Assembly: GCA_017936885.1 (NCBI GenBank) | Contig: JAGBEO010000001.1 | Coordinates: 65,733-129,732 of the forward strand | Length of the DNA: 64,000 nt | From: Lachnospiraceae bacterium | GTDB lineage: Bacteria; Bacillota; Clostridia; Lachnospirales; Lachnospiraceae | Direction of reading: 5' to 3' | Shown: in pieces, positions 1 through 64,000 of the stretch | Layout of the letters: every line of letters starts with the position of its first letter | Numbering within the stretch: position 1 is the stretch's first letter | Made by a program: the position numbers and the translations under genes | Notes under the pieces: model-generated | The model's input: only the letters and a program-made list of their open reading frames with translations | The model's database searches: none | Told to the model about the DNA's origin: nothing

Positions 1-1007
1 TCTTTGTATACGATCTTTCCATTTACGATCGTCACACTCTGTTTATAGGTTTCACCGGAGAGTTTACGAATCATTTTCTTAATGGTACGTCTCGCCATCT
101 CCTGCATATCCACTTCATAGGTGGTAATTCGTACGTCACACAATCCCGGCGGCTGATAATTATCATATCCCACAACCGAAATATCCTGCGGCACCCGATA
201 GCCTTCCTGCTCCAGTCTGCACACTAACATTGCTGCCGCCACATCATTATTGCAGACAAACGCCGTAGGCATCCTGTCCGGAAGCTTCATTTCAAATCCC
301 TGATCCGATCTGCCTGTTTCCGGGTCTCTGTCACGGATAATCCAGTCCGGATTGACTTCTATGCCGTGTTCATACATGGCCTTCATATAACCGAAATACC
401 GGTCCGTAATACTCTCTGTGACCAGGACGTTTCCTACGAATGCAATATCCCTATGCCCCATATCGAACAGATAATTAGTCATCACGTACATTCCGAAATA
501 GCTGTTGGATACCACCGCGTCACATTCCCCTGTCTTATCATAAAAATCCAGAAAAATCACAGGAACCTTTGCCTGCTCCGTCAGCTTCTCCAGATACTCC
601 CTCCGCAAAAGGCCTATGATAACCAGACCGTCCGCTTTCCTCTCCTGCACCAGCTTAGGCATCACGCAGATTTCTTCATCCTGCGCCTGCAGCACCTCCA
701 GCATGGTAAAACATCCTTTGTGCACCGCTGCGGTGGCCACTTCCTGATACAGTTTCCAATAAAAAGTATCGTACTTATCCAAGAACCGGTCGGATACAAT
801 TACCCCTATATTATAGCTGGCATTGGGCTTCGTTCTCTCCTGATAGATTACGGACGCAGACTTATATCCCATCTCTTCTGCCTGTTTCTTAATCTTTGCA
901 CGAAGTTCCTCACTGACACCTTTTTGATCCGACAATGCTTTCGATACCGTAACAGTGCTAACGCCCATCACTTTAGCGATATCTGCCATTTTTACTGCCT
1001 TAGCCAT
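1..1007 (-). CDS. LacI-family transcriptional regulator, 3' end cut by window edge
   Basis: The protein reads as a LacI/GalR repressor: an N-terminal helix-turn-helix (MADIAKVMGVSTVTVSKAL, from about residue 7) and a periplasmic-binding-protein-like sensor domain with the usual VVGYDNYQPPG and FVCNNDVAAA segments. About 335 codons are present, so only the last few residues are missing. I chose the ATG at 1007 because GGGG lies six bases upstream; an in-frame ATG at 1019 is the alternative. It is monocistronic at its 5' end, with its own strong promoter and a palindrome at the start site, which suggests autoregulation. The ligand is unknown; sugar effectors are usual for the family. Target genes may lie left of the window. 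Confidence 0.93.
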   Translation of the reverse strand, partial: MAKAVKMADIAKVMGVSTVTVSKALSDQKGVSEELRAKIKKQAEEMGYKSASVIYQERTKPNASYNIGVIVSDRFLDKYDTFYWKLYQEVATAAVHKGCFTMLEVLQAQDEEICVMPKLVQERKADGLVIIGLLRREYLEKLTEQAKVPVIFLDFYDKTGECDAVVSNSYFGMYVMTNYLFDMGHRDIAFVGNVLVTESITDRYFGYMKAMYEHGIEVNPDWIIRDRDPETGRSDQGFEMKLPDRMPTAFVCNNDVAAAMLVCRLEQEGYRVPQDISVVGYDNYQPPGLCDVRITTYEVDMQEMARRTIKKMIRKLSGETYKQSVTIVNGKIVYK

Positions 1008-1065
1008 GTTGTTCCCCATTTCAAGCGGTCATGCCCCGGATAACTGTGAACATAACCACTAATAT

Positions 1066-1111
1066 TTTAAGTAATCTACTTAAATTATAAAGTAATTTGC
1101 CACATTGTCAA
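1066..1111 (-). promoter_or_regulatory. Consensus promoter with 19-bp palindromic operator for the LacI-type gene
   Basis: Reading leftwards, TTGACA (1111-1106) and TATAAT (1089-1084) are separated by 16 bp, both perfect sigma-A hexamers. A palindrome with 8-bp arms (TTTAAGTA and TACTTAAA, 3-bp spacer, 1066-1084) begins at the last base of the -10 element and covers the expected start site. That position is where LacI-family autorepressors bind. The binding protein is inferred, the sequence is direct. Confidence 0.8.
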
Positions 1112-1176
1112 CATACAGGAATAAAATTGGCATTTTGACCCATTTGTCTGATTTTCTTTGTACATATTTATGAATG

Positions 1177-2949
1177 CTACACGGCAAACTGCGCCATATA
1201 GAGCTGATAATACACGCCTTTCTTCCTCATTAACTCTGACGCATTACCTTCTTCTATAATCTTACCGTCATCTATGACGAAAATACGGTCAGCCTTCTGG
1301 ATCGTGGAAAGCCTGTGGGCTATGACAAAGGATGTCCTGCCTGCCAGCAGGTGTTCAATTCCCTCCTGCACCAGAAGCTCTGTCTTCGTATCTATGCTGG
1401 ACGTTGCTTCATCCAGAATCAGTATCTTCGGGTCAGAGACCATTGTTCTGGCAAAAGCCAGAAGCTGTTTCTGGCCCACAGACAGTCCGCCGCCCCGCTC
1501 TGACAGTTCCGTATCATACCCTTTATCCAGCTTCATGATAAAGTCGTGGGCGTTGACCGCCTTGGCCGCAGCGATCATCTCTTCCTCCGTGGCATCCAGC
1601 TTACCGTAGCGTATATTATCCCGAATCGTCCCGGAAAACAGGAAGTTGTCCTGTGTCATAATACCCATCTGCTCCCGAAGGCTCTCAATGGACACATCCT
1701 TCACATTATGCCCGTCAATCTTCACAGTACCACTCTGTACATCATAGAAACGGCTGATCAGATTGACAATCGTCGATTTGCCCGCTCCGGTAGGCCCCAC
1801 CAGAGCGATCGTCTCACCCGGTCTGATGGTAAAACTCACATCATCCAGCACTTTTACCTTATCATCATAAGAGAAATCCACATGTTCAAAGGTTACCTCT
1901 CCCACAATCTGCGGCATCCGGTCGACTATGTCTCCGTCTGCAATGGCAGGCGGCGTATCCAGTATTTCAAAAATCCGCTCCGCCCCTGCAATATTGGTCA
2001 CCAACTGGTTATAGAAATTGCTGATATTATGAATCGGCTGCCAGAACATATTCAGATACGTACCGAAGGCAATGAAGACACCCACGGACACCTGATCCAC
2101 ACCGAGAATCACAATCCCCGTAAAATAAAGGAGGATACACCCCAGTCCCCAGGACAGGTCGATCACCGAACCGAAGGCATCGCTCATCCGCACCGCCTGA
2201 ATAAAGGACTCCCGATGCTCCTGCAAAAGAGTATCAAACGTAGCTTCCGTCTCTTCCTGGGCATGGAAGCTGTGAATAATACGCATCCCTGCCATATCCT
2301 CATGAATAAAGGCATTTAAGTTGGCTGATTTCTTGCGGAAAGTCTGCCAGCGCGGATGCGCCTTATATTCTATATAGAAGGTAGCCGCTCCCATAAAAGG
2401 AATCGTCAGCATGGAAGCAAAAGCTAACTTCGGATTCTTCCATACCATAATCACTACTACCGCAATGACTGTGAAGCCATCCGGAATCAGTGTGGTCACA
2501 CAGTTGGACAGCACGTCCTTCAGGGAATTAATATCACCTATGATACGGGACAATATCTTACCTGTCGGTCTGCTGTCAAAGAAATGGAAATCCAGCTTCT
2601 GGATATGGGTATACAATTCCTGTCTGATGGTCAGAAGAATCCTGTTGCATACCTTTGCCATGATATACATACGAATCTTCACCGTGATAACCAATACCAG
2701 ATTGACGACAAGAGCGATTCCCAGCAATCGGTACAACCCCTCCGTATCCTTTACGGCAATGTGATCATCGATTGCCGCTTCCATGATCAACGGATTAATC
2801 AGGCTGACCGCTACGCCGTATCCCATAATAAGCAGTACCAGTAAAATCTGCCACTTGTAGTCAAGCAAATAGGAAAACAGGCGCTTTAGTGTCTGTATCT
2901 TGCTTTTCTCTATACTCTGCTCATCTTCTTTATATGAATTGACTGCCAT
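1177..2949 (-). CDS. Heterodimeric ABC exporter, consensus-ATPase half
   Basis: A 590-residue half-transporter with an N-terminal six-helix exporter-type membrane domain (about residues 30-320) and a C-terminal nucleotide-binding domain. Walker A GPTGAGKST is near residue 386, Walker B ILILDEATSS near 504 keeps the catalytic glutamate, and the H-loop AHRLST is near 540. The signature is LSVGQ rather than LSGGQ. It overlaps the preceding gene by 20 bp, and GGGAGG precedes the ATG. With its partner it forms a TM287/288 or BmrCD type exporter: the weak signature here faces the weak Walker B of the partner, giving one degenerate and one competent site. The substrate is unknown; drugs or lipids are likely for the family. 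Confidence 0.9.
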   Translation of the reverse strand: MAVNSYKEDEQSIEKSKIQTLKRLFSYLLDYKWQILLVLLIMGYGVAVSLINPLIMEAAIDDHIAVKDTEGLYRLLGIALVVNLVLVITVKIRMYIMAKVCNRILLTIRQELYTHIQKLDFHFFDSRPTGKILSRIIGDINSLKDVLSNCVTTLIPDGFTVIAVVVIMVWKNPKLAFASMLTIPFMGAATFYIEYKAHPRWQTFRKKSANLNAFIHEDMAGMRIIHSFHAQEETEATFDTLLQEHRESFIQAVRMSDAFGSVIDLSWGLGCILLYFTGIVILGVDQVSVGVFIAFGTYLNMFWQPIHNISNFYNQLVTNIAGAERIFEILDTPPAIADGDIVDRMPQIVGEVTFEHVDFSYDDKVKVLDDVSFTIRPGETIALVGPTGAGKSTIVNLISRFYDVQSGTVKIDGHNVKDVSIESLREQMGIMTQDNFLFSGTIRDNIRYGKLDATEEEMIAAAKAVNAHDFIMKLDKGYDTELSERGGGLSVGQKQLLAFARTMVSDPKILILDEATSSIDTKTELLVQEGIEHLLAGRTSFVIAHRLSTIQKADRIFVIDDGKIIEEGNASELMRKKGVYYQLYMAQFAV

Positions 2950-4756
2950 CTGTTCTCCCTCCCTTCTCCTGTCCGATACAGTGATTCGTATCTGCCGTCA
3001 CAGTCTCCTGACCAGACGTGGCTTTCGGCGTTGCAGGCCCGGCAGTCTCCCCATACTGCGCCCGGTACGTCTCATAATACAAACCGCCCGTTTGCAACAG
3101 TTCTTCATGGGTTCCCCGCTCCGCAATAGCACCGTTCTCCAGCACGATAATCTCATCCGCATGTCTGACCGCACTGATTCTGTGCGCAATGATAATCTTC
3201 GTGGTATGCTCCAGCGTCTTAAGAGTCTCCTGAATGAGATGTTCCGTCTCCATGTCCAATGCCGATGTGGAATCATCCAGCACGAGAACAGGATCTTTCT
3301 TGGCAAGCGCCCTGGCAATACTGATCCGCTGCTTCTGACCGCCGGAGAGTCCTACGCCTCTCTCACCGATGACGGTATCATACTGCTCTTCCATCCGCTC
3401 AATGAACTCACTTGCCTGTGCATCCGCAGAAGCCTTCCGCACCGTCTTGAAATCTATATACTCTTTTTTGCCAAGCTTAATATTCTCATTGATAGTTTCC
3501 GAAAAAAGAAACACATCCTGCATTACATAACTGACGTTTGTGCGAAGCTGCTCTAAGGACAGTTCCTTCACATTCACATCATCCAGATAGATTGCGCCGT
3601 CCGTGGTATCATACATCCGCTGAAGAAGCTGTACAATAGAAGTTTTGCCCGCCCCGGTGGCTCCCATAATACCTAACGTCTTACCCGCTTCCACCGTAAA
3701 AGAGATGTCATGCAGGATTTCATGCAAATCTGCTTTATGGAAGGATACATGGTCAAAACATATTTTGCCCTGTACGTTATCCAGCTTAACCGGATTGGCC
3801 GCCTCTGTAATGCTCGGCTTCTCTTCATAGATTTTCTTAATCTTCTTATTCGATGCTACCGCGGAAGAGAAACTGTTGGTCAGCCAGCCCAACATCTCCA
3901 TGGGCCAGACGATATTCGTGGAATACTCCACGAAGGCAGTCATCTGCCCTAACGTCATCTCCCCGTCAATTACAAATTTACCGCCCACTAATATGATCAA
4001 AAGCGGCAGCACCTTGGTTACCACCGTAAACATCGGATAATATTTCACAAAAACCGCAGACTGCTCCATATTCAGGTCATAGTAGCGCTTATTGTGAGAC
4101 AGAAACTTACTGATCTCAAACTTCTCTCTGGCAAACGCCTTTACGGTGCGCACCCCTGCCAGATTCTCTTCTGCCACCGTGTTGAGCGCGGCATTTTCTT
4201 CACTGATTTCCTCATAGACCTGTCCCAGCTTCCGCTCCATGACCACCGCGATAGAACCGCACAGAACCATCGCTGCTGTCGGAATCAGCGCCAGCTTCCA
4301 GTTGAGCATATACATACACACCAGAATAATAATGGTGTGATAGGTTACCTCGATCAAAAGCATACTAACGTAGCCGAGAGCATCCCAAATCCGGTCTATA
4401 TCCTCTTTGACGCGCGCCATCAGCTCTCCGGTGTTGGTTCTGTCAAAGAAATCCGCAGAAAGTCTCTGGATATGATGAAACAAGTCCCTTCTCATATTCC
4501 CTGATATTCTGGAACCGTTCTTATCAAAGGTATACTCTTTCATATACTGGAAGATGCATCTGCCAAGCCCGATTCCCAGAAAGCCAAGCAGCAGATATCT
4601 GAGTTCTCCCATATTACCGCCCACGATGACATCATCTACCACGTGCGCTGTCAGCCGCGGTGCCAGCATATCCAGGCTGACCGCAATAAACAGCGACAAA
4701 AGCGCCGCCAGATAAGACCATTTATATTCCCATATGTAACTTGATAATTTCTTCAT
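2930..4756 (-). CDS. Heterodimeric ABC exporter, degenerate-site half
   Basis: A 608-residue half-transporter with an N-terminal exporter-type membrane domain and an ATPase domain. Walker A GATGAGKTS is near residue 366, signature LSGGQ near 468, and Walker B reads LVLDDSTSALD near 487, with aspartate in place of the catalytic glutamate. That substitution marks the inactive site of heterodimeric exporters such as BmrC. The start is preceded by AAGGAATAGG. It is the first gene of the pair and lies 265 bp downstream of a leader peptide and terminator, so its transcription is probably attenuated. A roughly 40-residue tail after the ATPase domain is rich in Thr, Ala and Gly and looks unstructured. 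Confidence 0.9.
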   Translation of the reverse strand: MKKLSSYIWEYKWSYLAALLSLFIAVSLDMLAPRLTAHVVDDVIVGGNMGELRYLLLGFLGIGLGRCIFQYMKEYTFDKNGSRISGNMRRDLFHHIQRLSADFFDRTNTGELMARVKEDIDRIWDALGYVSMLLIEVTYHTIIILVCMYMLNWKLALIPTAAMVLCGSIAVVMERKLGQVYEEISEENAALNTVAEENLAGVRTVKAFAREKFEISKFLSHNKRYYDLNMEQSAVFVKYYPMFTVVTKVLPLLIILVGGKFVIDGEMTLGQMTAFVEYSTNIVWPMEMLGWLTNSFSSAVASNKKIKKIYEEKPSITEAANPVKLDNVQGKICFDHVSFHKADLHEILHDISFTVEAGKTLGIMGATGAGKTSIVQLLQRMYDTTDGAIYLDDVNVKELSLEQLRTNVSYVMQDVFLFSETINENIKLGKKEYIDFKTVRKASADAQASEFIERMEEQYDTVIGERGVGLSGGQKQRISIARALAKKDPVLVLDDSTSALDMETEHLIQETLKTLEHTTKIIIAHRISAVRHADEIIVLENGAIAERGTHEELLQTGGLYYETYRAQYGETAGPATPKATSGQETVTADTNHCIGQEKGGRTDGSQFI

Positions 4757-4803
4757 AGTTTACCTATTCCTTCTCTACTCATTCATTTCTCCCGGCTCCT
4801 TTC

Positions 4804-4922
4804 GCATCAGCAGACTCAGAACACTTCGTGTTCTGAGTTCGCGTTGCTCGTCATAAGCCTTGCAATATATGCCTCCATGCAAGCATGATGTATATTTGCA
4901 ATCCTTCTGACTCTGCTGATGC
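4804..4922. repeat. Nested palindromic element, copy 1
   Basis: Outer arms 4804-4821 and 4905-4922 pair at 17 of 18 positions. Inside are a perfect 11-bp hairpin (4814-4824 with 4828-4838, loop TTC) and an arm pair with TTGCAA at both ends (about 4860-4900). On the minus strand it keeps the order TCAGAAGG, ATGCTTGCAT, CATATAT, then GCGAA, which it shares with the element after gltD (21450-21565). It sits in the transcribed leader of the ABC exporter, between the attenuator terminator and the first gene. It is probably an intergenic repeat family; its function is unknown. Confidence 0.6.
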
Positions 4923-4926
4923 GCGC

Positions 4927-4973
4927 AAAAAAAAGACTGCGGCAACGTACCTTACGGTCTCATTACCACAGCC
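4927..4973 (-). terminator. Leader terminator (attenuator) of the ABC exporter operon
   Basis: On the minus strand, the arms at 4973-4963 and 4945-4935 form an 11-bp stem that includes G-U pairs, with a GTAA-closed inner loop. It is followed directly by eight T residues (4934-4927). It lies after the leader peptide stop and before the exporter genes, where it would stop read-through unless an alternative fold forms. A short GACTG segment upstream (about 5003) could pair with the CAGTC at the end of the terminator stem; that antiterminator is a guess. Confidence 0.75.
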
Positions 4974-5020
4974 TTTAAAGCCTGACACATATGCTGACTG
5001 AATCAGTCTCGCGTCTCTAT

Positions 5021-5110
5021 CTAATTCAATCTTTTATCTGCGGAGGTAATTTCACGTAACGTGCTAATGTTTGATTTTCTGTTGTTTCTTTTTAATTTAA
5101 TGATAAACAT
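5021..5110 (-). CDS. 29-residue leader peptide upstream of ABC exporter
   Basis: A short ORF with an excellent ribosome binding site (AAAGGAGG, six bases before the ATG) encodes a basic, Lys/Arg/Asn-rich peptide beginning MFIIKLKRNNRKSN and ending DKRLN. It has its own promoter at 5221-5249 and is followed 48 bp later by an intrinsic terminator. In Bacillus subtilis the BmrB leader peptide controls bmrCD, a heterodimeric multidrug exporter, by ribosome-mediated attenuation in response to translation inhibitors. The same arrangement here suggests the same logic. The peptide itself has no domain I recognise. Confidence 0.72.
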   Translation of the reverse strand: MFIIKLKRNNRKSNISTLREITSADKRLN

Positions 5111-5220
5111 TATTTTACCTCCTTTCCTGATAGGCTCAGATGTCCGATCTTCTAAGCACCGGGAAACATCTAAACGATTTACAGTTTCCATTTTATAATA
5201 TCTTCAAATCACATGCTGCT

Positions 5221-5249
5221 ATCTTAATACAGTATGCAGAATCTGTCAA
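5221..5249 (-). promoter_or_regulatory. Promoter of the leader peptide and ABC exporter operon
   Basis: TTGACA (5249-5244), a 17-bp spacer and TAAGAT (5226-5221), reading leftwards. It starts a roughly 105-nt untranslated leader before the leader peptide, in which GGAAAC and GTTTCC can pair. Confidence 0.7.
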
Positions 5250-5288
5250 TCATCTTTTTTATTTAACAGCCCACATTTATTCAACAAC

Positions 5289-5999
5289 CTACTCGCCTAA
5301 ATATGCTTTCTTCACGGCCTCATTGTTCATCAGTTCCTTCGCATCACCCGATAAGGAAATCGTGCCCGTTTCCAGTACATAGGCTCTGTCCGCAATAGAC
5401 AAGGCCTTCTTCGCATTCTGCTCCACCAAAAGCACTGTGGTGCCGGACTGGCTTACCCGCTTAATAATATCGAAGATCTCATTGACAAAGATCGGCGATA
5501 ATCCCATAGAAGGCTCATCCATCACGATAATACTCGGCTGGCTCATCAGCGCCCGTCCCATGGCAAGCATCTGCTGCTCGCCGCCGCTTAAGGTTCCTGC
5601 CATCTGTGTCTTACGTTCTTCCAGTCTGGGGAATCTCTCATATACCATATGCAGATTTTCCCGGATTTCATCCTTATCTTTTCGGGTATAAGCTCCCATC
5701 AGCAGATTATCATAGACCGACAACTGGGCAAACACTCGTCTTCCCTCCGGCACATGTGCCATACCCATAGGCACAATCTTATATCCCGGTGTCTTCGTGA
5801 TGTCCTTACCCTCAAAAACAATGCTGCCGCTGGTGGGCTTAATCAGCCCCGTAATGGTATGCAGTGTGGTAGTCTTACCCGCACCGTTGGCACCGATCAA
5901 TGCAATGACCTCACCCTGATTTACCTCGAAACTAATCCCCTTAATAGCTTCTATCACACCATAATGAACATGGAGATCTTTCACTTCTAACATTGCCAT
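5289..5999 (-). CDS. livF: Branched-chain amino acid ABC transporter ATP-binding protein LivF
   Basis: A 236-residue cytoplasmic ATPase with Walker A GANGAGKTT (residues 36-44), signature LSGGEQQMLAMGRA and Walker B IIVMDEPSMGL. The MDEPSMGLSP stretch is characteristic of the LivF subgroup. It pairs with LivG to power the LivHM permease. It is the last gene of livJHMGF and follows livG by 20 bp. No strong terminator is visible after its stop, but a new promoter begins within 75 bp. Confidence 0.93.
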   Translation of the reverse strand: MAMLEVKDLHVHYGVIEAIKGISFEVNQGEVIALIGANGAGKTTTLHTITGLIKPTSGSIVFEGKDITKTPGYKIVPMGMAHVPEGRRVFAQLSVYDNLLMGAYTRKDKDEIRENLHMVYERFPRLEERKTQMAGTLSGGEQQMLAMGRALMSQPSIIVMDEPSMGLSPIFVNEIFDIIKRVSQSGTTVLLVEQNAKKALSIADRAYVLETGTISLSGDAKELMNNEAVKKAYLGE

Positions 6000-6019
6000 A
6001 TAATTACCATGCCTTTCTC

Positions 6020-6778
6020 CTATTCGCCTAAGTACGCCGTAATTACTTCCGGATTGTTTAACACTTCCTGTGTTTCACCCTGCGCCAGCACCTCACCGAA
6101 ATTCAGCACCGTCAGTTTTTCACAGATACCGGATACCAGCTTCATATCATGCTCAATCAAAAGAATCGTCATATCAAAATGATCCCGCACAAACTGAATC
6201 GTATCCATCAGTTCCTTCGTCTCATTGGGATTCATGCCCGCTGCCGGCTCATCTAAGAGAAGAAGCTTAGGAGCCGTTGCCATGGCCCTGGCAATCTCTA
6301 ACTTTCTCTGCTGTCCGTATGGCAGATTCTCTGCCTTATAATCGGCATATTCCTCTAGCCCGAACACTTTCAAAAGCTCCATCGCTCTCTCATTCATTTC
6401 TTTCTCCACTTTGAAATAGCGGGGCAGTCTTAGAATCCCCTCCAAAGTAGAATAGGGATAATGGTTATGTAAACCAACCTTTACATTATCCAACACCGGC
6501 ATATCCCCAAAAAGGCGTATATTCTGAAACGTTCTGGCGATGCCTGCTTTGCAGATATCAATCGTCCGCTTTCCTGTCACATTCACGCCATCTAAAATAA
6601 TAGAACCCTCGTCCGGCTGATACACACCTGTCAGCAGGTTAAAGATTGTTGTTTTACCTGCGCCGTTCGGGCCGATCAGTCCGTATAACTGCCCTTTTTC
6701 TATTGTAATGTTAAATGCATTAACCGCTCTCAATCCGCCGAAGGAGATTCCCAAATTCTTAACCTCTAATAATGCCAT
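6020..6778 (-). CDS. livG: Branched-chain amino acid ABC transporter ATP-binding protein LivG
   Basis: A 252-residue ATPase with Walker A GPNGAGKTT (36-44), signature LPYGQQRKLEIARA and Walker B LLLLDEPAAGMN, followed by the ETKELMDTI helix. The LPYGQQR signature and the AGMNPNE segment are typical of LivG. It starts three bases after the livM stop, and the GAAGGAGG ribosome site lies in the end of livM, so translation is probably coupled. Confidence 0.94.
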   Translation of the reverse strand: MALLEVKNLGISFGGLRAVNAFNITIEKGQLYGLIGPNGAGKTTIFNLLTGVYQPDEGSIILDGVNVTGKRTIDICKAGIARTFQNIRLFGDMPVLDNVKVGLHNHYPYSTLEGILRLPRYFKVEKEMNERAMELLKVFGLEEYADYKAENLPYGQQRKLEIARAMATAPKLLLLDEPAAGMNPNETKELMDTIQFVRDHFDMTILLIEHDMKLVSGICEKLTVLNFGEVLAQGETQEVLNNPEVITAYLGE

Positions 6779-6781
6779 GTC

Positions 6782-7843
6782 CTATGCCTCCTTCTTAAGT
6801 TTCTTGTTGCCGATAAAGCGCTGTTTCAGGCGTTTTCTAAAGAAAATCGCGTTAGGGCTCCAGTTGAAAATCATCATCGCAATCAGCACGATCGCATAAA
6901 TTAACATACGGTAATCACTTAAGCCCCTGAGTACCTCGGGAAGCAGCGTCAATAAAACCGCAGCGATAATGGAACCGCGGATATTGCCGATTCCGCCAAG
7001 CACCACAAATACTAAGATCAGAATAGACATGTTGTATCCGAAATTCTTAGGCAGCGCATTCAGCGTAGATAAGTTATGCGCATAGAGTACGCCTGCCACA
7101 CCCGCTAAGGAAGCGGAAACCGTAAAAGCGATCAATTTATATTTCGTTACATTAATACCCACAGATTCAGCGGCGATACGGTTATCACGGATGGACATAA
7201 CCGCACGTCCCGTTCTGGAATTGATAAAGTTCAGTACAATAAAGAGTGTCACCAGAATCAAAACCACACCGATCGTAAAATTAGAATCATTGGGTGTACC
7301 CGTAACACCCTGTGCACCTTTAATCAGCATTAACCCGTCCTCTTCCATATTCAAAGACAGGGCATCTTTCATGGAAAAATGCAATCCGCTGCCGTCCACG
7401 CCAAGATACAGCGCGTTGATAATATTCTTGATAATCTCACCAAATGCCAGCGTCACGATCGCTAAGTAGTCGCCTCTAAGACGCAGTACCGGAATACCTA
7501 CCAGAAATCCCACCAGTGCTGCAGCAGCCGCGCCGATTATAAGCGCCAGGAAAAACCGTAATCCGCCGGGCATTGTCTCCTTAAATGCAAGGGAAAATAC
7601 CGCGCTGGCAAACGCGCCCACGCACATAAAGCCCGCATGTCCCAGACTCAGTTCGCCTAAAATACCGACCGTAAGATTCAGCGCCACCGCCACGATCACA
7701 TATGTACAGAACGGAACCAAAAGCCCCTGAATCAGACTGGATACATGTCCGGTAGATACCAGAATCTGTACTATAATATATGCCAAGACTACCATTCCAT
7801 AGGTAATCAGATTATTCTTCGTTGTTTTACTTACTTTCTTCAT
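6782..7843 (-). CDS. livM: Branched-chain amino acid ABC transporter permease LivM
   Basis: A 353-residue integral membrane permease with about ten hydrophobic segments. It contains the LRLRGDYLAIVTLAFGEI block that defines LivM/LivH-type permeases and ends in a basic cytoplasmic tail. The ATG at 7843 is chosen because GGAGG lies five bases upstream; longer in-frame starts lack a ribosome site. A 67-bp gap to livH carries an ATGCTTGCAT decamer that is also present in the nested palindromic repeats elsewhere in the window. Confidence 0.92.
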   Translation of the reverse strand: MKKVSKTTKNNLITYGMVVLAYIIVQILVSTGHVSSLIQGLLVPFCTYVIVAVALNLTVGILGELSLGHAGFMCVGAFASAVFSLAFKETMPGGLRFFLALIIGAAAAALVGFLVGIPVLRLRGDYLAIVTLAFGEIIKNIINALYLGVDGSGLHFSMKDALSLNMEEDGLMLIKGAQGVTGTPNDSNFTIGVVLILVTLFIVLNFINSRTGRAVMSIRDNRIAAESVGINVTKYKLIAFTVSASLAGVAGVLYAHNLSTLNALPKNFGYNMSILILVFVVLGGIGNIRGSIIAAVLLTLLPEVLRGLSDYRMLIYAIVLIAMMIFNWSPNAIFFRKRLKQRFIGNKKLKKEA

Positions 7844-7910
7844 GCCATCCTCCATAATGCCATATTCCGGCATCCATTTTGCAACCATCCTCACTATGCA
7901 AGCATCTGTT

Positions 7911-8792
7911 TTAAACCTTCTCCTGAATCTTTTTACCCAGAAGTCCGGTAGGCTTCACCAAAAGCACGATAATCAGGATACTGAATACAATCGCATCCGC
8001 TAACTGGGAAGAAATATAAGCCTTACTTAAATTCTCGATGACACCCAATAAGATACCACCGATAAAAGCACCGGGAATCGACCCGATACCGCCAAATACT
8101 GCCGCCACAAAAGCCTTGATGCCCGGCATGGAACCGGTATAAGGAGTTAAGGACGGATAGGCAGAACACAGAAGCACACCGGCCACTGCCGCCAGAGAAG
8201 AACCGATTGCAAAGGTAACGGCAATCGTACCGTTTACATTAATACCCATAAGCTGGGCCGCACCTTTATCCTCAGACACCGCTGTCATGGCGCGTCCGAT
8301 CTTGGTCTTTTTTACAAATAAGGAAAGACCTACCATAATAATGATACTGACAATCACGGTTACAATCGTCACACTCTTAATGACTAACTGTCCGTCAAAC
8401 AATTCCAGATTCGGCAAAGTTACCACATTGGTAAACGCCTTGGTATCCGAACCGAATACAAGAAGCGCAACATTCTGCAGGAAATAACTGACACCGATCG
8501 CCGTAATCAAAACAGCCAGAGGAGATGCCCCGCGAAGCGGTCTGTATGCCACCCGTTCAATTGTCACACCGAGCACGGTACACACTGCCATAGAGATTAT
8601 GATAGAAGCAAGCGGATTCAGTCCCATCCCGCTGACGGTAACAAAGACCACATATCCTCCGATCATAATGACATCACCATGTGCAAAATTCAGCATCTTG
8701 GCAATACCGTACACCATCGTATATCCAAGCGCTATCAGCGCATAGACACTTCCTAAACTTATTCCGTTAATTAAATGGGCTACAAAACTCAT
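7911..8792 (-). CDS. livH: Branched-chain amino acid ABC transporter permease LivH
   Basis: A 293-residue membrane permease beginning MSFVAHLINGISLGSVYAL, with the GYTMVYGIAKMLNFAHGD segment typical of LivH and the C-terminal FGGIGSIPGAFIGG motif. The start at 8792 follows GGAGG by seven bases; upstream in-frame codons are excluded because they run through an intergenic hairpin cluster. It is the second gene of the operon, separated from livJ by 203 bp of structured RNA. Confidence 0.93.
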   Translation of the reverse strand: MSFVAHLINGISLGSVYALIALGYTMVYGIAKMLNFAHGDVIMIGGYVVFVTVSGMGLNPLASIIISMAVCTVLGVTIERVAYRPLRGASPLAVLITAIGVSYFLQNVALLVFGSDTKAFTNVVTLPNLELFDGQLVIKSVTIVTVIVSIIIMVGLSLFVKKTKIGRAMTAVSEDKGAAQLMGINVNGTIAVTFAIGSSLAAVAGVLLCSAYPSLTPYTGSMPGIKAFVAAVFGGIGSIPGAFIGGILLGVIENLSKAYISSQLADAIVFSILIIVLLVKPTGLLGKKIQEKV

Positions 8793-8876
8793 ACCAATCC
8801 TCCACACAATAGTTTCCGATGCGGCCGTAAAATGAACTGCTGTGTTCATTGTGCCCAGCCTCAGCCATTCCAACAT

Positions 8877-8993
8877 CCCGCTTAAAATCCTGCGGGAAAA
8901 GCACGGGAAGAATGGCTCCCCAGAGCCATTCTTCCGCGCGAAGCCTGAAATCACTTAGCGAGGTTCTTTCGAGCTTAGTGATTTCCTTCGCGC
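8877..8993 (-). other. Three consecutive hairpins between livJ and livH
   Basis: Starting just after the livJ stop on the minus strand: an outer 8-bp stem (8986-8993 with 8936-8943) enclosing a 12-bp stem with one mismatch; a perfect 13-bp stem (8923-8935 with 8906-8918, four-base loop); and a CCCGC/GCGGG stem (8892-8896 with 8877-8881). None has a T-run, so they are unlikely to be full terminators. They probably protect the 3' end of livJ mRNA or reduce transcription into livH, giving more binding protein than permease. Confidence 0.7.
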
Positions 8994-8995
8994 TT

Positions 8996-10249
8996 TTACA
9001 TTGCTGTATAAACACCATCTTTAATCACTACAGCCTTAGGAGCCTTAGTAGGTTCACCGGAAGCATCCCATGTGATACCCTCGCCTGTAAGACCGTCTAC
9101 TGTGATCTCTGTCATAGCTGCTGTCAATGCAGCACAGATTTCTTCATTAGACATATCTGCCGTGATGCCTGCCTTCTCAGCCGCTGCCTTGATGGTATAC
9201 ACTGTGTCGTAACCGTCTGCTGCGAACTGGTTAGGGGTCTCACCGTATTTCTCTTTGTATGTGGTAACAAATTGAACCGTTAAGTCATCTGTTGCATCTG
9301 CTGCGAAAGGTGTTAATAACATAACGCCCTCAGCTAAAGATGTATCAAAGTTCTCAACATTTAAGATACCGTCTAATCCGTCACATCCGAAGAAGTCAAC
9401 ATCAAATCCCATATCTGCTGCCTGTGTTAAGATCAGGGAAGCCTCTGTATAGTAGATCGGAAGGAATACAAGCTCAGCGCCTGCGTCCTTAGCCTGCTGT
9501 AACTGTACAGAGAAGTCTGTCTTGTTATCAGCCGTAAAAGCACCTGCTGATACGATTTCGATAGACTGGTTGGCTGCTTCTGCTGCAAACTTCTCATAGA
9601 TACCGGAAGAATAAACGTCAGAACTGTCATAGATAACCGCTACTTTAGAAGCAAGACCGTTCTCACCGATATACTGTGCGGAAGCAGAACCCTGGTTAGG
9701 GTCTGAGAAACAGATACGGAACGCATTATCATTAGCGACACACTCTACAGCGGAACCGGATGGAGTAATCTGGAACATCTGATCCTCTGCTGTCTTCGCG
9801 GATACCGCGATAGAACATGCACTTGTTACGCAGCCGTCAAGTACCTGTGCGCCCCAATCCTTTAATGCGTTGTAAGCATTCACGGATTTCTCGGCATCAA
9901 GCTCGTCATCCTGGAAATTCAACTCTACCGTCATACCGTTGATACCGCCAGCTTCGTTGATCTCGTCAACTGCAATCTGGGAACCGTTCATTGCTGCGAT
10001 ACCATATACTGCCGCACCGCCTGTCAGCGGTCCGATACCGCCGATCTTAAAAGTAGCACCGTTACTCTCTGTAGATTCAGTGGTCTCTGCTGACTCTTCT
10101 GTTGCCGCTGTGTCCTCTGTTGCTGATGCATCTTCTGCTGTCTCAGCTGATGCGTCATTTGTTCCTGTACTTGCGGAAGAACCGCAGCCTGTTAACATAG
10201 CTGCCGTCATAGCGCCTGCAAGCACAAGGCTTAACATTTTTTTCTTCAT
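8996..10249 (-). CDS. livJ: Branched-chain amino acid ABC transporter substrate-binding lipoprotein LivJ
   Basis: A 417-residue extracellular binding protein. The N-terminus MKKKMLSLVLAG followed by LTGC is a lipoprotein signal with the modified cysteine near residue 23. It is followed by a Thr/Glu/Ser-rich linker and a type I periplasmic binding fold (FKIGGIGPLTGGAAVYG and INEAGGINGM). The ATG at 10249 has AAGGAGGAG upstream. It is the first gene of the operon, with its own promoter at 10338-10366. The ligand is inferred as Leu, Ile or Val, but related amides cannot be excluded. Confidence 0.93.
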   Translation of the reverse strand: MKKKMLSLVLAGAMTAAMLTGCGSSASTGTNDASAETAEDASATEDTAATEESAETTESTESNGATFKIGGIGPLTGGAAVYGIAAMNGSQIAVDEINEAGGINGMTVELNFQDDELDAEKSVNAYNALKDWGAQVLDGCVTSACSIAVSAKTAEDQMFQITPSGSAVECVANDNAFRICFSDPNQGSASAQYIGENGLASKVAVIYDSSDVYSSGIYEKFAAEAANQSIEIVSAGAFTADNKTDFSVQLQQAKDAGAELVFLPIYYTEASLILTQAADMGFDVDFFGCDGLDGILNVENFDTSLAEGVMLLTPFAADATDDLTVQFVTTYKEKYGETPNQFAADGYDTVYTIKAAAEKAGITADMSNEEICAALTAAMTEITVDGLTGEGITWDASGEPTKAPKAVVIKDGVYTAM

Positions 10250-10337
10250 AATTTTCTCCTCCTTCTTAACTTTCAAAGATATAAAGAAAGGGACTCCTAT
10301 ATAATAATAAGAAGTCCCACCTTTGAAACTTGAGAAA

Positions 10338-10366
10338 ATAATAGTCAAATTCTACAAATTTGTCAA
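10338..10366 (-). promoter_or_regulatory. Promoter of the liv operon
   Basis: TTGACA (10366-10361), 17-bp spacer, TATTAT (10343-10338), reading leftwards. The untranslated leader holds an inverted repeat (GGGACT near 10313-10318 with AGTCCC near 10291-10296) and an outer CTTTGAAA pair, so the 5' end of the transcript is probably folded. Confidence 0.7.
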
Positions 10367-10389
10367 TACTTTTTTGTTAATTTTCCATT

Positions 10390-11700
10390 CTACTTTTCCA
10401 TCTTCCAGAAATATGCGCTGTAAGGAGGCAATTCGCTGCCGCCGCCAAAGTCGTGTTTTTCTCCGGTAATCAGGTCTACCGCCAGACCACAGCCCGCATC
10501 AAAATGCGCCGTATATGTCTCTGCGTCTGCATTGATTGCCACCAGCACCCGCTCCCCGTCACACTTGCGCTCGAAGATACATTGTTTGTTGGTAAGCACT
10601 ACGGAACGGAAATCACCATAATTTAATGCCACGGAATTTTTCTTCGCCTCGGCCAGCTTACTGATCCACTCTCCTAACTCATTCCATACAGGCTCCTCAA
10701 AGCAGGCACGAAGCGCCGGGTCTCCCTCGCTCTTATGCGCCTTGGCCCCCCACTCACTGCCATAGTATACACATGGGATACCCGGCATACCGAAAGCGAG
10801 TGCATAGATAAGCGGCAGATGGTTCTCATTGGTCAGATTGCTGGCAATTCTGGTCACGTCATGATTATCCACAAAAGACAGCATATGTTTTCCTTTATAC
10901 AATGTCCAGTTCTCCGGTCCGAACTGGCGCAGCAGAGAATGTACAATTTCAAACATATTCATACTGTTAAAGCTGGAGAACAGTCCCTTATAGCACTCAT
11001 AATTGGTTACGGAATGCAGCATGCTGTCATTCATCCACTGGTTATAATCCCCGTGCAGTGTCTCGCCAAGCAGGAAGAAATCAGGTCTCAGTCCATCACA
11101 AAAGCCTCTCAGCCTGCGCAGGAAATCATGATCCAGACAATACGCCACATCCAGCCGCAGCCCGTCAATGTCGAATTCCTCTACCCAGCCTTTGACACTG
11201 TCCAGAATATGATTGATTACGTCTTCGTGGCGAAGATTCAGCTTAACCAGGTCGTAGTTGCCTTCCCAGCCTTCATACCACAGTCCGTCATTATAGTTGG
11301 AATTGCCGCCCAGATTAATATGGAACCAGCTAAGATAAGGGGAATGCTCCCTATTCTTCAGCACATCCTGAAAAGCCCAGAATCCTCTGCCCACATGATT
11401 AAACACACCGTCCAGAATCACCTTGATCCCATTGTCATGCAGATTCTTGCATACTTCTTTAAAATCCTCATTGGTTCCCAGCCTGCAGTCAATGGTACGA
11501 TAGTCCCTTGTATTGTAACCATGGGTATCGGACTCGAATACAGGGGAAAAATAAATTGCGTTCATTCCCAATTTCTTCATATGGGGAATCCAGTCGTTCA
11601 CCTTTAAAATACGATGTTCTAACTTGCCGTCATTTTCAAACGGCGCTCCGCAAAATCCCAACGGATAAATCTGATAAAATACACTTTCATATGCCCACAT
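10390..11700 (-). CDS. GH13 alpha-glucan hydrolase, cytoplasmic
   Basis: A 436-residue alpha-amylase-family enzyme. Conserved regions are in order: DGVFNHVG (about 97-104), GLRLDVAY with the nucleophile Asp184, LLGETLHGD with the acid/base Glu213, and FVDNHD with Asp281. A short C-terminal beta domain follows. There is no signal peptide, so it acts on imported oligosaccharides, probably as a maltodextrinase or neopullulanase-like enzyme; the exact linkage cannot be read from sequence. It is transcribed alone here, far from the maltodextrin transporter at 60-64 kb, but would serve the same pathway. Confidence 0.87.
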   Translation of the reverse strand: MWAYESVFYQIYPLGFCGAPFENDGKLEHRILKVNDWIPHMKKLGMNAIYFSPVFESDTHGYNTRDYRTIDCRLGTNEDFKEVCKNLHDNGIKVILDGVFNHVGRGFWAFQDVLKNREHSPYLSWFHINLGGNSNYNDGLWYEGWEGNYDLVKLNLRHEDVINHILDSVKGWVEEFDIDGLRLDVAYCLDHDFLRRLRGFCDGLRPDFFLLGETLHGDYNQWMNDSMLHSVTNYECYKGLFSSFNSMNMFEIVHSLLRQFGPENWTLYKGKHMLSFVDNHDVTRIASNLTNENHLPLIYALAFGMPGIPCVYYGSEWGAKAHKSEGDPALRACFEEPVWNELGEWISKLAEAKKNSVALNYGDFRSVVLTNKQCIFERKCDGERVLVAINADAETYTAHFDAGCGLAVDLITGEKHDFGGGSELPPYSAYFWKMEK

Positions 11701-12244
11701 AGTTTCATCTCCTCTTACTCCTGAATATTTGCCAGCTACTATACCCTGTCATATTATTCTCTATCTGACAAGACAGCTCCTTTCATACCTTAATTACCAT
11801 CCATCGTCATCTCATCTACACAACATCTGGTACTTTAGTAACATCAGAGCCATTTCAGTATACCACCACTAAACAGCCGCCGTCAAACTTCTCTCACAAT
11901 CCCCTATTGACCGATTGAGTACTTTTTGGGGATAACCTGAAATCCGTTTATCGACTTTTCCACAGCTTTTCATACATATTTTTTATAAAATAAATCAAAT
12001 ATGTCAAAGAAATCCCCAATTTCCACAAAGTTATCCACAGTGACATATGTGTCATGTCCGCATGACTCATTTATCATTTTAAATGTCATTTTCGTTTTTT
12101 TCTATCATTTTTTTCAAATTATCTAATTTGGGCTGCTGATTCTTACCACTAAATATTGTATAATAAATAGAAATCAGTCAATCTCACTGATACTTTGACG
12201 GCTTGAGTCAATTACGAAAATATTTGGAAGGAAGGATATGATCT
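11701..12244. other. Intergenic region with a cluster of DnaA-box-like sequences
   Basis: This 544-bp AT-rich gap between divergent genes holds a perfect DnaA box TTATCCACA (12031-12039) and three near matches: TTATCCCCA on the minus strand (11927-11935), TTTTCCACA (11956-11964) and ATTTCCACA (12019-12027). A run TTTTTTATAAAATAA lies between them. A TGACA/TGTCA inverted repeat follows at 12040-12053, and a TATAAT at 12159-12164 may be part of the nfo promoter. No gene is visible. Confidence 0.5.
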
Positions 12245-13099
12245 ATGTTAAAACTAGGTTCTCATGTGGGAATGAGCGGAAAAGAAATGATGCTGGGATC
12301 TGCCAAAGAAGCAGTCTCCTACGATGCCAACACCTTTATGCTCTACACGGGTGCACCGCAGAATACCAAAAGAAAGGCCATCTCCGAATTAAAGATTGCA
12401 GAGGCATGGGACTATATGCATGCACACGGTATCGAAGAATTCGTGGTGCACGCTCCCTATATTATTAATTTAGCCAACGCGGTTAATCCCGATACTTATA
12501 ACATCGGCGTTGAATTTCTGGCATTGGAGATAGAACGGACTATCGCTATGGGCTCCCATACGCTGATTCTGCACCCCGGTTCCCATGTCGGTGCAGGGGC
12601 AGATATTGGCATTGACCGGGTTGCTCAAGGTCTGAATGAAGTGCTTACGAAGGATCAGGATTGCTGTATTGCCTTGGAAACCATGGCGGGTAAAGGTTCC
12701 GAAATCGGCCGTTCCTTTGAAGAATTAGCTGCCATCTTCGACAAAGTACAATACAGTGATAAACTGCGTGTCTGCATGGACACGTGCCATCTGAACGATT
12801 CCGGTTATGACGTCGTAAACCGCTTCGATGAGATGATTGACCGTTTTGATCAATTAATTGGAAAAGACCGGATTGCCGTTTTTCACATCAATGACAGTAA
12901 GAATGAACGGGGTGCAGGCAAGGATCGTCATGCCAACATCGGTGCAGGCACCATCGGTATAGAGGCACTGCGTTATATCGTCCATCACCCGGATTTTATG
13001 CATCTGCCGAAAATACTGGAAACACCCTATGTGCCGTCAGCCGATAACCCTGATAAGAAGGTTGCTCCTTATCGGGAGGAAATTGCACTGCTGCGATAG
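12245..13099 (+). CDS. nfo: Deoxyribonuclease IV (AP endonuclease)
   Basis: A 284-residue TIM-barrel endonuclease of the Nfo/EndoIV family, which cleaves DNA 5' to abasic sites in base excision repair. The metal-ligand segments are in order: [56 protein letters not shown] and ILETPY. Length matches the family. The start follows GGAAGGAAGGAT. It is divergent from the GH13 gene and convergent with a DNA helicase gene; the cluster of repair genes to its right may be coincidental. Confidence 0.95.
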
Positions 13100-13126
13100 A
13101 ACAATGCCAGTAGCTTCCACGTCATA

Positions 13127-15613
13127 TTACAGCCATTCATCCCAGAACCGTTCTATACGCCGACCGATACGGTCAACGCTAACAACCTCATGATTATGCC
13201 ACTCTCTGGGAAACAATCTCTGATAAGCAGGTGTCAGGAAACGTTCGTCTAACAGTGCCACGATTCCGAAATCATCCACCGTACGAATCACACGTCCTGC
13301 CGCCTGCAGTACTTTATTCATACCGGGATACCGATAGGCATAATCAAATCCGTTCTCTCCCCATCCGTCAAAATAATTCTTGAGAATTTCTCTCTCATTG
13401 CAGACCTGCGGCAGTCCTGTCCCCACAATCACGGCACCAATCAGACTATCATTCTTAAGATCAATTCCTTCACTGAATATACCGCCCATTACACAGAAAC
13501 CAAGCAGGCTCTTCTCCTCTTCTATTTCAATCTCCATCCTAATCAGGGCATTTAAATCACAATCCTCATTTCCCGTAAAACGGCTTAAGAACTCTTCCCT
13601 CGCCTGCTCGTCCATGTAATCTTCCTGTACGATACACTCCACAGTTTCTTCCTTATTAAAAAAATGCTGATAGATATCATATATCTCCCGCAAAAAAGCA
13701 TGGGACGGAAAGAACAACATATAATTACCATGCCTTTTCTCTACTATGTTATGGATATAAGAAGCAATCCGATAGTATTCCTCACTGCTTCTGCGGGTAT
13801 ATTTGCTGGTTACATCACTGCCGATATAAAGTCCCAGCTTCTCCGGATGGAATACAGACCTGGCATATACCTCATAATCTCCTTCCGCAGCGCCAAGCAA
13901 TGTCTTATAGTACTGAATCGGCAGCAAGGTGGCTGAGAACAGAATCGTACTCCTGCCGCGCATCATGCACTCCTTAAGATTCTTAGCCGGATTGACACAG
14001 AAGAGTTTCAGAATAAAGCTGCCGTCTGATTCCAATTCCGAATAAGTCACATAATTTTCATCCACCAGCTCGTACATTTCCAGAAAATGGGATATCTCAA
14101 AATAAAATTCCAAAATTTCCTTCCTGACCGGGCTGTCCTCATGATTTTCCAGATAATCATCTATGGCAGAACTAAGCCTGATCAATGCCCGCACAAAAGT
14201 GTCTATTACTTCCTCTATTTTATAATTCTCACATTCCCTTTTCAGTGCCAGCAGCTCTTTATTGCACTTATCCAGATTGTTGGCAATCCGCTCATCATAT
14301 GCCTTCACGGTCTTCTTCAGTTCCAGAAAATCTTCCTTGCGAAGCACGGCGCTGTACATATCCCTGCCGCGCTCCACCAGATTATGAGCTTCATCGATCA
14401 GAAAAATGTACTCTCCCCGTATGCCATCCGTAAAAAATCTGCGCAAATATACATGAGGATCAAATAAATAGTTATAATCGCAGATAACCGCATCGGAAAA
14501 AAGACTCATATCAAGACACATTTCAAAAGGACATACCTGATGCTTCCTGGCATACGCTTCTATTTTCTCTCTATTATAATTGTCTTCATGGATTAACAGA
14601 TCATACATGGCCTCATTAATTCTGTCGTAATGTCCCCTGGCATAGGGACAGTACTCCGGATTACACTCTGTCTCCTCCATAAAACAGACCTTATCCTTCG
14701 CAGTCAGAATCACACTCTTAAGCTTAAGTCCCCTCTCCCGCAGAAGGGCAAACGTATGATCCGCCACTGTGCGGGTAATGGTCTTGGCAGTCAGATAAAA
14801 TATTTTCTCACACAGCCCTTCTCCCATAGCTTTCACAGACGGAAAGACTGTGGATATCGTCTTGCCTACCCCGGTAGGTGCCTCAATAAAAAGCTTCCGT
14901 TTATGATATATGGTCTGATACACATAAGTCACCAGATCCTTCTGCCCCTCTCTATAGGCAAACGGAAATTCCAAAGCCTTAATGGATGCTTGTCTGGTTT
15001 TCTGCCATAGGAAGCTGTAATCCGCCCATTTACGGTACTGCTCCATCACATCATGAAACCACTCTCTCAATTCTGCATAAGTAAATTCATAGGTAAAGTA
15101 ACGAATCTCCTCCGTCTCAATATGGCAATAGGTCATGCGTACACGAATCTTCTCTAATTTCTGCTGTTCAGCATAGATATAGGCATAGCTTTTCGCCTGC
15201 GCCAGATGCACCGGAACAGGTCCTTTCATCTTCTTTAAATCATGAAAGGTTCCCTTAATCTCATCAATGGTCACATCCTCTTTCGTAATAATACCATCCG
15301 CGCGCCCCTCTACCACGATCTCATAGCCGCTGTCCTTCTTCTCTTCCAACGGCAAAGGAGCACCTCCTAACCGGGAAGTATCCGTCACAGTTTCTGAATC
15401 AACTCCGTCCCTTTCACTGCAATTCTCAACTTTATACACATAGCGAAGCCCTACTTCCGCCTGATACTCCGGCCCCATACGCCGCTGTATCATACGATGA
15501 ATACGGCTTCCCTCCTGCATTGCATTTTCGGGAGCCGCAGATCTTCGATTGTCTATATCACCGGAGCGCAGAATAAATTCCACCAAACTCCGAACTGAAA
15601 TCCGTACTTCCAT
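13127..15613 (-). CDS. PD-(D/E)XK nuclease fused to a DinG/Rad3-type Fe-S helicase
   Basis: An 828-residue fusion. Residues 1 to about 210 look like a RecB/Cas4-like nuclease: the acidic GRADG, the EIKGT core and the QAKSYAY motif (Q-x3-Y) appear in order. The rest is a superfamily 2 helicase with IEAPTGVGKT (Walker A), a four-cysteine Fe-S region (CFMEETECNPEYC and CPFEMC), DEAHN (Walker B) and QAAGRVIRT (motif VI). It should unwind 5'-3' and cut DNA, probably in repair or recombination. The ATG follows AAGGATCGTAA, and three 20-bp tandem repeats lie just upstream. Single-gene transcript. Confidence 0.87.
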   Translation of the reverse strand: MEVRISVRSLVEFILRSGDIDNRRSAAPENAMQEGSRIHRMIQRRMGPEYQAEVGLRYVYKVENCSERDGVDSETVTDTSRLGGAPLPLEEKKDSGYEIVVEGRADGIITKEDVTIDEIKGTFHDLKKMKGPVPVHLAQAKSYAYIYAEQQKLEKIRVRMTYCHIETEEIRYFTYEFTYAELREWFHDVMEQYRKWADYSFLWQKTRQASIKALEFPFAYREGQKDLVTYVYQTIYHKRKLFIEAPTGVGKTISTVFPSVKAMGEGLCEKIFYLTAKTITRTVADHTFALLRERGLKLKSVILTAKDKVCFMEETECNPEYCPYARGHYDRINEAMYDLLIHEDNYNREKIEAYARKHQVCPFEMCLDMSLFSDAVICDYNYLFDPHVYLRRFFTDGIRGEYIFLIDEAHNLVERGRDMYSAVLRKEDFLELKKTVKAYDERIANNLDKCNKELLALKRECENYKIEEVIDTFVRALIRLSSAIDDYLENHEDSPVRKEILEFYFEISHFLEMYELVDENYVTYSELESDGSFILKLFCVNPAKNLKECMMRGRSTILFSATLLPIQYYKTLLGAAEGDYEVYARSVFHPEKLGLYIGSDVTSKYTRRSSEEYYRIASYIHNIVEKRHGNYMLFFPSHAFLREIYDIYQHFFNKEETVECIVQEDYMDEQAREEFLSRFTGNEDCDLNALIRMEIEIEEEKSLLGFCVMGGIFSEGIDLKNDSLIGAVIVGTGLPQVCNEREILKNYFDGWGENGFDYAYRYPGMNKVLQAAGRVIRTVDDFGIVALLDERFLTPAYQRLFPREWHNHEVVSVDRIGRRIERFWDEWL

Positions 15614-15630
15614 TTACGATCCTTCTTATT

Positions 15631-15690
15631 TCACTTTATTGCTGCATATTTCACTTTATCACTGCATGTTTCACTTTATCACTACACATC
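15631..15690. repeat. Three 20-bp tandem repeats upstream of the helicase gene
   Basis: Units 15631-15650, 15651-15670 and 15671-15690 each begin TCACTTTAT and repeat in exact 20-bp register with a few substitutions. Two helical turns separate the copies, and they end 17 bp before the helicase start codon, a position suited to an operator array read by one protein on one face of DNA. Confidence 0.8.
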
Positions 15691-15740
15691 AAAAGCAAAA
15701 ACTCCCCACTTAAGATATTACGCTATCTTAAATAGGGAGT
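15691..15740 (-). terminator. Intrinsic terminator of the HPr-like gene
   Basis: Arms 15701-15717 and 15724-15740 pair at 15 of 17 positions around a six-base loop; on the minus strand the stem is followed by TTTTTGCTTTT. Confidence 0.85.
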
Positions 15741-15808
15741 CAATGTAACTACGCTATCTATCTTGTTCTTGTCTTCATTACAGACTTAATACATTAACTT
15801 TGATCTCT

Positions 15809-16033
15809 TTAACAGGCAATAGAAAACTTTTGGAGATATTTCTCGAAACCAGCATCATAGCCATGATAAGAAACGGTCAATATCTGATTAAAATTAAGCC
15901 CTAACACACCAATAATAGATTTGGCATCTACAATAAAACTGTTGTAGGAGATGTCTACATCAAAGTTACACTTAGTAGCAGCGGATACGAAATCTTTCAC
16001 TTCATCCGGTCTTAATTTAATTCTATGTTGCAT
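15809..16033 (-). CDS. HPr-like protein lacking the phosphorylatable histidine
   Basis: A 74-residue protein. The central VDAKSIIGVLGL matches the serine-46 region of HPr (usually NAKSIMGVMSL), and the C-terminal half follows the HPr fold pattern including GYDAGFEKYL. The N-terminal GLHARPA active-site segment is missing: the sequence runs from IKLRP straight into DEVKDFV. It therefore cannot be a normal PTS phosphocarrier and may act as a regulatory relative, like Crh. The start at 16033 follows AAAGGAAGGTGA. It is expressed alone, between the helicase and repair genes, with its own terminator. Confidence 0.78.
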   Translation of the reverse strand: MQHRIKLRPDEVKDFVSAATKCNFDVDISYNSFIVDAKSIIGVLGLNFNQILTVSYHGYDAGFEKYLQKFSIAC

Positions 16034-16277
16034 AATGTTCACCTTCCTTTTCCATTTATGTATGCAAAAGTCACACATAGAAAAAACGTTTTCTTGCTCC
16101 TCTTTGAGTAGATTATACTCTTTTGTTTTCTTTTGTAAAGAGAAATTTTTGTGACCGGAAAATAACATTTTTGGTATTTTTTACAATTTTCCCAACACAT
16201 TTTGAATTTCAAAATATTCTTTGTAAAACTTGCACATATGCCATTTTATCACTTTAAAGGCATAAAGCACATTTTAC

Positions 16278-17054
16278 TCACTTTTGGGCAAATTCCATCA
16301 TGTAATCTTGGTAACGGAACGGGCACATTTGTCTTTGCAGCCGCTTATTTTCACGTTCTTTAATGCCGATTGTCTTGTGGAACATGGTGAATAATTCGCG
16401 GTATTGATTCTCTTTCTGCGACCACTTCAAACGCTCCTTTATAAAACCATCCGGTTCCGATACCAGATACCACTCCTTCTTAGCCGGATGGACACCAAAC
16501 AAACCGTGATTCTCATCGTGAATCATAAAATTCTCTATCGACAGCCTGTCGGCAAAATGCGGCATGATAAAAGGTATCACACTATTCTTGGGACCGATTA
16601 CCGCATACAGTATCCCCTGCTCCAACTCCTGAAACCGTATAAACTCTGTTTCATAATGAGCTTCATTCGCCGTATATCTGGCAAGTTCAAAAGTTTTGAG
16701 CACGTAGGGATTGCGCAGATTCTCCATCACACGTCTGCCGCTGCCCGCAGTGATGCTGTCCACCACCGTTTTGTAAATCGCATCCCCTTTTTCTTCCTTA
16801 TTACATGAGGCTGCTGCCCGGCAGATCACATGATACACACTCTCTCCCAACCGCTCCCTCAGGGTTCTTGCCACCTTATCAGTCTTAACTGAATCCGGCT
16901 GAATATACATATAACTGGCAAATAATCTGTAATTTTCCTCTTCACCGACTTGCAGATGAACATGCTCATGCCCCTCCCTTAAAGCATAAGCGTCATAAAT
17001 GCCGGTGAAAATGCCCTCTATTGAATCCTCACAAATCAGATACTTTTCTTCCAT
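16278..17054 (-). CDS. TIGR03915-type putative DNA repair protein
   Basis: A 258-residue protein whose layout matches the TIGR03915 / DUF4130 family: GIFTGIYDAY near the N-terminus, a central GSGRRVMENLRNPYV, and a C-terminal RYQDYMMEFAQ. This family is nearly always encoded beside the radical SAM partner found here, and in some genomes is fused to a uracil-DNA-glycosylase-like domain. The chemistry is unknown. It starts 38 bp after the radical SAM gene and should share its SOS-type promoter. I place the start at ATG 17054; a GTG at 17063 is also possible. Confidence 0.83.
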   Translation of the reverse strand: MEEKYLICEDSIEGIFTGIYDAYALREGHEHVHLQVGEEENYRLFASYMYIQPDSVKTDKVARTLRERLGESVYHVICRAAASCNKEEKGDAIYKTVVDSITAGSGRRVMENLRNPYVLKTFELARYTANEAHYETEFIRFQELEQGILYAVIGPKNSVIPFIMPHFADRLSIENFMIHDENHGLFGVHPAKKEWYLVSEPDGFIKERLKWSQKENQYRELFTMFHKTIGIKERENKRLQRQMCPFRYQDYMMEFAQK

Positions 17055-17092
17055 AAACAGCACTACTCTCTATTCTCTTACTATGACTCTTA

Positions 17093-18433
17093 CTATGCCA
17101 ATCTATAAGTCTGCGCTTCCGACATCTGCCCCTCATCAAACAGTGACATCTGCCTATAGGTCGTACCATCCATCAAAAAGGGCAGTCTTTCTCCCCTCCC
17201 CATCTGATTTTGATAGGTAAGATTCCTCACAATATACGCTTCATCAATCTTCGTCGGATACATCATCTTCCCATTGCAGGTAATGAAATAGAGCGCCCGT
17301 TTCAACACCACGCCAATCTTCTTTAAATCCTCAAATGTCAGATTACCAAACCGCCTTGCCGCCACGATACGCCTTGCACTCTTCACACCTACTCCCGGAA
17401 TCCGCAGAAGAAGCTGGTAATCAGCACGATTGATCTCCACGGGAAATACTTCCAGATGTCTGACTGCCCAATCGGCCTTAGGGTCAATCGCCATGTTGAA
17501 ATTCGGTCTGTCCGCAGTGAGCAGTTCATCCACCTTAAAATGATAAAACCGTAATAACCAGTCCGCCTGATACAGCCTGTGCTCCCGCAATAGCGGCGGT
17601 CCCCCTGTAAGTGCGGGCAGATCCTTATCCTCATTCACATTGACAAAGGCAGAATAATATACCCTCTTTAACGAAAACTTATCATATAAGTTCTCTGCCA
17701 CGGACATAATCTGATAATCGCTTTCCGGCAAGGCCCCTATCACCATCTGAGTAGACTGCCCCGCTTCGCAGAAACGGGGAGCGTGTTTATATAAGGTAAG
17801 CTCGTTCTTATTCTCTGCAATGCCATTCTGAATCTGCCGCATCGGTTTTAAGATATTCTTACGATGCTTATTCGGCGCCATTTCCCTTAGTCCCTCTGCC
17901 GTTGCCATCTCCAGATTCACACTCATACGGTCCGCCAGATATCCTGCTTTCTGAATGAGCAGCGGATCAGCCCCCGGTATGGCTTTCACATGAATATATC
18001 CCTGAAATCGGTGCACTGTACGCAGCTTATGCACAGTCTCACAGATCAGTTCCATCGTATAGTTGGGACTGTATAAAATCCCGGAACTTAAAAATAATCC
18101 TTCTATATAATTGCGTCTGTAAAATTCCATCGTCAGTTCACAGACCTCATCCGGTGTAAAAGAAGCCCGCGGTACGTCGTTAGACTTTCTGTTAATGCAA
18201 TATTTACAGTCATAGATACATTCATTTGTAAAAAGGATCTTTAATAAGGAAACACATCTGCCGTCTGATGCAAAGCTGTGACACAAGCCTGCTGCCACGG
18301 TATTGCCGATACCATTACCGTCATTTGCGCGGGATGAGCCGCTGCTGCTGCAAGAGACATCATATTTCGCCCCCTCAGCCAAAATCTTTAATTTATCCAT
18401 CAACGACATCTGCGGAGAAATTCTCACTTCCAT
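17093..18433 (-). CDS. Putative DNA modification/repair radical SAM protein (TIGR03916 type)
   Basis: A 446-residue radical SAM enzyme. The CIYDCKYC cluster motif (Cys72, Cys76, Cys79) binds the [4Fe-4S] cluster, and the C-terminal region has a helix-hairpin-helix (IPGVGVKSARRI, about residue 342) that should bind DNA. It forms a two-gene operon with the TIGR03915 protein. The start at 18433 was chosen because upstream in-frame codons fall within the promoter region. The promoter carries two SOS boxes, which supports the DNA-damage role long suspected for this pair. Substrate and product are unknown. Confidence 0.88.
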   Translation of the reverse strand: MEVRISPQMSLMDKLKILAEGAKYDVSCSSSGSSRANDGNGIGNTVAAGLCHSFASDGRCVSLLKILFTNECIYDCKYCINRKSNDVPRASFTPDEVCELTMEFYRRNYIEGLFLSSGILYSPNYTMELICETVHKLRTVHRFQGYIHVKAIPGADPLLIQKAGYLADRMSVNLEMATAEGLREMAPNKHRKNILKPMRQIQNGIAENKNELTLYKHAPRFCEAGQSTQMVIGALPESDYQIMSVAENLYDKFSLKRVYYSAFVNVNEDKDLPALTGGPPLLREHRLYQADWLLRFYHFKVDELLTADRPNFNMAIDPKADWAVRHLEVFPVEINRADYQLLLRIPGVGVKSARRIVAARRFGNLTFEDLKKIGVVLKRALYFITCNGKMMYPTKIDEAYIVRNLTYQNQMGRGERLPFLMDGTTYRQMSLFDEGQMSEAQTYRLA

Positions 18434-18477
18434 GACACTTCTTTTCCTTCCAAATCTGTAAAACATTTTTAAAATCA

Positions 18478-18547
18478 GAACATTTGTTCTTTTCTTATCA
18501 TACCATCTCCTGTAATATATGACAAGCATTTTTTAGAACATTTGTTC
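18478..18547 (-). promoter_or_regulatory. Promoter with two LexA/DinR boxes
   Basis: Two perfect GAACATTTGTTC boxes lie at 18478-18489 and 18536-18547. Between them, reading leftwards, are TTGTCA (18525-18520), a 17-bp spacer and TATGAT (18502-18497). One box sits just upstream of the -35 and the other just downstream of the -10, so LexA would bracket the promoter. The boxes match the gram-positive consensus GAAC-N4-GTTC. Confidence 0.88.
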
Positions 18548-18679
18548 CTATTTATTTACAACTTGGGATCTTTGAAAAAATAATAGATTTTTCTTGATTT
18601 CTTATAAGAAAAGCGGTTAAATAAGAGAGGAAAATAATATACTATTAAGAAAAATGCAACATTAGAAATGAGGATTTAT

Positions 18680-19690
18680 ATGGATAATTTAATTGTACCG
18701 AAAGATTACCATTCTGCATTAAACCTTCATGATACGCAGATCGGTATTAAAACAGTGAAAGATTTTTTTCAAAATTTACTGGCTGAACGGCTGAATCTGC
18801 TGCGTGTCTCCGCACCTCTTTTCGTCGAACCCACATCCGGACTCAACGATAACTTAAACGGTGTGGAACGCCCTGTTGTGTTCGGTATCAAAGAACAGAA
18901 TGATGCCCCCGCAGAAATCGTACATTCTTTGGCCAAATGGAAACGCTATGCACTTGGAAAATACGGTTTTGTCCACGGAGAAGGGCTTTATACGGATATG
19001 AGTGCCATTCGCCGGGATGAGCAGACTGACAATATCCATTCTATTTATGTAGATCAGTGGGACTGGGAGAAAATCATTTCCAAAGAAGAGCGTACTCTGG
19101 ACTTTTTAAAAGATACCGTGCGCACCGTGTATAAAGTGCTCCGCAAGACAGAGAAATATATGGCAATTCAGTATGATTACATAGAAGAAATACTGCCTTC
19201 CGATATTTTCTTTATCACCACACAGGAACTGGAAGATATGTTCCCCGACTATACGCCGAAGGAAAGAGAATATTATATCACTAAGGCAAAAGGCGCTGTC
19301 TGCATCATGCAGATCGGTGATCTGTTAGAGTCTGGCGAAAAGCATGACGGTCGTGCTCCCGACTATGACGACTGGAAATTGAATGCAGATATTGTTGTAT
19401 ATTATCCGGTTCTCGACATTGCTCTGGAATTGTCCTCGATGGGCATCCGCGTGGACAAGGAATCCCTGCTTAGCCAGCTTGAAAAAGCGGGCTGCCCGGA
19501 GCGTGCAAACCTTCCTTTCCAGAAAGCGATACTTGATGATACTCTTCCGCTGTCTATCGGCGGCGGCATCGGTCAGTCCCGTATCTGTATGTTCTTTTTA
19601 CGGAAAGCACATATCGGAGAGGTTCAGTCTTCCCTCTGGCCGGAAGAGATTACGAAGGAAGCTTTGGCAAACGGCATACAATTATTATAA
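18680..19690 (+). CDS. asnA: Aspartate-ammonia ligase (asparagine synthetase A)
   Basis: A 336-residue class II tRNA-synthetase-like enzyme that makes asparagine from aspartate, ammonia and ATP. Diagnostic segments are LLRVSAPLFV, GLNDNLNGVERPV, HSLAKWKR, DQWDWE and the C-terminal GGGIGQSRICMF. The ATG at 18680 is preceded by GAGG; an ATG at 18668 is a less likely start. The gene has its own terminator. A perfect 14-bp palindrome (TTTCTTATAAGAAA, 18598-18611) lies upstream and could be an operator. Confidence 0.95.
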   Translation: MDNLIVPKDYHSALNLHDTQIGIKTVKDFFQNLLAERLNLLRVSAPLFVEPTSGLNDNLNGVERPVVFGIKEQNDAPAEIVHSLAKWKRYALGKYGFVHGEGLYTDMSAIRRDEQTDNIHSIYVDQWDWEKIISKEERTLDFLKDTVRTVYKVLRKTEKYMAIQYDYIEEILPSDIFFITTQELEDMFPDYTPKEREYYITKAKGAVCIMQIGDLLESGEKHDGRAPDYDDWKLNADIVVYYPVLDIALELSSMGIRVDKESLLSQLEKAGCPERANLPFQKAILDDTLPLSIGGGIGQSRICMFFLRKAHIGEVQSSLWPEEITKEALANGIQLL

Positions 19691-19725
19691 AAACAAAATA
19701 CATGATCTGAAAATAAAATAGAAAT

Positions 19726-19764
19726 CCCTCCCGAAAAGTTTATCCAGACGGGAGGGGTATTTTT
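19726..19764 (+). terminator. Terminator of asnA
   Basis: CCCTCCCG (19726-19733) pairs with CGGGAGGG (19749-19756) and is followed by GTATTTTT. Confidence 0.9.
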
Positions 19765-19816
19765 ATGCAGACTTATATTTCTTGCTTTAAGATTCGATTT
19801 ATGTAAACCCTTTTTA

Positions 19817-20371
19817 TCAAGCTCTTGCTGCAATATCCTTTCGAAACAAAAACTTAAATACAGTGCGCACCAAAGGCTGTATAAAAAACAACTGCGTAAA
19901 GAACGCAAACGGGAAGTTGAAGCAAACCAGCTTCATCCAATTTGCAAGTAATGTAAAAATATTAAAACCTGCATAATATGGATAATAAAACCACGCCGCC
20001 AGAAAACTCATTGCGGGACACATTAACCCTACCGTTGCACATATAATTGCACTTTCAAAATGCATAGGATGGGTAGACTTAGGGTCAAAAACTTTACAAG
20101 CCAGCTTAAAAGAACAGGGACTGCCCATCAAACACTCCAATCCATACGCAAAGCAGAATTCGATCAGGATAACAGCCCAAATAGGAAGCATATGGCCAAA
20201 CATATATACACCTCCCTGCTGATTGATTGCATGAATGACACTATCAGCTCCTGTCAGAGTCATCAGTATACCTCCGTTCACCACATACAGGCTGTAAAAA
20301 ACATAGGCATGGACTGTTACTACTACTGTCAAAAAAGCAAAGACCATTCTTTGAAATTGATTTCTTGGCAT
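19817..20371 (-). CDS. DUF2798-like integral membrane protein
   Basis: A 184-residue membrane protein with four hydrophobic segments. The beginning MPRNQFQRMVFAFLTV is typical of DUF2798 proteins, and two repeats of about 75 residues can be traced, as is usual in this family. The start at 20371 follows GGAGGAGAG. Its mRNA begins with a long folded leader ending in a T-run (20398-20485), which suggests regulation by attenuation. Function unknown. It converges on asnA. Confidence 0.75.
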   Translation of the reverse strand: MPRNQFQRMVFAFLTVVVTVHAYVFYSLYVVNGGILMTLTGADSVIHAINQQGGVYMFGHMLPIWAVILIEFCFAYGLECLMGSPCSFKLACKVFDPKSTHPMHFESAIICATVGLMCPAMSFLAAWFYYPYYAGFNIFTLLANWMKLVCFNFPFAFFTQLFFIQPLVRTVFKFLFRKDIAARA

Positions 20372-20397
20372 AATAAACTCTCCTCCTCTTGGAACAT

Positions 20398-20485
20398 AAA
20401 AAGACACAAGCTGCTTCCACGTATCTGAGAACCCGTAATACATATGTACCGTAATCAGATTTACGTGCCAAGCACAACTTGTGTC
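20398..20485 (-). promoter_or_regulatory. Structured leader with terminator-like end upstream of the DUF2798-like gene
   Basis: On the minus strand an outer 8-bp stem (20485-20478 with 20410-20403) encloses a second stem (20467-20455 with 20428-20418) and a palindromic TACATATGTA. The outer stem is followed by TTTTT, 27 bp before the start codon. The arrangement fits an attenuator or an unassigned riboswitch; no known class is recognised. Confidence 0.5.
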
Positions 20486-20575
20486 GTTTATGTTGCTCTA
20501 TTTTATTTCCGCAACTGAGTGTATCATATTTTAAAACCAAAAGTCAAACACTTTCTTTTTAGTTCTTTTGTTTTC

Positions 20576-20815
20576 TTAATTCAGATAATCCCCTACAGGT
20601 GAAGTATTGTACTGCTTTTTGATTTCCATGATAACAGAACCGTCATCCTGCTTATTCTCAGACAAAATTTTATACTTTGTGCCTGCTCTGTCTAATCCGT
20701 TCTTATACTTCTTAACTTCCTCATCTACCATTCTTACCGCATAATCATGTTCAGCATCCTCTTTTAACATAAAATGCAGTGTCTGTGTAATACAAGCCGC
20801 TTTTACTCGTTTCAT
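20576..20815 (-). CDS. Small conserved hypothetical protein
   Basis: A 79-residue protein starting MKRVKAACITQTLHFMLKED and ending SPVGDYLN. It has no signal peptide or membrane segment, many charged residues and a central predicted helix (AVRMVDEEVKKYKNGL) followed by a beta-rich half. I believe similar short proteins occur across Lachnospiraceae, but I know no function. The ATG at 20815 has GGAG upstream; an ATG 24 bp further upstream lacks a ribosome site. A hairpin with 6-bp AATACC/GGTATT arms precedes it (about 20850-20875). Confidence 0.6.
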   Translation of the reverse strand: MKRVKAACITQTLHFMLKEDAEHDYAVRMVDEEVKKYKNGLDRAGTKYKILSENKQDDGSVIMEIKKQYNTSPVGDYLN

Positions 20816-20935
20816 CTGTTTTACTCTCCATTTCTTCATTTTATATCAATACCCGGATGAAATCAGGTATTCATATCAGCTGCCCGATACTCCTGCCGCT
20901 TCAGCCGCCAATCAACAAAGTCTTTCCCTGATGAA

Positions 20936-20983
20936 AAAAAGACTCCTTCACATTCGGCGAATCCTAGTGTGAAAAAGTCTTTT
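20936..20983 (-). terminator. Hairpin terminator
   Basis: AGACT pairs with AGTCT and TTCACA with TGTGAA. On the minus strand the stem ends in TTTTTTT, and on the plus strand in TTTT. It lies after the Rpn remnant. Confidence 0.75.
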
Positions 20984-21092
20984 ATACACAAAATTACCAG
21001 AAGTATCTGTTGTGTTTATTTTAACATCTTTTCTGATTTTTTGTAAGCGTTTTTTATTGCATGTTATTCATTATTTATTATTTACACCTTCC

Positions 21093-21398
21093 CTAATAAG
21101 GTCTTTCTGTTTTCTTTTTAACTTCCTGATACTCTTCTATGGTTATGCCCAGCCCCTCACAAGCCTTCTGTAAGTCAAAACCAAGATTTTTCATCAGTGA
21201 ATTTATATTTTCTACTAATTTTTTTGCCTGCCCTGCATCATATCCGTCTTCAAACAGTGTTTTCTTTACATATTCCTCATTATATTCATATATTGACATA
21301 GCAATAACCTCTGCTTTCTGCTCCATCAGGAAATCTCTCAAAATATCTTTTTCAATACATGTATCTACGGCTGTTTCTACTGCCTTCTGTCTGGACAT
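21093..21398 (-). pseudogene. 3' remnant of an Rpn-family nuclease gene
   Basis: The 101 codons match the C-terminal third of the intact Rpn-type protein at 55888-56853: AVDTC, KDILRDFL, EQKAEVI, MSIYEYNEEYVKKTL and the final GITIEEYQ-like segment align with few changes. The catalytic PD-(D/E)XK region is absent, and nothing upstream continues the frame before the gltD-side repeat element. This is a decayed, 5'-truncated paralog. Confidence 0.75.
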
Positions 21399-21505
21399 TG
21401 TATTCAGATTATAGCATTTGATATATTATTGCATTAATATATGTTTTTTCGTTTATATGGTAGTGTCTTCGCTCCATCTCGGTCACGGGCTTCGCCATAT
21501 ATGTC

Positions 21506-21565
21506 TAAAAATAGAAACAGCCAGCCGGGTATGCAAGCATCCCCTTCTGACTGTTTCTATTTTTA
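21506..21565. repeat. Nested palindromic element, copy 2
   Basis: A perfect 15-bp inverted repeat (21506-21520 with 21551-21565) encloses ATGCAAGCAT. Flanking sequence to about 21450 carries CATATAT and GGCGAAGCC. On the minus strand the order TCAGAAGG, ATGCTTGCAT, CATATAT, GCGAA repeats that at 4804-4922, although the stem arms themselves differ. It directly follows the gltD stop and may serve as its transcript end. Confidence 0.6.
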
Positions 21566-21578
21566 TCCATGCACGGCT

Positions 21579-23072
21579 CTACTGGAGATGCATATTTGTA
21601 TACCCCATCAGGCTTTCGTCTACTTCTCTGGCACATTCTCTGCCCTGTCTGATCGCTTTGACGACAAGGGACTGTCCGGTGTGCATATCTCCGGCAGTAA
21701 AAACTTTATCCACGCTGGTGGCAAACTTACCGGCATCCGTCTTGACATTAGTTCTGCCGTCCAAGGCTACCTTGAAAGCATCTGTCACATACTTCTGGCT
21801 GCCCAGGAATCCTGCCGCGATCAGTACGATCTGCGCATCCAGAATCTTCTCAGAGCCTGCCACTTCTTTCATATTCATGCGCCCTGTCTGCGGATCTTTC
21901 TCCCAAGTCAGAGATACAATCTTCACAGCTTTTAAGTTGCCATTCTTATCTTTGATAAACTCCTTCACCGTAGACTCATAGATACGGGGATCATGACCGT
22001 ATACGGCGATCGCTTCCTGCTGACCGTAGTCTGTCTTGCATACCTTAGGCCATTCAGGCCACGGATTGTTCTCGGCACGCTCGTCGGGAGCCTTGGGCAT
22101 CATTTCGATCTGTGTCACGGATTTGGCGCCGTGACGGATAGCTGTACCCACACAGTCATTGCCGGTATCACCGCCGCCGATGATCACCACGTCTTTATCC
22201 TTGGTATCTACATATAATTTATCCTTGAAATCAGAATCCAGCAGACTCTTGGTATTGCGGGTCAGGAAGTCTACTGCAAAGTAAATTCCTTTGGCATCCC
22301 GTCCCGGTGCATTGATATCACGGGGATTGGAGGAACCACAACAAAGTACCACACGGTCAAACTCCTTCAACAGCTTATCCGCTTTTACATCCCTGCCGAT
22401 ATCACTGCTTGTCACAAAAGTGACGCCCTCTTCTTCCATCACTTTGATTTTACGGTCAATGATGTGTTTCTCCAATTTCATATTCGGTATCCCATACATC
22501 AAAAGACCGCCAACCCTGTCGGAACGCTCAAATACCGTTACCAGATGTCCTCTCTTATTCAGCTGGTCTGCCACGGCAAGCCCGGAGGGACCGCTTCCGA
22601 CTACAGCTACGGTTTTTCCGGTTCTTACCTTCGGCGGGTTCGGAGCCGCATATTCTTTTTCATAAGCATTTTCAATAATGGCATACTCATTTTCCTTCGT
22701 GGAAACCGGATCGCCGTTTAAGCCGCAGGTGCAGGCTGCCTCACACAATGCCGGACATACTCTTGAAGTAAACTCCGGGAAATTATTGGTCTTATGCAGA
22801 CGTTTATAGGCCTGCTCCCAGTTGCCGGTATACACCAGATCATTCCACTCCGGCACCAGATTGTGCAGCGGACAGCCGGAAGTCATGCCGCATAATGTCA
22901 TACCAGCCTGACAGAACGGCACACCACAGTCCATACAGCGTGCTCCCTGCAACTGCTGTTCTTCCATCGGCAAATGCTCATGAAATTCATTAAAATTCTT
23001 AATGCGCTGTTTCGGACTCACGTCCTTGGAAACCTTGCGCTCATAATCCATAAATCCAGTTGGTTTTCCCAT
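21579..23072 (-). CDS. gltD: Glutamate synthase small subunit
   Basis: A 497-residue NADPH-dependent flavoprotein. It has N-terminal [4Fe-4S] cysteines (CMDCGVPFC and SGCPLHN), an FAD-binding VVGSGPSGLAVA, and an NADPH-binding IIGGGDTGNDC. It feeds electrons from NADPH to GltB for glutamate formation from glutamine and 2-oxoglutarate. It is second in the gltB-gltD operon, 18 bp after gltB. Some related proteins serve other oxidoreductases, but the linked gltB settles the role. Confidence 0.95.
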   Translation of the reverse strand: MGKPTGFMDYERKVSKDVSPKQRIKNFNEFHEHLPMEEQQLQGARCMDCGVPFCQAGMTLCGMTSGCPLHNLVPEWNDLVYTGNWEQAYKRLHKTNNFPEFTSRVCPALCEAACTCGLNGDPVSTKENEYAIIENAYEKEYAAPNPPKVRTGKTVAVVGSGPSGLAVADQLNKRGHLVTVFERSDRVGGLLMYGIPNMKLEKHIIDRKIKVMEEEGVTFVTSSDIGRDVKADKLLKEFDRVVLCCGSSNPRDINAPGRDAKGIYFAVDFLTRNTKSLLDSDFKDKLYVDTKDKDVVIIGGGDTGNDCVGTAIRHGAKSVTQIEMMPKAPDERAENNPWPEWPKVCKTDYGQQEAIAVYGHDPRIYESTVKEFIKDKNGNLKAVKIVSLTWEKDPQTGRMNMKEVAGSEKILDAQIVLIAAGFLGSQKYVTDAFKVALDGRTNVKTDAGKFATSVDKVFTAGDMHTGQSLVVKAIRQGRECAREVDESLMGYTNMHLQ

Positions 23073-23090
23073 AACTCTTATCTTCCTTTC

Positions 23091-26000
23091 TTAGCCTTTT
23101 TGTTTTTGGTTTGCATAAAAAGCCTCGATCTGTGCCTGTTCTGCGCTCAACCCCTTCTCTTCCATCTGCACGATCAGTTTCAGCATTGCCTCATAATCGT
23201 GCGGGATGATCTTCTTAAACTTCGGCAGATACTCACCGAAATTATCCAGAATCTCTTTGCCCTTGACAGAATTGGTATAAGCTACATGTTCTTTGATCAT
23301 TTGCTTTAATTCAAGAACATCATATTTGGAAGTAATTTCATAGGAAGAAACCATTTCCTTGTTGGTCTTGGTGTACAGGTCGTTGTTCTCATCCAACACA
23401 TAAGCGATACCGCCGCTCATACCGGCTGCAAAGTTCTTACCTACAGAACCAATAACAACCACGCGCCCGCCTGTCATGTACTCACAGCCGTGATCACCTA
23501 CACCCTCTACGACTGCGTTCGCACCGGAGTTACGTACACAGAAACGTTCTCCTGCCACACCGTTAATAAATGCTTTACCGGAGGTTGCACCGTAAAGTGC
23601 CACGTTACCGATAATGATATTTTCATCCTGTTTAAACTTAGAACCTTTCGGCGGATATACCACTAATTTACCGCCGGACAAGCCTTTGCCGAAGTAGTCG
23701 TTGGAATCGCCCACAAGTTCAAGCGTAAGTCCCTTCGGGATAAATGCACCGAAGCTCTGTCCGCCGGAGCCGTTGCAAAGAATCCTGTAAGTATCTTCCT
23801 CCAGCGTATCACCGAATCTTCTGGTGATTTCGGAACCGAGAATCGTACCGAAGGTACGGTCCGTATTGGTCACATCTACCTCCAGACTTCTCTTCTGTCC
23901 GGATTCTAATGCCTTGGAAAGCTGCTTCAACAGCACTTTCTCATCTAATGTCTTCTCTAACTGGAAGTCATATACCTGCTTGGGATCGAAAATATATTTC
24001 TCTTTACTGCCCTCATAGGGATTGGATAAGATCAGGCTTAAATCAATCTTATGCTGACGTTCTGTCAGATTGTCTTTGATCTTTAAAAGGTCTGTTCTTC
24101 CCACCAGCTCATCCACGGTACGGACACCCAATTTTGCCATATATTCCCGCAATTCCTGTGCGATAAACTTCATGAAGTTTTCCACGTACTCAGGTTTTCC
24201 TTTAAAACGCTTGCGAAGCTCCGGGTTCTGTGTTGCCACGCCTACCGGACAGGTATCTAAGTTACATACTCTCATCATCACACAACCCATGGTTACAAGG
24301 GGCGCGGTTGCAAAACCGAATTCCTCCGCACCAAGGATTGCTGCGATTGCCACATCACGTCCGCTCATCAGCTTACCGTCTGTCTCGATCCGTACCTTAT
24401 TACGAAGTCCGTTCTGGATCAGTGTCTGGTGTGTCTCTGCCAGTCCAAGCTCCCATGGAAGACCTGCATTATGAATAGAGTTACGTGGTGCAGCACCCGT
24501 ACCGCCGTCATAGCCGGATACTAAGATTACCTGTGCGCCTGCCTTGGCAACACCTGCTGCTACCGTTCCTACTCCGGACTCGGATACTAATTTAACGGAG
24601 ATACGTGCTTTCGTATTCGCATTTTTCAAATCATAAATTAACTGTGCCAAATCCTCAATCGAATAAATATCATGATGAGGCGGCGGGGAAATCAGGCTGA
24701 CACCCGGTGTAGAATGTCTTGTTTTGGCAATCCACGGATATACTTTGCCACCGGGCAGATGACCGCCCTCACCGGGCTTTGCGCCCTGCGCCATCTTAAT
24801 CTGAATCTCCTGTGCACTGTTCAAATATTCACTGGTAACACCGAATCGTCCGGATGCCACCTGTTTGATCGCGGAACAGCGGTTCAAGCCGTCTGCACCC
24901 ACGGTCAGTCTTTCTTTATCTTCACCGCCCTCACCGGAGTTGGATTTACCATGCAGACGGTTCATGGCAATTGCCATTGTCTCATGGGCTTCCTTGGAAA
25001 TAGAACCATAGGACATAGCGCCTGTTTTAAATCTGGTGACAATCTTGTCAACACTCTCTACTTCCTCAATCGGCACCGGTTTCTTCGCATAATTGAAGTC
25101 CATCAGGCCGCGCAGGTTTTTAATGCTTTCTTCATTATTGACTGCTGCGGTATACTGCTTGAACAGATCATAATCCCCGCGTCTCGTTGACTCCTGCAGT
25201 AAATGAATCGTCTCCGGATTATAGAGATGTTCATCCGCGCCGCTTCTCATCTGGTGATGTCCCGGGTTATCCAGCGTCAAGTCGGTAGATAGACCGAGCG
25301 GGTCAAAAGCCATGGAGTGAAGCGTATCTACTTCTTTCTCAATATCTTTTAAGGTAATACCGCCCACACGGCATACGGTGTTGGTAAAATACCTGTTGAT
25401 CACTTCCTTGTCAATACCGATTGCCTCGAAGATTTTAGAACCCTGATAGGATTGGATCGTGGAAATACCCATCTTGGATGCAATCTTGACGATACCGTGT
25501 AAAACAGCATCATTATAATCATTGACTGCCGCATAATAATCCTTATCCAGCATATGATTGTCGATCAGTTCCTTAATACTCTCCTGTGCCAGATACGGGT
25601 TGATGGCAGAAGCGCCATAACCTAACAAGGTTGCAAAATGATGCACCTCGCGGGGTTCCGCGGACTCTAAGATAATATCCATGCTGGTTCTCTTCTTGGT
25701 ATTTACCAGGTGCTGCTGCAGCGCGGATACGGCAAGCAGGGACGGAATCGCCACACGGTTCTCATCCACACCGCGGTCGGACAGAATGATGATATTGGCA
25801 CCGTCTCTATAGGCTCTGTCTACCTCCACAAACAGCCTGTCAATCGCTTTTTCCAAACTTGTATTTTTATAGTAAGTAATCGGAACCACTTCTACCTTAA
25901 AGCCATCAGCCTTCATATTCTTGATTTTCAGAAGGTCTGTACTTGTCAGGATCGGATTGTGTACCCTTAACATATTGCAGTTTTCAGGCATTTCCTCCAA

Positions 26001-27644
26001 TAAGTTACCGTCACCGCCAAGATATACTGTCGTGGAAGTAACCACTTCCTCACGGATCGCATCAATGGGCGGATTGGTCACCTGTGCGAAAAGCTGCTTG
26101 AAATAATGGAACAGCGGATGATGCGCCTTGGACAATACCGGAATCGGAGTATCCACACCCATAGCGGCAATGGCTTCCGCGCCGTTTTTGGCCATCGGAA
26201 GAATGCTCATCTTAAGTTCCTCGTAAGTATAACCGAAGGCTTTCTGCATACGCTGTCTTTCTTCATACGTAAACTCCGGCACACGCTGATTCGGAATCTT
26301 CAAATCTTTTAATGCCACCAGACGGCTGTCCAGCCATTCGCCGTAGGGCTGTGCGGAAGCATATTTTTCCTTGATTTCATCATCATCAATCACCCTGCCC
26401 TGCACAGTATCTACCAGAAGCATTTTGCCCGGATGCAGTCTCTCCTTCACCACAATCTTAGAAGGATCAATGTCCAGTACACCCACCTCGGAAGACAGGA
26501 TCAACGTATTATCATCCGTAATCATATAACGGGAAGGACGCAGACCGTTACGGTCAAGCACCGCCCCCATAATATCTCCGTCAGAGAAAAGAATGGAAGC
26601 CGGACCGTCCCAGGGTTCCATCATAGTCGCATAATATTGGTAGAAATCCTTCTTTTTCTGAGACATGGTCTTATTATTCTCCCATGGCTCCGGAATGGTA
26701 ATCATCACTGCGAGGGGCAGCGGCATACCGCTCATCACAAGGAATTCCAATGTATTATCTAACATAGCGGAGTCAGAACCGGAGGCATTGATCGCCGGAA
26801 GAATCTTGTGCATCTGTCCTTCCAGGTGCTCAGACTCCATATTCTCTTCACGTGCCTGCATTTTATCGGCATTACCGCGGATCGTATTGATCTCGCCGTT
26901 ATGTACGATAAATCTGTTCGGATGAGCACGCTCCCAGCTCGGATTAGTGTTGGTGGAAAAACGGGAATGTACGATAGCAATCGCAGACTCATAATCCTTA
27001 TCCTGTAAATCGGAAAAGAACGTGCGAAGCTGTCCTACCAGAAACATACCTTTATATACAATCGTTCTGCTGGACAGACTGACTACATAAGTCACATCAG
27101 TAGACTGTTCGAAGGTTCTTCTTAAAATATAAAGTTTTCTATCAAAATCAAGTCCCTTGGCTACACCCGCAGGTTTCTTGATAAAAGCCTGCATAATGCA
27201 GGGCATACATTCTACTGCTTTATGTCCCAATACGGACGGCACAGTGGGAACAGTTCTCCAGCCAAGGAATTTAAGACCTTCCTTATCGGCAATGATCTCA
27301 AACATTTTCTTCGCCTGATTGCGCTGCAGCTCGTCCTGCGGGAAAAAGAACGTACCTACGCCGTATTCTCTCTCTCCGCCGATATCAAATCCTAATTCTT
27401 TCGTTACCTTTACCATAAATTTGTGCGGCATCTGTGTTAAAATACCGACACCGTCACCGGTCTTGCCTTCCGCATCCTTACCGGCTCTGTGCTCTAAGTT
27501 CTCTACGATCTTCAGCGCATTCTCTACGGTCTCACGGCTCTTTTGTCCTTTGATGTTCACACAGGCGCCGATACCGCAGTTATCGTGTTCGAACTCCGCA
27601 CGATGTAACGGTGCCTCCGGAACGGTCATTTTCGCATCAAACAT
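23091..27644 (-). CDS. gltB: Glutamate synthase large subunit
   Basis: A 1517-residue enzyme. It has a class II glutaminase domain whose nucleophile would be Cys23 after removal of a 22-residue propeptide (EHDNCGIGA), a central linker, an FMN/2-oxoglutarate domain, [3Fe-4S] cysteines in CNLDTCPVGVATQ, and a C-terminal GXGXG beta-helix (for example MTGGRVVVIG). Length matches bacterial GltB. GGAGG precedes the ATG. The 5' untranslated region holds a terminator-like hairpin, so expression may be attenuated. Confidence 0.97.
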   Translation of the reverse strand: MFDAKMTVPEAPLHRAEFEHDNCGIGACVNIKGQKSRETVENALKIVENLEHRAGKDAEGKTGDGVGILTQMPHKFMVKVTKELGFDIGGEREYGVGTFFFPQDELQRNQAKKMFEIIADKEGLKFLGWRTVPTVPSVLGHKAVECMPCIMQAFIKKPAGVAKGLDFDRKLYILRRTFEQSTDVTYVVSLSSRTIVYKGMFLVGQLRTFFSDLQDKDYESAIAIVHSRFSTNTNPSWERAHPNRFIVHNGEINTIRGNADKMQAREENMESEHLEGQMHKILPAINASGSDSAMLDNTLEFLVMSGMPLPLAVMITIPEPWENNKTMSQKKKDFYQYYATMMEPWDGPASILFSDGDIMGAVLDRNGLRPSRYMITDDNTLILSSEVGVLDIDPSKIVVKERLHPGKMLLVDTVQGRVIDDDEIKEKYASAQPYGEWLDSRLVALKDLKIPNQRVPEFTYEERQRMQKAFGYTYEELKMSILPMAKNGAEAIAAMGVDTPIPVLSKAHHPLFHYFKQLFAQVTNPPIDAIREEVVTSTTVYLGGDGNLLEEMPENCNMLRVHNPILTSTDLLKIKNMKADGFKVEVVPITYYKNTSLEKAIDRLFVEVDRAYRDGANIIILSDRGVDENRVAIPSLLAVSALQQHLVNTKKRTSMDIILESAEPREVHHFATLLGYGASAINPYLAQESIKELIDNHMLDKDYYAAVNDYNDAVLHGIVKIASKMGISTIQSYQGSKIFEAIGIDKEVINRYFTNTVCRVGGITLKDIEKEVDTLHSMAFDPLGLSTDLTLDNPGHHQMRSGADEHLYNPETIHLLQESTRRGDYDLFKQYTAAVNNEESIKNLRGLMDFNYAKKPVPIEEVESVDKIVTRFKTGAMSYGSISKEAHETMAIAMNRLHGKSNSGEGGEDKERLTVGADGLNRCSAIKQVASGRFGVTSEYLNSAQEIQIKMAQGAKPGEGGHLPGGKVYPWIAKTRHSTPGVSLISPPPHHDIYSIEDLAQLIYDLKNANTKARISVKLVSESGVGTVAAGVAKAGAQVILVSGYDGGTGAAPRNSIHNAGLPWELGLAETHQTLIQNGLRNKVRIETDGKLMSGRDVAIAAILGAEEFGFATAPLVTMGCVMMRVCNLDTCPVGVATQNPELRKRFKGKPEYVENFMKFIAQELREYMAKLGVRTVDELVGRTDLLKIKDNLTERQHKIDLSLILSNPYEGSKEKYIFDPKQVYDFQLEKTLDEKVLLKQLSKALESGQKRSLEVDVTNTDRTFGTILGSEITRRFGDTLEEDTYRILCNGSGGQSFGAFIPKGLTLELVGDSNDYFGKGLSGGKLVVYPPKGSKFKQDENIIIGNVALYGATSGKAFINGVAGERFCVRNSGANAVVEGVGDHGCEYMTGGRVVVIGSVGKNFAAGMSGGIAYVLDENNDLYTKTNKEMVSSYEITSKYDVLELKQMIKEHVAYTNSVKGKEILDNFGEYLPKFKKIIPHDYEAMLKLIVQMEEKGLSAEQAQIEAFYANQKQKG

Positions 27645-27677
27645 AGTTTAAACCTCCATAAATCAGTCTATACACGC

Positions 27678-27759
27678 AAAAAGAGGTCGCAAAGGAAACC
27701 ACATTACGCTCCTTTGCGACCTGCACCTATACTATACACCAGTTTTGTTTTGTTGTAAA
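27678..27759 (-). promoter_or_regulatory. gltBD promoter with terminator-like hairpin in the leader
   Basis: TTTACA (27759-27754), 17-bp spacer, TATAGT (27736-27731), reading leftwards. Only a few bases after the expected start a perfect 13-bp stem (27722-27710 with 27696-27684) forms, followed by CTTTTT (27683-27678). Such a hairpin between promoter and gene would end most transcripts unless a protein or ligand prevents it. Confidence 0.75.
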
Positions 27760-27899
27760 TACAAGTAAATACAAACTTTTCTTTTAATTGTCAGAATGTT
27801 TGACTATTTAATTATTCTATCTCGAATTATCTGATTTCGAATTGAATTTTCTCTCCTCATATCCAATTTACGCACAATTATATAAATATCTGTGATACC

Positions 27900-28763
27900 T
27901 TATTGACTATTTTTTTCAAGTTTGACGATCTTTTCCACGCATATGATACAAATGAGCGAAATTGTCAGCAGAATAACACAATTTCTAACCTGAAACAGTT
28001 TCTCCTGGAATTCCGGGATATAAGCTATTGTATATACCGATATGTTTGCCACTGCATGAAACAGCAGCGGTATGAAAAACTTTCCGGCTCTCTCATACAG
28101 ATACGCCATGAGGATACCCATACAGCTTCCATAGATACCCTGCACCATATTCCCGTGATGCAGTCCGAAAAACAGCCCGGACACAACGATTGCCAGCCAG
28201 ACTGGATAATATTTCCGCATACGGTTATAAAGTACCCCGCGAAACACAATTTCCTCCGCTAACGGCGACACAATGCCATAAAGTATGATGCCAATGCCGA
28301 ATGCAACGCCAAACTGCCTCCGTGATATATCCTGAAACGTGTCAGATACGCCCACAAGTCCGGTAAGGCTGAGTAAAATATTCAATCCTACGGAAGATGT
28401 GACGGCAAGGATTACTGTGAGAATGATTCTGCCTGCCTGTTGATTCCGCACACTGCCGATATACAACTTCCCATCTCTTGCGTACACAGAGTTTTCCTGT
28501 ATACTACGATCATTCAATTCCCGTTTTAGCATCGGAAACAACGGTGCGGCGGCAATCAGCATAGAAGCTCCGCTTACGATCCCTGTCACCGTCTCTGCAT
28601 GCGACATCATAAAAGCAGTGTAGCTTTCCCCGAACGTTTCCAGACTAACCTGAAACAGGAATGCCAACAGATAGAAAATAACCATATGCAGAAAATAATA
28701 TATAGCAAAAGGCTGTAATACGTCCCACATTTTATAGAATGAACTCTTTTTTTCCTGATTCAT
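27900..28763 (-). CDS. CPBP-family intramembrane glutamic protease
   Basis: A 287-residue membrane protein with about eight hydrophobic segments. The catalytic motifs of the CAAX/ABI family are present: EEIVFRGVLYNR (EExxxR), FGLHHGNM (FxxxH) and HAVANISVY (HxxxN). Members cleave membrane substrates or protect against self-made bacteriocins; the substrate here is unknown. AAGGATTATAAAA precedes the ATG. No obvious operon partner. Confidence 0.88.
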   Translation of the reverse strand: MNQEKKSSFYKMWDVLQPFAIYYFLHMVIFYLLAFLFQVSLETFGESYTAFMMSHAETVTGIVSGASMLIAAAPLFPMLKRELNDRSIQENSVYARDGKLYIGSVRNQQAGRIILTVILAVTSSVGLNILLSLTGLVGVSDTFQDISRRQFGVAFGIGIILYGIVSPLAEEIVFRGVLYNRMRKYYPVWLAIVVSGLFFGLHHGNMVQGIYGSCMGILMAYLYERAGKFFIPLLFHAVANISVYTIAYIPEFQEKLFQVRNCVILLTISLICIICVEKIVKLEKNSQ

Positions 28764-28849
28764 TTTTATAATCCTTCTTATGTTATCTCACTTCTTTCTA
28801 TAATTTCATTCACAATTTAAGCAAGAAAGATACATCAGTATCGGACTCT

Positions 28850-29542
28850 TCATCCTGCAAGCAAAGCCTTCGCCAGTTCTTCTACCGTCTCAACTATTAC
28901 ATCAGCGCCCGCTTCTGCCAGTTCTCCTTCTGCCGCATACCCGTAAGCCACACCAACCGATGCTATACCATGTTCTTTGGCGCCCTCCACATCAAATTTC
29001 CGGTCACCGACCATAACTACTGCCCTGTCAATACCACCATTCCCATCTGGATACTTTTCTGTTTCCTTCTCCTGCCCTGGCAATAGCTGTCGCAGTGCTT
29101 CCTCCACTACTTCTTCCTTACGGCTGCGCGTGCCATCCAGTTCGCTGCCAACGATCACATCGAAGTATTGGCAGATTTCAAAATGCTCTAAAATTTTCTT
29201 CACAAATACTGTCGGCTTGCTGGAAGCGATCGCCAGTCTTTTTCCGGTCTTCTTCAATTCTGCGAGCATTTCGGGAATCCCCGGATAGACTTCGTTCTCA
29301 AATAACCCAACCGTACTGAATCGTTCTCTGTAATAGTTGACAGCCTGTCCAGCCTTTTCCTCATCCATATCATAGAAATCGCGGAAGCTGTCTGTCAGCG
29401 GCGGTCCGATAAAAGGCTCCAGCTTGTCCAAATCCGGCTCTTCAATTCCCATTTTATGCAAAGCGTATTGTACACAGGTTGTAATGCCGATCTTGGGATC
29501 GGTCAGCGTGCCGTCTAAATCGAATAAAATGTATTGATACAT
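28850..29542 (-). CDS. HAD-superfamily hydrolase, phosphoglycolate phosphatase-like
   Basis: A 230-residue phosphatase with motif I FDLDGTLTD (catalytic Asp9 and Asp11), motif II AIASSKPT, the conserved lysine after GSELDGTRSRK, and motif IV MVGDRKFDVEGA. The cap domain sits between motifs I and II. Likely a phosphoglycolate or general sugar-phosphate phosphatase. The start at 29542 follows GAGGTATCTCC. It is separated from the small upstream gene by a terminator. Confidence 0.88.
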   Translation of the reverse strand: MYQYILFDLDGTLTDPKIGITTCVQYALHKMGIEEPDLDKLEPFIGPPLTDSFRDFYDMDEEKAGQAVNYYRERFSTVGLFENEVYPGIPEMLAELKKTGKRLAIASSKPTVFVKKILEHFEICQYFDVIVGSELDGTRSRKEEVVEEALRQLLPGQEKETEKYPDGNGGIDRAVVMVGDRKFDVEGAKEHGIASVGVAYGYAAEGELAEAGADVIVETVEELAKALLAG

Positions 29543-29565
29543 GGAGATACCTCTTTTACGTTTCT

Positions 29566-29610
29566 GAAAAAGGTGCAAAGCCTTGATCGCTCAATAAGAC
29601 CTTACACCTT
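29566..29610 (-). terminator. Hairpin terminator
   Basis: AAGGTG pairs with CACCTT and the flanking AAG with CTT; the minus strand ends in TTTTT. It separates the small gene at 29624 from the HAD gene. Confidence 0.7.
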
Positions 29611-29623
29611 AGATAATTTTATG

Positions 29624-29773
29624 TTATATACTTGAATTACTTTCTTCTTTAGGGTCGTGAGTTTCAATGTATTCTATAATACTAATTATTTCATCACTCG
29701 TCAGCCCTTTTTCTCGTAACTTTCTAATCAGGTTTACAATCTCTTTACCAGTCATACAATCACTCACTTTCAA
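29624..29773 (-). CDS. Small acidic-tailed hypothetical protein, probable TTG start
   Basis: From ATG 29755 the ORF encodes 43 residues (MTGKEIVNLIRKLREKGL, then TSDEIISIIEYIETHDP, then a Glu/Ser tail). The in-frame TTG at 29773 gives 49 residues and is better placed after AGGTGGTGAT. Two amphipathic helices with a helix-turn-helix-like LTSDEIISIIEYI are predicted. I recognise the pattern as a small protein seen in Lachnospiraceae but know no function. An inverted repeat (CCACTT with AAGGTGG) can hide the ribosome site. Confidence 0.6.
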   Translation of the reverse strand: MKVSDCMTGKEIVNLIRKLREKGLTSDEIISIIEYIETHDPKEESNSSI

Positions 29774-30140
29774 ATCACCACCTTTTCAAGTGGTATTATA
29801 TCATAGTGTAAAGCCTTATTCAATTATCAATGTACCGACAATTCACAATTCAGTATTTCAACAATCCCAATACAGTGCATTTCTTAATTTTTTAACTTCC
29901 TTCTGCCATAACAGCAATATTCCTATTCAATATCATGGAAAGACGCACGAATCTGTGCTTTGATTCACCTGATATAAGGTAGGTATCGATCTATACCTGA
30001 AATTTATTATTGTAGTATTATATATAACATGATTATAACGTAATTAGAATAGTATCAAAAAAGTTCTTGCAATATTTGCAAAATAATGATAATTTATATT
30101 CATATAAGAAAGAAACAGGTTTTTTACCGTATGGCTCAGC
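29774..30140. other. Intergenic region without a recognised gene
   Basis: A 367-bp AT-rich stretch. It contains a short AGGTAT/ATACCT hairpin (about 29980-30000) and, at its right end, the left arm of a 13-bp stem (30106-30118 with 30155-30167) that overlaps the 3' end of the HTH gene and may end its transcript. Nothing else is clear. Confidence 0.5.
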
Positions 30141-30866
30141 CTAGACGGGGTACTCTGTTTCTTTCTTTATGTTTATTAAATCATACAAATATTTTTTCCC
30201 ATCTTCATCATGCCGTATCACCATTCTTGCTCTGTAAACATTGTATTTCTCAACTTCATCATTTACTCCATAAACTGCTAATGCAAAACGAGTATCATAT
30301 CGATACCAGCCATATTTTGCATCTTTGCTATGTTTTTTCTCATAATTCGGTAAATAGGATGAATTCGTTGATATTTGAATCATTTCAGGAATTGCTGTCG
30401 CTGCATTGGCTTTTGCCAAAGCGCCTCTTAATTTTGCCGTGTAATTGGATCTTGCGTATTCGTCCGGCAAATCCTTTCCTATATAAACTACTTCTCCATA
30501 TTCTGCAATCTGATAAAATTCATCTACATAGTGCAACATATATTTCTCAACTGCATCCCATGAAATATGCTGTTTCCCTCTAAAAATAATGTCATGTATT
30601 ACCGCAATTTTATTTCCATTTGTATCTACAACAATATTGATATTTCTACTGTCATTTTGATCATCTGTAAAGCCTTCTTCCTTTTGATATGGATACACGC
30701 TATCATACTTTACACAATATGCCATCATACGCAATAAATACTCTGGCGGTTTTCGTCTTCCTGCTTCCCACTCTTCTAATGTTCTCACTGGAATCCCATA
30801 TTTAACTGAAAACTGCTTTCGACTCAAATTAGCATCTTCTCTTATGCTTTTTATGATATTTATCAT
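30141..30866 (-). CDS. XRE-type HTH fused to a mobile-element polyvalent-protein domain
   Basis: A 241-residue protein. Residues 1-50 form an XRE helix-turn-helix (LSRKQFSVKYGIPVRTLEEW). The C-terminal half (EMIQIST, KKHSKDAKYGWYRYDTRFAL and KYLYDLINIKKE) resembles a domain common at the ends of large polyvalent proteins of phages and conjugative elements, which has a BECR-nuclease-like layout. This assignment is from memory of the pattern. The combination could be a regulator or the DNA-binding half of a toxin-type module. ATG 30866 is preferred (AGAGG upstream); it has its own promoter. Confidence 0.6.
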   Translation of the reverse strand: MINIIKSIREDANLSRKQFSVKYGIPVRTLEEWEAGRRKPPEYLLRMMAYCVKYDSVYPYQKEEGFTDDQNDSRNINIVVDTNGNKIAVIHDIIFRGKQHISWDAVEKYMLHYVDEFYQIAEYGEVVYIGKDLPDEYARSNYTAKLRGALAKANAATAIPEMIQISTNSSYLPNYEKKHSKDAKYGWYRYDTRFALAVYGVNDEVEKYNVYRARMVIRHDEDGKKYLYDLINIKKETEYPV

Positions 30867-30904
30867 TCTCACCCTCTCATTACGTCATTGTGTGGTTTTG
30901 CTAC

Positions 30905-30933
30905 AATATAACATATGCTGCCCTCTATGTAAA
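30905..30933 (-). promoter_or_regulatory. Promoter of the HTH fusion gene
   Basis: TTTACA (30933-30928), 17-bp spacer, TATATT (30910-30905), reading leftwards into the gene at 30866. The rest of the 30867-31182 gap holds this promoter and the flagellin terminator. Confidence 0.65.
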
Positions 30934-31000
30934 TCCCTATTACCAACTCACTTTCATCTCACTAAGTTTACTATTTTATAATATATCATCCAAAAAACAC

Positions 31001-31037
31001 ACGCAAAACAGCCACACCCCAACGGATGTGACTGTTT
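31001..31037 (-). terminator. Terminator downstream of flagellin
   Basis: AAACAGTCACATCC pairs with GGTGTGGCTGTTT on the minus strand (G-U pairs included), followed by a T-rich stretch. Confidence 0.7.
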
Positions 31038-31182
31038 CGTAACACTACATTTTGCAATAAACTCTTGTTTATCCCTATATCTGATTCCGGACAGGCATTT
31101 CGCCGTACCCGTCCGAAACTTACTTAACCAACCGTATACGATTGGGATAAACCATTTCTTACTTACGCAATCCTGGACGATA

Positions 31183-32133
31183 TTAGCCAAGTAAGGACAA
31201 TGCCAACTGATTAGACTGATTAGCCTGTGATAACATGGATGTACCTGCCTGCTGTAAAATGTTGTTATTAGAGTATTTAACCATCTCTGTAGCGATATCT
31301 GTATCACGGATAGCAGATTCAGCGGCTGTAGTATTCTCTACAACATTATCCAGATTGTTGATGGTATGCTCTAATCTGTTCTGTACAGCACCAAGGTCAG
31401 ATCTCTGCTGCGATACCAAAGAGATAGCTCCCTTTACAAATGCATTCAATGCATTGAAATCCTTTGCTGTTGCTACAGTACTATCTTCTCCTGATTCCAG
31501 ACCTGTCATTTTTTCAATGACCTCTTCAGCCGTAGCTGTTTCCATTGTACTTTCTGTAGTTGCTGGTACTCCCTTGTCATTCAAAGCATAATACTTGATA
31601 TCCGTATACAGATCATCATCAATTCCTGCTGCGAGACCGTCCATACTCATATCCTTAATATCAATATCGATATGCTGACCCGGTTCTGCACCTACCTGAA
31701 GACCTACTCCCGTGAAAGTTCCGTCTAACAATGATTTTTCATTGAAAGTAGTTGTGCTCTGTACACGATCTACTTCTTCCATTAACTGCTTAACCTCGGA
31801 CTGAATGTAGGCGCGATCTGTTGTTGTAAGTGTTCCGTTCTCGCCTTTAACAGCCAGCTCATTCATTCTCTGTAACATATCCTGTACTTCATTCAATGCA
31901 CCTTCTGCTGTCTGTACACAGGAAATACCATCCTGTGCATTGGCAGAAGCCTGTGTAAGACCTCTTACCTGACGTCTCATTTTCTCACTGATAGAAAGAC
32001 CTGCTGCATCGTCTGCTGCACGATTGATCTTATAACCAGATGATAATTTCTCTGTGGACTTAGCCTGTGCACTTGTTGTAATGCCTAACATTCTGTTAGA
32101 ATTCATTGCTGTGATGTTGTGTTGTACTACCAT
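31183..32133 (-). CDS. hag: Flagellin
   Basis: A 316-residue flagellin. The N-terminal D0/D1 region (MVVQHNITAMNSNRMLGI, SSGYKINRAADDAAGLSISE) and the C-terminal coil (DIATEMVKYSNNNILQQ ending ALSLLG) are intact, with a short variable middle. The start at 32133 follows AAGGAGGA. It lies downstream of csrA and carries CsrA-binding features at its ribosome site. I see no sigma-28 promoter directly upstream, so it probably depends on read-through from csrA, which in turn borders an invertible segment carrying such a promoter. Confidence 0.95.
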   Translation of the reverse strand: MVVQHNITAMNSNRMLGITTSAQAKSTEKLSSGYKINRAADDAAGLSISEKMRRQVRGLTQASANAQDGISCVQTAEGALNEVQDMLQRMNELAVKGENGTLTTTDRAYIQSEVKQLMEEVDRVQSTTTFNEKSLLDGTFTGVGLQVGAEPGQHIDIDIKDMSMDGLAAGIDDDLYTDIKYYALNDKGVPATTESTMETATAEEVIEKMTGLESGEDSTVATAKDFNALNAFVKGAISLVSQQRSDLGAVQNRLEHTINNLDNVVENTTAAESAIRDTDIATEMVKYSNNNILQQAGTSMLSQANQSNQLALSLLG

Positions 32134-32137
32134 ACTC

Positions 32138-32176
32138 TTCTCCTCCTTGATTTTACCTGCCGTAAATCCGTTTACG
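32138..32176 (-). promoter_or_regulatory. Candidate CsrA-binding sites in the flagellin leader
   Basis: A hairpin with CGTAA/TTACG arms and the loop ACGGAT (32176-32161) presents GGA exactly as high-affinity CsrA sites do. Thirteen bases further on, the Shine-Dalgarno AAGGAGGA (32148-32141) is a second GGA site. A third pair, ATGGAAGGAT, lies at about 32206-32220. This mirrors the two-site arrangement by which CsrA represses hag in Bacillus subtilis. Confidence 0.7.
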
Positions 32177-32251
32177 ACATTTTCTTTTAATTTGTTTTTC
32201 TTTAGCCAATCCTTCCATTGTCCAAAGATTTTATATAATAATCCGAAGCCC

Positions 32252-32533
32252 CTAGGATTGCTCCGGGTTATTAGCGTGCCTGTCATCTTTTTTCCTGTGA
32301 CGCTTCTTACGGTATTTCTCCGGCAGATCCGGCACCGCATAATAATGCGGAAGGTTTGCCCTTTCCTCTTCACTTTTGGCTTGATTCTCGATTACTTTAC
32401 TTCTGGCTACATTTACATTCTTAGGCGCATCCACCATGACCCGTAGATGATTTTTACTGCCGCCCAGAAAGATGATCTTGATATCTTCGCCGATCTGCAA
32501 ATATTCTTCCGTGCTCACTGTCAGTCTTAACAT
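32252..32533 (-). CDS. csrA: Carbon storage regulator CsrA with long C-terminal tail
   Basis: The first 55 residues follow the CsrA fold: MLRLTVSTEEYLQIGEDIKI, FLGGSKNHLRVMVDAP and VNVARSKV with the RNA-binding arginine. CsrA represses flagellin translation until FliW removes it. The protein is 93 residues, longer than the usual 60-75, because of a basic tail (YRKKRHRKKDDRH). GGGAGG precedes the ATG. fliW is not in the window. The gene sits between the invertible segment and hag and is likely co-transcribed with hag. Confidence 0.9.
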   Translation of the reverse strand: MLRLTVSTEEYLQIGEDIKIIFLGGSKNHLRVMVDAPKNVNVARSKVIENQAKSEEERANLPHYYAVPDLPEKYRKKRHRKKDDRHANNPEQS

Positions 32534-32664
32534 AACTTACAACCTCCCTGTCCATCCCTTAAACTGTTCTCCGTAACCTGTCTGTCGTCTTTCACCGGAC
32601 TTTCATTTCTGACTTCATCTCTGCTGCCCGATCAAATCTCCGACACATAAGGGCTGCCGCCATG

Positions 32665-32687
32665 CAACTTTTTGTATAATAATGTTG
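32665..32687 (+). repeat. Left inverted recombination site
   Basis: CAACTTTTTGTATAATAATG plus TTG; inverted relative to 33474-33496 with 22 of 23 matches. It lies 131 bp from the csrA start. Confidence 0.85.
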
Positions 32688-32750
32688 CATACTACAAGTT
32701 GTTGTACTAATGTAGTTTTATTTCAGATCACTCAGAAGGAGGAAATTCAT

Positions 32751-33332
32751 ATGAGCGTAACTTATCCAATTAAAAACAAAAAATCCCTGGCACGTTTCAA
32801 GGACTACTATGTATCCGTCAAACCCAATCCCCGCAATTACACAATGATTGTCATGGGACTCAACACTGCTTTCCGTATCGGAGATTTATTGCGTCTGCAA
32901 TGGAAAGACGTTTATGATGTATCCGCCGGACGGCTGCGCGCCCACATCTGTATCAGGGAGCAGAAAACGGGCAAAGAACGTATGGTTCCCATCAATGCTG
33001 CCGAAAAACAGGCATTGACCAACTATCACATAATCTGCAGGCACAACCTCCCCGATGACTATCTGTTCCCCAGTCTCCGCAATAAAGCGCTGCCGATCTC
33101 CCGCTATCAGGCATACCGTATCGTCAAAGAAGCGGCAGTTGAAAGTGGGCTGGCAGAACACATCAGTTGCCACTCTCTTCGCAAGACCTTCGGGTATCAC
33201 GCCTGGAAGCAGGGCACGCCGCCTGCTATGCTGATGGATTTGTATAATCATTCTTCTTACCGGGTAACGAAACGATATTTGGGAATTGAACAGGATGAAA
33301 GAGATGACGTGTATATGCACATTGATTTATAA
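32751..33332 (+). CDS. Small FimB/RecV-like tyrosine recombinase
   Basis: A 193-residue integrase-family protein made only of the catalytic domain. Active-site residues are Arg42 (TAFRIGDLL), Lys72 (EQKTGKERMVP), His141 and Arg144 (HSLRKTF), His167 (LYNHSS) and Tyr176 (KRYLGI). Stand-alone recombinases of this size (FimB, FimE, RecV) invert promoters of surface structures. The start follows AGAAGGAGG. A weak promoter (TTGCAT, 17 bp, TAATGT) lies between it and the left site. It sits inside the segment it presumably inverts. Confidence 0.88.
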   Translation: MSVTYPIKNKKSLARFKDYYVSVKPNPRNYTMIVMGLNTAFRIGDLLRLQWKDVYDVSAGRLRAHICIREQKTGKERMVPINAAEKQALTNYHIICRHNLPDDYLFPSLRNKALPISRYQAYRIVKEAAVESGLAEHISCHSLRKTFGYHAWKQGTPPAMLMDLYNHSSYRVTKRYLGIEQDERDDVYMHIDL

Positions 33333-33424
33333 TCAATGCACTACTTTACTTTTTATTTTAATTCTATAAAACATTTCTTTATAAATGGTTTAACGATTTT
33401 TCTATTTTTTTTGTAAAAAGAGGT

Positions 33425-33450
33425 TAACTATTTGAATGTATTTCCGATAT
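33425..33450 (+). promoter_or_regulatory. Sigma-28-like promoter inside the invertible segment
   Basis: TAAC (33425-33428), 14 bp, TCCGATAT (33443-33450) against the flagellar sigma-D/28 consensus TAAA-N14-16-GCCGATAT: one mismatch in each element. It points rightwards, away from csrA and hag, with the right recombination site starting 24 bp after it. After inversion it would face csrA-hag. Confidence 0.65.
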
Positions 33451-33466
33451 ATAGTATGTAACTAAT

Positions 33467-33510
33467 AAAGACACAACATTATTATACAAAATGTTGTGTC
33501 TTCTTTTTTA
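33467..33510 (+). terminator. Terminator overlapping the right recombination site
   Basis: AAAGACACAACATT pairs with AATGTTGTGTCTT (33467-33480 with 33490-33502), then CTTTTTT. Its outer GACA/TGTC arms come one from inside and one from outside the recombination site, so the full stem exists only in the present orientation. Confidence 0.8.
33474..33496 (-). repeat. Right inverted recombination site
   Basis: Its reverse complement matches 32665-32687 at 22 of 23 bases. It forms the core of the terminator hairpin at 33467-33510. Confidence 0.85.
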
Positions 33511-33556
33511 TTATATCCAAATATAATTCTGCTATGTACCGGGCTGTTACCCCATG

Positions 33557-33671
33557 TTGCATGATAAATATATTCCCTGCATGATACATATATCATGCAG
33601 CAGCCATGCGCTAAATTCCATACGGCAAAATATCTTTCCATCTTGACATATACAATATAAAACACTATATT
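33557..33671 (+). promoter_or_regulatory. thiT promoter with upstream GCATGATA repeats
   Basis: TTGACA (33643-33648), 17-bp spacer, TATATT (33666-33671). Upstream, GCATGATA occurs twice directly (about 33559 and 33579) and once inverted, the last two forming a perfect palindrome with 10-bp arms (33577-33586 with 33591-33600). The palindrome may be an operator. Confidence 0.65.
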
Positions 33672-33743
33672 ATATAGAAGTAAGTCAAATACTTACCGTG
33701 ACATATCAATCGAATCATATGTCACATAACCAAACTGAATAAC

Positions 33744-33846
33744 TTGCTAGGGGAGCGTTAGCTGAGACTGAGCAAGTCAGGTGTACCGCATCTGCCGCTC
33801 TAACCCTCATTACTTGAACCGGATAATACCGGCGTAAGGAAGCGAT
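33744..33846 (+). ncRNA. TPP (THI-box) riboswitch
   Basis: The conserved elements appear in order: AGGGGAGC, GCTGAGA (33761-33767), a variable P3, ACCCT (33803-33807), TTGAACCGGATAATACCGGCG (split as TTGAACCGG and ATAATACCGGCG) and GGAAGC. It senses thiamine pyrophosphate and lies 110 bp before thiT. Confidence 0.95.
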
Positions 33847-33919
33847 TGTATATAAGAAACAGATCCCGTGTGAATGCTTGATCTGACGAAATATGAATTC
33901 TTATTGCAATATTATCTCC

Positions 33920-33955
33920 CCTCCTTGCTATTCTACAGACAAAGGAGGATTTTTT
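33920..33955 (+). promoter_or_regulatory. Expression platform of the TPP riboswitch
   Basis: CCTCCTT (33920-33926) can pair with AAGGAGG (33942-33948), which is the thiT ribosome site. The stem is followed by ATTTTTT, then the ATG. The same hairpin could therefore act as a terminator and as a translation block when TPP is bound. Confidence 0.7.
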
Positions 33956-34654
33956 ATGTACAATGTAGTTGTCAACGACTGGGGCGAAACAACTTATGTC
34001 CCTACCACATCCGGCAAGATCATTCTTGTCCTCATTCTCGCCGCCCTGCTGGCAGGCGCAGTCATTTTTGCCAGAAAATATGCCCAAAAACAAATTCAAG
34101 GCAATACAGCCCTAAAAGGCAGTAAACTGACTGTAAAACAGCTTGCCTTCTGTGCGATGGCAATCGCCCTCGGTACGGTGCTTTCTAATCTTAAGCTGTT
34201 CCACTTTCCCACAGGCGGTTCCATTACATTACTGTCCATGCTGATTATCTGTCTTCCGGGCTATTTCTTCGGTTTAGGCGCAGGTCTTTTATCCGGAGTG
34301 GCATACGGCATCTTACAGCTTCTGATCGATCCTTATGTATTATTCCCGATGCAGCTTGTGGTTGATTATTTTCTGGCATTCGGCGCCCTGGGATTATCCG
34401 GTCTTTTCTGCAATGCCAAATACGGACTGCTGAAAGGCTACATTGCCGCCATATTGGGACGTTATGTATTTGCAGTCCTTTCGGGCTGGATCTTCTTCGG
34501 CTCCTACGCATGGGAGGGCTGGGGTGCATTGCCGTACTCGCTGGTATACAATGCCATCTACATCTTTGCGGAAGCAATCCTGACCGTCATTATTCTCCTG
34601 ATTCCCGCCGTCAATAAGAGTCTGGCGCGGGTAAAAGCAATGGCGATCTCATAA
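33956..34654 (+). CDS. thiT: Energy-coupled thiamine transporter ThiT
   Basis: A 232-residue membrane S-component of an ECF transporter. After a 45-residue N-terminal extension with one hydrophobic segment, the ThiT core shows LTVKQLAFCAMAIALGTVL, a GGSITLLSM loop and DPYVLFPMQLVVDY, the thiamine-site region. It would work with a shared ECF module encoded elsewhere. AAAGGAGG precedes the ATG. Regulation by the TPP riboswitch confirms the substrate. Confidence 0.93.
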   Translation: MYNVVVNDWGETTYVPTTSGKIILVLILAALLAGAVIFARKYAQKQIQGNTALKGSKLTVKQLAFCAMAIALGTVLSNLKLFHFPTGGSITLLSMLIICLPGYFFGLGAGLLSGVAYGILQLLIDPYVLFPMQLVVDYFLAFGALGLSGLFCNAKYGLLKGYIAAILGRYVFAVLSGWIFFGSYAWEGWGALPYSLVYNAIYIFAEAILTVIILLIPAVNKSLARVKAMAIS

Positions 34655-34773
34655 CATAACAAACAGTCTTATAATCTTTCGCAAATTATCAGAAGTTGCG
34701 CTTCAGAAAATTTTTCTATATTCCCAAAGTGTCAATTTGGCACTTTGGGATGACACTTTGGAAATCCGCTTTC

Positions 34774-34980
34774 TTAATATGCAATCCTAAAATAATCTAA
34801 ATACGCCTTATACTTATCTTGCGCTATCAGGCAGGTGTCTGTCAGATAGCCTTTTTCGTTGTTCCATTCTTTTAGTCCACGATAATAAAACATTTTCAGA
34901 TTATCTTCGATGATGAACGGAACGATATTATATTTCAGGCATTCCTTAAACATAATCAGTCTGCCTACACGACCATTACC
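34774..34980 (-). pseudogene. 3' part of fic interrupted by a mobile element
   Basis: These 69 codons (with stop) encode GNGRVGRLIMFKECLKYNIV onwards to YLDYFRIAY, the C-terminal part of a Fic-domain protein including the ATP-binding half of its motif. The other 228 codons lie at 39902-40585. The two parts join in frame through the shared GAT codon if 34981-39901 is removed. Confidence 0.88.
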
Positions 34981-34990
34981 ATCACAATGC

Positions 34991-35005
34991 GAAACATAAG
35001 TCAAA
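34991..35005 (+). repeat. Left terminal inverted repeat of the element
   Basis: GAAACATAAGTCAAA, matching the reverse complement of 39881-39895 at 14 of 15 positions; seven bases from the junction. Confidence 0.8.
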
Positions 35006-35195
35006 CTTCATTTTCATATTCAGATAGTTCTTCAAAATCATCTATTGAATTTGTATAGCCACGTCTTAGATAATCTTTGCCACCGTCAACAGAAACAGCA
35101 CCACATTTACATGATTTAAAATCATGCCTATACTTACTTTCTATAACGTCACCGCAATTTTTACATTTAATACAGTTTTTCTTAATTTTCTGCAT
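35001..35195 (-). CDS. Small zinc-ribbon protein (DUF7695-like), element cargo
   Basis: A 64-residue protein with two cysteine pairs (CIKCKNCG and CKCG) framing SKYRHDFKS, followed by VDGGKDYLRRGY. I associate this layout with the DUF7695 zinc-ribbon family often found on mobile elements and phages; its function is unknown. Its stop codon lies inside the left terminal repeat, so it is the last gene of the element. No clear ribosome site (AAAGTG... region) beyond GAGGTGC upstream. Confidence 0.65.
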   Translation of the reverse strand: MQKIKKNCIKCKNCGDVIESKYRHDFKSCKCGAVSVDGGKDYLRRGYTNSIDDFEELSEYENEV

Positions 35196-35426
35196 AAGAG
35201 CACCTCTATATCATTTTATCACAGTTAAGTCCAATTTTCTCGAAAATTTTCGACGTTTTTAGGCTTAAAAATTGAGTTTAAGAAACTATACCATATATAG
35301 TGTTTTTTGCAAAATATTTTCCCAATATATTGTATGATTTTCTCTAAAAAACAATTTTATTTTATTGAAATGAACACTACATAAAAAACAAATTGTAAAT
35401 GGTTATTTCATAACTTTTTTGCAAGC

Positions 35427-35457
35427 AAAAAAGCAAGCCATTGACAACTTGCTTTTT
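35427..35457. terminator. Bidirectional terminator after the relaxase gene
   Basis: AAAAAGCAAG pairs with CTTGCTTTTT; T-runs occur on both strands. The remainder of the 35196-35524 gap is AT-rich with no visible gene. Confidence 0.8.
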
Positions 35458-35524
35458 ATTCCGTACTGGATAATTAAGCACAATTAAGCTTAATTGTGCC
35501 TTGCACACTTTAAAAAATCAATTT

Positions 35525-36622
35525 TTATCTTGCTAAAAGTTCATCTAATGTTGCTTTTTCAAAATTATCATGTATATGCTGTTGTAAATTTTTTTCATAA
35601 CTTTTGATTGCTAGTTCTTTTTTTTTGTCAATTTCTTGTGTTTTTGCTATATAGTCTTTTTTTGCTAATTCGTTGTAGTTTTTAAGTGCTTCTTTTTTGT
35701 TAGCATCTATTTGTTGCTTATCTTTTTCAAACTGAATTTTAGCTTGCTCATAATATCCTTTTGCGTCAAACTTTTTATCTATATCTTGAACACTTCTTTC
35801 AAACTCTGCTTTTTTCTGTTCTTCATATTCTTCAATCATGTTGTTAAATTGTTCAAGTCTGCTATCTTTTGCTCTGTCACCTTTTTTATATTCCTTTGGG
35901 TTCATTTGTTGATACTTTTCCCAAAATTCATTAACGTATTTATCTTTATTATCAGGGTCTTTTTTAATCAAATCGTTATAGTATTCAATTTGTTCTTTTT
36001 TCCAAGCATTAAATTTAACACGTTCTGGAGTTATTATTGTACCTTGTATACCACGCTCATTTATTTTCTTTTGCATATATGGGTGTAAATTATTTAATAA
36101 TTCTTTATCTATAATTCCTTTTGCATTGAATTTTTCTGTGTAAGTTGTTTTCACACGTCTTTGCACTTCACGTTGTTTTTTTTCATCAAATACTTTTACG
36201 TCTTTACTTTTAGTAAATTCTTTACATTGTTCAATAGGCATAAATATATAATGCATGTGTGGACTTGTTTCATCAAAATGAACAAATGCTCCGATACAAT
36301 TTTTAAAAATTCTATCATGTGTCAAAATATCATATACAGCTTTAAAAAAAATTTCTGGACTTACAGAACAGTCCTTTGGATATGTGATACATAAATCACA
36401 AAATGCAACGTCTGTTTTTTCACTTCGTATATATGCAGTTTTCTTTTTTGCCTCTAATAATTCAATCATATCACCTTCACATAAATTATAATTCAAATGC
36501 GTTTTAGTAGGATTGATTTTACTAAAAGAAGTATCTTTTATTATTTCATCATCTCTTTTATGTTCTTCATAATGTAATTTTAAATTCGTAACTTTGTTAA
36601 ATCCATATTTTGCAAGTTTCAT
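35525..36622 (-). CDS. MobV-family relaxase (Pre/Mob)
   Basis: A 365-residue plasmid-mobilization relaxase. The metal-binding motif VHFDETSPHMHY (His115, Asp117, Glu118, His122, His124) and the upstream HLNYNL (about residue 42) identify the MobV family, whose members nick oriT and pilot the strand into recipients with help from another element's transfer machinery. The C-terminal third is a long Lys/Glu-rich coiled coil. GGGAGGTGC precedes the ATG, and a candidate oriT lies 70 bp upstream. Codon use is AT-rich, unlike the chromosome. Confidence 0.92.
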   Translation of the reverse strand: MKLAKYGFNKVTNLKLHYEEHKRDDEIIKDTSFSKINPTKTHLNYNLCEGDMIELLEAKKKTAYIRSEKTDVAFCDLCITYPKDCSVSPEIFFKAVYDILTHDRIFKNCIGAFVHFDETSPHMHYIFMPIEQCKEFTKSKDVKVFDEKKQREVQRRVKTTYTEKFNAKGIIDKELLNNLHPYMQKKINERGIQGTIITPERVKFNAWKKEQIEYYNDLIKKDPDNKDKYVNEFWEKYQQMNPKEYKKGDRAKDSRLEQFNNMIEEYEEQKKAEFERSVQDIDKKFDAKGYYEQAKIQFEKDKQQIDANKKEALKNYNELAKKDYIAKTQEIDKKKELAIKSYEKNLQQHIHDNFEKATLDELLAR

Positions 36623-36691
36623 AGCATTGCACCTCCCTTATTTTCTTCTAAAGAAAGTATGCAATTTCTCGATTTGTCAAAGTTGCAAAAC

Positions 36692-36710
36692 GGTATAGAC
36701 CCGCTATACC
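36692..36710 (-). other. Candidate MobV origin of transfer
   Basis: GGTATAG and CTATACC (36692-36698, 36704-36710) form a hairpin around ACCCG. On the minus strand the sequence GGTATAGCGGGTCTATACC followed by GTTTTGCAAC resembles oriT hairpins of MobV plasmids, and it lies just upstream of the relaxase gene as usual. Direct repeats and GC-rich hairpins continue to 36830. The nick position is not assigned. Confidence 0.65.
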
Positions 36711-36873
36711 ATTGTGTAAAAAATTCCGCTACGCTACATTTTTCACAAAATGGGCGGGCAAGGTTGCACCTTGACTGCTCTCAGTCACATTCTCAATTTT
36801 TTAAACCGCAAATATAAAAAATTGATTTTTTCTTACCCCCTATTTTTTGTGGCTGCCTGTTATCCCGCGCCCC

Positions 36874-36906
36874 AAAAAATATCCCCCTAAAATCATAGGG
36901 GGATAT
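36874..36906 (-). terminator. Terminator of the DUF6809-like gene
   Basis: ATATCCCCCTA pairs with TAGGGGGATAT (36879-36906), followed on the minus strand by TTTTTT. Confidence 0.85.
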
Positions 36907-36938
36907 ATCCTTTAGCGAGAAAAATCAATTTTTATAAG

Positions 36939-37211
36939 TTATAATATTTTTATTTCTTTTAACAGTTGTATGCAATCAAAAATTCCTTGTCGGTATGATA
37001 ACATGCTACAACATGCACTAGAAGCGTTATATGCTGACACCATTCTGTCTATCACTAATTTTTGTTCATTATCTAAATTCAATTCATCAAAGCTGACAAC
37101 CGTTTCTTGGATTTCATCTTCCAATTTTAGAAATTCATCATCTTTAAGCAGAATACTATCTAATCTTTCATTTGTGAACATTTCTACTAATTCATCTAAC
37201 AGCCTTTCCAT
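36939..37211 (-). CDS. DUF6809-like small helical protein, element cargo
   Basis: A 90-residue protein with an acidic N-terminal half and a C-terminal YRQGIFDCIQLLKEI. The ending resembles DUF6809-type proteins frequently found on integrative elements; function unknown. No cysteine motif or membrane segment. GGGGGTTAGAT precedes the ATG. It lies between the recombinase side and oriT and has its own terminator. Confidence 0.65.
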   Translation of the reverse strand: MERLLDELVEMFTNERLDSILLKDDEFLKLEDEIQETVVSFDELNLDNEQKLVIDRMVSAYNASSACCSMLSYRQGIFDCIQLLKEIKIL

Positions 37212-37321
37212 ATCTAACCCCCATTTGCTTTTGTTGCTCGCATGATAACTCTCTTTGCAGGATTTGAAAAGACCTTTTTTATTTTTCTTCCTTAGAGTAT
37301 ACGCCCCTTGCTAGGGGCAAC

Positions 37322-37354
37322 AAAAAAGGACGAGTATTCATCTCGTCTTTTTTT
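37322..37354. terminator. Bidirectional terminator
   Basis: GACGAG pairs with CTCGTC, extended by A and T runs on both sides (AAAAAAG and CTTTTTTT). Confidence 0.8.
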
Positions 37355-37447
37355 GTAGGGTAGAAATTTTATATTTTAAAATTCTTGAAAATTGATTTTC
37401 AAAAAAATTCTTACAATTTGATTTTCATCTATCATATTGTTATTAAC

Positions 37448-38160
37448 TTAATTGAATATATAAAAAAAGCCACCAAATTTTGGTGGGTAGTTACTGGCAC
37501 TAACTACAGTAGCAATATGACAGTTCTAAACTGTTTTGAAAAAGTTTTTTTAATAAATTTAAAGTTCTAGTGTAGTGCCAGTACATTAGAACTTTTTTTA
37601 TTAGCTGTACGATAAGAATAAACATCAGCTAGGAAACAAAATGTTAAATGTCTACGGTGGACAGCCTCAAAAAAATAGCCGAACCAAGTGAGAGCGACTT
37701 GATTATCTTAGGATAATAAAACGGCTACGGGTGGAAAACGTGTTTTTTACATGAAAAGTGTAAAAAAGTCAGCATACATGAAAATCAAGGGCACGTTGCG
37801 AATAGTAATAAATGATCGACTTTCGGTGGTATCGCCAATTACTGTTGTATGAAGAAAATGAAACCTCTCCGACGTGTACGGGGTTAAATACACGCAAGGC
37901 GAATGAAAATGTTTCATTACTGATTTGACTACTCCCAATCGTAAAAAATATAATTTTTTTTATATTTTGGTTGGGAGTGGTCAAGACTTTCTCTCCTTTT
38001 TTGACTCGGCGAATGGTGTCGGTTTGACTGGTGTGCAAACAATAAGTCTTGGTTCATTTGTACTGATTTAAAAAATCCATGCGGTAAATCGTTGAACTTG
38101 TGAAACGATTTCGCGGAAGGGGGCATGGGGGAAACGCAAGTTGCCCCCCCAATTCTTTCT
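37448..38160. other. Non-coding structured region of the mobile element
   Basis: Within the 1055-bp gap 37212-38266 no ORF is convincing, but structure is dense. CCACCAAA/TTTGGTGG near 37470; TACTGGCACTA near 37491 pairs with TAGTGCCAGTA near 37574, or the latter lies in the loop of a terminator AAGTTCTA/TAGAACTT with T7 (about 37560-37600); a three-way fold at 37673-37724 (TAGCCG/CGGCTA outside, CAAGT/ACTTG and ATTATC/GATAAT inside) followed by T7 on the minus strand; an inverted repeat with about 27-nt arms at 37926-37984; and AAATCGTT/AACGATTT plus a GGGGG/CCCCC stem at 38087-38150. Confidence 0.55.
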
Positions 38161-38266
38161 TTTGCTTCTTTTCTTTCTTAGGAAATTGATTTTTGCGTAA
38201 AAAAAAGTGTCGGCTAAATTTTAAAGAAGCAGTAAAATAGAGGGTTTGCGGACACAAAGTTGTCAT

Positions 38267-39802
38267 TTACTGCTTCCATTCAATTTTTACAGAACCGTCT
38301 TTATAGACAAATATTTTTTCTACAAGAACTCTTAAAATCATTTGCTTCATATCTGTATCTAATATATCATAATCTACTATCAAATTTCCTTCTTTATCAT
38401 ATATACTTTTTAATGAAGGATTTTTATGTAATCCAAGCCTTAATTCAATTATATCTTGTGCATTATCAGTTTTCAGTTTTAACTGCAAATCTTTGATTTC
38501 AACTGTCAGCTTATCAATTTTGATTTTTACAACATCTGAAATATTGTCACTAAATGTTGCCAGTTCAATTAAATTATCCAGTTGTTTTTGTAATTCAGCA
38601 ATTTTCTTCTTAGTCTTATTTGTCCTTCTTTGCTTCTGTTCAACAGTTTCATTTAAATCCTGCAAATATCTTTTTACTTCATCTGATACATTTTTTTGTA
38701 CAGTTTCAAATTTAGTTCCTGCAAATGTCACATGACAAATCTTTTTTTGATTTCTGCCCGTACAAGTGAGAGTTGGGAATTTCTGCATTTTTATAGCCAT
38801 TCCACACTCAGCACATTTCAGCAAGCCACTTAATTCCTTTAAATTGTTGTTTGGGGAATTATCCGAAGCAATCGCTTTGTTCTGTTCCATTCTGTCTTGT
38901 ACCATGATAAAAGTTCTGCTGTCAATCACACCTTTTACATTAGTAATATATACCATGACACCGCTTAAATCATCTGCACGCAATGACCTGCCATTTTTAC
39001 CAACAATTCCTGCAGAAAACTCACCATTCCATTTTTCAATTTCATTTGCAAATTCTATTTGTTTCTTTTGATAATACTGTGCAAGCACTTCATCTGCAAC
39101 CGCATATATAGGATTAGATAACATTCTGCTAAGTGTTGTTCTTGAAAATCCTTTTGTAGACTCATGACCAGTAAAGCCTTTATCATTCAACAAATTTTGC
39201 AGTTGTCCGATTGATACATTCGGTTTTTCTGCATACGTTTTAAATATCTTTTTTACTATTTCAATTTCTTCATCTACTGGAATAAGCGTTGTTCTTCCTT
39301 CAACTTTACCATTTCTAAATCCAAATGGTGCTTTACCACTTGCCCACCTGCCATCTCTTACACGATAATCATAGTTATCTTTAATTCTTGTTTGTATGTT
39401 CTCACGTTCCATCTGTGCGAATACTGCAAGTATTCCCATCATAGCACGCCCCATGCTGTTTGAAGTGTCAAAATCTTCATTCTTACTTACGAACATACAG
39501 TCATATCTTTTCATAAATTCGTATAACTTATAAAAATCAGCTATATTTCTACTGATACGGTCTAATTTATAAACAACAACCTTTTTTATAATTCCTGCTT
39601 CAATATCTTTCATAAGTCTTTGCAGGTCTGGTCTTTCTGTATTCTTACCCGAATATCCTTTGTCTTTGTAAATTCTTACATTACCTGAACACTTTGATTT
39701 GCACTCATCAATCTGTGTTTCAATAGATACACTATCACGCTTATCTACTGATTGTCTTGCATAGACAGCTTCAAATCTTTCGCCTTTCGTATTGTTCGCC
39801 AT
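38267..39802 (-). CDS. Large serine recombinase (TnpX/TndX-like)
   Basis: A 511-residue integrase of the large serine recombinase family. The resolvase-type catalytic domain has the nucleophile Ser18 (VYARQSVDKR), followed by the YKLDRISRN arginine motif. A recombinase domain, a zinc ribbon (LLKCAECG near residue 329 and a later CTGRNQKKIC) and a coiled coil (about 395-440) follow. It should excise and insert the 4.9-kb element. GGAGG precedes the ATG; a good promoter lies right inside the element end. It is the gene nearest the right terminus. Confidence 0.93.
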   Translation of the reverse strand: MANNTKGERFEAVYARQSVDKRDSVSIETQIDECKSKCSGNVRIYKDKGYSGKNTERPDLQRLMKDIEAGIIKKVVVYKLDRISRNIADFYKLYEFMKRYDCMFVSKNEDFDTSNSMGRAMMGILAVFAQMERENIQTRIKDNYDYRVRDGRWASGKAPFGFRNGKVEGRTTLIPVDEEIEIVKKIFKTYAEKPNVSIGQLQNLLNDKGFTGHESTKGFSRTTLSRMLSNPIYAVADEVLAQYYQKKQIEFANEIEKWNGEFSAGIVGKNGRSLRADDLSGVMVYITNVKGVIDSRTFIMVQDRMEQNKAIASDNSPNNNLKELSGLLKCAECGMAIKMQKFPTLTCTGRNQKKICHVTFAGTKFETVQKNVSDEVKRYLQDLNETVEQKQRRTNKTKKKIAELQKQLDNLIELATFSDNISDVVKIKIDKLTVEIKDLQLKLKTDNAQDIIELRLGLHKNPSLKSIYDKEGNLIVDYDILDTDMKQMILRVLVEKIFVYKDGSVKIEWKQ

Positions 39803-39842
39803 AAAAAAACCTCCAACTTGATTTATTTACAAGTCAGAGATT

Positions 39843-39871
39843 ATTATACACTACATGGGCTATGCACACAA
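39843..39871 (-). promoter_or_regulatory. Promoter of the serine recombinase
   Basis: TTGTGT (39871-39866), 17-bp spacer, TATAAT (39848-39843). It starts only 10 bp inside the right terminal repeat, so recombinase bound to its own site could repress it. Confidence 0.7.
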
Positions 39872-39880
39872 ACACAAATC

Positions 39881-39895
39881 TTTGACTTGTGTTTC
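39881..39895 (-). repeat. Right terminal inverted repeat of the element
   Basis: On the minus strand GAAACACAAGTCAAA; 14 of 15 match the left repeat; six bases from the junction. Confidence 0.8.
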
Positions 39896-39901
39896 AAGTT
39901 T

Positions 39902-40585
39902 ATCCTGAAACGGATGAATCCGCTCAAACTTCACATGGAAGTCCAGAATATCCTCAAAAGTCTTTTCTTCCTTGGTATTATACTCTGTCAGCAGTACTTT
40001 CATCTTATCGGCAACTTCTTCCGGAAGTGCGGGGTCCATGCCGCCAACTTCATTTGGCATTTTTTTATAATCACCCACGGCGAACCAGTCCTTTCTGGAG
40101 TCACTGGTACCATTCTTCTGGATCAGGTGCAGCTCCTTGATGAACTTCTCGGTCAATGCCGCTTTTGCATGATCAATAATTATGTCGATGCAGCGAAAGT
40201 GGTTTACCGTTTCAATCACATCATCTACATTGAGAACTTCATTTTCTACACCAATGGTGTTGGTCTCAAAAATGTATCTGGTCTGATCGTGAGTAAGACG
40301 GCTGCCCTCAATATGATTAGAGTTATATGTCAAATCAATTTGTGTTTTATGGTAAATGCCGCCGGTGTATTTGCTTGCTTTCTGTTCCTGCAGAATGTCC
40401 AGCAATGTTATCGGCTGTTCTTTCTTTTTATTGGAACGTTCCGGCTTCTCTGCATTTTCAGGTATATTCCAAGTCTTGCCGGCAAGAAACGCTCCGACCA
40501 CACGCCCCTGGGCGCAATAATTCCTAACGCTGCGCTCCGACACATTCCATTTTTTCGCTATTTCAGTAACTGAAAGATATCGCAT
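39902..40585 (-). pseudogene. 5' part of fic interrupted by a mobile element
   Basis: 228 codons encode an N-terminal DNA-binding helix-turn-helix (SVTEIAKKWNVSERSVRNY), an inhibitory-helix-like TYNSNHIEGSRLT (the S/T-x-x-x-E/N-G-N type) and the first half of the Fic motif, FERIHPFQD. The frame then runs 14 codons into the element and stops at 39860. Rejoined with 34774-34980 it gives a 296-residue Fic protein with complete HPFQDGNGRVGR, an AMP-transferase family enzyme that modifies Tyr, Ser or Thr of target proteins. GGAGG precedes the ATG. As it stands the product lacks the active site. Confidence 0.9.
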
Positions 40586-40713
40586 CTGATTTCCTCCGTT
40601 AATTCATAATCTATAACTACGCTAATCTGCTGTATAGTATAGCGCATTATCGGCAATAAATTCAACCATTTTCATTTCTATGTTTTTGCCGATTCCAGAA
40701 TAAATTATAGAAC

Positions 40714-41343
40714 TCATGGTTTCCCAAATATTCTCTGGTATCCGTAATTCAAATTAACGGTTTTATTCTGTCTGTTAGGGCATTGTAAATTACTGCAGGC
40801 ATCACAGATATGACAATACCCGCCTTTCCGCTCCCGTTGCAGTGTGGTTATAAACACCACTGTTTTTTTAGGGGTCAGCATATATGCCCGATTATAAGAA
40901 ATTTCTTCCGGGGCAAGCAGGCAGAAAATATCTTCTATCAGTTCCAGCGGATAGCGGTCTCCCAGAAAGTCGAATGCACCCATCCACAATCCATACTTCT
41001 CCCAAAGCTTCTCCGCAGTCTGTTCATATGCTATTTTTAAAAATTCCATGCCGATACACTCGATCATGTATCCTTCCGTCAGGTGTTCCCTCCTGATATA
41101 TTCATTTTGCAAGTCATCCACCTTTGCTCCCAGTGATACGATCACGGCAAGCTGTGTGTCTGCGGCTTTATCTTCTGCATCTGTTATACGACAAGGCGCA
41201 TAATACATCACCGGCTCTATCACCCGCAGCAATATCTCTCCCAGACATTTGAGTTGTTCTAAATCTATTGGTCTGAAATGATATTGCGTGAGCATCGCTT
41301 TATAATGTTCTTCCTGTAATTGTATTTGCAATATTTCCTTCAT
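40714..41343 (-). CDS. MetH activation-domain-like protein
   Basis: A 209-residue protein resembling the stand-alone activation domain of cobalamin-dependent methionine synthase: SLGAKVDDLQNEYI, a long helical middle, YPLELIEDIFCLL, and LTPKKTVVFITTLQR. It ends in a cysteine cluster CHICDACSNLQCPNR. Such proteins may reactivate or serve corrinoid methyltransferases. GGAG precedes the ATG. It is not clearly in an operon; the corrinoid partner is not in the window. Confidence 0.68.
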   Translation of the reverse strand: MKEILQIQLQEEHYKAMLTQYHFRPIDLEQLKCLGEILLRVIEPVMYYAPCRITDAEDKAADTQLAVIVSLGAKVDDLQNEYIRREHLTEGYMIECIGMEFLKIAYEQTAEKLWEKYGLWMGAFDFLGDRYPLELIEDIFCLLAPEEISYNRAYMLTPKKTVVFITTLQRERKGGYCHICDACSNLQCPNRQNKTVNLNYGYQRIFGKP

Positions 41344-41431
41344 TTTCTTATACTCCGCCTGTCATGCTCTGTTCGGTCATCTGTCTCTTATTATCATTCC
41401 ATGGCCTTGATCCCGCCTATTAGTTTACAGC

Positions 41432-41478
41432 AAAAATCCCCATTTGCATATCAAATGTTTGCATAGCAAATGAGGATT
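41432..41478 (-). terminator. Terminator after the gene at 41540
   Basis: AATCCTCATTTGC pairs with GCAAATGGGGATT (41466-41478 with 41435-41447, one G-U), then TTTTTG on the minus strand. Confidence 0.85.
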
Positions 41479-41539
41479 CTATTATCATTCATAGTTCACT
41501 GTTTCATCATAACAGCTTAGATTCAGCCGCCTTTGCAGA

Positions 41540-41995
41540 TTATGCTGTCATAAACATTTCATAGGCGTTAATCGCCTGCTGCATCTGATAGCTGCTGTAA
41601 CTGTTACCTGTATTGCCTCCTGCGGCAAAATCTGCATCGATTACCGAAGTATTCTCTGTCTCTTCTATAGCCAGCGCATCATTCGGCAAAACAGAATCGG
41701 CCTCCTGTACAGCCTCTTCTATCGCTTGTGTATCCTCAGCCGGTTTCATAATCTTCGCCGCATTCAGCCGTCCCTTCTGCATCTGTCTCTCAAGCATACC
41801 CTGAAAGTCCAGCGTCTGTCCTTTTTTCAGAGGATTCTCATTCTGGTTCTCCTCTACAAGCTCACTGTAATCGATTTTCTTGTCCAGCACATCATCAGAA
41901 ATCCTGGACAGCTTATCCATGCTTGCTGCACTTATAGTATTTACATTATATACATATGGCTGAAAACTATATGCTCCGATTGCACCAATTGTCAT
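41540..41995 (-). CDS. Hypothetical protein, low-complexity, Lachnospiraceae type
   Basis: About 151 residues, starting MTIGAIGAYSFQPYVYNVNT and ending YQMQQAINAYEMFMTA. The middle is acidic, rich in Glu, Ala and Asn, with no signal peptide or membrane segment. The C-terminal Q-x-A-x-x-A-Y pattern recalls short helical tails of exported or structural proteins in motile clostridia, but I recognise no family. The ATG at 41995 gives the more family-like N-terminus; an in-frame ATG at 42007 is the alternative. A GAGGAT/ATCCTC hairpin lies upstream (about 42058-42075). Confidence 0.6.
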   Translation of the reverse strand: MTIGAIGAYSFQPYVYNVNTISAASMDKLSRISDDVLDKKIDYSELVEENQNENPLKKGQTLDFQGMLERQMQKGRLNAAKIMKPAEDTQAIEEAVQEADSVLPNDALAIEETENTSVIDADFAAGGNTGNSYSSYQMQQAINAYEMFMTA

Positions 41996-42160
41996 ATCAA
42001 TAACCATGCCTTTCTACAATCTGCAGACTATGTTTCTTATACCTTCTAAATATAAGAGGATTTTCCTATCCTCATCTATATTTTCATCATAGAACATTTT
42101 CCCCAAAAGCACAAGGTGTATCATATAAATTTCACATTTTCCGTATCTTACAAGCTAACA

Positions 42161-42748
42161 TCAAAGCTCCTCAGCCTCCACATCTACGGCTTCCGCTTCC
42201 TGTCTCAGCCTTTTGGCAGTCTTGTAAACTCTCGATATAATCCAGATATTAGACAGTCCGTCGTAGATTAAGAAGCTGCCGATGAGCATCACCACGGTAT
42301 CCAGTGCCGCAAAAGGCTTGCAGATCAAAAGCACTCCGAACCCCACTGTCAGAAGTCCCAAAATCAATGCCACCCACCATTTATCATAGTGGCTCTTGCC
42401 AAGCGTCACAGCCTGCTGTAATTTATGGATTCCATGAAGCGCAATGATAATTCCTACAATGATCGGAATAACCGCCAATACTTTATCCGGTTTAAGCACA
42501 ATCCAAACGCCTACTACCGTCAGAACAATACCAAAAATCAAGTTCGTCTGGGCATACAGACTTCCGTCTTTGAGTAAAAAATATTCCACGATCTTTAAGA
42601 CTCCCGTCAGGATAATCACCACGCCTATGGCAGCGCAAACAATCTGCATAGACATGCCCGGCCAGATCACCAGAACCATTCCTAACGCCACACACAATAA
42701 TGACGAAACCACCACATTAGCTTTTACTTTTCTCAATATTTTTTCCAT
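42161..42748 (-). CDS. HdeD/DUF308-family membrane protein
   Basis: A 195-residue protein with six hydrophobic segments in three similar pairs (for example VALGMVLVIWPGMSMQIVC, FGIVLTVVGVWIVLKPDKV, LGLLTVGFGVLLICKPFAA). The repeated G-x3-L-x-KP pattern is typical of DUF308/HdeD proteins, linked to acid resistance in enterobacteria; role here unknown. AAAGGAG precedes ATG 42748, and the gene overlaps the upstream VanZ-like gene by 16 bp. Confidence 0.82.
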   Translation of the reverse strand: MEKILRKVKANVVVSSLLCVALGMVLVIWPGMSMQIVCAAIGVVIILTGVLKIVEYFLLKDGSLYAQTNLIFGIVLTVVGVWIVLKPDKVLAVIPIIVGIIIALHGIHKLQQAVTLGKSHYDKWWVALILGLLTVGFGVLLICKPFAALDTVVMLIGSFLIYDGLSNIWIISRVYKTAKRLRQEAEAVDVEAEEL

Positions 42749-43230
42749 AAACTGCATCTCCTTTGTATGAAACATCCCAGACGATAACATCCAAATCCGA
42801 TAGAAGCACCCAGACAGTTTAGCAGAATATCATCTACATCAAAAGCTCCGAAAGCACTGAATAACTGAAAGACCTCAATTCCAAGCACAAAGACAAAGGC
42901 ATTTAAAAGCATGACAAAGAAATGCTTTCCTTCCCCTAAACGCATGGATTCTTCAGATACCATGGGAAAAAGAAATCCAAAGGGCACAAATACAAGTATA
43001 TTCCCCAGCAGATTCTCTACACTATTTAATTTATAAGAATAATCTATATACATTTTAATCGTTTTAAACGGTATAAAATTAGCCGTGCCAAGTCCCTCTA
43101 AAATAACATCCTTCTGCCATGTGGCAACAATCGCCCTCAGATGCTCCAACGGATATTTAAATATGATGACCCGTATAACCAACAAAATGTAGATAGCAAA
43201 AAAGAGTCTGAGCCATTTTCTTTTTTGCAA
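42733..43230 (-). CDS. VanZ-family membrane protein
   Basis: A 165-residue membrane protein. Diagnostic segments are NLLGNILVFVPFGFLFP and the C-terminal DVDDILLNCLGASIGF of the VanZ-like family, with four hydrophobic stretches. The start is a TTG at 43230 placed after AAGGAGAAGG; no ATG fits. VanZ confers low-level teicoplanin resistance in enterococci, but most VanZ-like proteins have no proven role. Confidence 0.85.
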   Translation of the reverse strand: MQKRKWLRLFFAIYILLVIRVIIFKYPLEHLRAIVATWQKDVILEGLGTANFIPFKTIKMYIDYSYKLNSVENLLGNILVFVPFGFLFPMVSEESMRLGEGKHFFVMLLNAFVFVLGIEVFQLFSAFGAFDVDDILLNCLGASIGFGCYRLGCFIQRRCSLWKKY

Positions 43231-43282
43231 AACGCCTTCTCCTTATACTATTATATGATATAAACTGCCGCACATAAACCGT

Positions 43283-44266
43283 TCAGGCAACTTCCCATGG
43301 ATTCTCTTTGCCTTCCATATAGAGCTTACAGCTCATCAGGGAATCCTTTACGACAGTTTCTACATAATTTTTCGTGTAAAAAGCCATATGATGGGATACC
43401 ATCACATTCGGGAAACTTCGAAGCAGTGCAAGCTCCCTATTCTTTAATATATCCGATTTATGGTCATAATAGTATAGTCCGAACTCATTTTCCACCACAT
43501 CTAATCCCGCAGCCCCGATTTTGCCGTTCTCAATGGCATCGATAAAAGCATCCGAATCAATCAGTGCGCCCCGCGCCGTGTTGACAATCACTACACCGTC
43601 TTTCATCTTCGCAATCGTATCTTCATTGATGAGATGATGATTCTCCTCCGTCAGCGGGGTATGTAAGGTAATCACATCAGACTCCTTCCAGATCTGCTCT
43701 AATGGTACATAAGAGGCAAGCTGCTTTACCTCATCCTTTTCATACAAATCATATGCCAGAATCCTGCATCCGAAGCCGGACAGATCACGGATCACCGTGG
43801 AACCAATCCTTCCCGTGCCGATGACTCCTACAGTCAAATCCCGAAGTTCCCTGCCGTTTAGTCCCATTAACGTGTAGTCCTGCAGCCTGGTTCTGCCAAG
43901 AATGGCTCCCATCTTACGGATAGACATAAGAATCAGCATAACCGTATAGTCCGCTACACCGTTAGGGCCGTAGGGCGCATTTCCCACCTTGATACCGCAC
44001 TGCTTGGCGGCTTCCAAGTCGATATGATCATAACCGATCGTCCGGGTCGTGATATATTCCACTCCCTGATCGCGGAATGCTTCTACTAACGCCGCATCAA
44101 TCTTTGAAGTAATGACATCCACACACCGGCTTCCCTTACATAAGGATACATTATTCAAATCCGGCGCATCATTACACAGAACCAGTTCTATCCCCAATTC
44201 TTTTGCATAGTCTATAAATAGCTCTTTCTCATCAAAAGGTCTGCAGTTATATACAGTGACCTGCAT
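43283..44266 (-). CDS. D-2-hydroxyacid dehydrogenase (D-lactate dehydrogenase type)
   Basis: A 327-residue NAD-dependent enzyme. It has the Rossmann motif GVIGTGRIGSTV, NTARGALID, the catalytic Arg in IVNTARG, the acidic partner in LDVVENEFG and the catalytic His in VMVSHHMAFYT. TTRTIGYDHID and PYGPNGVAD match the LdhA/VanH group, so it probably reduces pyruvate to D-lactate during fermentation. The ATG at 44266 follows GAGGG and starts two bases after the stop of the upstream permease gene. Confidence 0.88.
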   Translation of the reverse strand: MQVTVYNCRPFDEKELFIDYAKELGIELVLCNDAPDLNNVSLCKGSRCVDVITSKIDAALVEAFRDQGVEYITTRTIGYDHIDLEAAKQCGIKVGNAPYGPNGVADYTVMLILMSIRKMGAILGRTRLQDYTLMGLNGRELRDLTVGVIGTGRIGSTVIRDLSGFGCRILAYDLYEKDEVKQLASYVPLEQIWKESDVITLHTPLTEENHHLINEDTIAKMKDGVVIVNTARGALIDSDAFIDAIENGKIGAAGLDVVENEFGLYYYDHKSDILKNRELALLRSFPNVMVSHHMAFYTKNYVETVVKDSLMSCKLYMEGKENPWEVA

Positions 44267-44268
44267 AG

Positions 44269-45585
44269 TCAATCCCTCTTTTCTGCCTTACCCGGCTTCT
44301 TATTTATAATTTTCTTTAAAATCAGCGGTTCCTCTATCTTAATCTGTATTTGGGATGCTTCCTGTAATTCCTCCATCACCTTCTCATCCTGCTGCACTTC
44401 ATACTGATAGGAGTTTTTCACTTCTTTCTCATAATCGGCGACAATCGCCATATCCGCAGGACGTATCTTACGGAACCGGTTGAATCCCGCCAACAGAATT
44501 TGTATACTCTGTCTGGTCGTGTCAAACACACCTTCCTCATAAAGATTAACCACGATGATTCCAATCGGCACAGCCAGAATCATACCGACCACTCCCGCCA
44601 CTTTATATCCTATATATAACAGGAACAGCGTAGGGATCGCATCCATTCCCATGGAATCTCCCACAATCTTAGGCTGGATGACCTGCCGCACCAACTGTCC
44701 CACCAGCCAGATGGCAAGCAGGCCGAACATCATCTTATAATTCTTATTGCACAGCTCAATCACCGCCCAGGGAAGCATCACAGTTCCCGTACCGAATACC
44801 GGAAGGAAATCAAGAAAAGCAATGCCGAGCGCCACCAGAAATGCATACCGCACATCAAGGATCATCAAACCTGCTACCAGCAGAATATAAACCCAGCACT
44901 CTATCTTAAGCTGTGCCTTAAAATACCCGCCAATCGCCTTGCTGAAACTTCTGCGTATCAAATCCAGCCGATAGCGGATACTGTCCGGCACATACCTCTT
45001 CATCACATCTGACATATATGTCTTATCCGCCACGAAGAAATAGGACGACAGCAGACAGATCACCACGCCTAAAAATATATCCGGTATCGCTTTGGCCACG
45101 TTACCTACTGCCTCAAAGCTCGGAAGACTCACGTTACCTATTGCATTACTGAAATAGTTGCCCATCTCACCTATTACATGATCCAATGTCTGCTGTATGT
45201 CTGCCGGCATTCTGTCATAAATACCCTGAAGGCTTGCTCCCACCTGCGAAAACTCTGCCACAATACTGTCTCTCATCTGCGGCAGCTCATTGATGAAATT
45301 AACGCCCTCCTGTATCAGTTTCACGATGATTGCATACACAAGCAAAACCACCACTGCAAGTACGGCTATGATGACCAATGCCGATACTGCTTTCCGTCTT
45401 ACTTTCAGCTTCTCTTCAAAGAAACGCACCACCGGTGAAGCGATCAGGGATATGATCCATCCTACAATAAAAGGCATAAAGAAAAGGATACACTTCGGCA
45501 AAAGAAAAATGCACAATAACAGTACCACAAGCGCCGTTACCAGATTTAAGATAACTTTTAAATATGTTTTTAGTGATTGTTTCAT
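44269..45585 (-). CDS. AI-2E family transporter
   Basis: A 438-residue membrane protein with seven to eight hydrophobic segments. The family signature region GKYF-type FLDFLPVFGTGTVMLPWAV and the C-terminal LVRQVIQPKIVGDSMGMDAI are clear. Members include autoinducer-2 exporters and sodium/proton antiporters as well as the sporulation protein YtvI; the role cannot be read here. The 65-residue cytoplasmic tail is rich in Glu, Lys and Gln and longer than usual. GAGAGG precedes the ATG. Confidence 0.85.
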   Translation of the reverse strand: MKQSLKTYLKVILNLVTALVVLLLCIFLLPKCILFFMPFIVGWIISLIASPVVRFFEEKLKVRRKAVSALVIIAVLAVVVLLVYAIIVKLIQEGVNFINELPQMRDSIVAEFSQVGASLQGIYDRMPADIQQTLDHVIGEMGNYFSNAIGNVSLPSFEAVGNVAKAIPDIFLGVVICLLSSYFFVADKTYMSDVMKRYVPDSIRYRLDLIRRSFSKAIGGYFKAQLKIECWVYILLVAGLMILDVRYAFLVALGIAFLDFLPVFGTGTVMLPWAVIELCNKNYKMMFGLLAIWLVGQLVRQVIQPKIVGDSMGMDAIPTLFLLYIGYKVAGVVGMILAVPIGIIVVNLYEEGVFDTTRQSIQILLAGFNRFRKIRPADMAIVADYEKEVKNSYQYEVQQDEKVMEELQEASQIQIKIEEPLILKKIINKKPGKAEKRD

Positions 45586-45638
45586 TATACCTCTCCCTTC
45601 CGAAGCAATGGTTCACCGGCCCTGCCGGCGGGCAATTC

Positions 45639-46235
45639 TCAGAAACCGCAATCAGCTAACAGGGCATCCAACAAATCATATATTTCTTCTCTGCCCTGCT
45701 TCGTCAGTGCAGAATAGGGTATGACAGTCGTATCCTCCACTACGTCAAGGGTGTCTGTAATCAGTTTGATCTGTTTCTGTATCTGACTTCTCTTAATCTT
45801 ATCCAACTTGGTTGCAATAATGACAGGCTTGTATCCCCTGTCCAGAATCCAGTTATACATAATGCGGTCATTTTCCGACGGGGCATGACGGATATCAATC
45901 AGCAGAAACACCGCCTTAATCTGCTTAGACTGATGCAGATAATCCTCGATCAGCTTTCCCCACTGCGCCTTCACCTGCTCATTCGCCGTAGCATAACCAT
46001 ATCCCGGCAGATCCACAAAATACATTTCACTATTGATATTATAGTAGTTAATAGTCTGTGTCTTACCCGGCTGGGAGCTGGTACGTGCCAGCGACTTGCG
46101 GTTCATCAATCCGTTGATCAGGGAAGATTTCCCCACATTGCTCTTGCCTGCAAATGCAATCTCCGGCAGTTTATTGTCCGGCAGGGTACTGGTGATGCCG
46201 CATACTGTTTCTAAATTTACGTTTTTGATTACCAT
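45639..46235 (-). CDS. engB: Ribosome biogenesis GTPase YsxC/EngB
   Basis: A 198-residue small GTPase with G1 GKSNVGKSS, G3 DLPGYGYA, and G4 ATKLDK, needed for 50S subunit assembly. GAGGAATAACAAT precedes the ATG. It follows lon by 53 bp, an arrangement common in Firmicutes (lon-ysxC). Confidence 0.95.
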   Translation of the reverse strand: MVIKNVNLETVCGITSTLPDNKLPEIAFAGKSNVGKSSLINGLMNRKSLARTSSQPGKTQTINYYNINSEMYFVDLPGYGYATANEQVKAQWGKLIEDYLHQSKQIKAVFLLIDIRHAPSENDRIMYNWILDRGYKPVIIATKLDKIKRSQIQKQIKLITDTLDVVEDTTVIPYSALTKQGREEIYDLLDALLADCGF

Positions 46236-46287
46236 ATTGTTATTCCTCTAGTCTAATCATCCGTTTCAAAACGAATTGTTGTAAAAT

Positions 46288-48711
46288 TTATGAAGAGAAG
46301 GCATACTTCACTACCTCTTCCATATGTTCCACGAAGTGAATCTCCAATCCCTCCGTAATCTCTTCTGAAATCTCCGCAACGTCCTTATCGTTCTCCTTGG
46401 GCACAAGTACAAGCTTCACCCCTGCCGCCCTGGCTGCCAGCAATTTCTCCTTCAATCCGCCGATGGGCAGCACCTTACCACGCAGCGTGACTTCTCCGGT
46501 CATCGCCAGATCGGCACGTACCGGAATCCCTGTCACCGCAGACAGAATCGCTGTTGCCATGGTGATGCCGGCAGAAGGTCCATCCTTAGGTACTGCACCC
46601 TCAGGAATATGAATATGAAAATCCTTCTTCGTGTAGGTTTCCTCCGGCACTTGATAGGCTTCGCTGACGGAACGCACATAGCTCATGGCAATCCGTGCGG
46701 ATTCCTTCATTACATCTCCCATCTGACCAGTCAGGTCAATATCCCCTTCTCCGGGCATCATATTGACTTCTATCTGCAAGGTATCGCCGCCTACGCTGGT
46801 CCATGCCAGACCGCGGACGATTCCCACTTCGTTTTTCTTGTTAATCTTATCATTGCTGTACTTGCGTTTTCCCAGATAATCGGCAAGATTATCGGACGTA
46901 ACTTTGACTGTATCGGTCATCTCCTGCTCCGCGGTTTGATTCTGTTCCTGTCTTCTTTTCAGAATCTGCCTTGCTTCCTTACGGCAGACTGCTCCGATCT
47001 GCCGCTCCAGACCGCGGACTCCTGCTTCTCTTGTGTAGAAGCTTATGATATCGCGCAATGCCTCATCGTCAAATTCCAGCTCTTCCGGCTTGATGCCATT
47101 CTTCTTAAGCTGCTTCTCCACCAGATGCTCTCTGGCGATATGAAACTTCTCATTGGCAGTATAGCTGTTTACCTCAATCAGCTCCATACGGTCTAACAGA
47201 GGTCGCGGGATTCCGTCCGTACTGTTGGCAGTGGCGATAAACAATACCTCTGACAAATCAATGGGAATCTCCACATAATGATCACGGAAAGCACTGTTCT
47301 GCTCTCCGTCCAGTACCTCCAGCAGCGCCGCTGACGGATCTCCCTTGTAGTCATTGCTCACCTTATCGATTTCATCCAACAGCAGAAGAGGATTCTTCAC
47401 GCCCGCCTGCCGTAAGGCATTGGTAATACGCCCCGGCATGGCACCCACATAAGTCTTGCGGTGCCCTCTGATCTCCGCCTCATCGCGCACGCCGCCCAGA
47501 CAAATGCGCACATATTTCTTATGCAGGGATTCCGCTACACTTCTGGCAATAGAAGTCTTGCCTGTTCCCGGCGGTCCCACCAGACAGATAATCGGACTTT
47601 GTCCTTTGCCTGTCAGGGCACGGACTGCAAGATATTCCAGCATTCTCTCCTTCACCTTATCCAGTCCGTAGTGCTCCGAATTCAGAATTTCCTCTGCTTT
47701 GACCAGATCATTGCTGTCTCTGGATGCCTTATCCCACGGAAGTTCCAGCAGAGTCTCTATGTAGGCACGCTCCACCGCGCTCTCGGAACTGCTGCCGGAC
47801 ACATTCTTATAACGGGAAATTTCCTTGCGGATCTTCTCCTTAACATCCTTCTTGGCTTTCAGTTTCTCCAAAGCATCTTCAAACTGCTCCACATCGGAAT
47901 CGGTATTATTCTCTCCCAATTCCTCTTTAATATAATGCAACTGCTCACGCAGAATATAATCTCTCTGATTCTTGTCTATCCGCTGTTTAATATTCTTAGC
48001 CAGTTCGTTTTTGATTCTGATCACTTCTACTTCCTGCGACAGAATCCCCGTCAGCGCCTCGAAACGTTCCCTGACAGACACAGCATTTAAGATTCTCTGT
48101 TTATTCAAAACGGACAACGGCATATTAATGGTTATGCAGTCTATCAGCTCACCTAATGACATCACGTCATCTATCTGATCTTCCACTGCCTTGCCTACTT
48201 TCGGGAAGCAGGCCTGATATGCCGCAAAGGTTTCTTTGACTGTACGGGTCATAGCCTCTTCTTCCGCAGCACTGATATCTGTCATATCGTCCTTTTCATA
48301 TGACACTCGCGTCACTATACAGTCATCTTCCCTCGTAAACCCGAATAGACGCGCTCTTGACACGCCTTCTACCAAAACACGCAAAATGTGATTGGGCAGT
48401 TTGCTGACCTGCTTAATGACCGTAACGGTTCCTATTTCATATACGCCGTCAAAATCCGGATTTTCTTCATCCGGATCCTTCTGGGTAACCACAAGCAGTC
48501 TCTGGTCACCAAGCATTGCCTGTTCTACAGACTCAATAGACTTATCTCTGCTCAGATCGAAATGAATTACCATACCGGGCAGAATGGTAAGTCCTCTAAG
48601 CGCCACTGTAGGCAGTTCCTCACATCCCATCAACTGCAGCGCCTCTATATACGTACCTCTGTCTATTTCTATTTCGTTTCTGTTATCCTTATTTTCCATA
48701 GCTTTTTCCAT
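46288..48711 (-). CDS. lon: ATP-dependent protease Lon
   Basis: An 807-residue AAA+ serine protease. Order: N-terminal LON substrate domain ([15 protein letters not shown]), coiled coil, Walker [10 protein letters not shown], Walker B LLLDEID, and a protease domain with Ser in [10 protein letters not shown] (about residue 711) and Lys in GGLKEKLLA (about 752). It degrades misfolded and regulatory proteins. ATG 48711 is used; an in-frame ATG at 48699 has a slightly better purine-rich upstream sequence. It lies between clpX and engB in the same direction. Confidence 0.96.
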
Positions 48712-48798
48712 ATCATAAAATCAAATATATCAATTTCTGTTAAAACACATCAGATTCTAAACAACAGGAAACACACACTACCGCGCGTACTTACAGAT

Positions 48799-48825
48799 AA
48801 ACGCCGCCATAATCTGGCGACGTTT
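48799..48825 (-). terminator. Hairpin after clpX
   Basis: AAACGTCGCCA pairs with TGGCGGCGTTT (one G-U), then TATCTG; a weak terminator or processing site in the 120-bp clpX-lon gap. Confidence 0.55.
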
Positions 48826-48831
48826 TCACTT

Positions 48832-50088
48832 TTAGTTAGCTCTCAACATTCTGTTCCGGTAAGTGACACGCGGTTTCTCATTACCGTCTACCGCTTCCTT
48901 CGTCAGAACACATTCCGCAATATTGTCATCGGATGGTATCTCATACATCACATCCATCATGACTTTCTCCATGATAGAACGCAGTCCTCTCGCTCCGGTC
49001 TTGCGCTCATAGGCTAACCGTGCAATCTCTTCCACTGCATCCTCTTCCACATCAAGCTTCACTTCATCGAACTCAAACAGCTTCTTATACTGCTTGATAA
49101 TTGCATTCTTCGGCTCTTTCAGAATACGGATCAGCGCATCCTGATCCAGGCCTTCCAACGTTACGGTAATCGGTACACGGCCGATAAACTCCGGGATCAG
49201 ACCAAACTTCATCAGATCCTGAGGGGATACTTCCTTAAGCACCGCACCGATATCCTTACTGCTCTTCTCCACGATCTTCGCATTGAAACCGATAGAATTG
49301 CGATCCAGTCTTTCCTCTACGATCTTCTCCAAACCGTCAAACGCGCCGCCGCAAATAAAGAGAATATTAGAGGTGTCAATCTGAATCAGCTCCTGATGGG
49401 GATGCTTTCTGCCGCCCTGAGGCGGAACACTTGCCACAGTACCCTCGATAATCTTAAGCAGAGCCTGCTGTACTCCCTCACCGGATACGTCTCTGGTGAT
49501 AGACACATTCTCGCTCTTCTTCGTAATCTTATCAATCTCATCAATATAGATAATACCGTACTGTGCCCTGTCAATATCGTAATCTGCCGCTTGAATCAGC
49601 TTAAGCAGTATATTCTCCACATCCTCACCCACATATCCTGCCTCTGTCAGGGTCGTGGCATCAGCGATTGCAAAGGGAACATTGATAATCTTAGCCAAAG
49701 TCTGCGCCAGATACGTCTTACCGGAGCCGGTAGGCCCCACCATGATAATATTACTCTTCTGTAATTCCACACCGTCATCATCCTGCGGTGCCATAACTCT
49801 TTTATAGTGATTATAGACAGATACTGCCAGCACTTTCTTGGCCTCTTCCTGTCCGATCACATAATCATCAAGAAATCTCTTAATTTCCACCGGCTTTAGG
49901 AGATTGATCTCCATCTCTTCTGTTTCCGGTTCTTCTTCATATTCCTCTTCAATAATATCTGCGCAGATATCCACGCACTCATCACAAATATATACACCGG
50001 CAGGACCTGCAATCAGCTTCCTGACCTGATCCTGTGTTTTATTGCAAAAAGAACATCTCACTCTGTCATCAGAATTCTTTCCTGCCAT
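48832..50088 (-). CDS. clpX: ATP-dependent Clp protease ATP-binding subunit ClpX
   Basis: A 418-residue AAA+ unfoldase. It has an N-terminal zinc-binding domain (Cys12, Cys15, Cys35, Cys38), Walker [12 protein letters not shown], Walker [11 protein letters not shown] and the pore-2 and IGF-loop region. It delivers substrates to ClpP, whose gene lies 104 bp upstream. Confidence 0.97.
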
Positions 50089-50192
50089 TTTAACGTTCCA
50101 TGCCTTTCCTAATTATCATATTATAATGATCCGAAATCCTATTCCTGCGAATCATTATCTTATCAATATATCTTGTATAGAAAGAATGGCTT

Positions 50193-50786
50193 CTAGACAG
50201 CACTGGCATGATTGGTAATCACGCGGTCAATCAGACCGTAAGCAACAGCTTCCTCGGCGGATTTCCAGTTGTCACGCTCTGTATCTGCTACAATCACTTC
50301 ATAGTCCTGTCCAGTGTTTTCTGCCAAAATCTTATTCAATTTCTCTTTCGTCTGCAGGATATGCTTCGCTGCAATCTCAATCTCCGTTGCCTGACCCTGC
50401 GTACCGCCTAAAGGCTGGTGAATCATGATCTCGGCATTGGGAAGCGCCATTCTCTTGCCCTTAGCACCACCTGCCAGAAGAAATGCTCCCATGCTGGCCG
50501 CCATACCGATACATACTGTAGACACATCACATTTGATAAACTGCATCGTATCATAAATTGCCATGCCTGCGGTAACAGAACCGCCGGGGCTGTTGATATA
50601 CAAATGAATATCCTTCTCCGGGTCCTCAGACTCTAAGAACAGCATCTGTGCTACAATCACACTGGCAGACGCCTCATTTACTTCCTCACCCAGAAAAATG
50701 ATTCTTTCTTTTAATAATCTTGAATAAATATCATAAGAGCGTTCCCCCTTAGAGGTCTGCTCAATGACATAAGGTACTAAAGCCAT
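50193..50786 (-). CDS. clpP: ATP-dependent Clp protease proteolytic subunit ClpP
   Basis: A 197-residue serine peptidase. The catalytic triad Ser98 (GMAASMGAF), His123 (MIHQPLGG) and Asp172 (DTERDNWKS) is complete. The ATG at 50786 follows GGAGG; upstream codons are leader. Order tig-clpP-clpX-lon is typical of clostridia. An inverted repeat with 12-bp arms precedes the ribosome site. Confidence 0.97.
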
Positions 50787-50806
50787 AATTTTTCCTCCAT
50801 TCATTA

Positions 50807-50847
50807 TAAGGTGGTATATCTTTCTCTTGTTAGATTATACCACCTTA
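50807..50847 (-). promoter_or_regulatory. 12-bp inverted repeat containing a TATAAT upstream of clpP
   Basis: TAAGGTGGTATA (50847-50836 on the minus strand) pairs with TATACCACCTTA (50818-50807). The first arm runs into TATAAT (50839-50834), a perfect -10 hexamer without a clear -35. It could be a regulated promoter or a tig 3' hairpin; no T-run follows. No CtsR or CIRCE site was seen. Confidence 0.5.
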
Positions 50848-50895
50848 CAGGAATTCTGCATGTGACTATTTCACATTTAAGAAAAACTTTAGATT

Positions 50896-52206
50896 TTATT
50901 TTTCTTTGCTTTCTTTTGCCTTGGTTTCCTTTGCATTCTCTGCTACGAACTCAGCCGCCTTTCTGACTGCCAGATCCTGCATGATATTTTTCTTCTCTCT
51001 ATCGCCCATAAGCTCTTTAACTTTATCTACTTCCATCTGATATACGTCAGCCATGGTCTCAAGCTCTTTATCGTAATCTTCCTCTGTCACTTCAATGTTC
51101 TCGGCCTTAGCGATTGCCTCCAGTACTAATCTGGATTTGATACGCTCCTCAGCCTGCGGTTTCACCTGCTCTACCATCTGCTGATAGTTCGTGCCTGTAA
51201 ACTGGAAGTACTGCTCCATGGAAAGACCCTGCATCGTGATTCTCTGTGCGAACTCGTCCACCATCTGTCTCTGCTGTGTCTCAAGCATAGCCTCAGGAAT
51301 CTCCATCTCGGAAGCTTCTACTGCCGCTTTGATTGCTGCATCTTCCTTAGCGTTCTTAGCATCTTTTGCTTTCTTCTCTTCTAAGTTTTTCTTGATATCT
51401 TCCTTGTATTCAGCCAAGGTCTCGAACTCGGATACTTCGCTTGCAAACTCATCATCTAACTCAGGAAGCTGTTTCTCCTTGATCTCTTTGATGGTACACT
51501 TAAATACCGCATCCTTACCTTTTAAGTTCTCAGCCTGATAATCCTCAGGGAATGTAACCTTAACTTCTACTTCTTTACCGATCTCGGCACCTACCAACTG
51601 CTCTTCGAAGCCGGGAATGAATGCACCGGAACCGATTGTCAGCGGATAATTCTCGCCTTTGCCGCCTTCAAATGCAACGCCGTCCACAAATCCTTCGAAA
51701 TCCAGCGTAGTGATATCGCCGTCTTTAACCGGTCTGTCTTCTACGGTAATATTTCTTGCATTATTCTCACGCTCTCTGTCGATCTCGGCGTTAATTTCTT
51801 CTTCCGTTACTTCTGTGTCGATCTTATCAACCTTTACGCCTTTGTATTTTCCAAGCTTAACTTCCGGCTTCAATGCTACGGTAGCCGTAAAGATAAAAGG
51901 TTTGCCTGCCTCGATCTGTGTTACTTCAATCTTCGGAGAAGATACGATATCTTCCTCACATTCTTCTAATGCCTTATCATATGCATCCGGGATCAATGCA
52001 TTGGCAGCATCCTCATAGAATACTTCCTTGCCGTACATCTTCTCCACCATCTGACGCGGAACTTTACCTTTTCGAAAGCCCGGTATGCTGATCTGGCTTT
52101 TCTGCTTCTGATATGCTTTCTCGATTGCCTTCTCTAACTCCTCTGCGCCGGCCTCGATAGTAAGCTTCGCCATGTTTTTTTCTAATTTCTCCACCTGTAA
52201 ACTCAT
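50896..52206 (-). CDS. tig: Trigger factor
   Basis: A 436-residue ribosome-associated chaperone. It has the N-terminal ribosome-binding motif GFRKGKVPR (about 43-51), an FKBP-type prolyl isomerase domain (ITTLDFEGFVDG, PLTIGSGAFIPGFEEQL) and a long helical C-terminal domain ending in a Lys/Glu-rich tail. AAGGAGG precedes the ATG. First gene of the tig-clpP-clpX block. Confidence 0.97.
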   Translation of the reverse strand: MSLQVEKLEKNMAKLTIEAGAEELEKAIEKAYQKQKSQISIPGFRKGKVPRQMVEKMYGKEVFYEDAANALIPDAYDKALEECEEDIVSSPKIEVTQIEAGKPFIFTATVALKPEVKLGKYKGVKVDKIDTEVTEEEINAEIDRERENNARNITVEDRPVKDGDITTLDFEGFVDGVAFEGGKGENYPLTIGSGAFIPGFEEQLVGAEIGKEVEVKVTFPEDYQAENLKGKDAVFKCTIKEIKEKQLPELDDEFASEVSEFETLAEYKEDIKKNLEEKKAKDAKNAKEDAAIKAAVEASEMEIPEAMLETQQRQMVDEFAQRITMQGLSMEQYFQFTGTNYQQMVEQVKPQAEERIKSRLVLEAIAKAENIEVTEEDYDKELETMADVYQMEVDKVKELMGDREKKNIMQDLAVRKAAEFVAENAKETKAKESKEK

Positions 52207-52393
52207 TGTATGGGTTCCTCCTTAATTTACCTCTATGATTTCATTCGTGTGTCGTAACACAATTCTAGTCACAGTCATTTATGGATTATAGCACAAAACT
52301 CAAGAAATTACTAGGATTTTTTCATTTGTTTTTTCCGTTTGTTGTTAAAAACAGAAACAATAAAAGGCACTTTTACACAAACTGATTACGATC

Positions 52394-52430
52394 AAAAAAA
52401 CAACCCGCCTGGCAATCCAGACGGGCTGTT
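52394..52430 (-). terminator. Terminator of the spore protein gene
   Basis: AACAGCCCGTCTGG pairs with CCAGGCGGGTTGTT (G-U included), followed by TTTTTTT on the minus strand. Confidence 0.9.
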
Positions 52431-52446
52431 CTTTCTATAAGCTTAC

Positions 52447-52647
52447 TTATTTCATCTGCTCTTCCTGGTTTTTGATCATTCTACGAACCATCTCACCACC
52501 GATAGAACCTGCTTCCTTAGATGTGAGGTCACCGTTGTAACCCTCTTTTAAGTTAACACCTAACTCAGATGCAACCTCTGTCTTAAAACGATCCATAGCA
52601 GCCTTTGCTTCAGGAACTTCTACTCTATTAGTCTTGTTACTTGCCAT
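52447..52647 (-). CDS. Alpha/beta-type small acid-soluble spore protein
   Basis: A 66-residue SASP. It has the germination-protease site region TEVASELGV, then GDLTSKEAGSIGGEMVRRMI, the two conserved DNA-binding helices. SASPs coat and protect spore DNA. GGAGGTGAAAAG precedes the ATG. It shows that the organism forms endospores. Expression should depend on sigma-G; I did not identify the promoter. Confidence 0.95.
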   Translation of the reverse strand: MASNKTNRVEVPEAKAAMDRFKTEVASELGVNLKEGYNGDLTSKEAGSIGGEMVRRMIKNQEEQMK

Positions 52648-52703
52648 TTCTTTTCACCTCCGAAATACATTTGAATGTTTTCCATTCTTTTTATCTATAT
52701 TGA

Positions 52704-52730
52704 GATAAGCGTTATGTCCTTACGCTTATC
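52704..52730. other. Perfect 9-bp hairpin after the DJ-1 gene
   Basis: GATAAGCGT (52704-52712) pairs with ACGCTTATC (52722-52730). No T-run; possibly a transcript end of the gene at 52834. Confidence 0.6.
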
Positions 52731-52833
52731 CCAGTGACTTTTGCCGCTGTATAAGCCTGAACTGTATCGCTTATCTTGATCTTAGTATGTTCGGAAGCAA
52801 ATAAATTATTATGGTAAGTTTTACCACCAAAAA

Positions 52834-53382
52834 TTATTGATATACAATCGTCTTCGCCATCTGGTCTGCTGCGTCTTTGCCCTGCAGCTTCTCTAAAATG
52901 GCAAGTCCGAAAGGAACTGCCGCGCCCATGCCGCGTCCGGTAATAATATTGCCGTCGATCACTGCGGGCTGACGCAACACTTCCGCACCTTCCAAATGGT
53001 CTTCGAAGCTTGGGAAGGAACATGCTTTTTTACCTTGTAAATGACCGCGGTGTCCTAAGATGCTCGGTGCCGCACAGATTGCAGCCACCAGCTTGCCCTC
53101 AGCCGCAAAACGGTCTACCTGTTCCATCAGCGGCTCACATGCCTCTAAGTTCTTTGTTCCCGGCATACCGCCCGGAAGAACGATCACATCCAAAGAATTA
53201 AAATCCACTTCCTCTAAAGTTTCATTCATTTCAGCTGTTACCTTATGAGAACTGGTTACCGTCCTTTCACCCGTGACAGACACCATATCTGTCTCAATTC
53301 CGGCCCTGCGTAAAATATCCACCACCGTCAATGCTTCAATTTCTTCATATCCTGTTCCAAAAAAAACTGCTGCCTTACTCAT
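52834..53382 (-). CDS. DJ-1/PfpI-family protein
   Basis: A 182-residue protein of the DJ-1/ThiJ subgroup. It has Glu in GTGYEEIEALTVVD, the nucleophile Cys103 in AAICAAPSILG and the VLPGGMPGT loop. Relatives act as deglycases, glyoxalase III or protective chaperones; the substrate is uncertain. GGAAACG precedes the ATG. Divergent from the GntR operon. Confidence 0.88.
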   Translation of the reverse strand: MSKAAVFFGTGYEEIEALTVVDILRRAGIETDMVSVTGERTVTSSHKVTAEMNETLEEVDFNSLDVIVLPGGMPGTKNLEACEPLMEQVDRFAAEGKLVAAICAAPSILGHRGHLQGKKACSFPSFEDHLEGAEVLRQPAVIDGNIITGRGMGAAVPFGLAILEKLQGKDAADQMAKTIVYQ

Positions 53383-53527
53383 TGTTTTTACGTTTCCTTT
53401 CCAAAGATACTGTCTTTTGACTCATATGATTGTTTCAGTTTTATTAAATATAACCTTATTATAATGTGAATTTTTATTTCCTACAACAAATTCGTCAAAC
53501 AAATTCTATTTTCTTTCCGTATAGTTC

Positions 53528-53583
53528 TTGACATCTTCTTCATAGTTGTTATAATGTACTTATACAATAAGTACATTAAGTAC
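53528..53583 (+). promoter_or_regulatory. Promoter and operator of the GntR/ABC operon
   Basis: TTGACA (53528-53533), 16 bp, TATAAT (53550-53555). Directly after it GTACTTA and TAAGTAC (53556-53562, 53568-53574) form a 7-bp inverted repeat with a 5-bp spacer, followed by a further TTAAGTAC half site (53576-53583). The palindrome at the start site fits a GntR/YtrA autorepressor. Confidence 0.8.
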
Positions 53584-53672
53584 AATTAAGAATTTAAAAG
53601 CCGAAAATCACACACAGAAGAAAGGAATCATCCAGCTAAATACTTTCGGAAAGGATCTTATGAACAAATATC

Positions 53673-54044
53673 ATGGAAATCATTATCAGCAATAATGCCA
53701 ACAAACCAATCTACGAACAAATTACGTCCCAGATCAAGGCAATGATCATGAGCGGCGAGTTGCAGCCCGGAGACGCTATTCCCTCCATGCGTGCCCTGGC
53801 AAAATCCATTCATGTAAGCGTCATTACCGTTCAGAAAGCCTACGAGGATTTGCAAAGAGACGGCTTTATTGAAACAACCGTCGGCAGAGGCAGCTTTGTG
53901 TCCGCGCTGAACAAAGACTTCTATCAGGAGGAGCAGCAGCGCATCATAGAGGAACATTTGCAGGCTGCCGCAGAAATCGGACGAATGAATCATATATCTT
54001 TAGAAAAAATGACGGAACTGCTGACTTTATTCTATCAGCCATAG
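53673..54044 (+). CDS. GntR-family (YtrA-type) transcriptional regulator
   Basis: A 123-residue repressor with a GntR winged helix (PIYEQITSQIKAMIMSGELQ, IPSMRALAKSIHVSVITVQKAYEDL, GRGSFV) and only a short helical tail, which defines the YtrA subgroup. It heads a three-gene operon with an ABC ATPase and permease and should repress it. The start at 53673 lacks a near ribosome site. An 11-codon ORF (53660-53695) with the good site GGAAAGGA overlaps the start in another frame, so coupled or re-initiated translation is likely. Confidence 0.88.
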   Translation: MEIIISNNANKPIYEQITSQIKAMIMSGELQPGDAIPSMRALAKSIHVSVITVQKAYEDLQRDGFIETTVGRGSFVSALNKDFYQEEQQRIIEEHLQAAAEIGRMNHISLEKMTELLTLFYQP

Positions 54045-54072
54045 AAATATACACAGAAAAGAGGAATTATTT

Positions 54073-54939
54073 ATGGAAAACATTTTAGAACTAACACAGG
54101 TTTTCAAGACCTATCCCAAATCAAATTTTACGTTAGACAATATCTCCTTTTCCCTGCCCTATGGCTCTATTATGGGCTTTGTAGGAGAAAACGGAGCCGG
54201 AAAAACAACCACCATCGGCTGTATCCTGAATACCGTCTTAAAAGACAGCGGAACCATTAAGCTGTTCGGCAAAGAAATGCAGGATTCCGATACGGATATG
54301 CGGGAACAGATTGGTGTGGTCTATGACGGTGACAATTTCCCTGCTTACTGGACTTCAGAACAATTATCCAAAGTCATGCAGGGACTTTATACCCAGTGGG
54401 ATAACGCCTTATTCCATCGATACTTAGAAGATTTTCATCTGCCGCCCAAACAGAAAATCAAGCACTACTCGAGAGGTATGTCCATGAAGCTTGCCATTGC
54501 CGCTGCCCTGTCCCATCATCCGAAGTTATTGATTCTGGATGAAGCCACAAGCGGCTTAGATCCCATTATGCGTGATGAAATATTGGATGTATTTCTCGAA
54601 TTTGTACAGGAAGAGGATCACTCTATTCTTCTCTCTTCCCACATTACAAGCGATTTGGAAAAAGTCGCCGATTACATTACCTTCGTACACAACGGTAAGC
54701 TGATCATGACGGCAGCTAAAGACGACCTGATCTACAATTACGCTGTTATGCGCTGTAGGGAAAGTCAGTTTCTTGCATTAGATCCCAGTGATATTCTTGC
54801 CTACCGGAAGAGGGATTATCAGATTGACGTACTGGTACCTGACAGAGAAAGTGCGAAGCGCAAATATAAGGATGTGGTGATAGATCATGTTTCTGTTGAT
54901 GAAATTATGCTGTTATTAGTAAAGGGGGAACAGGTATGA
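54073..54939 (+). CDS. ABC transporter ATP-binding protein (YtrB-like)
   Basis: A 288-residue ATPase with Walker A GENGAGKTTT, Walker B LLILDEATSGLD and a shortened signature HYSRGMSMKLAIAAAL, which lacks the usual LSGGQ form, as in the Ytr/BcrA-like group of ABC-2 ATPases. It pairs with the permease at 54936. Ytr-type systems respond to cell-wall-active antibiotics. GAGG precedes the ATG. Confidence 0.9.
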   Translation: MENILELTQVFKTYPKSNFTLDNISFSLPYGSIMGFVGENGAGKTTTIGCILNTVLKDSGTIKLFGKEMQDSDTDMREQIGVVYDGDNFPAYWTSEQLSKVMQGLYTQWDNALFHRYLEDFHLPPKQKIKHYSRGMSMKLAIAAALSHHPKLLILDEATSGLDPIMRDEILDVFLEFVQEEDHSILLSSHITSDLEKVADYITFVHNGKLIMTAAKDDLIYNYAVMRCRESQFLALDPSDILAYRKRDYQIDVLVPDRESAKRKYKDVVIDHVSVDEIMLLLVKGEQV

Positions 54940-55592
54940 AAGGACTTCTCAAAAACAATTTTTATGCAACACTTTCCAATGTAAAAGTATTTTCGGCTGT
55001 TATGATTTTGTTGGGCGTCTTTGTCGTTGCGGTGGATAATACCATTCCATCACTGATCATCGGATATATGCTGTTGGGGATGATAGGCTTTTCCCTGACT
55101 GCGATTGCAAGTTTACGAAAAGAAAGTACTGACAAATGGAGTAAATATAAGCTTACCGCTCCCATAAAACGGGCGGATGTGGTAAAAAGCTATTTCCTGA
55201 GCCTATTTTTATGGTTACTGGTTGGTATCCTTTTTGCAGGCATCGGGGTCGGTCTTTCTGTTATACTGCACGGCTTCCCCTTTGACAGAAATACCGATAT
55301 TTTCATGTTATTTGTGGTAGGAAGCGGGATCAGCCTGTTTATGGGCGCAATCTTCTTCCCCCTGTTCTATCTGGGCGGCGAGGAACGAAATGAGGTCTTC
55401 TTAGTCATCAGTCTGCTCTGCGGTATCGGTGTGATTATGGGACTTTCTACACTGATTAATACCTTGTTCGGAACTCCTTTGACCAGCTTGCAGGTGATTT
55501 TGGACGGGATTATCATACTTAGCTGTGCCCTGCTGACATTTGCATTATCCTGCCCGCTGACCATTGGTATCTTTATGAAAAAGGAATTTTAA
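54936..55592 (+). CDS. ABC-2 type permease
   Basis: A 218-residue membrane protein with six hydrophobic segments, resembling the ABC2_membrane_5 family (MKGLLKNNFYATLSNV, then a KWSKYKLTAPIKRADVVKSYFL cytoplasmic loop). It overlaps the ATPase gene by four bases (ATGA), so translation is coupled. Substrate unknown; export or bacitracin-type resistance is likely by context. Confidence 0.82.
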   Translation: MKGLLKNNFYATLSNVKVFSAVMILLGVFVVAVDNTIPSLIIGYMLLGMIGFSLTAIASLRKESTDKWSKYKLTAPIKRADVVKSYFLSLFLWLLVGILFAGIGVGLSVILHGFPFDRNTDIFMLFVVGSGISLFMGAIFFPLFYLGGEERNEVFLVISLLCGIGVIMGLSTLINTLFGTPLTSLQVILDGIIILSCALLTFALSCPLTIGIFMKKEF

Positions 55593-55887
55593 CGCAAGAA
55601 TCGCAGGCTCTTACAAATGCCTCAAAAGTTAGTGCATCACTCACAGAAATCAATCATATCCCATTGACATCCTATCCCTCTGTCTGCTACAATCATTACA
55701 TAGCATTGAAATTCTAACGAAAATTCGTCTAATTGATCTATTTTTCTTTAGAATACCGCAATCCGGTATTTGATCTGTTTTAGAATCCTTGCTATGAATC
55801 CATTTATGAATGAGCAGGGAGATAAAGCAGACCTTTCTTACAAACCGGCGCTTCTTACCTGCCCCGTAACGTAAGAAAGGAGAAAAG
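55593..55887. other. Intergenic region with two hairpins
   Basis: AATACC/GGTATT (about 55752-55770), a weak terminator for the ABC operon, and TTCTTAC/GTAAGAA (55852-55858 with 55871-55877), whose right arm borders the ribosome site of the next gene. Nothing else is recognisable. Confidence 0.5.
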
Positions 55888-56853
55888 ATGAACATTAAGG
55901 AAAATTTGAAAAACACAGACATTGTTAACGGTATGAGAGGCAGCGACAGCATTCAGTCACCACCCCAACAGGCAGAACAGCCGGTTTACTTTACCTATAA
56001 GGACAGAGTGTTTCGACTTCTGTATAAGGATAAAGGCAGATTATTAGAACTTTACAATGCGCTGAACGATACCTGCTATACGAATGAAGCAGACTTAACG
56101 GTCAATACACTGGAAAATGCTATCTTCATGAAAATGAAAAATGACGTTTCTTTCCTGATCGGCTACAGCATGTGCCTGTATGAACACCAGTCAACTTATT
56201 GTCCTAATATGCCCCTTAGAGGCTTTCTCTATTTAGCCGATCTGTATAAGAGGCATATCAAAGATATCGACTTAAGCATACAGAAGAAAATTACGATTCC
56301 AACGCCGCACTATATTATTTTTTATAACGGTACAGAACGCGACGAAGAAGAATTTACCCAAAAGCTTTCCGAATCTTTTGAAGATAGCACGGAAGGCTGT
56401 CTGGAACTGACAGTGCGTACTCTAAACATCAATTATGGACATAATAAAGCATTGATGGATAAATGCCGGACACTCGCGGACTATTCTTACTTTATTGCCG
56501 AAATAAGGAAAAACCTAGAAACTATGCCACTAAAATCAGCGGTGATAACCGCTGTAGACACATGTATCAGGAAGGATATCCTGCGTGATTTCCTGCTGGA
56601 ACAGAAAGCAGAGGTTATTTCTATGTCAATCTATGAGTATAATGAAGAATATGTGAAAAAAACTCTCTATGAAGATGGCTTTGACAATGGTCATTCTAAA
56701 GGAAAACAGGAAGGAATAGCTGTAAACTTAGTCGAAAATGTAGAAGCCCTGATGCACAACTTAAACCTTAATCTGGAAAGAGCTTGTCAATCGCTAAGTA
56801 TCACCGTGGCAGATTATGAGAAAGCAAAGGAAGAAATCAAGTCCAACAGTTGA
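55888..56853 (+). CDS. Rpn-family recombination-promoting nuclease / putative transposase
   Basis: A 321-residue PD-(D/E)XK nuclease of the Rpn group. The catalytic region is around FMKMKNDVSFLIG and LYEHQSTYCPNMPLR (the E-x-Q element), and the C-terminal part contains KDILRDFLLEQKAEVISM and YEYNEEYVKKTLYEDG. AAAGGAG precedes the ATG. The fragment at 21093-21398 is a truncated paralog. These proteins promote RecA-independent gene transfer in E. coli; the role in clostridia is unclear. Confidence 0.85.
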   Translation: MNIKENLKNTDIVNGMRGSDSIQSPPQQAEQPVYFTYKDRVFRLLYKDKGRLLELYNALNDTCYTNEADLTVNTLENAIFMKMKNDVSFLIGYSMCLYEHQSTYCPNMPLRGFLYLADLYKRHIKDIDLSIQKKITIPTPHYIIFYNGTERDEEEFTQKLSESFEDSTEGCLELTVRTLNINYGHNKALMDKCRTLADYSYFIAEIRKNLETMPLKSAVITAVDTCIRKDILRDFLLEQKAEVISMSIYEYNEEYVKKTLYEDGFDNGHSKGKQEGIAVNLVENVEALMHNLNLNLERACQSLSITVADYEKAKEEIKSNS

Positions 56854-56983
56854 CAGCAAATTCATGTCAAATGTTCTTGCTTTGTAACCACAACGATCCG
56901 AAACACTGTTTTGTCATCTTATCATTTTAGAACAAAGCTTTTAAGAACAGAACTTTAACATCAAACAAAAAGAGGAGACTCTC

Positions 56984-57499
56984 ATGGAAATTGAACGAAA
57001 ATTTACCGTCAAAGAATTACCTGCCAATCTGGAATCCTATCCCTGCCACATCATTGAGCAGGCATATCTGAATACTGATCCGGTTGTCAGAATTCGTAGA
57101 CAAGATGACGAATATTATATGACCTATAAAGGCAAGGGTCTGCTTGCCAGAGAAGAATACAATCTCCCCTTAAATGAACAATCCTACTATCATTTGAGGG
57201 GAAAGGCGGACGGCAACGTAATCTCCAAGAAACGGTATGTTATCCCGATTGAACACCCGGAATTTAATGCGACATACCAGTCAGAACATCTGTCAGTTTC
57301 CGGCAAATCCGTTGACTCACTCGGTTTATGTGTAGAGCTTGACATCTTCGAGGCTCCCTTTGCACCACTGATCATTGCAGAGGTCGAATTTCCGGACAAA
57401 GAAATGGCGGAAGCGTTTTTAATGCTTGACTGGTTCAGTCAAGACGTGACAAACGATCCCGCTTTCCATAATTCTAATTTAAGTCGTAAGGTATTCTAA
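56984..57499 (+). CDS. CYTH domain-containing protein
   Basis: A 171-residue triphosphate tunnel enzyme. The N-terminal MEIERKF is the ExExK motif, followed by VRIRRQDDEYYMTYKGKG and the C-terminal LIIAEVEFPDKEMAEAF. Members bind triphosphates and divalent cations and act as tripolyphosphatases, thiamine triphosphatases or adenylate cyclases. AGAGGAG precedes the ATG. Single gene. Confidence 0.9.
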   Translation: MEIERKFTVKELPANLESYPCHIIEQAYLNTDPVVRIRRQDDEYYMTYKGKGLLAREEYNLPLNEQSYYHLRGKADGNVISKKRYVIPIEHPEFNATYQSEHLSVSGKSVDSLGLCVELDIFEAPFAPLIIAEVEFPDKEMAEAFLMLDWFSQDVTNDPAFHNSNLSRKVF

Positions 57500-57612
57500 C
57501 TGATTACTTCCGTTTTCTTTCATGCCTGCTACCAGGAACCGAACCCGCCGTACAGATCATTTCAGCCATATTCAGATGCTTCTGGCGCGGTTACGTCCTC
57601 GTTTTGACGCGG

Positions 57613-58656
57613 TTACGTCCTCGGCTGTCCTGTAGATTCCCGCACAATAAGCTCCGCTGGGAAAATGATCTGCTGATGCTCCTGACGCTCTGCTATCACA
57701 TCAAGCAGAAGGCGAATGGTCTTCTTCGCCATCTCCTCCACCGGCTGCTTGATGGTCGTCAGCTTCGGATTATAATACTCTCCCAGCTCAATTCCATCAT
57801 ACCCCGCCACCGAGATATCTTCCGGTATTTTTTTGCCGGCTTCCAGCACCGCCCTACATGCACCGATTGCCAGAGAATCTGATGTGGCATAAATGGCAGT
57901 CACTTTTGCTCCCACCTCAGATTCCATCAGCTTCTTGGCCGTAAGATAACCGTTTTCCATGGAATAGGAATCAATATCATCCTGCACATAGCAAATCATA
58001 TCTTTAGAAACCACAAGTCCCCGCTCTGCGTAGGCTTCCTCGTATCCCTCCATACGCAGACGTCCCACCGGTTGCTGCGGTTTCTCCACGATAATTGCCA
58101 CATTCCTGTGCCCCAGTTCCAGCAGATACTCTGTCATTTTCTTACTTTCCAGCTTATCATCCACTGCAATATTGGAAAATTCCACCCTGCCGATTCTGTC
58201 CGTGATATCCACCCCGATGGTACTGAAAATAAAAGGCACATTCAGCTTGGCAAGCTTTTCTTCGGAATGGACAAAACGTCCGCCCAAAAATACTATGCCG
58301 CGAAGCCGTTTCTCCTTCTCCAGTTCCAAAGCCACATCCACTTCGTCCTCATGGGCTTCTACATGCCTGAGTACCAGGGCATATTTATTCCTCTGCGTCT
58401 CTTCTTCTATAATCTGAATCATATTGCTGAAAAAAGGATTCGTGATACCTTTGACCAAAACCGCAATACATTTTGCGTCCGTACGCTTTAAGTTCCTGGC
58501 ACTGTTATTGGGAATAAATCCGGTTTCCTCTATCACTTCCATGATTTTCTTACGGGTCTCCGGATTGATATCCGGATGGTTATTGATTGCTCTGGAAACC
58601 GTACTGATTCCAACACCACATTTCTTTGCTATGTCCTTAATCGTAATTTCAGCCAT
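57613..58656 (-). CDS. LacI-family regulator of maltodextrin genes (MalR-like)
   Basis: A 347-residue LacI repressor. HTH MAEITIKDIAKKCGVGISTV is followed by SRAINNHPDINPETRKKI and a sugar-sensing domain (SVAGYDGIELGEYYNPKLTT). It sits directly after malQ and the malEFG genes with the same direction, so it probably controls them through the repeats at 63800-63859. A terminator separates it from malQ. The ATG at 58656 follows AAAGGAG at a rather long distance (12 bases). A 20-bp tandem duplication containing GTTACGTCCTCG spans its stop codon (about 57586-57625). Confidence 0.87.
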   Translation of the reverse strand: MAEITIKDIAKKCGVGISTVSRAINNHPDINPETRKKIMEVIEETGFIPNNSARNLKRTDAKCIAVLVKGITNPFFSNMIQIIEEETQRNKYALVLRHVEAHEDEVDVALELEKEKRLRGIVFLGGRFVHSEEKLAKLNVPFIFSTIGVDITDRIGRVEFSNIAVDDKLESKKMTEYLLELGHRNVAIIVEKPQQPVGRLRMEGYEEAYAERGLVVSKDMICYVQDDIDSYSMENGYLTAKKLMESEVGAKVTAIYATSDSLAIGACRAVLEAGKKIPEDISVAGYDGIELGEYYNPKLTTIKQPVEEMAKKTIRLLLDVIAERQEHQQIIFPAELIVRESTGQPRT

Positions 58657-58765
58657 TATGATAATCTGCTCCTTTTCCGCCTTTATGTAAATCCCGCATA
58701 CAAGATTCCTTTTTATCCCATCCTGCGGCTTCACGATACTGTCTGCATACTTTCTGTCTACATAA

Positions 58766-58799
58766 AAATTCGCTGACAGATAATTACTTACCTGTCAGC
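58766..58799 (-). terminator. Terminator of the malEFGQ transcript
   Basis: GCTGACAG pairs with CTGTCAGC (58792-58799 with 58772-58779), then AATTTTTA on the minus strand. Confidence 0.75.
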
Positions 58800-58893
58800 T
58801 ATTTCTTTCCTATTGCAATACTTACTACGGCAATCACTTGTAACGCTTAACACCGCAGTCACTGCCAGCATCCAATATATTATTTCTGTGAGG

Positions 58894-60381
58894 TCACTTT
58901 TTCACTGCTGCCCTGCCATATAATTTTGTCATCTTATAGATACGCTCTGCCAGTTCTTCCGTAAACTGTCCCGGCAGCATCCTCCACTTCCAGTTGATTC
59001 CAAGTGTAGAAGGAATATTGATCCTCGCCTCTTCACCCAGTCCCAGATAATCCTGCATCGGAATCACGCAGGTGTCAGACACACTCGCCATGGCGGCTCT
59101 GATAAACTCCCACTGCACATCCTTTCTGGAACGGATATTCAGATAACGCTTCGCAAAAGCTTTATCCTTGCGGCTCAGTTTCTCATACCAGCCCAGAGTC
59201 GTATCGTTATCATGAGTTCCCGTGTATACAATACTGTTTGCCACATAATTGTGGGGCAGATAATCGCTCTCTTCCCTGGAATCAAAAGCAAACTGCAAAA
59301 TCTTCATACCGGGATAGCCGGTCTTCTTAACCAACTTGATGACTGAATCAGTCAAAAATCCGAGATCCTCTGCAATCACTGCTTTATTACCGAGTTTAGC
59401 CTTCATAGTCTTAAAGATCTCGTAACCCGGTCCCTGCTCCCAATGACCATACTCTGCCGTCTCATCGCCATAGGGAATCGAATAATACTCATCAAATCCT
59501 CTGAAATGATCGATTCTCACCACATCATATAATTCATAGCAATATGCAATACGCTTCATCCACCATGCATATTCTGTCTTCTTATGATAATCCCACTTAT
59601 ACAGCGGATTGCCCCACAACTGACCCGTAGCGGAAAAAGCATCCGGCGGGCATCCTGCTACGGCAATCGGTGTTAAAGTATCATCTAACTGGAACAGCTC
59701 CGGATTCGCCCATGTATCGGCGCTGTCAAAAGCCACATAGATCGGAATGTCACCGATGATCTGAATTTTCTTCCGGTTCGCGTATTCCTTCAGGGCAAAC
59801 CACTGTTTCGCAAACAGATACTGCTGGAACTGATAAAATGCCACTTCCTCCGCATACTGTTCCCGATATTGCTTCATGGCAGCAGGTTTACGAAGCTTTA
59901 TATCCTCGTCCCACTCACTCCAACTCTTGCCGTCAAAGGAATTCTTCACTGCCATATAGAGCGCATAATCATCCAGCCAATAGCCGTTATCCCGAACGAA
60001 TTTTGTATAATCCGGGTCCTTCTCAATCTCGCTGTTGTGATATGCCGTCTTTAAAACTTTAAATCTGGACAAATATATTTTCTCATAATCAATATATTCG
60101 TCGTTATCCCCGAAATCATACTGATCACATTCTGCTTCTGTCAGATATCCCGCCTCAATCAGTGCTTCCAGATCAATATAGTACGGATTTCCCGCAAAAG
60201 TGGAAAATGACTGATATGGGGAATCTCCATATCCGGTAGGTCCAAGTGGTAGGATCTGCCAATAGGACTGTCCCGCTTTTTCTAATAAATCAATAAAATT
60301 GTATGCCTGCTTGGAAAAGGTCCCTATTCCATACTTAGACGGAATACTGGATACAGGCAGCAAAACGCCGCTTTTTCTCAT
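58894..60381 (-). CDS. malQ: 4-alpha-glucanotransferase (amylomaltase)
   Basis: A 495-residue GH77 enzyme that disproportionates maltooligosaccharides. Landmarks: RKSGVLLPVSSIPSKYGIGT, WQILPLGPTGYGDSPYQS, DIPIYVAFDSADTW, VRIDHFRGF with the nucleophile Asp, VIAEDLG with the acid/base Glu, and YTGTHDNDTT. The ATG at 60381 is used; an in-frame TTG at 60387 is closer to the AAAGGA site. It is last in the malEFGQ operon. Confidence 0.96.
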   Translation of the reverse strand: MRKSGVLLPVSSIPSKYGIGTFSKQAYNFIDLLEKAGQSYWQILPLGPTGYGDSPYQSFSTFAGNPYYIDLEALIEAGYLTEAECDQYDFGDNDEYIDYEKIYLSRFKVLKTAYHNSEIEKDPDYTKFVRDNGYWLDDYALYMAVKNSFDGKSWSEWDEDIKLRKPAAMKQYREQYAEEVAFYQFQQYLFAKQWFALKEYANRKKIQIIGDIPIYVAFDSADTWANPELFQLDDTLTPIAVAGCPPDAFSATGQLWGNPLYKWDYHKKTEYAWWMKRIAYCYELYDVVRIDHFRGFDEYYSIPYGDETAEYGHWEQGPGYEIFKTMKAKLGNKAVIAEDLGFLTDSVIKLVKKTGYPGMKILQFAFDSREESDYLPHNYVANSIVYTGTHDNDTTLGWYEKLSRKDKAFAKRYLNIRSRKDVQWEFIRAAMASVSDTCVIPMQDYLGLGEEARINIPSTLGINWKWRMLPGQFTEELAERIYKMTKLYGRAAVKK

Positions 60382-60451
60382 GACCAATAAATCCTTTCAA
60401 AAATATGCTACTATTTTACTATTATTTATCGAAATTTTCAAGACAACACTC

Positions 60452-61357
60452 TTACCCTTTGACTGCTCCTGCCAAAACGCCTTCAATGATGTACTTCTGA
60501 CAGGCAATATAAAATATAACAATCGGTGTGATCGCAAGCACAAGCACTGCCATCATGGCACCCCAGTCAATCTGTCCGTGGCTTTGCTTTAAATACTGTA
60601 CCGCAATCGGAATCGTCTTATACTTGTTTACATTAAGCACCAGACTCGGAAGAAGATAATCGTTCCAGATCCACATTGCCTGCAAAATTGCCACCGTAAC
60701 CGTCGTAGGCTTTAAAATTGGGAACACGATCAGGAAGAAAGTCTGAATCGGATTGCAACCATCAATCATCGCAGCTTCTTCTATTTCCAGTGAAATGCCC
60801 TTAACAAAGCCCGTAAACATAAATACCGCAAGTCCTGCTCCAAATCCCAGATATACAATGATAATACCAACCGGATTGGATAAATGCAGCATATTGGCAA
60901 ATTTAGATAAGGTAAACATTACCATCTGGAACGGTACGATCATGGAAAACAAGCACATAACATACATGAATCTTGTAAATTTCGTATGTACCCGGACAAT
61001 ATACCATGCACACATGGAACAGCACAGTATGATGACCGCTACGGAGCACACCGTAATAAACAGGGAATTACCGAAGCACCCCCAGAATTTCGTTGCTTTC
61101 AGACCATTGGTATAATTCAGTGTACCGCAGAAAATCTGCTTTGCGCCCTGCATAAACTTATCCCATCCGTCTGTTATGGAATTGGCGCTGAATCCAAACG
61201 GATACCGGAAAATATATGCTTTTCTTTTAAAAGAATTTAACAATACGACCAACATCGGAGAAATCCACAAAATGCTGATGATGGAAAACAATACCGTAAG
61301 AATACCACTGTGCTTTGCTCTTCTGACAGTACTTACCTGCTCTTTGTTCTTAGCCAT
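60452..61357 (-). CDS. malG: Carbohydrate ABC transporter permease (MalG-like)
   Basis: A 301-residue permease with six transmembrane segments and the EAA loop EEAAMIDGCNPIQTFFLIVFP. The N-terminal ISILWISPMLVVLLNSF is typical of MalG-type proteins. AAGGAGG precedes the ATG, which overlaps the malF stop by one base. Maltodextrin specificity is inferred from malQ and the LacI gene next door. Confidence 0.9.
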   Translation of the reverse strand: MAKNKEQVSTVRRAKHSGILTVLFSIISILWISPMLVVLLNSFKRKAYIFRYPFGFSANSITDGWDKFMQGAKQIFCGTLNYTNGLKATKFWGCFGNSLFITVCSVAVIILCCSMCAWYIVRVHTKFTRFMYVMCLFSMIVPFQMVMFTLSKFANMLHLSNPVGIIIVYLGFGAGLAVFMFTGFVKGISLEIEEAAMIDGCNPIQTFFLIVFPILKPTTVTVAILQAMWIWNDYLLPSLVLNVNKYKTIPIAVQYLKQSHGQIDWGAMMAVLVLAITPIVIFYIACQKYIIEGVLAGAVKG

Positions 61358-62214
61358 TAGCTTTCTACCTCCTTGCTTGTCGTCAATTTATTCTGTGCTA
61401 CTGCGATAATAGCAACCAGAATAAAGAAAATAACCGCTTTTGCCTGTCCTACACCCTGCCATCCGGTAGTGCCGTACATTGTGTCATAGATGTTTAACGC
61501 AAGCAACTGTGACATTTTACCGGGATTACCGCCGGTCAGCGCCAGGTTCTGGTCAAACAATTTGAAACCGTTCGTCAGCGTCAGGAAACTACAGATCGTG
61601 ATAGTAGGCATCAGCATCGGAAGCGTTACATTACGAAGCATCTGCCATGCATTGGCACCGTCAATCTTGGCAGCCTCGATCAAGTCTCCCGGGATATTCT
61701 GGATACCGGCAATATAAATGATCATCATATAACCGATCTGCTGCCAGCACACTACGATGATCAACCCCCAGAATGCGTACCACTGTGAATATACAATAGT
61801 TTTGGAGAAGTTCTGTAATACAGCGTTGAAAATCATCAACCATATATAACTGAGTACAATTCCGCCAATCAGGTTAGGAAGGAAAAATGCAGTACGGAAT
61901 AAATTAGTACCTTTGATTCCTTTGGTCAGCGCCATACCGATTGCAAAGGCAACCACATTGATAATCAGTACGGAAGTCACTGTAAACAATGCCGTGTACC
62001 ATATGGAATGTAAAAAGGATGTATCCAGCTTACCATTTACTACAAAAATTCTTGCATAGTTCTGCAGACCAACCCATGACCAATCCACAACTGTTGTAAA
62101 TTTACAGAAGGATAAGAAAATACCATATACAAATGGAACAATAAATCCAATCGCAAAAGCGATCAATGTCGGCATTACAAATAGTGGGAAATATCGTTTA
62201 ATTGCTTTCTCCAT
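61357..62214 (-). CDS. malF: Carbohydrate ABC transporter permease (MalF-like)
   Basis: A 285-residue permease with six transmembrane segments and the EAA loop IEAAKIDGANAWQMLRNVTLP. It is shorter than the enterobacterial MalF, as usual in Firmicutes. The start at 62214 follows AAAGGG; the longer reading frame upstream lacks a site. It follows malE by 83 bp, in which a hairpin with a T-run lies. Confidence 0.9.
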   Translation of the reverse strand: MEKAIKRYFPLFVMPTLIAFAIGFIVPFVYGIFLSFCKFTTVVDWSWVGLQNYARIFVVNGKLDTSFLHSIWYTALFTVTSVLIINVVAFAIGMALTKGIKGTNLFRTAFFLPNLIGGIVLSYIWLMIFNAVLQNFSKTIVYSQWYAFWGLIIVVCWQQIGYMMIIYIAGIQNIPGDLIEAAKIDGANAWQMLRNVTLPMLMPTITICSFLTLTNGFKLFDQNLALTGGNPGKMSQLLALNIYDTMYGTTGWQGVGQAKAVIFFILVAIIAVAQNKLTTSKEVES

Positions 62215-62235
62215 AATTCTACCCTTTCTCTTCTT

Positions 62236-62270
62236 GATAAAAGGGGCAAGTGAATACTCACTCACCCCTT
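62236..62270 (-). terminator. Intercistronic hairpin between malE and malF
   Basis: On the minus strand AAGGGGTGAGTGA pairs with TCACTTGCCCCTT (one or two mismatches), then TTTATC. A partial terminator here would give more binding protein than permease, as is common in sugar ABC operons. Confidence 0.65.
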
Positions 62271-62297
62271 CACATTTCCTATATTATCTCTTGAAAA

Positions 62298-63734
62298 TTA
62301 CTGCTCGTTAGACAACTCCCAGTAATATGCCCACTGGTCTACATATGCTGTCTTAACATCATCCCATGAGCCGCCTCTCTCTGTGTACTCTGTAAGAGGT
62401 GCTACGAAATCTGCTCTCCAGTCATCTACGGAAGGTGTAGCATTAAAGCTCCATGCTACGGATGTCTTACCTGCTGCTGCATACTCGTTAACCATAGATG
62501 CAAATCCGTTCTTAGACTCAAACTCGCCTGTGAAGGTATCGAAAGGAGCTGTAAGTCCCATCTGGTTGGTGATAGCATCACGACCTTCGTCAGAAGTGAT
62601 AACCCAGTCTAAGAATGCTAAAGTAGAATCAATATCTTCCTGAGATGCCTGTGCATTAACTGCCCAGTGGTTCTCTGTACCAACTGCAAGACCTTCATTC
62701 TCATCATCTACACCAAAGTAGATAGGCATCATGGAAAGATCATCTGTTGTTACAATGTAACCGTTCTCGTTGTCCGGAGCAAATGCTGCGTACTCCCAGT
62801 CACCATTCTGATAGAATACTGCTTCACCAAGACCAAGTTCCTGCTCAGCATTGTATGCGCCGGAGTCAAGTGTTGCAGCATCTGCGGAAGAAGTGCTGAT
62901 ATACATATCCCATACATTCTTGAAGTTATCCAGATACTTGCCTGTTACAGTTCCCTGACCTGCAACCAAGTCGCAGCCTGCATCTTTGAACTCATAGTAA
63001 AGAGCAAGACCTGCAAGATGTCCGGAGAATCTCCAGTTAGAACCACTGTCAAGACCAGCAGAAGCAAATGCGCCTGTCAGGTTTGTTCCGAGTGCATCGT
63101 TGATCTCGTCTACACGATTGTTAATGTCTGTTGCTACTGCATTCAATGTCTCAAAGTTATCAATTTCATCTACGGAAGAAATAACTGCACCTTCCAGACC
63201 GCAATAACCTTCCAGAATTGTCTTGTTGTAAATAATACCATAGCACTCATAGCAGTTTGCAACTGCTGCAACCTTGCCGTCATACTCAAGTGCCAGAGAT
63301 TTATCTGTCAAGTGCTCATAAAGAGAACTATCTTTCAGATCATAGATATAATTAGCATACTCTGCACAGTCTGCTGTACTACCGATGTTAAAGATTGTAG
63401 GTGCCTCGGACTTAGCTAACTCAGACTGTAATGTTGTCTTATACTGTCCGTCTGCTGCTGTAACTACTGTTACGTCAACACCTGTCTGCTCTGTATAAGT
63501 TGCGGCCAGATCCTGCCATGCGCCGTCTGTCTCAGGCTTGAAGTTTAATAAGTATACAGAACCGCTTCCTGCATCTGTTGAAGCCTCAGCACTGTCAGAG
63601 CTTTCTGCTGCTGCTTCTTCTGTTGCTGCTTCGCTTGTTCCCTCTGTTGTAGTCGCGCTGTCAGAGCCGCATCCTGCCAACATAGAAGAAATCATTGTTG
63701 CGCAAAGTAAAACACTTACGATTTTCTTTTTCAT
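62298..63734 (-). CDS. malE: Maltodextrin-type sugar-binding lipoprotein
   Basis: A 478-residue extracellular binding protein. The lipoprotein signal MKKKIVSVLLCATMISSMLAGC ends at Cys22 (LAGC), followed by a Ser/Glu/Ala-rich linker and a family 1 solute-binding fold (YTEQTGVDVTVVTA, AVFYQNGDWEYAAF, WVITSDEGRDAI). GGGAGAGG precedes the ATG. First gene of malEFGQ. Ligand inferred from context. Confidence 0.9.
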   Translation of the reverse strand: MKKKIVSVLLCATMISSMLAGCGSDSATTTEGTSEAATEEAAAESSDSAEASTDAGSGSVYLLNFKPETDGAWQDLAATYTEQTGVDVTVVTAADGQYKTTLQSELAKSEAPTIFNIGSTADCAEYANYIYDLKDSSLYEHLTDKSLALEYDGKVAAVANCYECYGIIYNKTILEGYCGLEGAVISSVDEIDNFETLNAVATDINNRVDEINDALGTNLTGAFASAGLDSGSNWRFSGHLAGLALYYEFKDAGCDLVAGQGTVTGKYLDNFKNVWDMYISTSSADAATLDSGAYNAEQELGLGEAVFYQNGDWEYAAFAPDNENGYIVTTDDLSMMPIYFGVDDENEGLAVGTENHWAVNAQASQEDIDSTLAFLDWVITSDEGRDAITNQMGLTAPFDTFTGEFESKNGFASMVNEYAAAGKTSVAWSFNATPSVDDWRADFVAPLTEYTERGGSWDDVKTAYVDQWAYYWELSNEQ

Positions 63735-63799
63735 TTTGTTTTCCTCTCCCTTTTTAATTTGAAATGTGTTGTGTGTGTATATGTAATATACTTCCTTTT

Positions 63800-63859
63800 G
63801 GTAACGCTCTCGGTAACATTCTCGGTACTGTTGCCGGTATCGTTATCGGTAACGTTTCC
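63800..63859 (-). promoter_or_regulatory. Five 12-bp operator-like repeats in the malE leader
   Basis: GGT begins at 63800, 63812, 63824, 63836 and 63848, an exact 12-bp register; on the minus strand each unit ends in ACC, in four of five as TACC preceded by CGT, CGA, AGT or TGT. The unit nearest the promoter forms GGTAACGTTTCC (63848-63859), a LacI-type palindrome with one mismatch around AACGTT. They lie just downstream of the start site. Confidence 0.75.
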
Positions 63860-63873
63860 GCTAAGTTGGGTTA

Positions 63874-63902
63874 AGCATATCACCCTAAGCTTTTTTTGAC
63901 AA
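63874..63902 (-). promoter_or_regulatory. Promoter of malEFGQ
   Basis: TTGTCA (63902-63897), 17-bp spacer, TATGCT (63879-63874), reading leftwards. The 5' untranslated region would be about 130 nt and starts with the repeat array. Upstream to 64000 the sequence is AT-rich with an A-run and nothing recognisable. Confidence 0.75.
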
Positions 63903-64000
63903 GGGGTTTTTTGAATTTTTGCGGCATTTTTGCTGTTTTATACAGAAATGGATTTTCGTTTTTATACAAATTGAACAAAAAAAAAATTATTGTTATACGC

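Follow-up and report, generated by a model that had tools for sequence, protein, structure and literature searches.

A putative invertible sigma-28 promoter, usually enclosed with its own tyrosine recombinase, recurs beside csrA-flagellin operons in Lachnospiraceae

The stretch of DNA analysed here, 64,000 nucleotides of a Lachnospiraceae bacterium contig (the window), contains a flagellin gene, hag, preceded by a csrA paralogue, and upstream of this pair a segment (32665-33496) in which a recombinase gene and a sigma-28-type promoter lie between inverted sites. To the right of the segment, just past the distal site, come a TPP riboswitch and then a thiamine-transporter gene of the Thia_YuaJ type (33739-34654), and there are no flagellar genes on that side. 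Further on, a Mob_Pre relaxase-like gene, a large serine recombinase and a Fic-domain gene (35525-40585) together look like an integrated mobile element. The features of the locus are the following:

31183..32133, minus strand: flagellin gene hag, 316 amino acids (Pfam Flagellin_N and Flagellin_C), with its ATG start at 32133
32252..32533, minus strand: csrA paralogue, 93 amino acids, first gene of the putative target operon (PF02599, 57.9 bits)
32534..32661, minus strand: leader from the proximal site to csrA, without a sigma-28-like site and presumably transcribed in the ON state
32662..32690, no strand: putative csrA-proximal recombination site, an imperfect palindrome with the repeat arm at 32665-32687
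32751..33332, plus strand: tyrosine recombinase gene, 193 amino acids (PF00589, 98.4 bits)
33424..33450, plus strand: sigma-28-type promoter, called by sequence, oriented here away from csrA-hag
33468..33509, plus strand: terminator-like hairpin and T-run, called by folding, containing the distal site
33471..33499, no strand: putative distal recombination site, with the repeat arm at 33474-33496 and the same core as the proximal site

The two arms are 23 nt long, complementary at 22 of 23 positions (96%) and spaced by 786 nt, and their repeat score of 20 compares with a maximum of 14 in 586 controls in which the right flank was shuffled, preserving base composition only. Within each site, two arms flank a core of about 7 bp and form an imperfect palindrome, and the distal site yields a hairpin with TTTTTT after it; both features had been overlooked in the original prediction. 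The promoter reads TAAC-N14-TCCGATAT and points rightward, away from csrA-hag; it fits the flagellar sigma-28 consensus. It scores 19.5 bits, the highest of eight matches of at least 12 bits in the window, with a matrix trained on the same module family, so the score is not independent. Other sigma-28-like matches are found at 54002 (minus strand, 17.3 bits), with no flagellar gene recognised downstream, and at 21268 (minus strand, 15.4 bits). Inversion of the segment would bring the end of the -10 element to about 32711, which is 178 bp from the csrA start. The original prediction of a 193-residue recombinase gene enclosed by near-identical inverted sites, with an outward-facing sigma-28-like promoter near the far end that inversion would place about 180 bp upstream of csrA, was therefore borne out at the level of coordinates.

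The enclosed gene product belongs to the tyrosine recombinase superfamily, as it passes the Phage_integrase model PF00589 well above the gathering score of 27.1 bits. Its relatives of solved structure, by profile, are XerA and XerD, and residues R42, K72, H141, R144, H167 and Y176, which we take to be the R-K-H-R-H-Y catalytic set of tyrosine recombinases, are invariant in all 21 aligned recombinase sequences. The protein stays below the NCBIfam equivalog cut-offs of PRK09871 (57.8 against 222 bits) and PRK09870 (38.7 against 221), presumably the FimE-type and FimB-type models respectively, and below that of XerD (58.8 against 329.6 bits). A scan of IMG/VR returned 74 relatives on viral-collection contigs (L143-L216), at identities of 45% or less.

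We found the same set of parts in many other genomes, and a second time in this one. Contig 4 carries another full module (L045:9915-10752) in the OFF orientation, with a recombinase 65% identical to that of the window, sites with a different core, a promoter, csrA and a 660-aa flagellin gene. At E < 1e-40 the recombinase was present in 20 of 36 other genomes of the genus and in 36 of 397 genomes from an even draw across the family, the window's own genome counted. A scan of named genomes retained the best 80 of at least 568 stretches encoding a relative; the titles of these 80 are mostly Lachnospiraceae MAGs, with some isolates, and in 69 of them csrA and the recombinase are divergent, in 2 csrA is on the opposite side, and 9 were not placeable by csrA. 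Among the pooled chromosomal loci, after removal of duplicates, matches below 120 bits and the 74 viral-contig loci, 101 of 128 distinct related recombinase loci are linked to csrA, and a later set of 29 loci, from which 5 duplicates were dropped, contributed 12 csrA-linked loci among the remaining 24. The survey took one genome per species, and the counts come from custom scripts at the thresholds stated. The orientation counts given below cover neither recombinase matches below 120 bits nor 25 loci without csrA or hag, nor two loci (L093, L097) in which hag is present, no csrA match was found downstream of the recombinase, and neither sites nor promoter were detected. Recombinase, sites, promoter and csrA-flagellin operon co-occur across Lachnospiraceae.

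The arrangement of these parts varies. In the main layout, that of the window, the recombinase gene lies between the sites and is transcribed away from csrA. A second layout has it between the sites and transcribed toward csrA (L282, L283, L285, L286, L330-L332; L286 has no scored site pair), and in a third (L100, L108, L127) a segment with only the promoter lies between csrA and a recombinase gene located outside it, as in fim. When the state was called by the direction of the recombinase gene, four loci of the second layout (L282, L283, L285, L286) seemed to be ON, although their promoter points away from csrA; this way of calling was dropped and all modules were recounted by promoter direction. 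The promoter faces away from csrA in the listed loci of all three layouts, so the constant feature is a promoter at the distal site and not the position of the recombinase. Some relatives depart further from the pattern. In L042:4919-5743, L043:4871-5618 and L284, related recombinases lie inside strong inverted repeats with neither csrA nor hag nearby and no promoter match within 400 bp; these could possibly be switches for other genes. L030:1498-2075 keeps sites and promoter, has its recombinase split over two frames and is perhaps locked OFF, and in L040/L119 the recombinase is shortened, no site pair was detected and no promoter exceeded the threshold.

The orientation of the promoter is strongly biased. 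In the 67 OFF modules with a site pair of score at least 12, a strict promoter motif was found 58 times between the recombinase and the distal site, facing outward and 14-29 nt from the site, against an expectation of 0.36 from shuffled sequence; in a looser scan, one of the 67 had the strict pattern facing csrA in the interval from the proximal site to that gene. Base composition alone was preserved in these shuffles and in those used for calling direction. A matrix trained on 66 promoters of this kind, applied with a threshold of 12 bits, put the direction as away from csrA in 94 of the 101 csrA-linked modules and toward it in 2; there was none above threshold in 5, and the best of 202 shuffled regions reached 10.6 bits. 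The 12 later csrA-linked loci, which were outside the training set, gave 10 away, 0 toward and 2 without a call. Pooled, 104 of 106 modules with a scored promoter are OFF and 2 are ON, and 7 have no scored promoter. Isolates are also among the OFF loci (L068 of strain 0.1xD8-71, L074 of strain 1xD42-87, L098, L131 of Lachnospiraceae bacterium A2, L134 of Petralouisia muris NM01), and so the OFF bias is not only an effect of MAGs; in every case an assembly represents the majority state only. Toward csrA, from the proximal site to the gene, none of 86 modules, the window included, has a sigma-28-like site that reaches 10 bits, in agreement with the earlier claim that csrA-hag has no other such promoter, and between the csrA start and hag a site of at least 12 bits occurs in 1 of 96 modules, at 12.7 bits, in L090, itself one of the two ON loci. 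As fixed alternatives are almost absent, it is apparently the invertible promoter that csrA-hag relies on for sigma-28 transcription; sites of the sigma-28 type alone were scored, and a sigma-A-type promoter may also serve the operon. The same genome encodes a FliA-family sigma factor (270.6 bits against a cut-off of 189.6).

Searching related genomes for the opposite orientation, which the original prediction had proposed as a check, led to two loci with the promoter facing csrA-hag: L090, in a goat-rectum MAG, with well-matched sites, and L125, in a Roseburia sp. MAG, with poorer ones (score 14). In chromosomal position the L125 locus (L294) corresponds to OFF loci from two further species (L298 and L296). 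Between L294 and L298, the genes read as purM-purN-purD (3044-6172 against 4871-7932) and csrA (9391-9691 against 9528-9828) align in the same direction, whereas the segment at 8747-9422 of L294 aligns reversed to 9501-8814 of L298. Against L296 the flanks all lie on the opposite strand and the segment on the same strand, which is the same relative reversal. In both comparisons the alignment of the reversed segment ends at or near the sites, and in L267, the locus within L296, the repeat search detected no site pair. By sequence, both orientations of the module exist, between species at an orthologous locus and in L090. For L090 itself an orthologous inversion was considered and dropped, as the comparison with a congener (L243) and with L087, L091 and L126 gave only the module and weak transporter-gene matches. 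The site cores also bear on inversion. In 88 modules with a site pair of score at least 14 there are 60 different 8-mer cores at the distal site, and in 76 of the 88 the proximal site of that module carries the distal core too, compared with a mean of 2.7 and a maximum of 8 when partners are shuffled, a count partly favoured by the way pairs were selected (best inverted repeat, score at least 14). A core shared by partners and variable between loci is compatible with strand exchange between partner sites. We gave no weight to the idea that differing cores insulate modules of the same genome from one another, because with 60 cores in 88 modules such differences are expected anyway.

The distal site may have a second role. 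Among the 83 OFF modules of the main layout, at least 5 T in the 8 nt that follow were found after the distal site in 81 and after the csrA-proximal site in 15. The median hairpin energy in these modules is -17.1 kcal/mol at the distal site, against -9.3 for the junction of the predicted ON transcript, and in 80 of the 83 the distal hairpin has the lower energy, with the two being equal in one further module. The shared arms are not where pairing ends at the distal site: across 87 modules, positions 13 and 14 from the core pair at 0.90 and 0.91 there, compared with 0.59 and 0.41 for the proximal site. The window's own distal hairpin (-15.5 kcal/mol, z -5.93) has a stem followed by CTTTTTT, and the proximal site (-9.2 kcal/mol, z -0.82) has an outer arm that pairs worse than the distal one, and no T-run. 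Folding was used because a simple terminator scan (loop of at most 8, 3 G-C pairs required) did not list the distal hairpin of the window. The distal site with its T-run looks like an intrinsic terminator, so that the distal hairpin would cap OFF transcripts, and the proximal site would be kept weak so that ON transcripts pass.

Taken together, the locus is very probably a self-contained phase-variation cassette in which the recombinase inverts the segment between the two sites and so switches the promoter of csrA-hag. OFF, as in the window, the sigma-28 promoter would fire away from csrA-hag and give a short transcript ending at the distal site, which would double as terminator; ON, it would drive csrA-hag from about 180 bp upstream, with the transcript reading through the proximal site, where the predicted fold is less stable and a T-run is absent. 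Every such csrA-flagellin operon would then have its own switch, overwhelmingly OFF in the sequenced genomes. This reading is supported by a site pair beyond chance, a conserved promoter, the opposite orientation at an orthologous locus, cores shared between partners, the near-absence of alternative sigma-28 promoters, the lack of conservation of the distal genes and the presence of a FliA-family gene, and it upholds the original prediction of a flagellar phase-variation module in the OFF state. It is weakened by the rarity of ON modules (2 of 106 with a scored promoter), by the poorer sites of L125 and by the undetected site pair of L267. The same rarity, together with damaged relatives such as L030 and L040/L119, would also fit a switch in the window that once worked and has since become locked OFF, with inversion lost or too rare to matter in this genome. 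We consider this unlikely, since the window's reading frame is intact with the presumed catalytic residues, the arms agree at 22 of 23 positions and the cores are identical, and intact parts also occur in many diverged relatives, which suggests upkeep.

The promoter could also work just as it is seen, serving a short sigma-28-dependent RNA, which promoter, hairpin and T-run would define, or a distal gene, with csrA-hag not being the target. It points that way in 104 of the 106 scored modules, but the genes beyond the distal site lack conservation (they fall into 49 clusters across 80 modules), the first distal ORF runs against the promoter in 46 of these modules and with it in 34, the promoter faces csrA in two loci, and the near-identical site pair would be left unexplained, all of which makes such a role very improbable. 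The thiamine-transporter type of distal neighbour seen in the window occurs in just two other modules of the 80 (L059, L076). That the recombinase comes from an integrated mobile element whose ends are the repeats, as its best PHROG match, an integrase family (180 bits), and the Mob_Pre gene and serine recombinase a few kb away could suggest, can practically be dismissed, as csrA accompanies 101 of 128 related recombinase loci, the repeats hold just recombinase and promoter, or in the third layout the promoter alone, and between species the segment turns up reversed at an unchanged position.

Common-core inverted sites and an internal promoter that, by its sequence, faces the target in one orientation only place the phase-variation cassette among the invertible-promoter switches that use a tyrosine recombinase. 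In E. coli, fim also works by promoter inversion through small tyrosine recombinases, FimB and FimE, and these lie outside the segment, as in the third layout; the main layout differs in having the recombinase inside, the target here is flagellin, and the window's recombinase shares 30% identity with FimB over 152 aa. The Hin recombinase is of the serine type, acts with hix sites and an enhancer, and is encoded within the invertible segment, as in our main layout. In Salmonella, the Hin segment likewise holds the promoter of a flagellin operon, and that operon also encodes a flagellin regulator, FljA (PMC9368917), in the place of which we find a CsrA paralogue of putative regulatory role. Unlike Hin, the enclosed gene here encodes a tyrosine and not a serine recombinase, csrA precedes the flagellin gene, there are several modules per genome and the distal site is terminator-like. 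The flg switch of Clostridioides difficile, a gut clostridium, is also an inversion by a tyrosine recombinase, RecV, that switches flagellar genes; its segment, situated within the 5' leader of flgB, has no functional promoter, and RecV also acts on several switches at other places in the genome (PMC7446863). Here a promoter-like site lies inside the segment, in place of a promoterless segment in a leader after a fixed promoter, and it is a sigma-28 promoter that would be inverted upstream of csrA-flagellin, by a recombinase encoded beside or inside the segment. For C. difficile cwpV, a terminator has been proposed at the inverted-repeat junction and about 5% of cultured cells are reported to express the protein, so that cwpV and the present module are alike in having a terminator, here putative, at an inverted repeat and in being mostly OFF; in cwpV the inverted segment does not contain the promoter, and what the terminator stops is expression of the gene itself (PMC2784873), while here the promoter would invert and the terminator-like structure would cap outward transcripts. 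In logic the module is nearest to Hin/fljBA; in enzyme class and host group it is nearest to the C. difficile switches. New in the module, judged from its sequence, are the sigma-28 promoter, the csrA-flagellin target, the recombinase that is usually inside and the terminator-like distal site. We found no published description of such a module in the literature searched, which was thin on subscription journals and preprints; the terms 'recombinase' and 'phase variation' do not occur in the main text of a paper on Eubacterium and Roseburia motility loci (PMC3720852), nor 'Lachnospir' in a recent review of phase variation (PMC11868660).

The genome has five genes matching Flagellin_N, one of them weakly and FlgL-like. 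About 160 bp upstream of the flagellin gene on contig 15 lies a sigma-28-type promoter that is fixed. Its flagellin compares with that of the window at 90% identity N-terminally, 61% centrally and 92% C-terminally; for the contig-4 flagellin, the central identity to that of the window is 37%. Since the sequences diverge in their middle part, the switch-linked genes encode alternative flagellins. The switch-linked CsrA passes PF02599 (gathering score 27 bits) and falls below the NCBIfam CsrA equivalog cut-offs (39.6 against 73 and 35.3 against 70.1 bits); by these scores it is a divergent paralogue, and a better-scoring csrA (89.2 bits) is located on contig 15. As CsrA is reported to inhibit flagellin expression in B. 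subtilis (PMC3720852), a role like that of FljA could be considered for the switch-linked CsrA. We tentatively hypothesise, by analogy and as a rather doubtful extension of the findings, that gut Lachnospiraceae may have a multi-locus flagellar antigen switching system of an origin independent of Hin/fljBA, in which each alternative flagellin operon would have its flip switch and a co-transcribed CsrA paralogue that silences the mRNA of the other flagellins, as FljA does in Salmonella, so that ON cells would display one alternative filament at a time and most cells would stay OFF, out of immune sight.

The host immune system has access to the flagellins of gut Lachnospiraceae. A recurrent switch that keeps flagellin operons silent in nearly all sequenced genomes, with several switches in some of them, would open to direct test how a major surface antigen is hidden or varied by commensals. 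The module would also be a second architecture, besides Hin/fljBA, that packs together a recombinase, a flagellar promoter, a flagellin and a possible flagellin regulator, with a terminator-like recombination site in the module that would insulate the OFF state.
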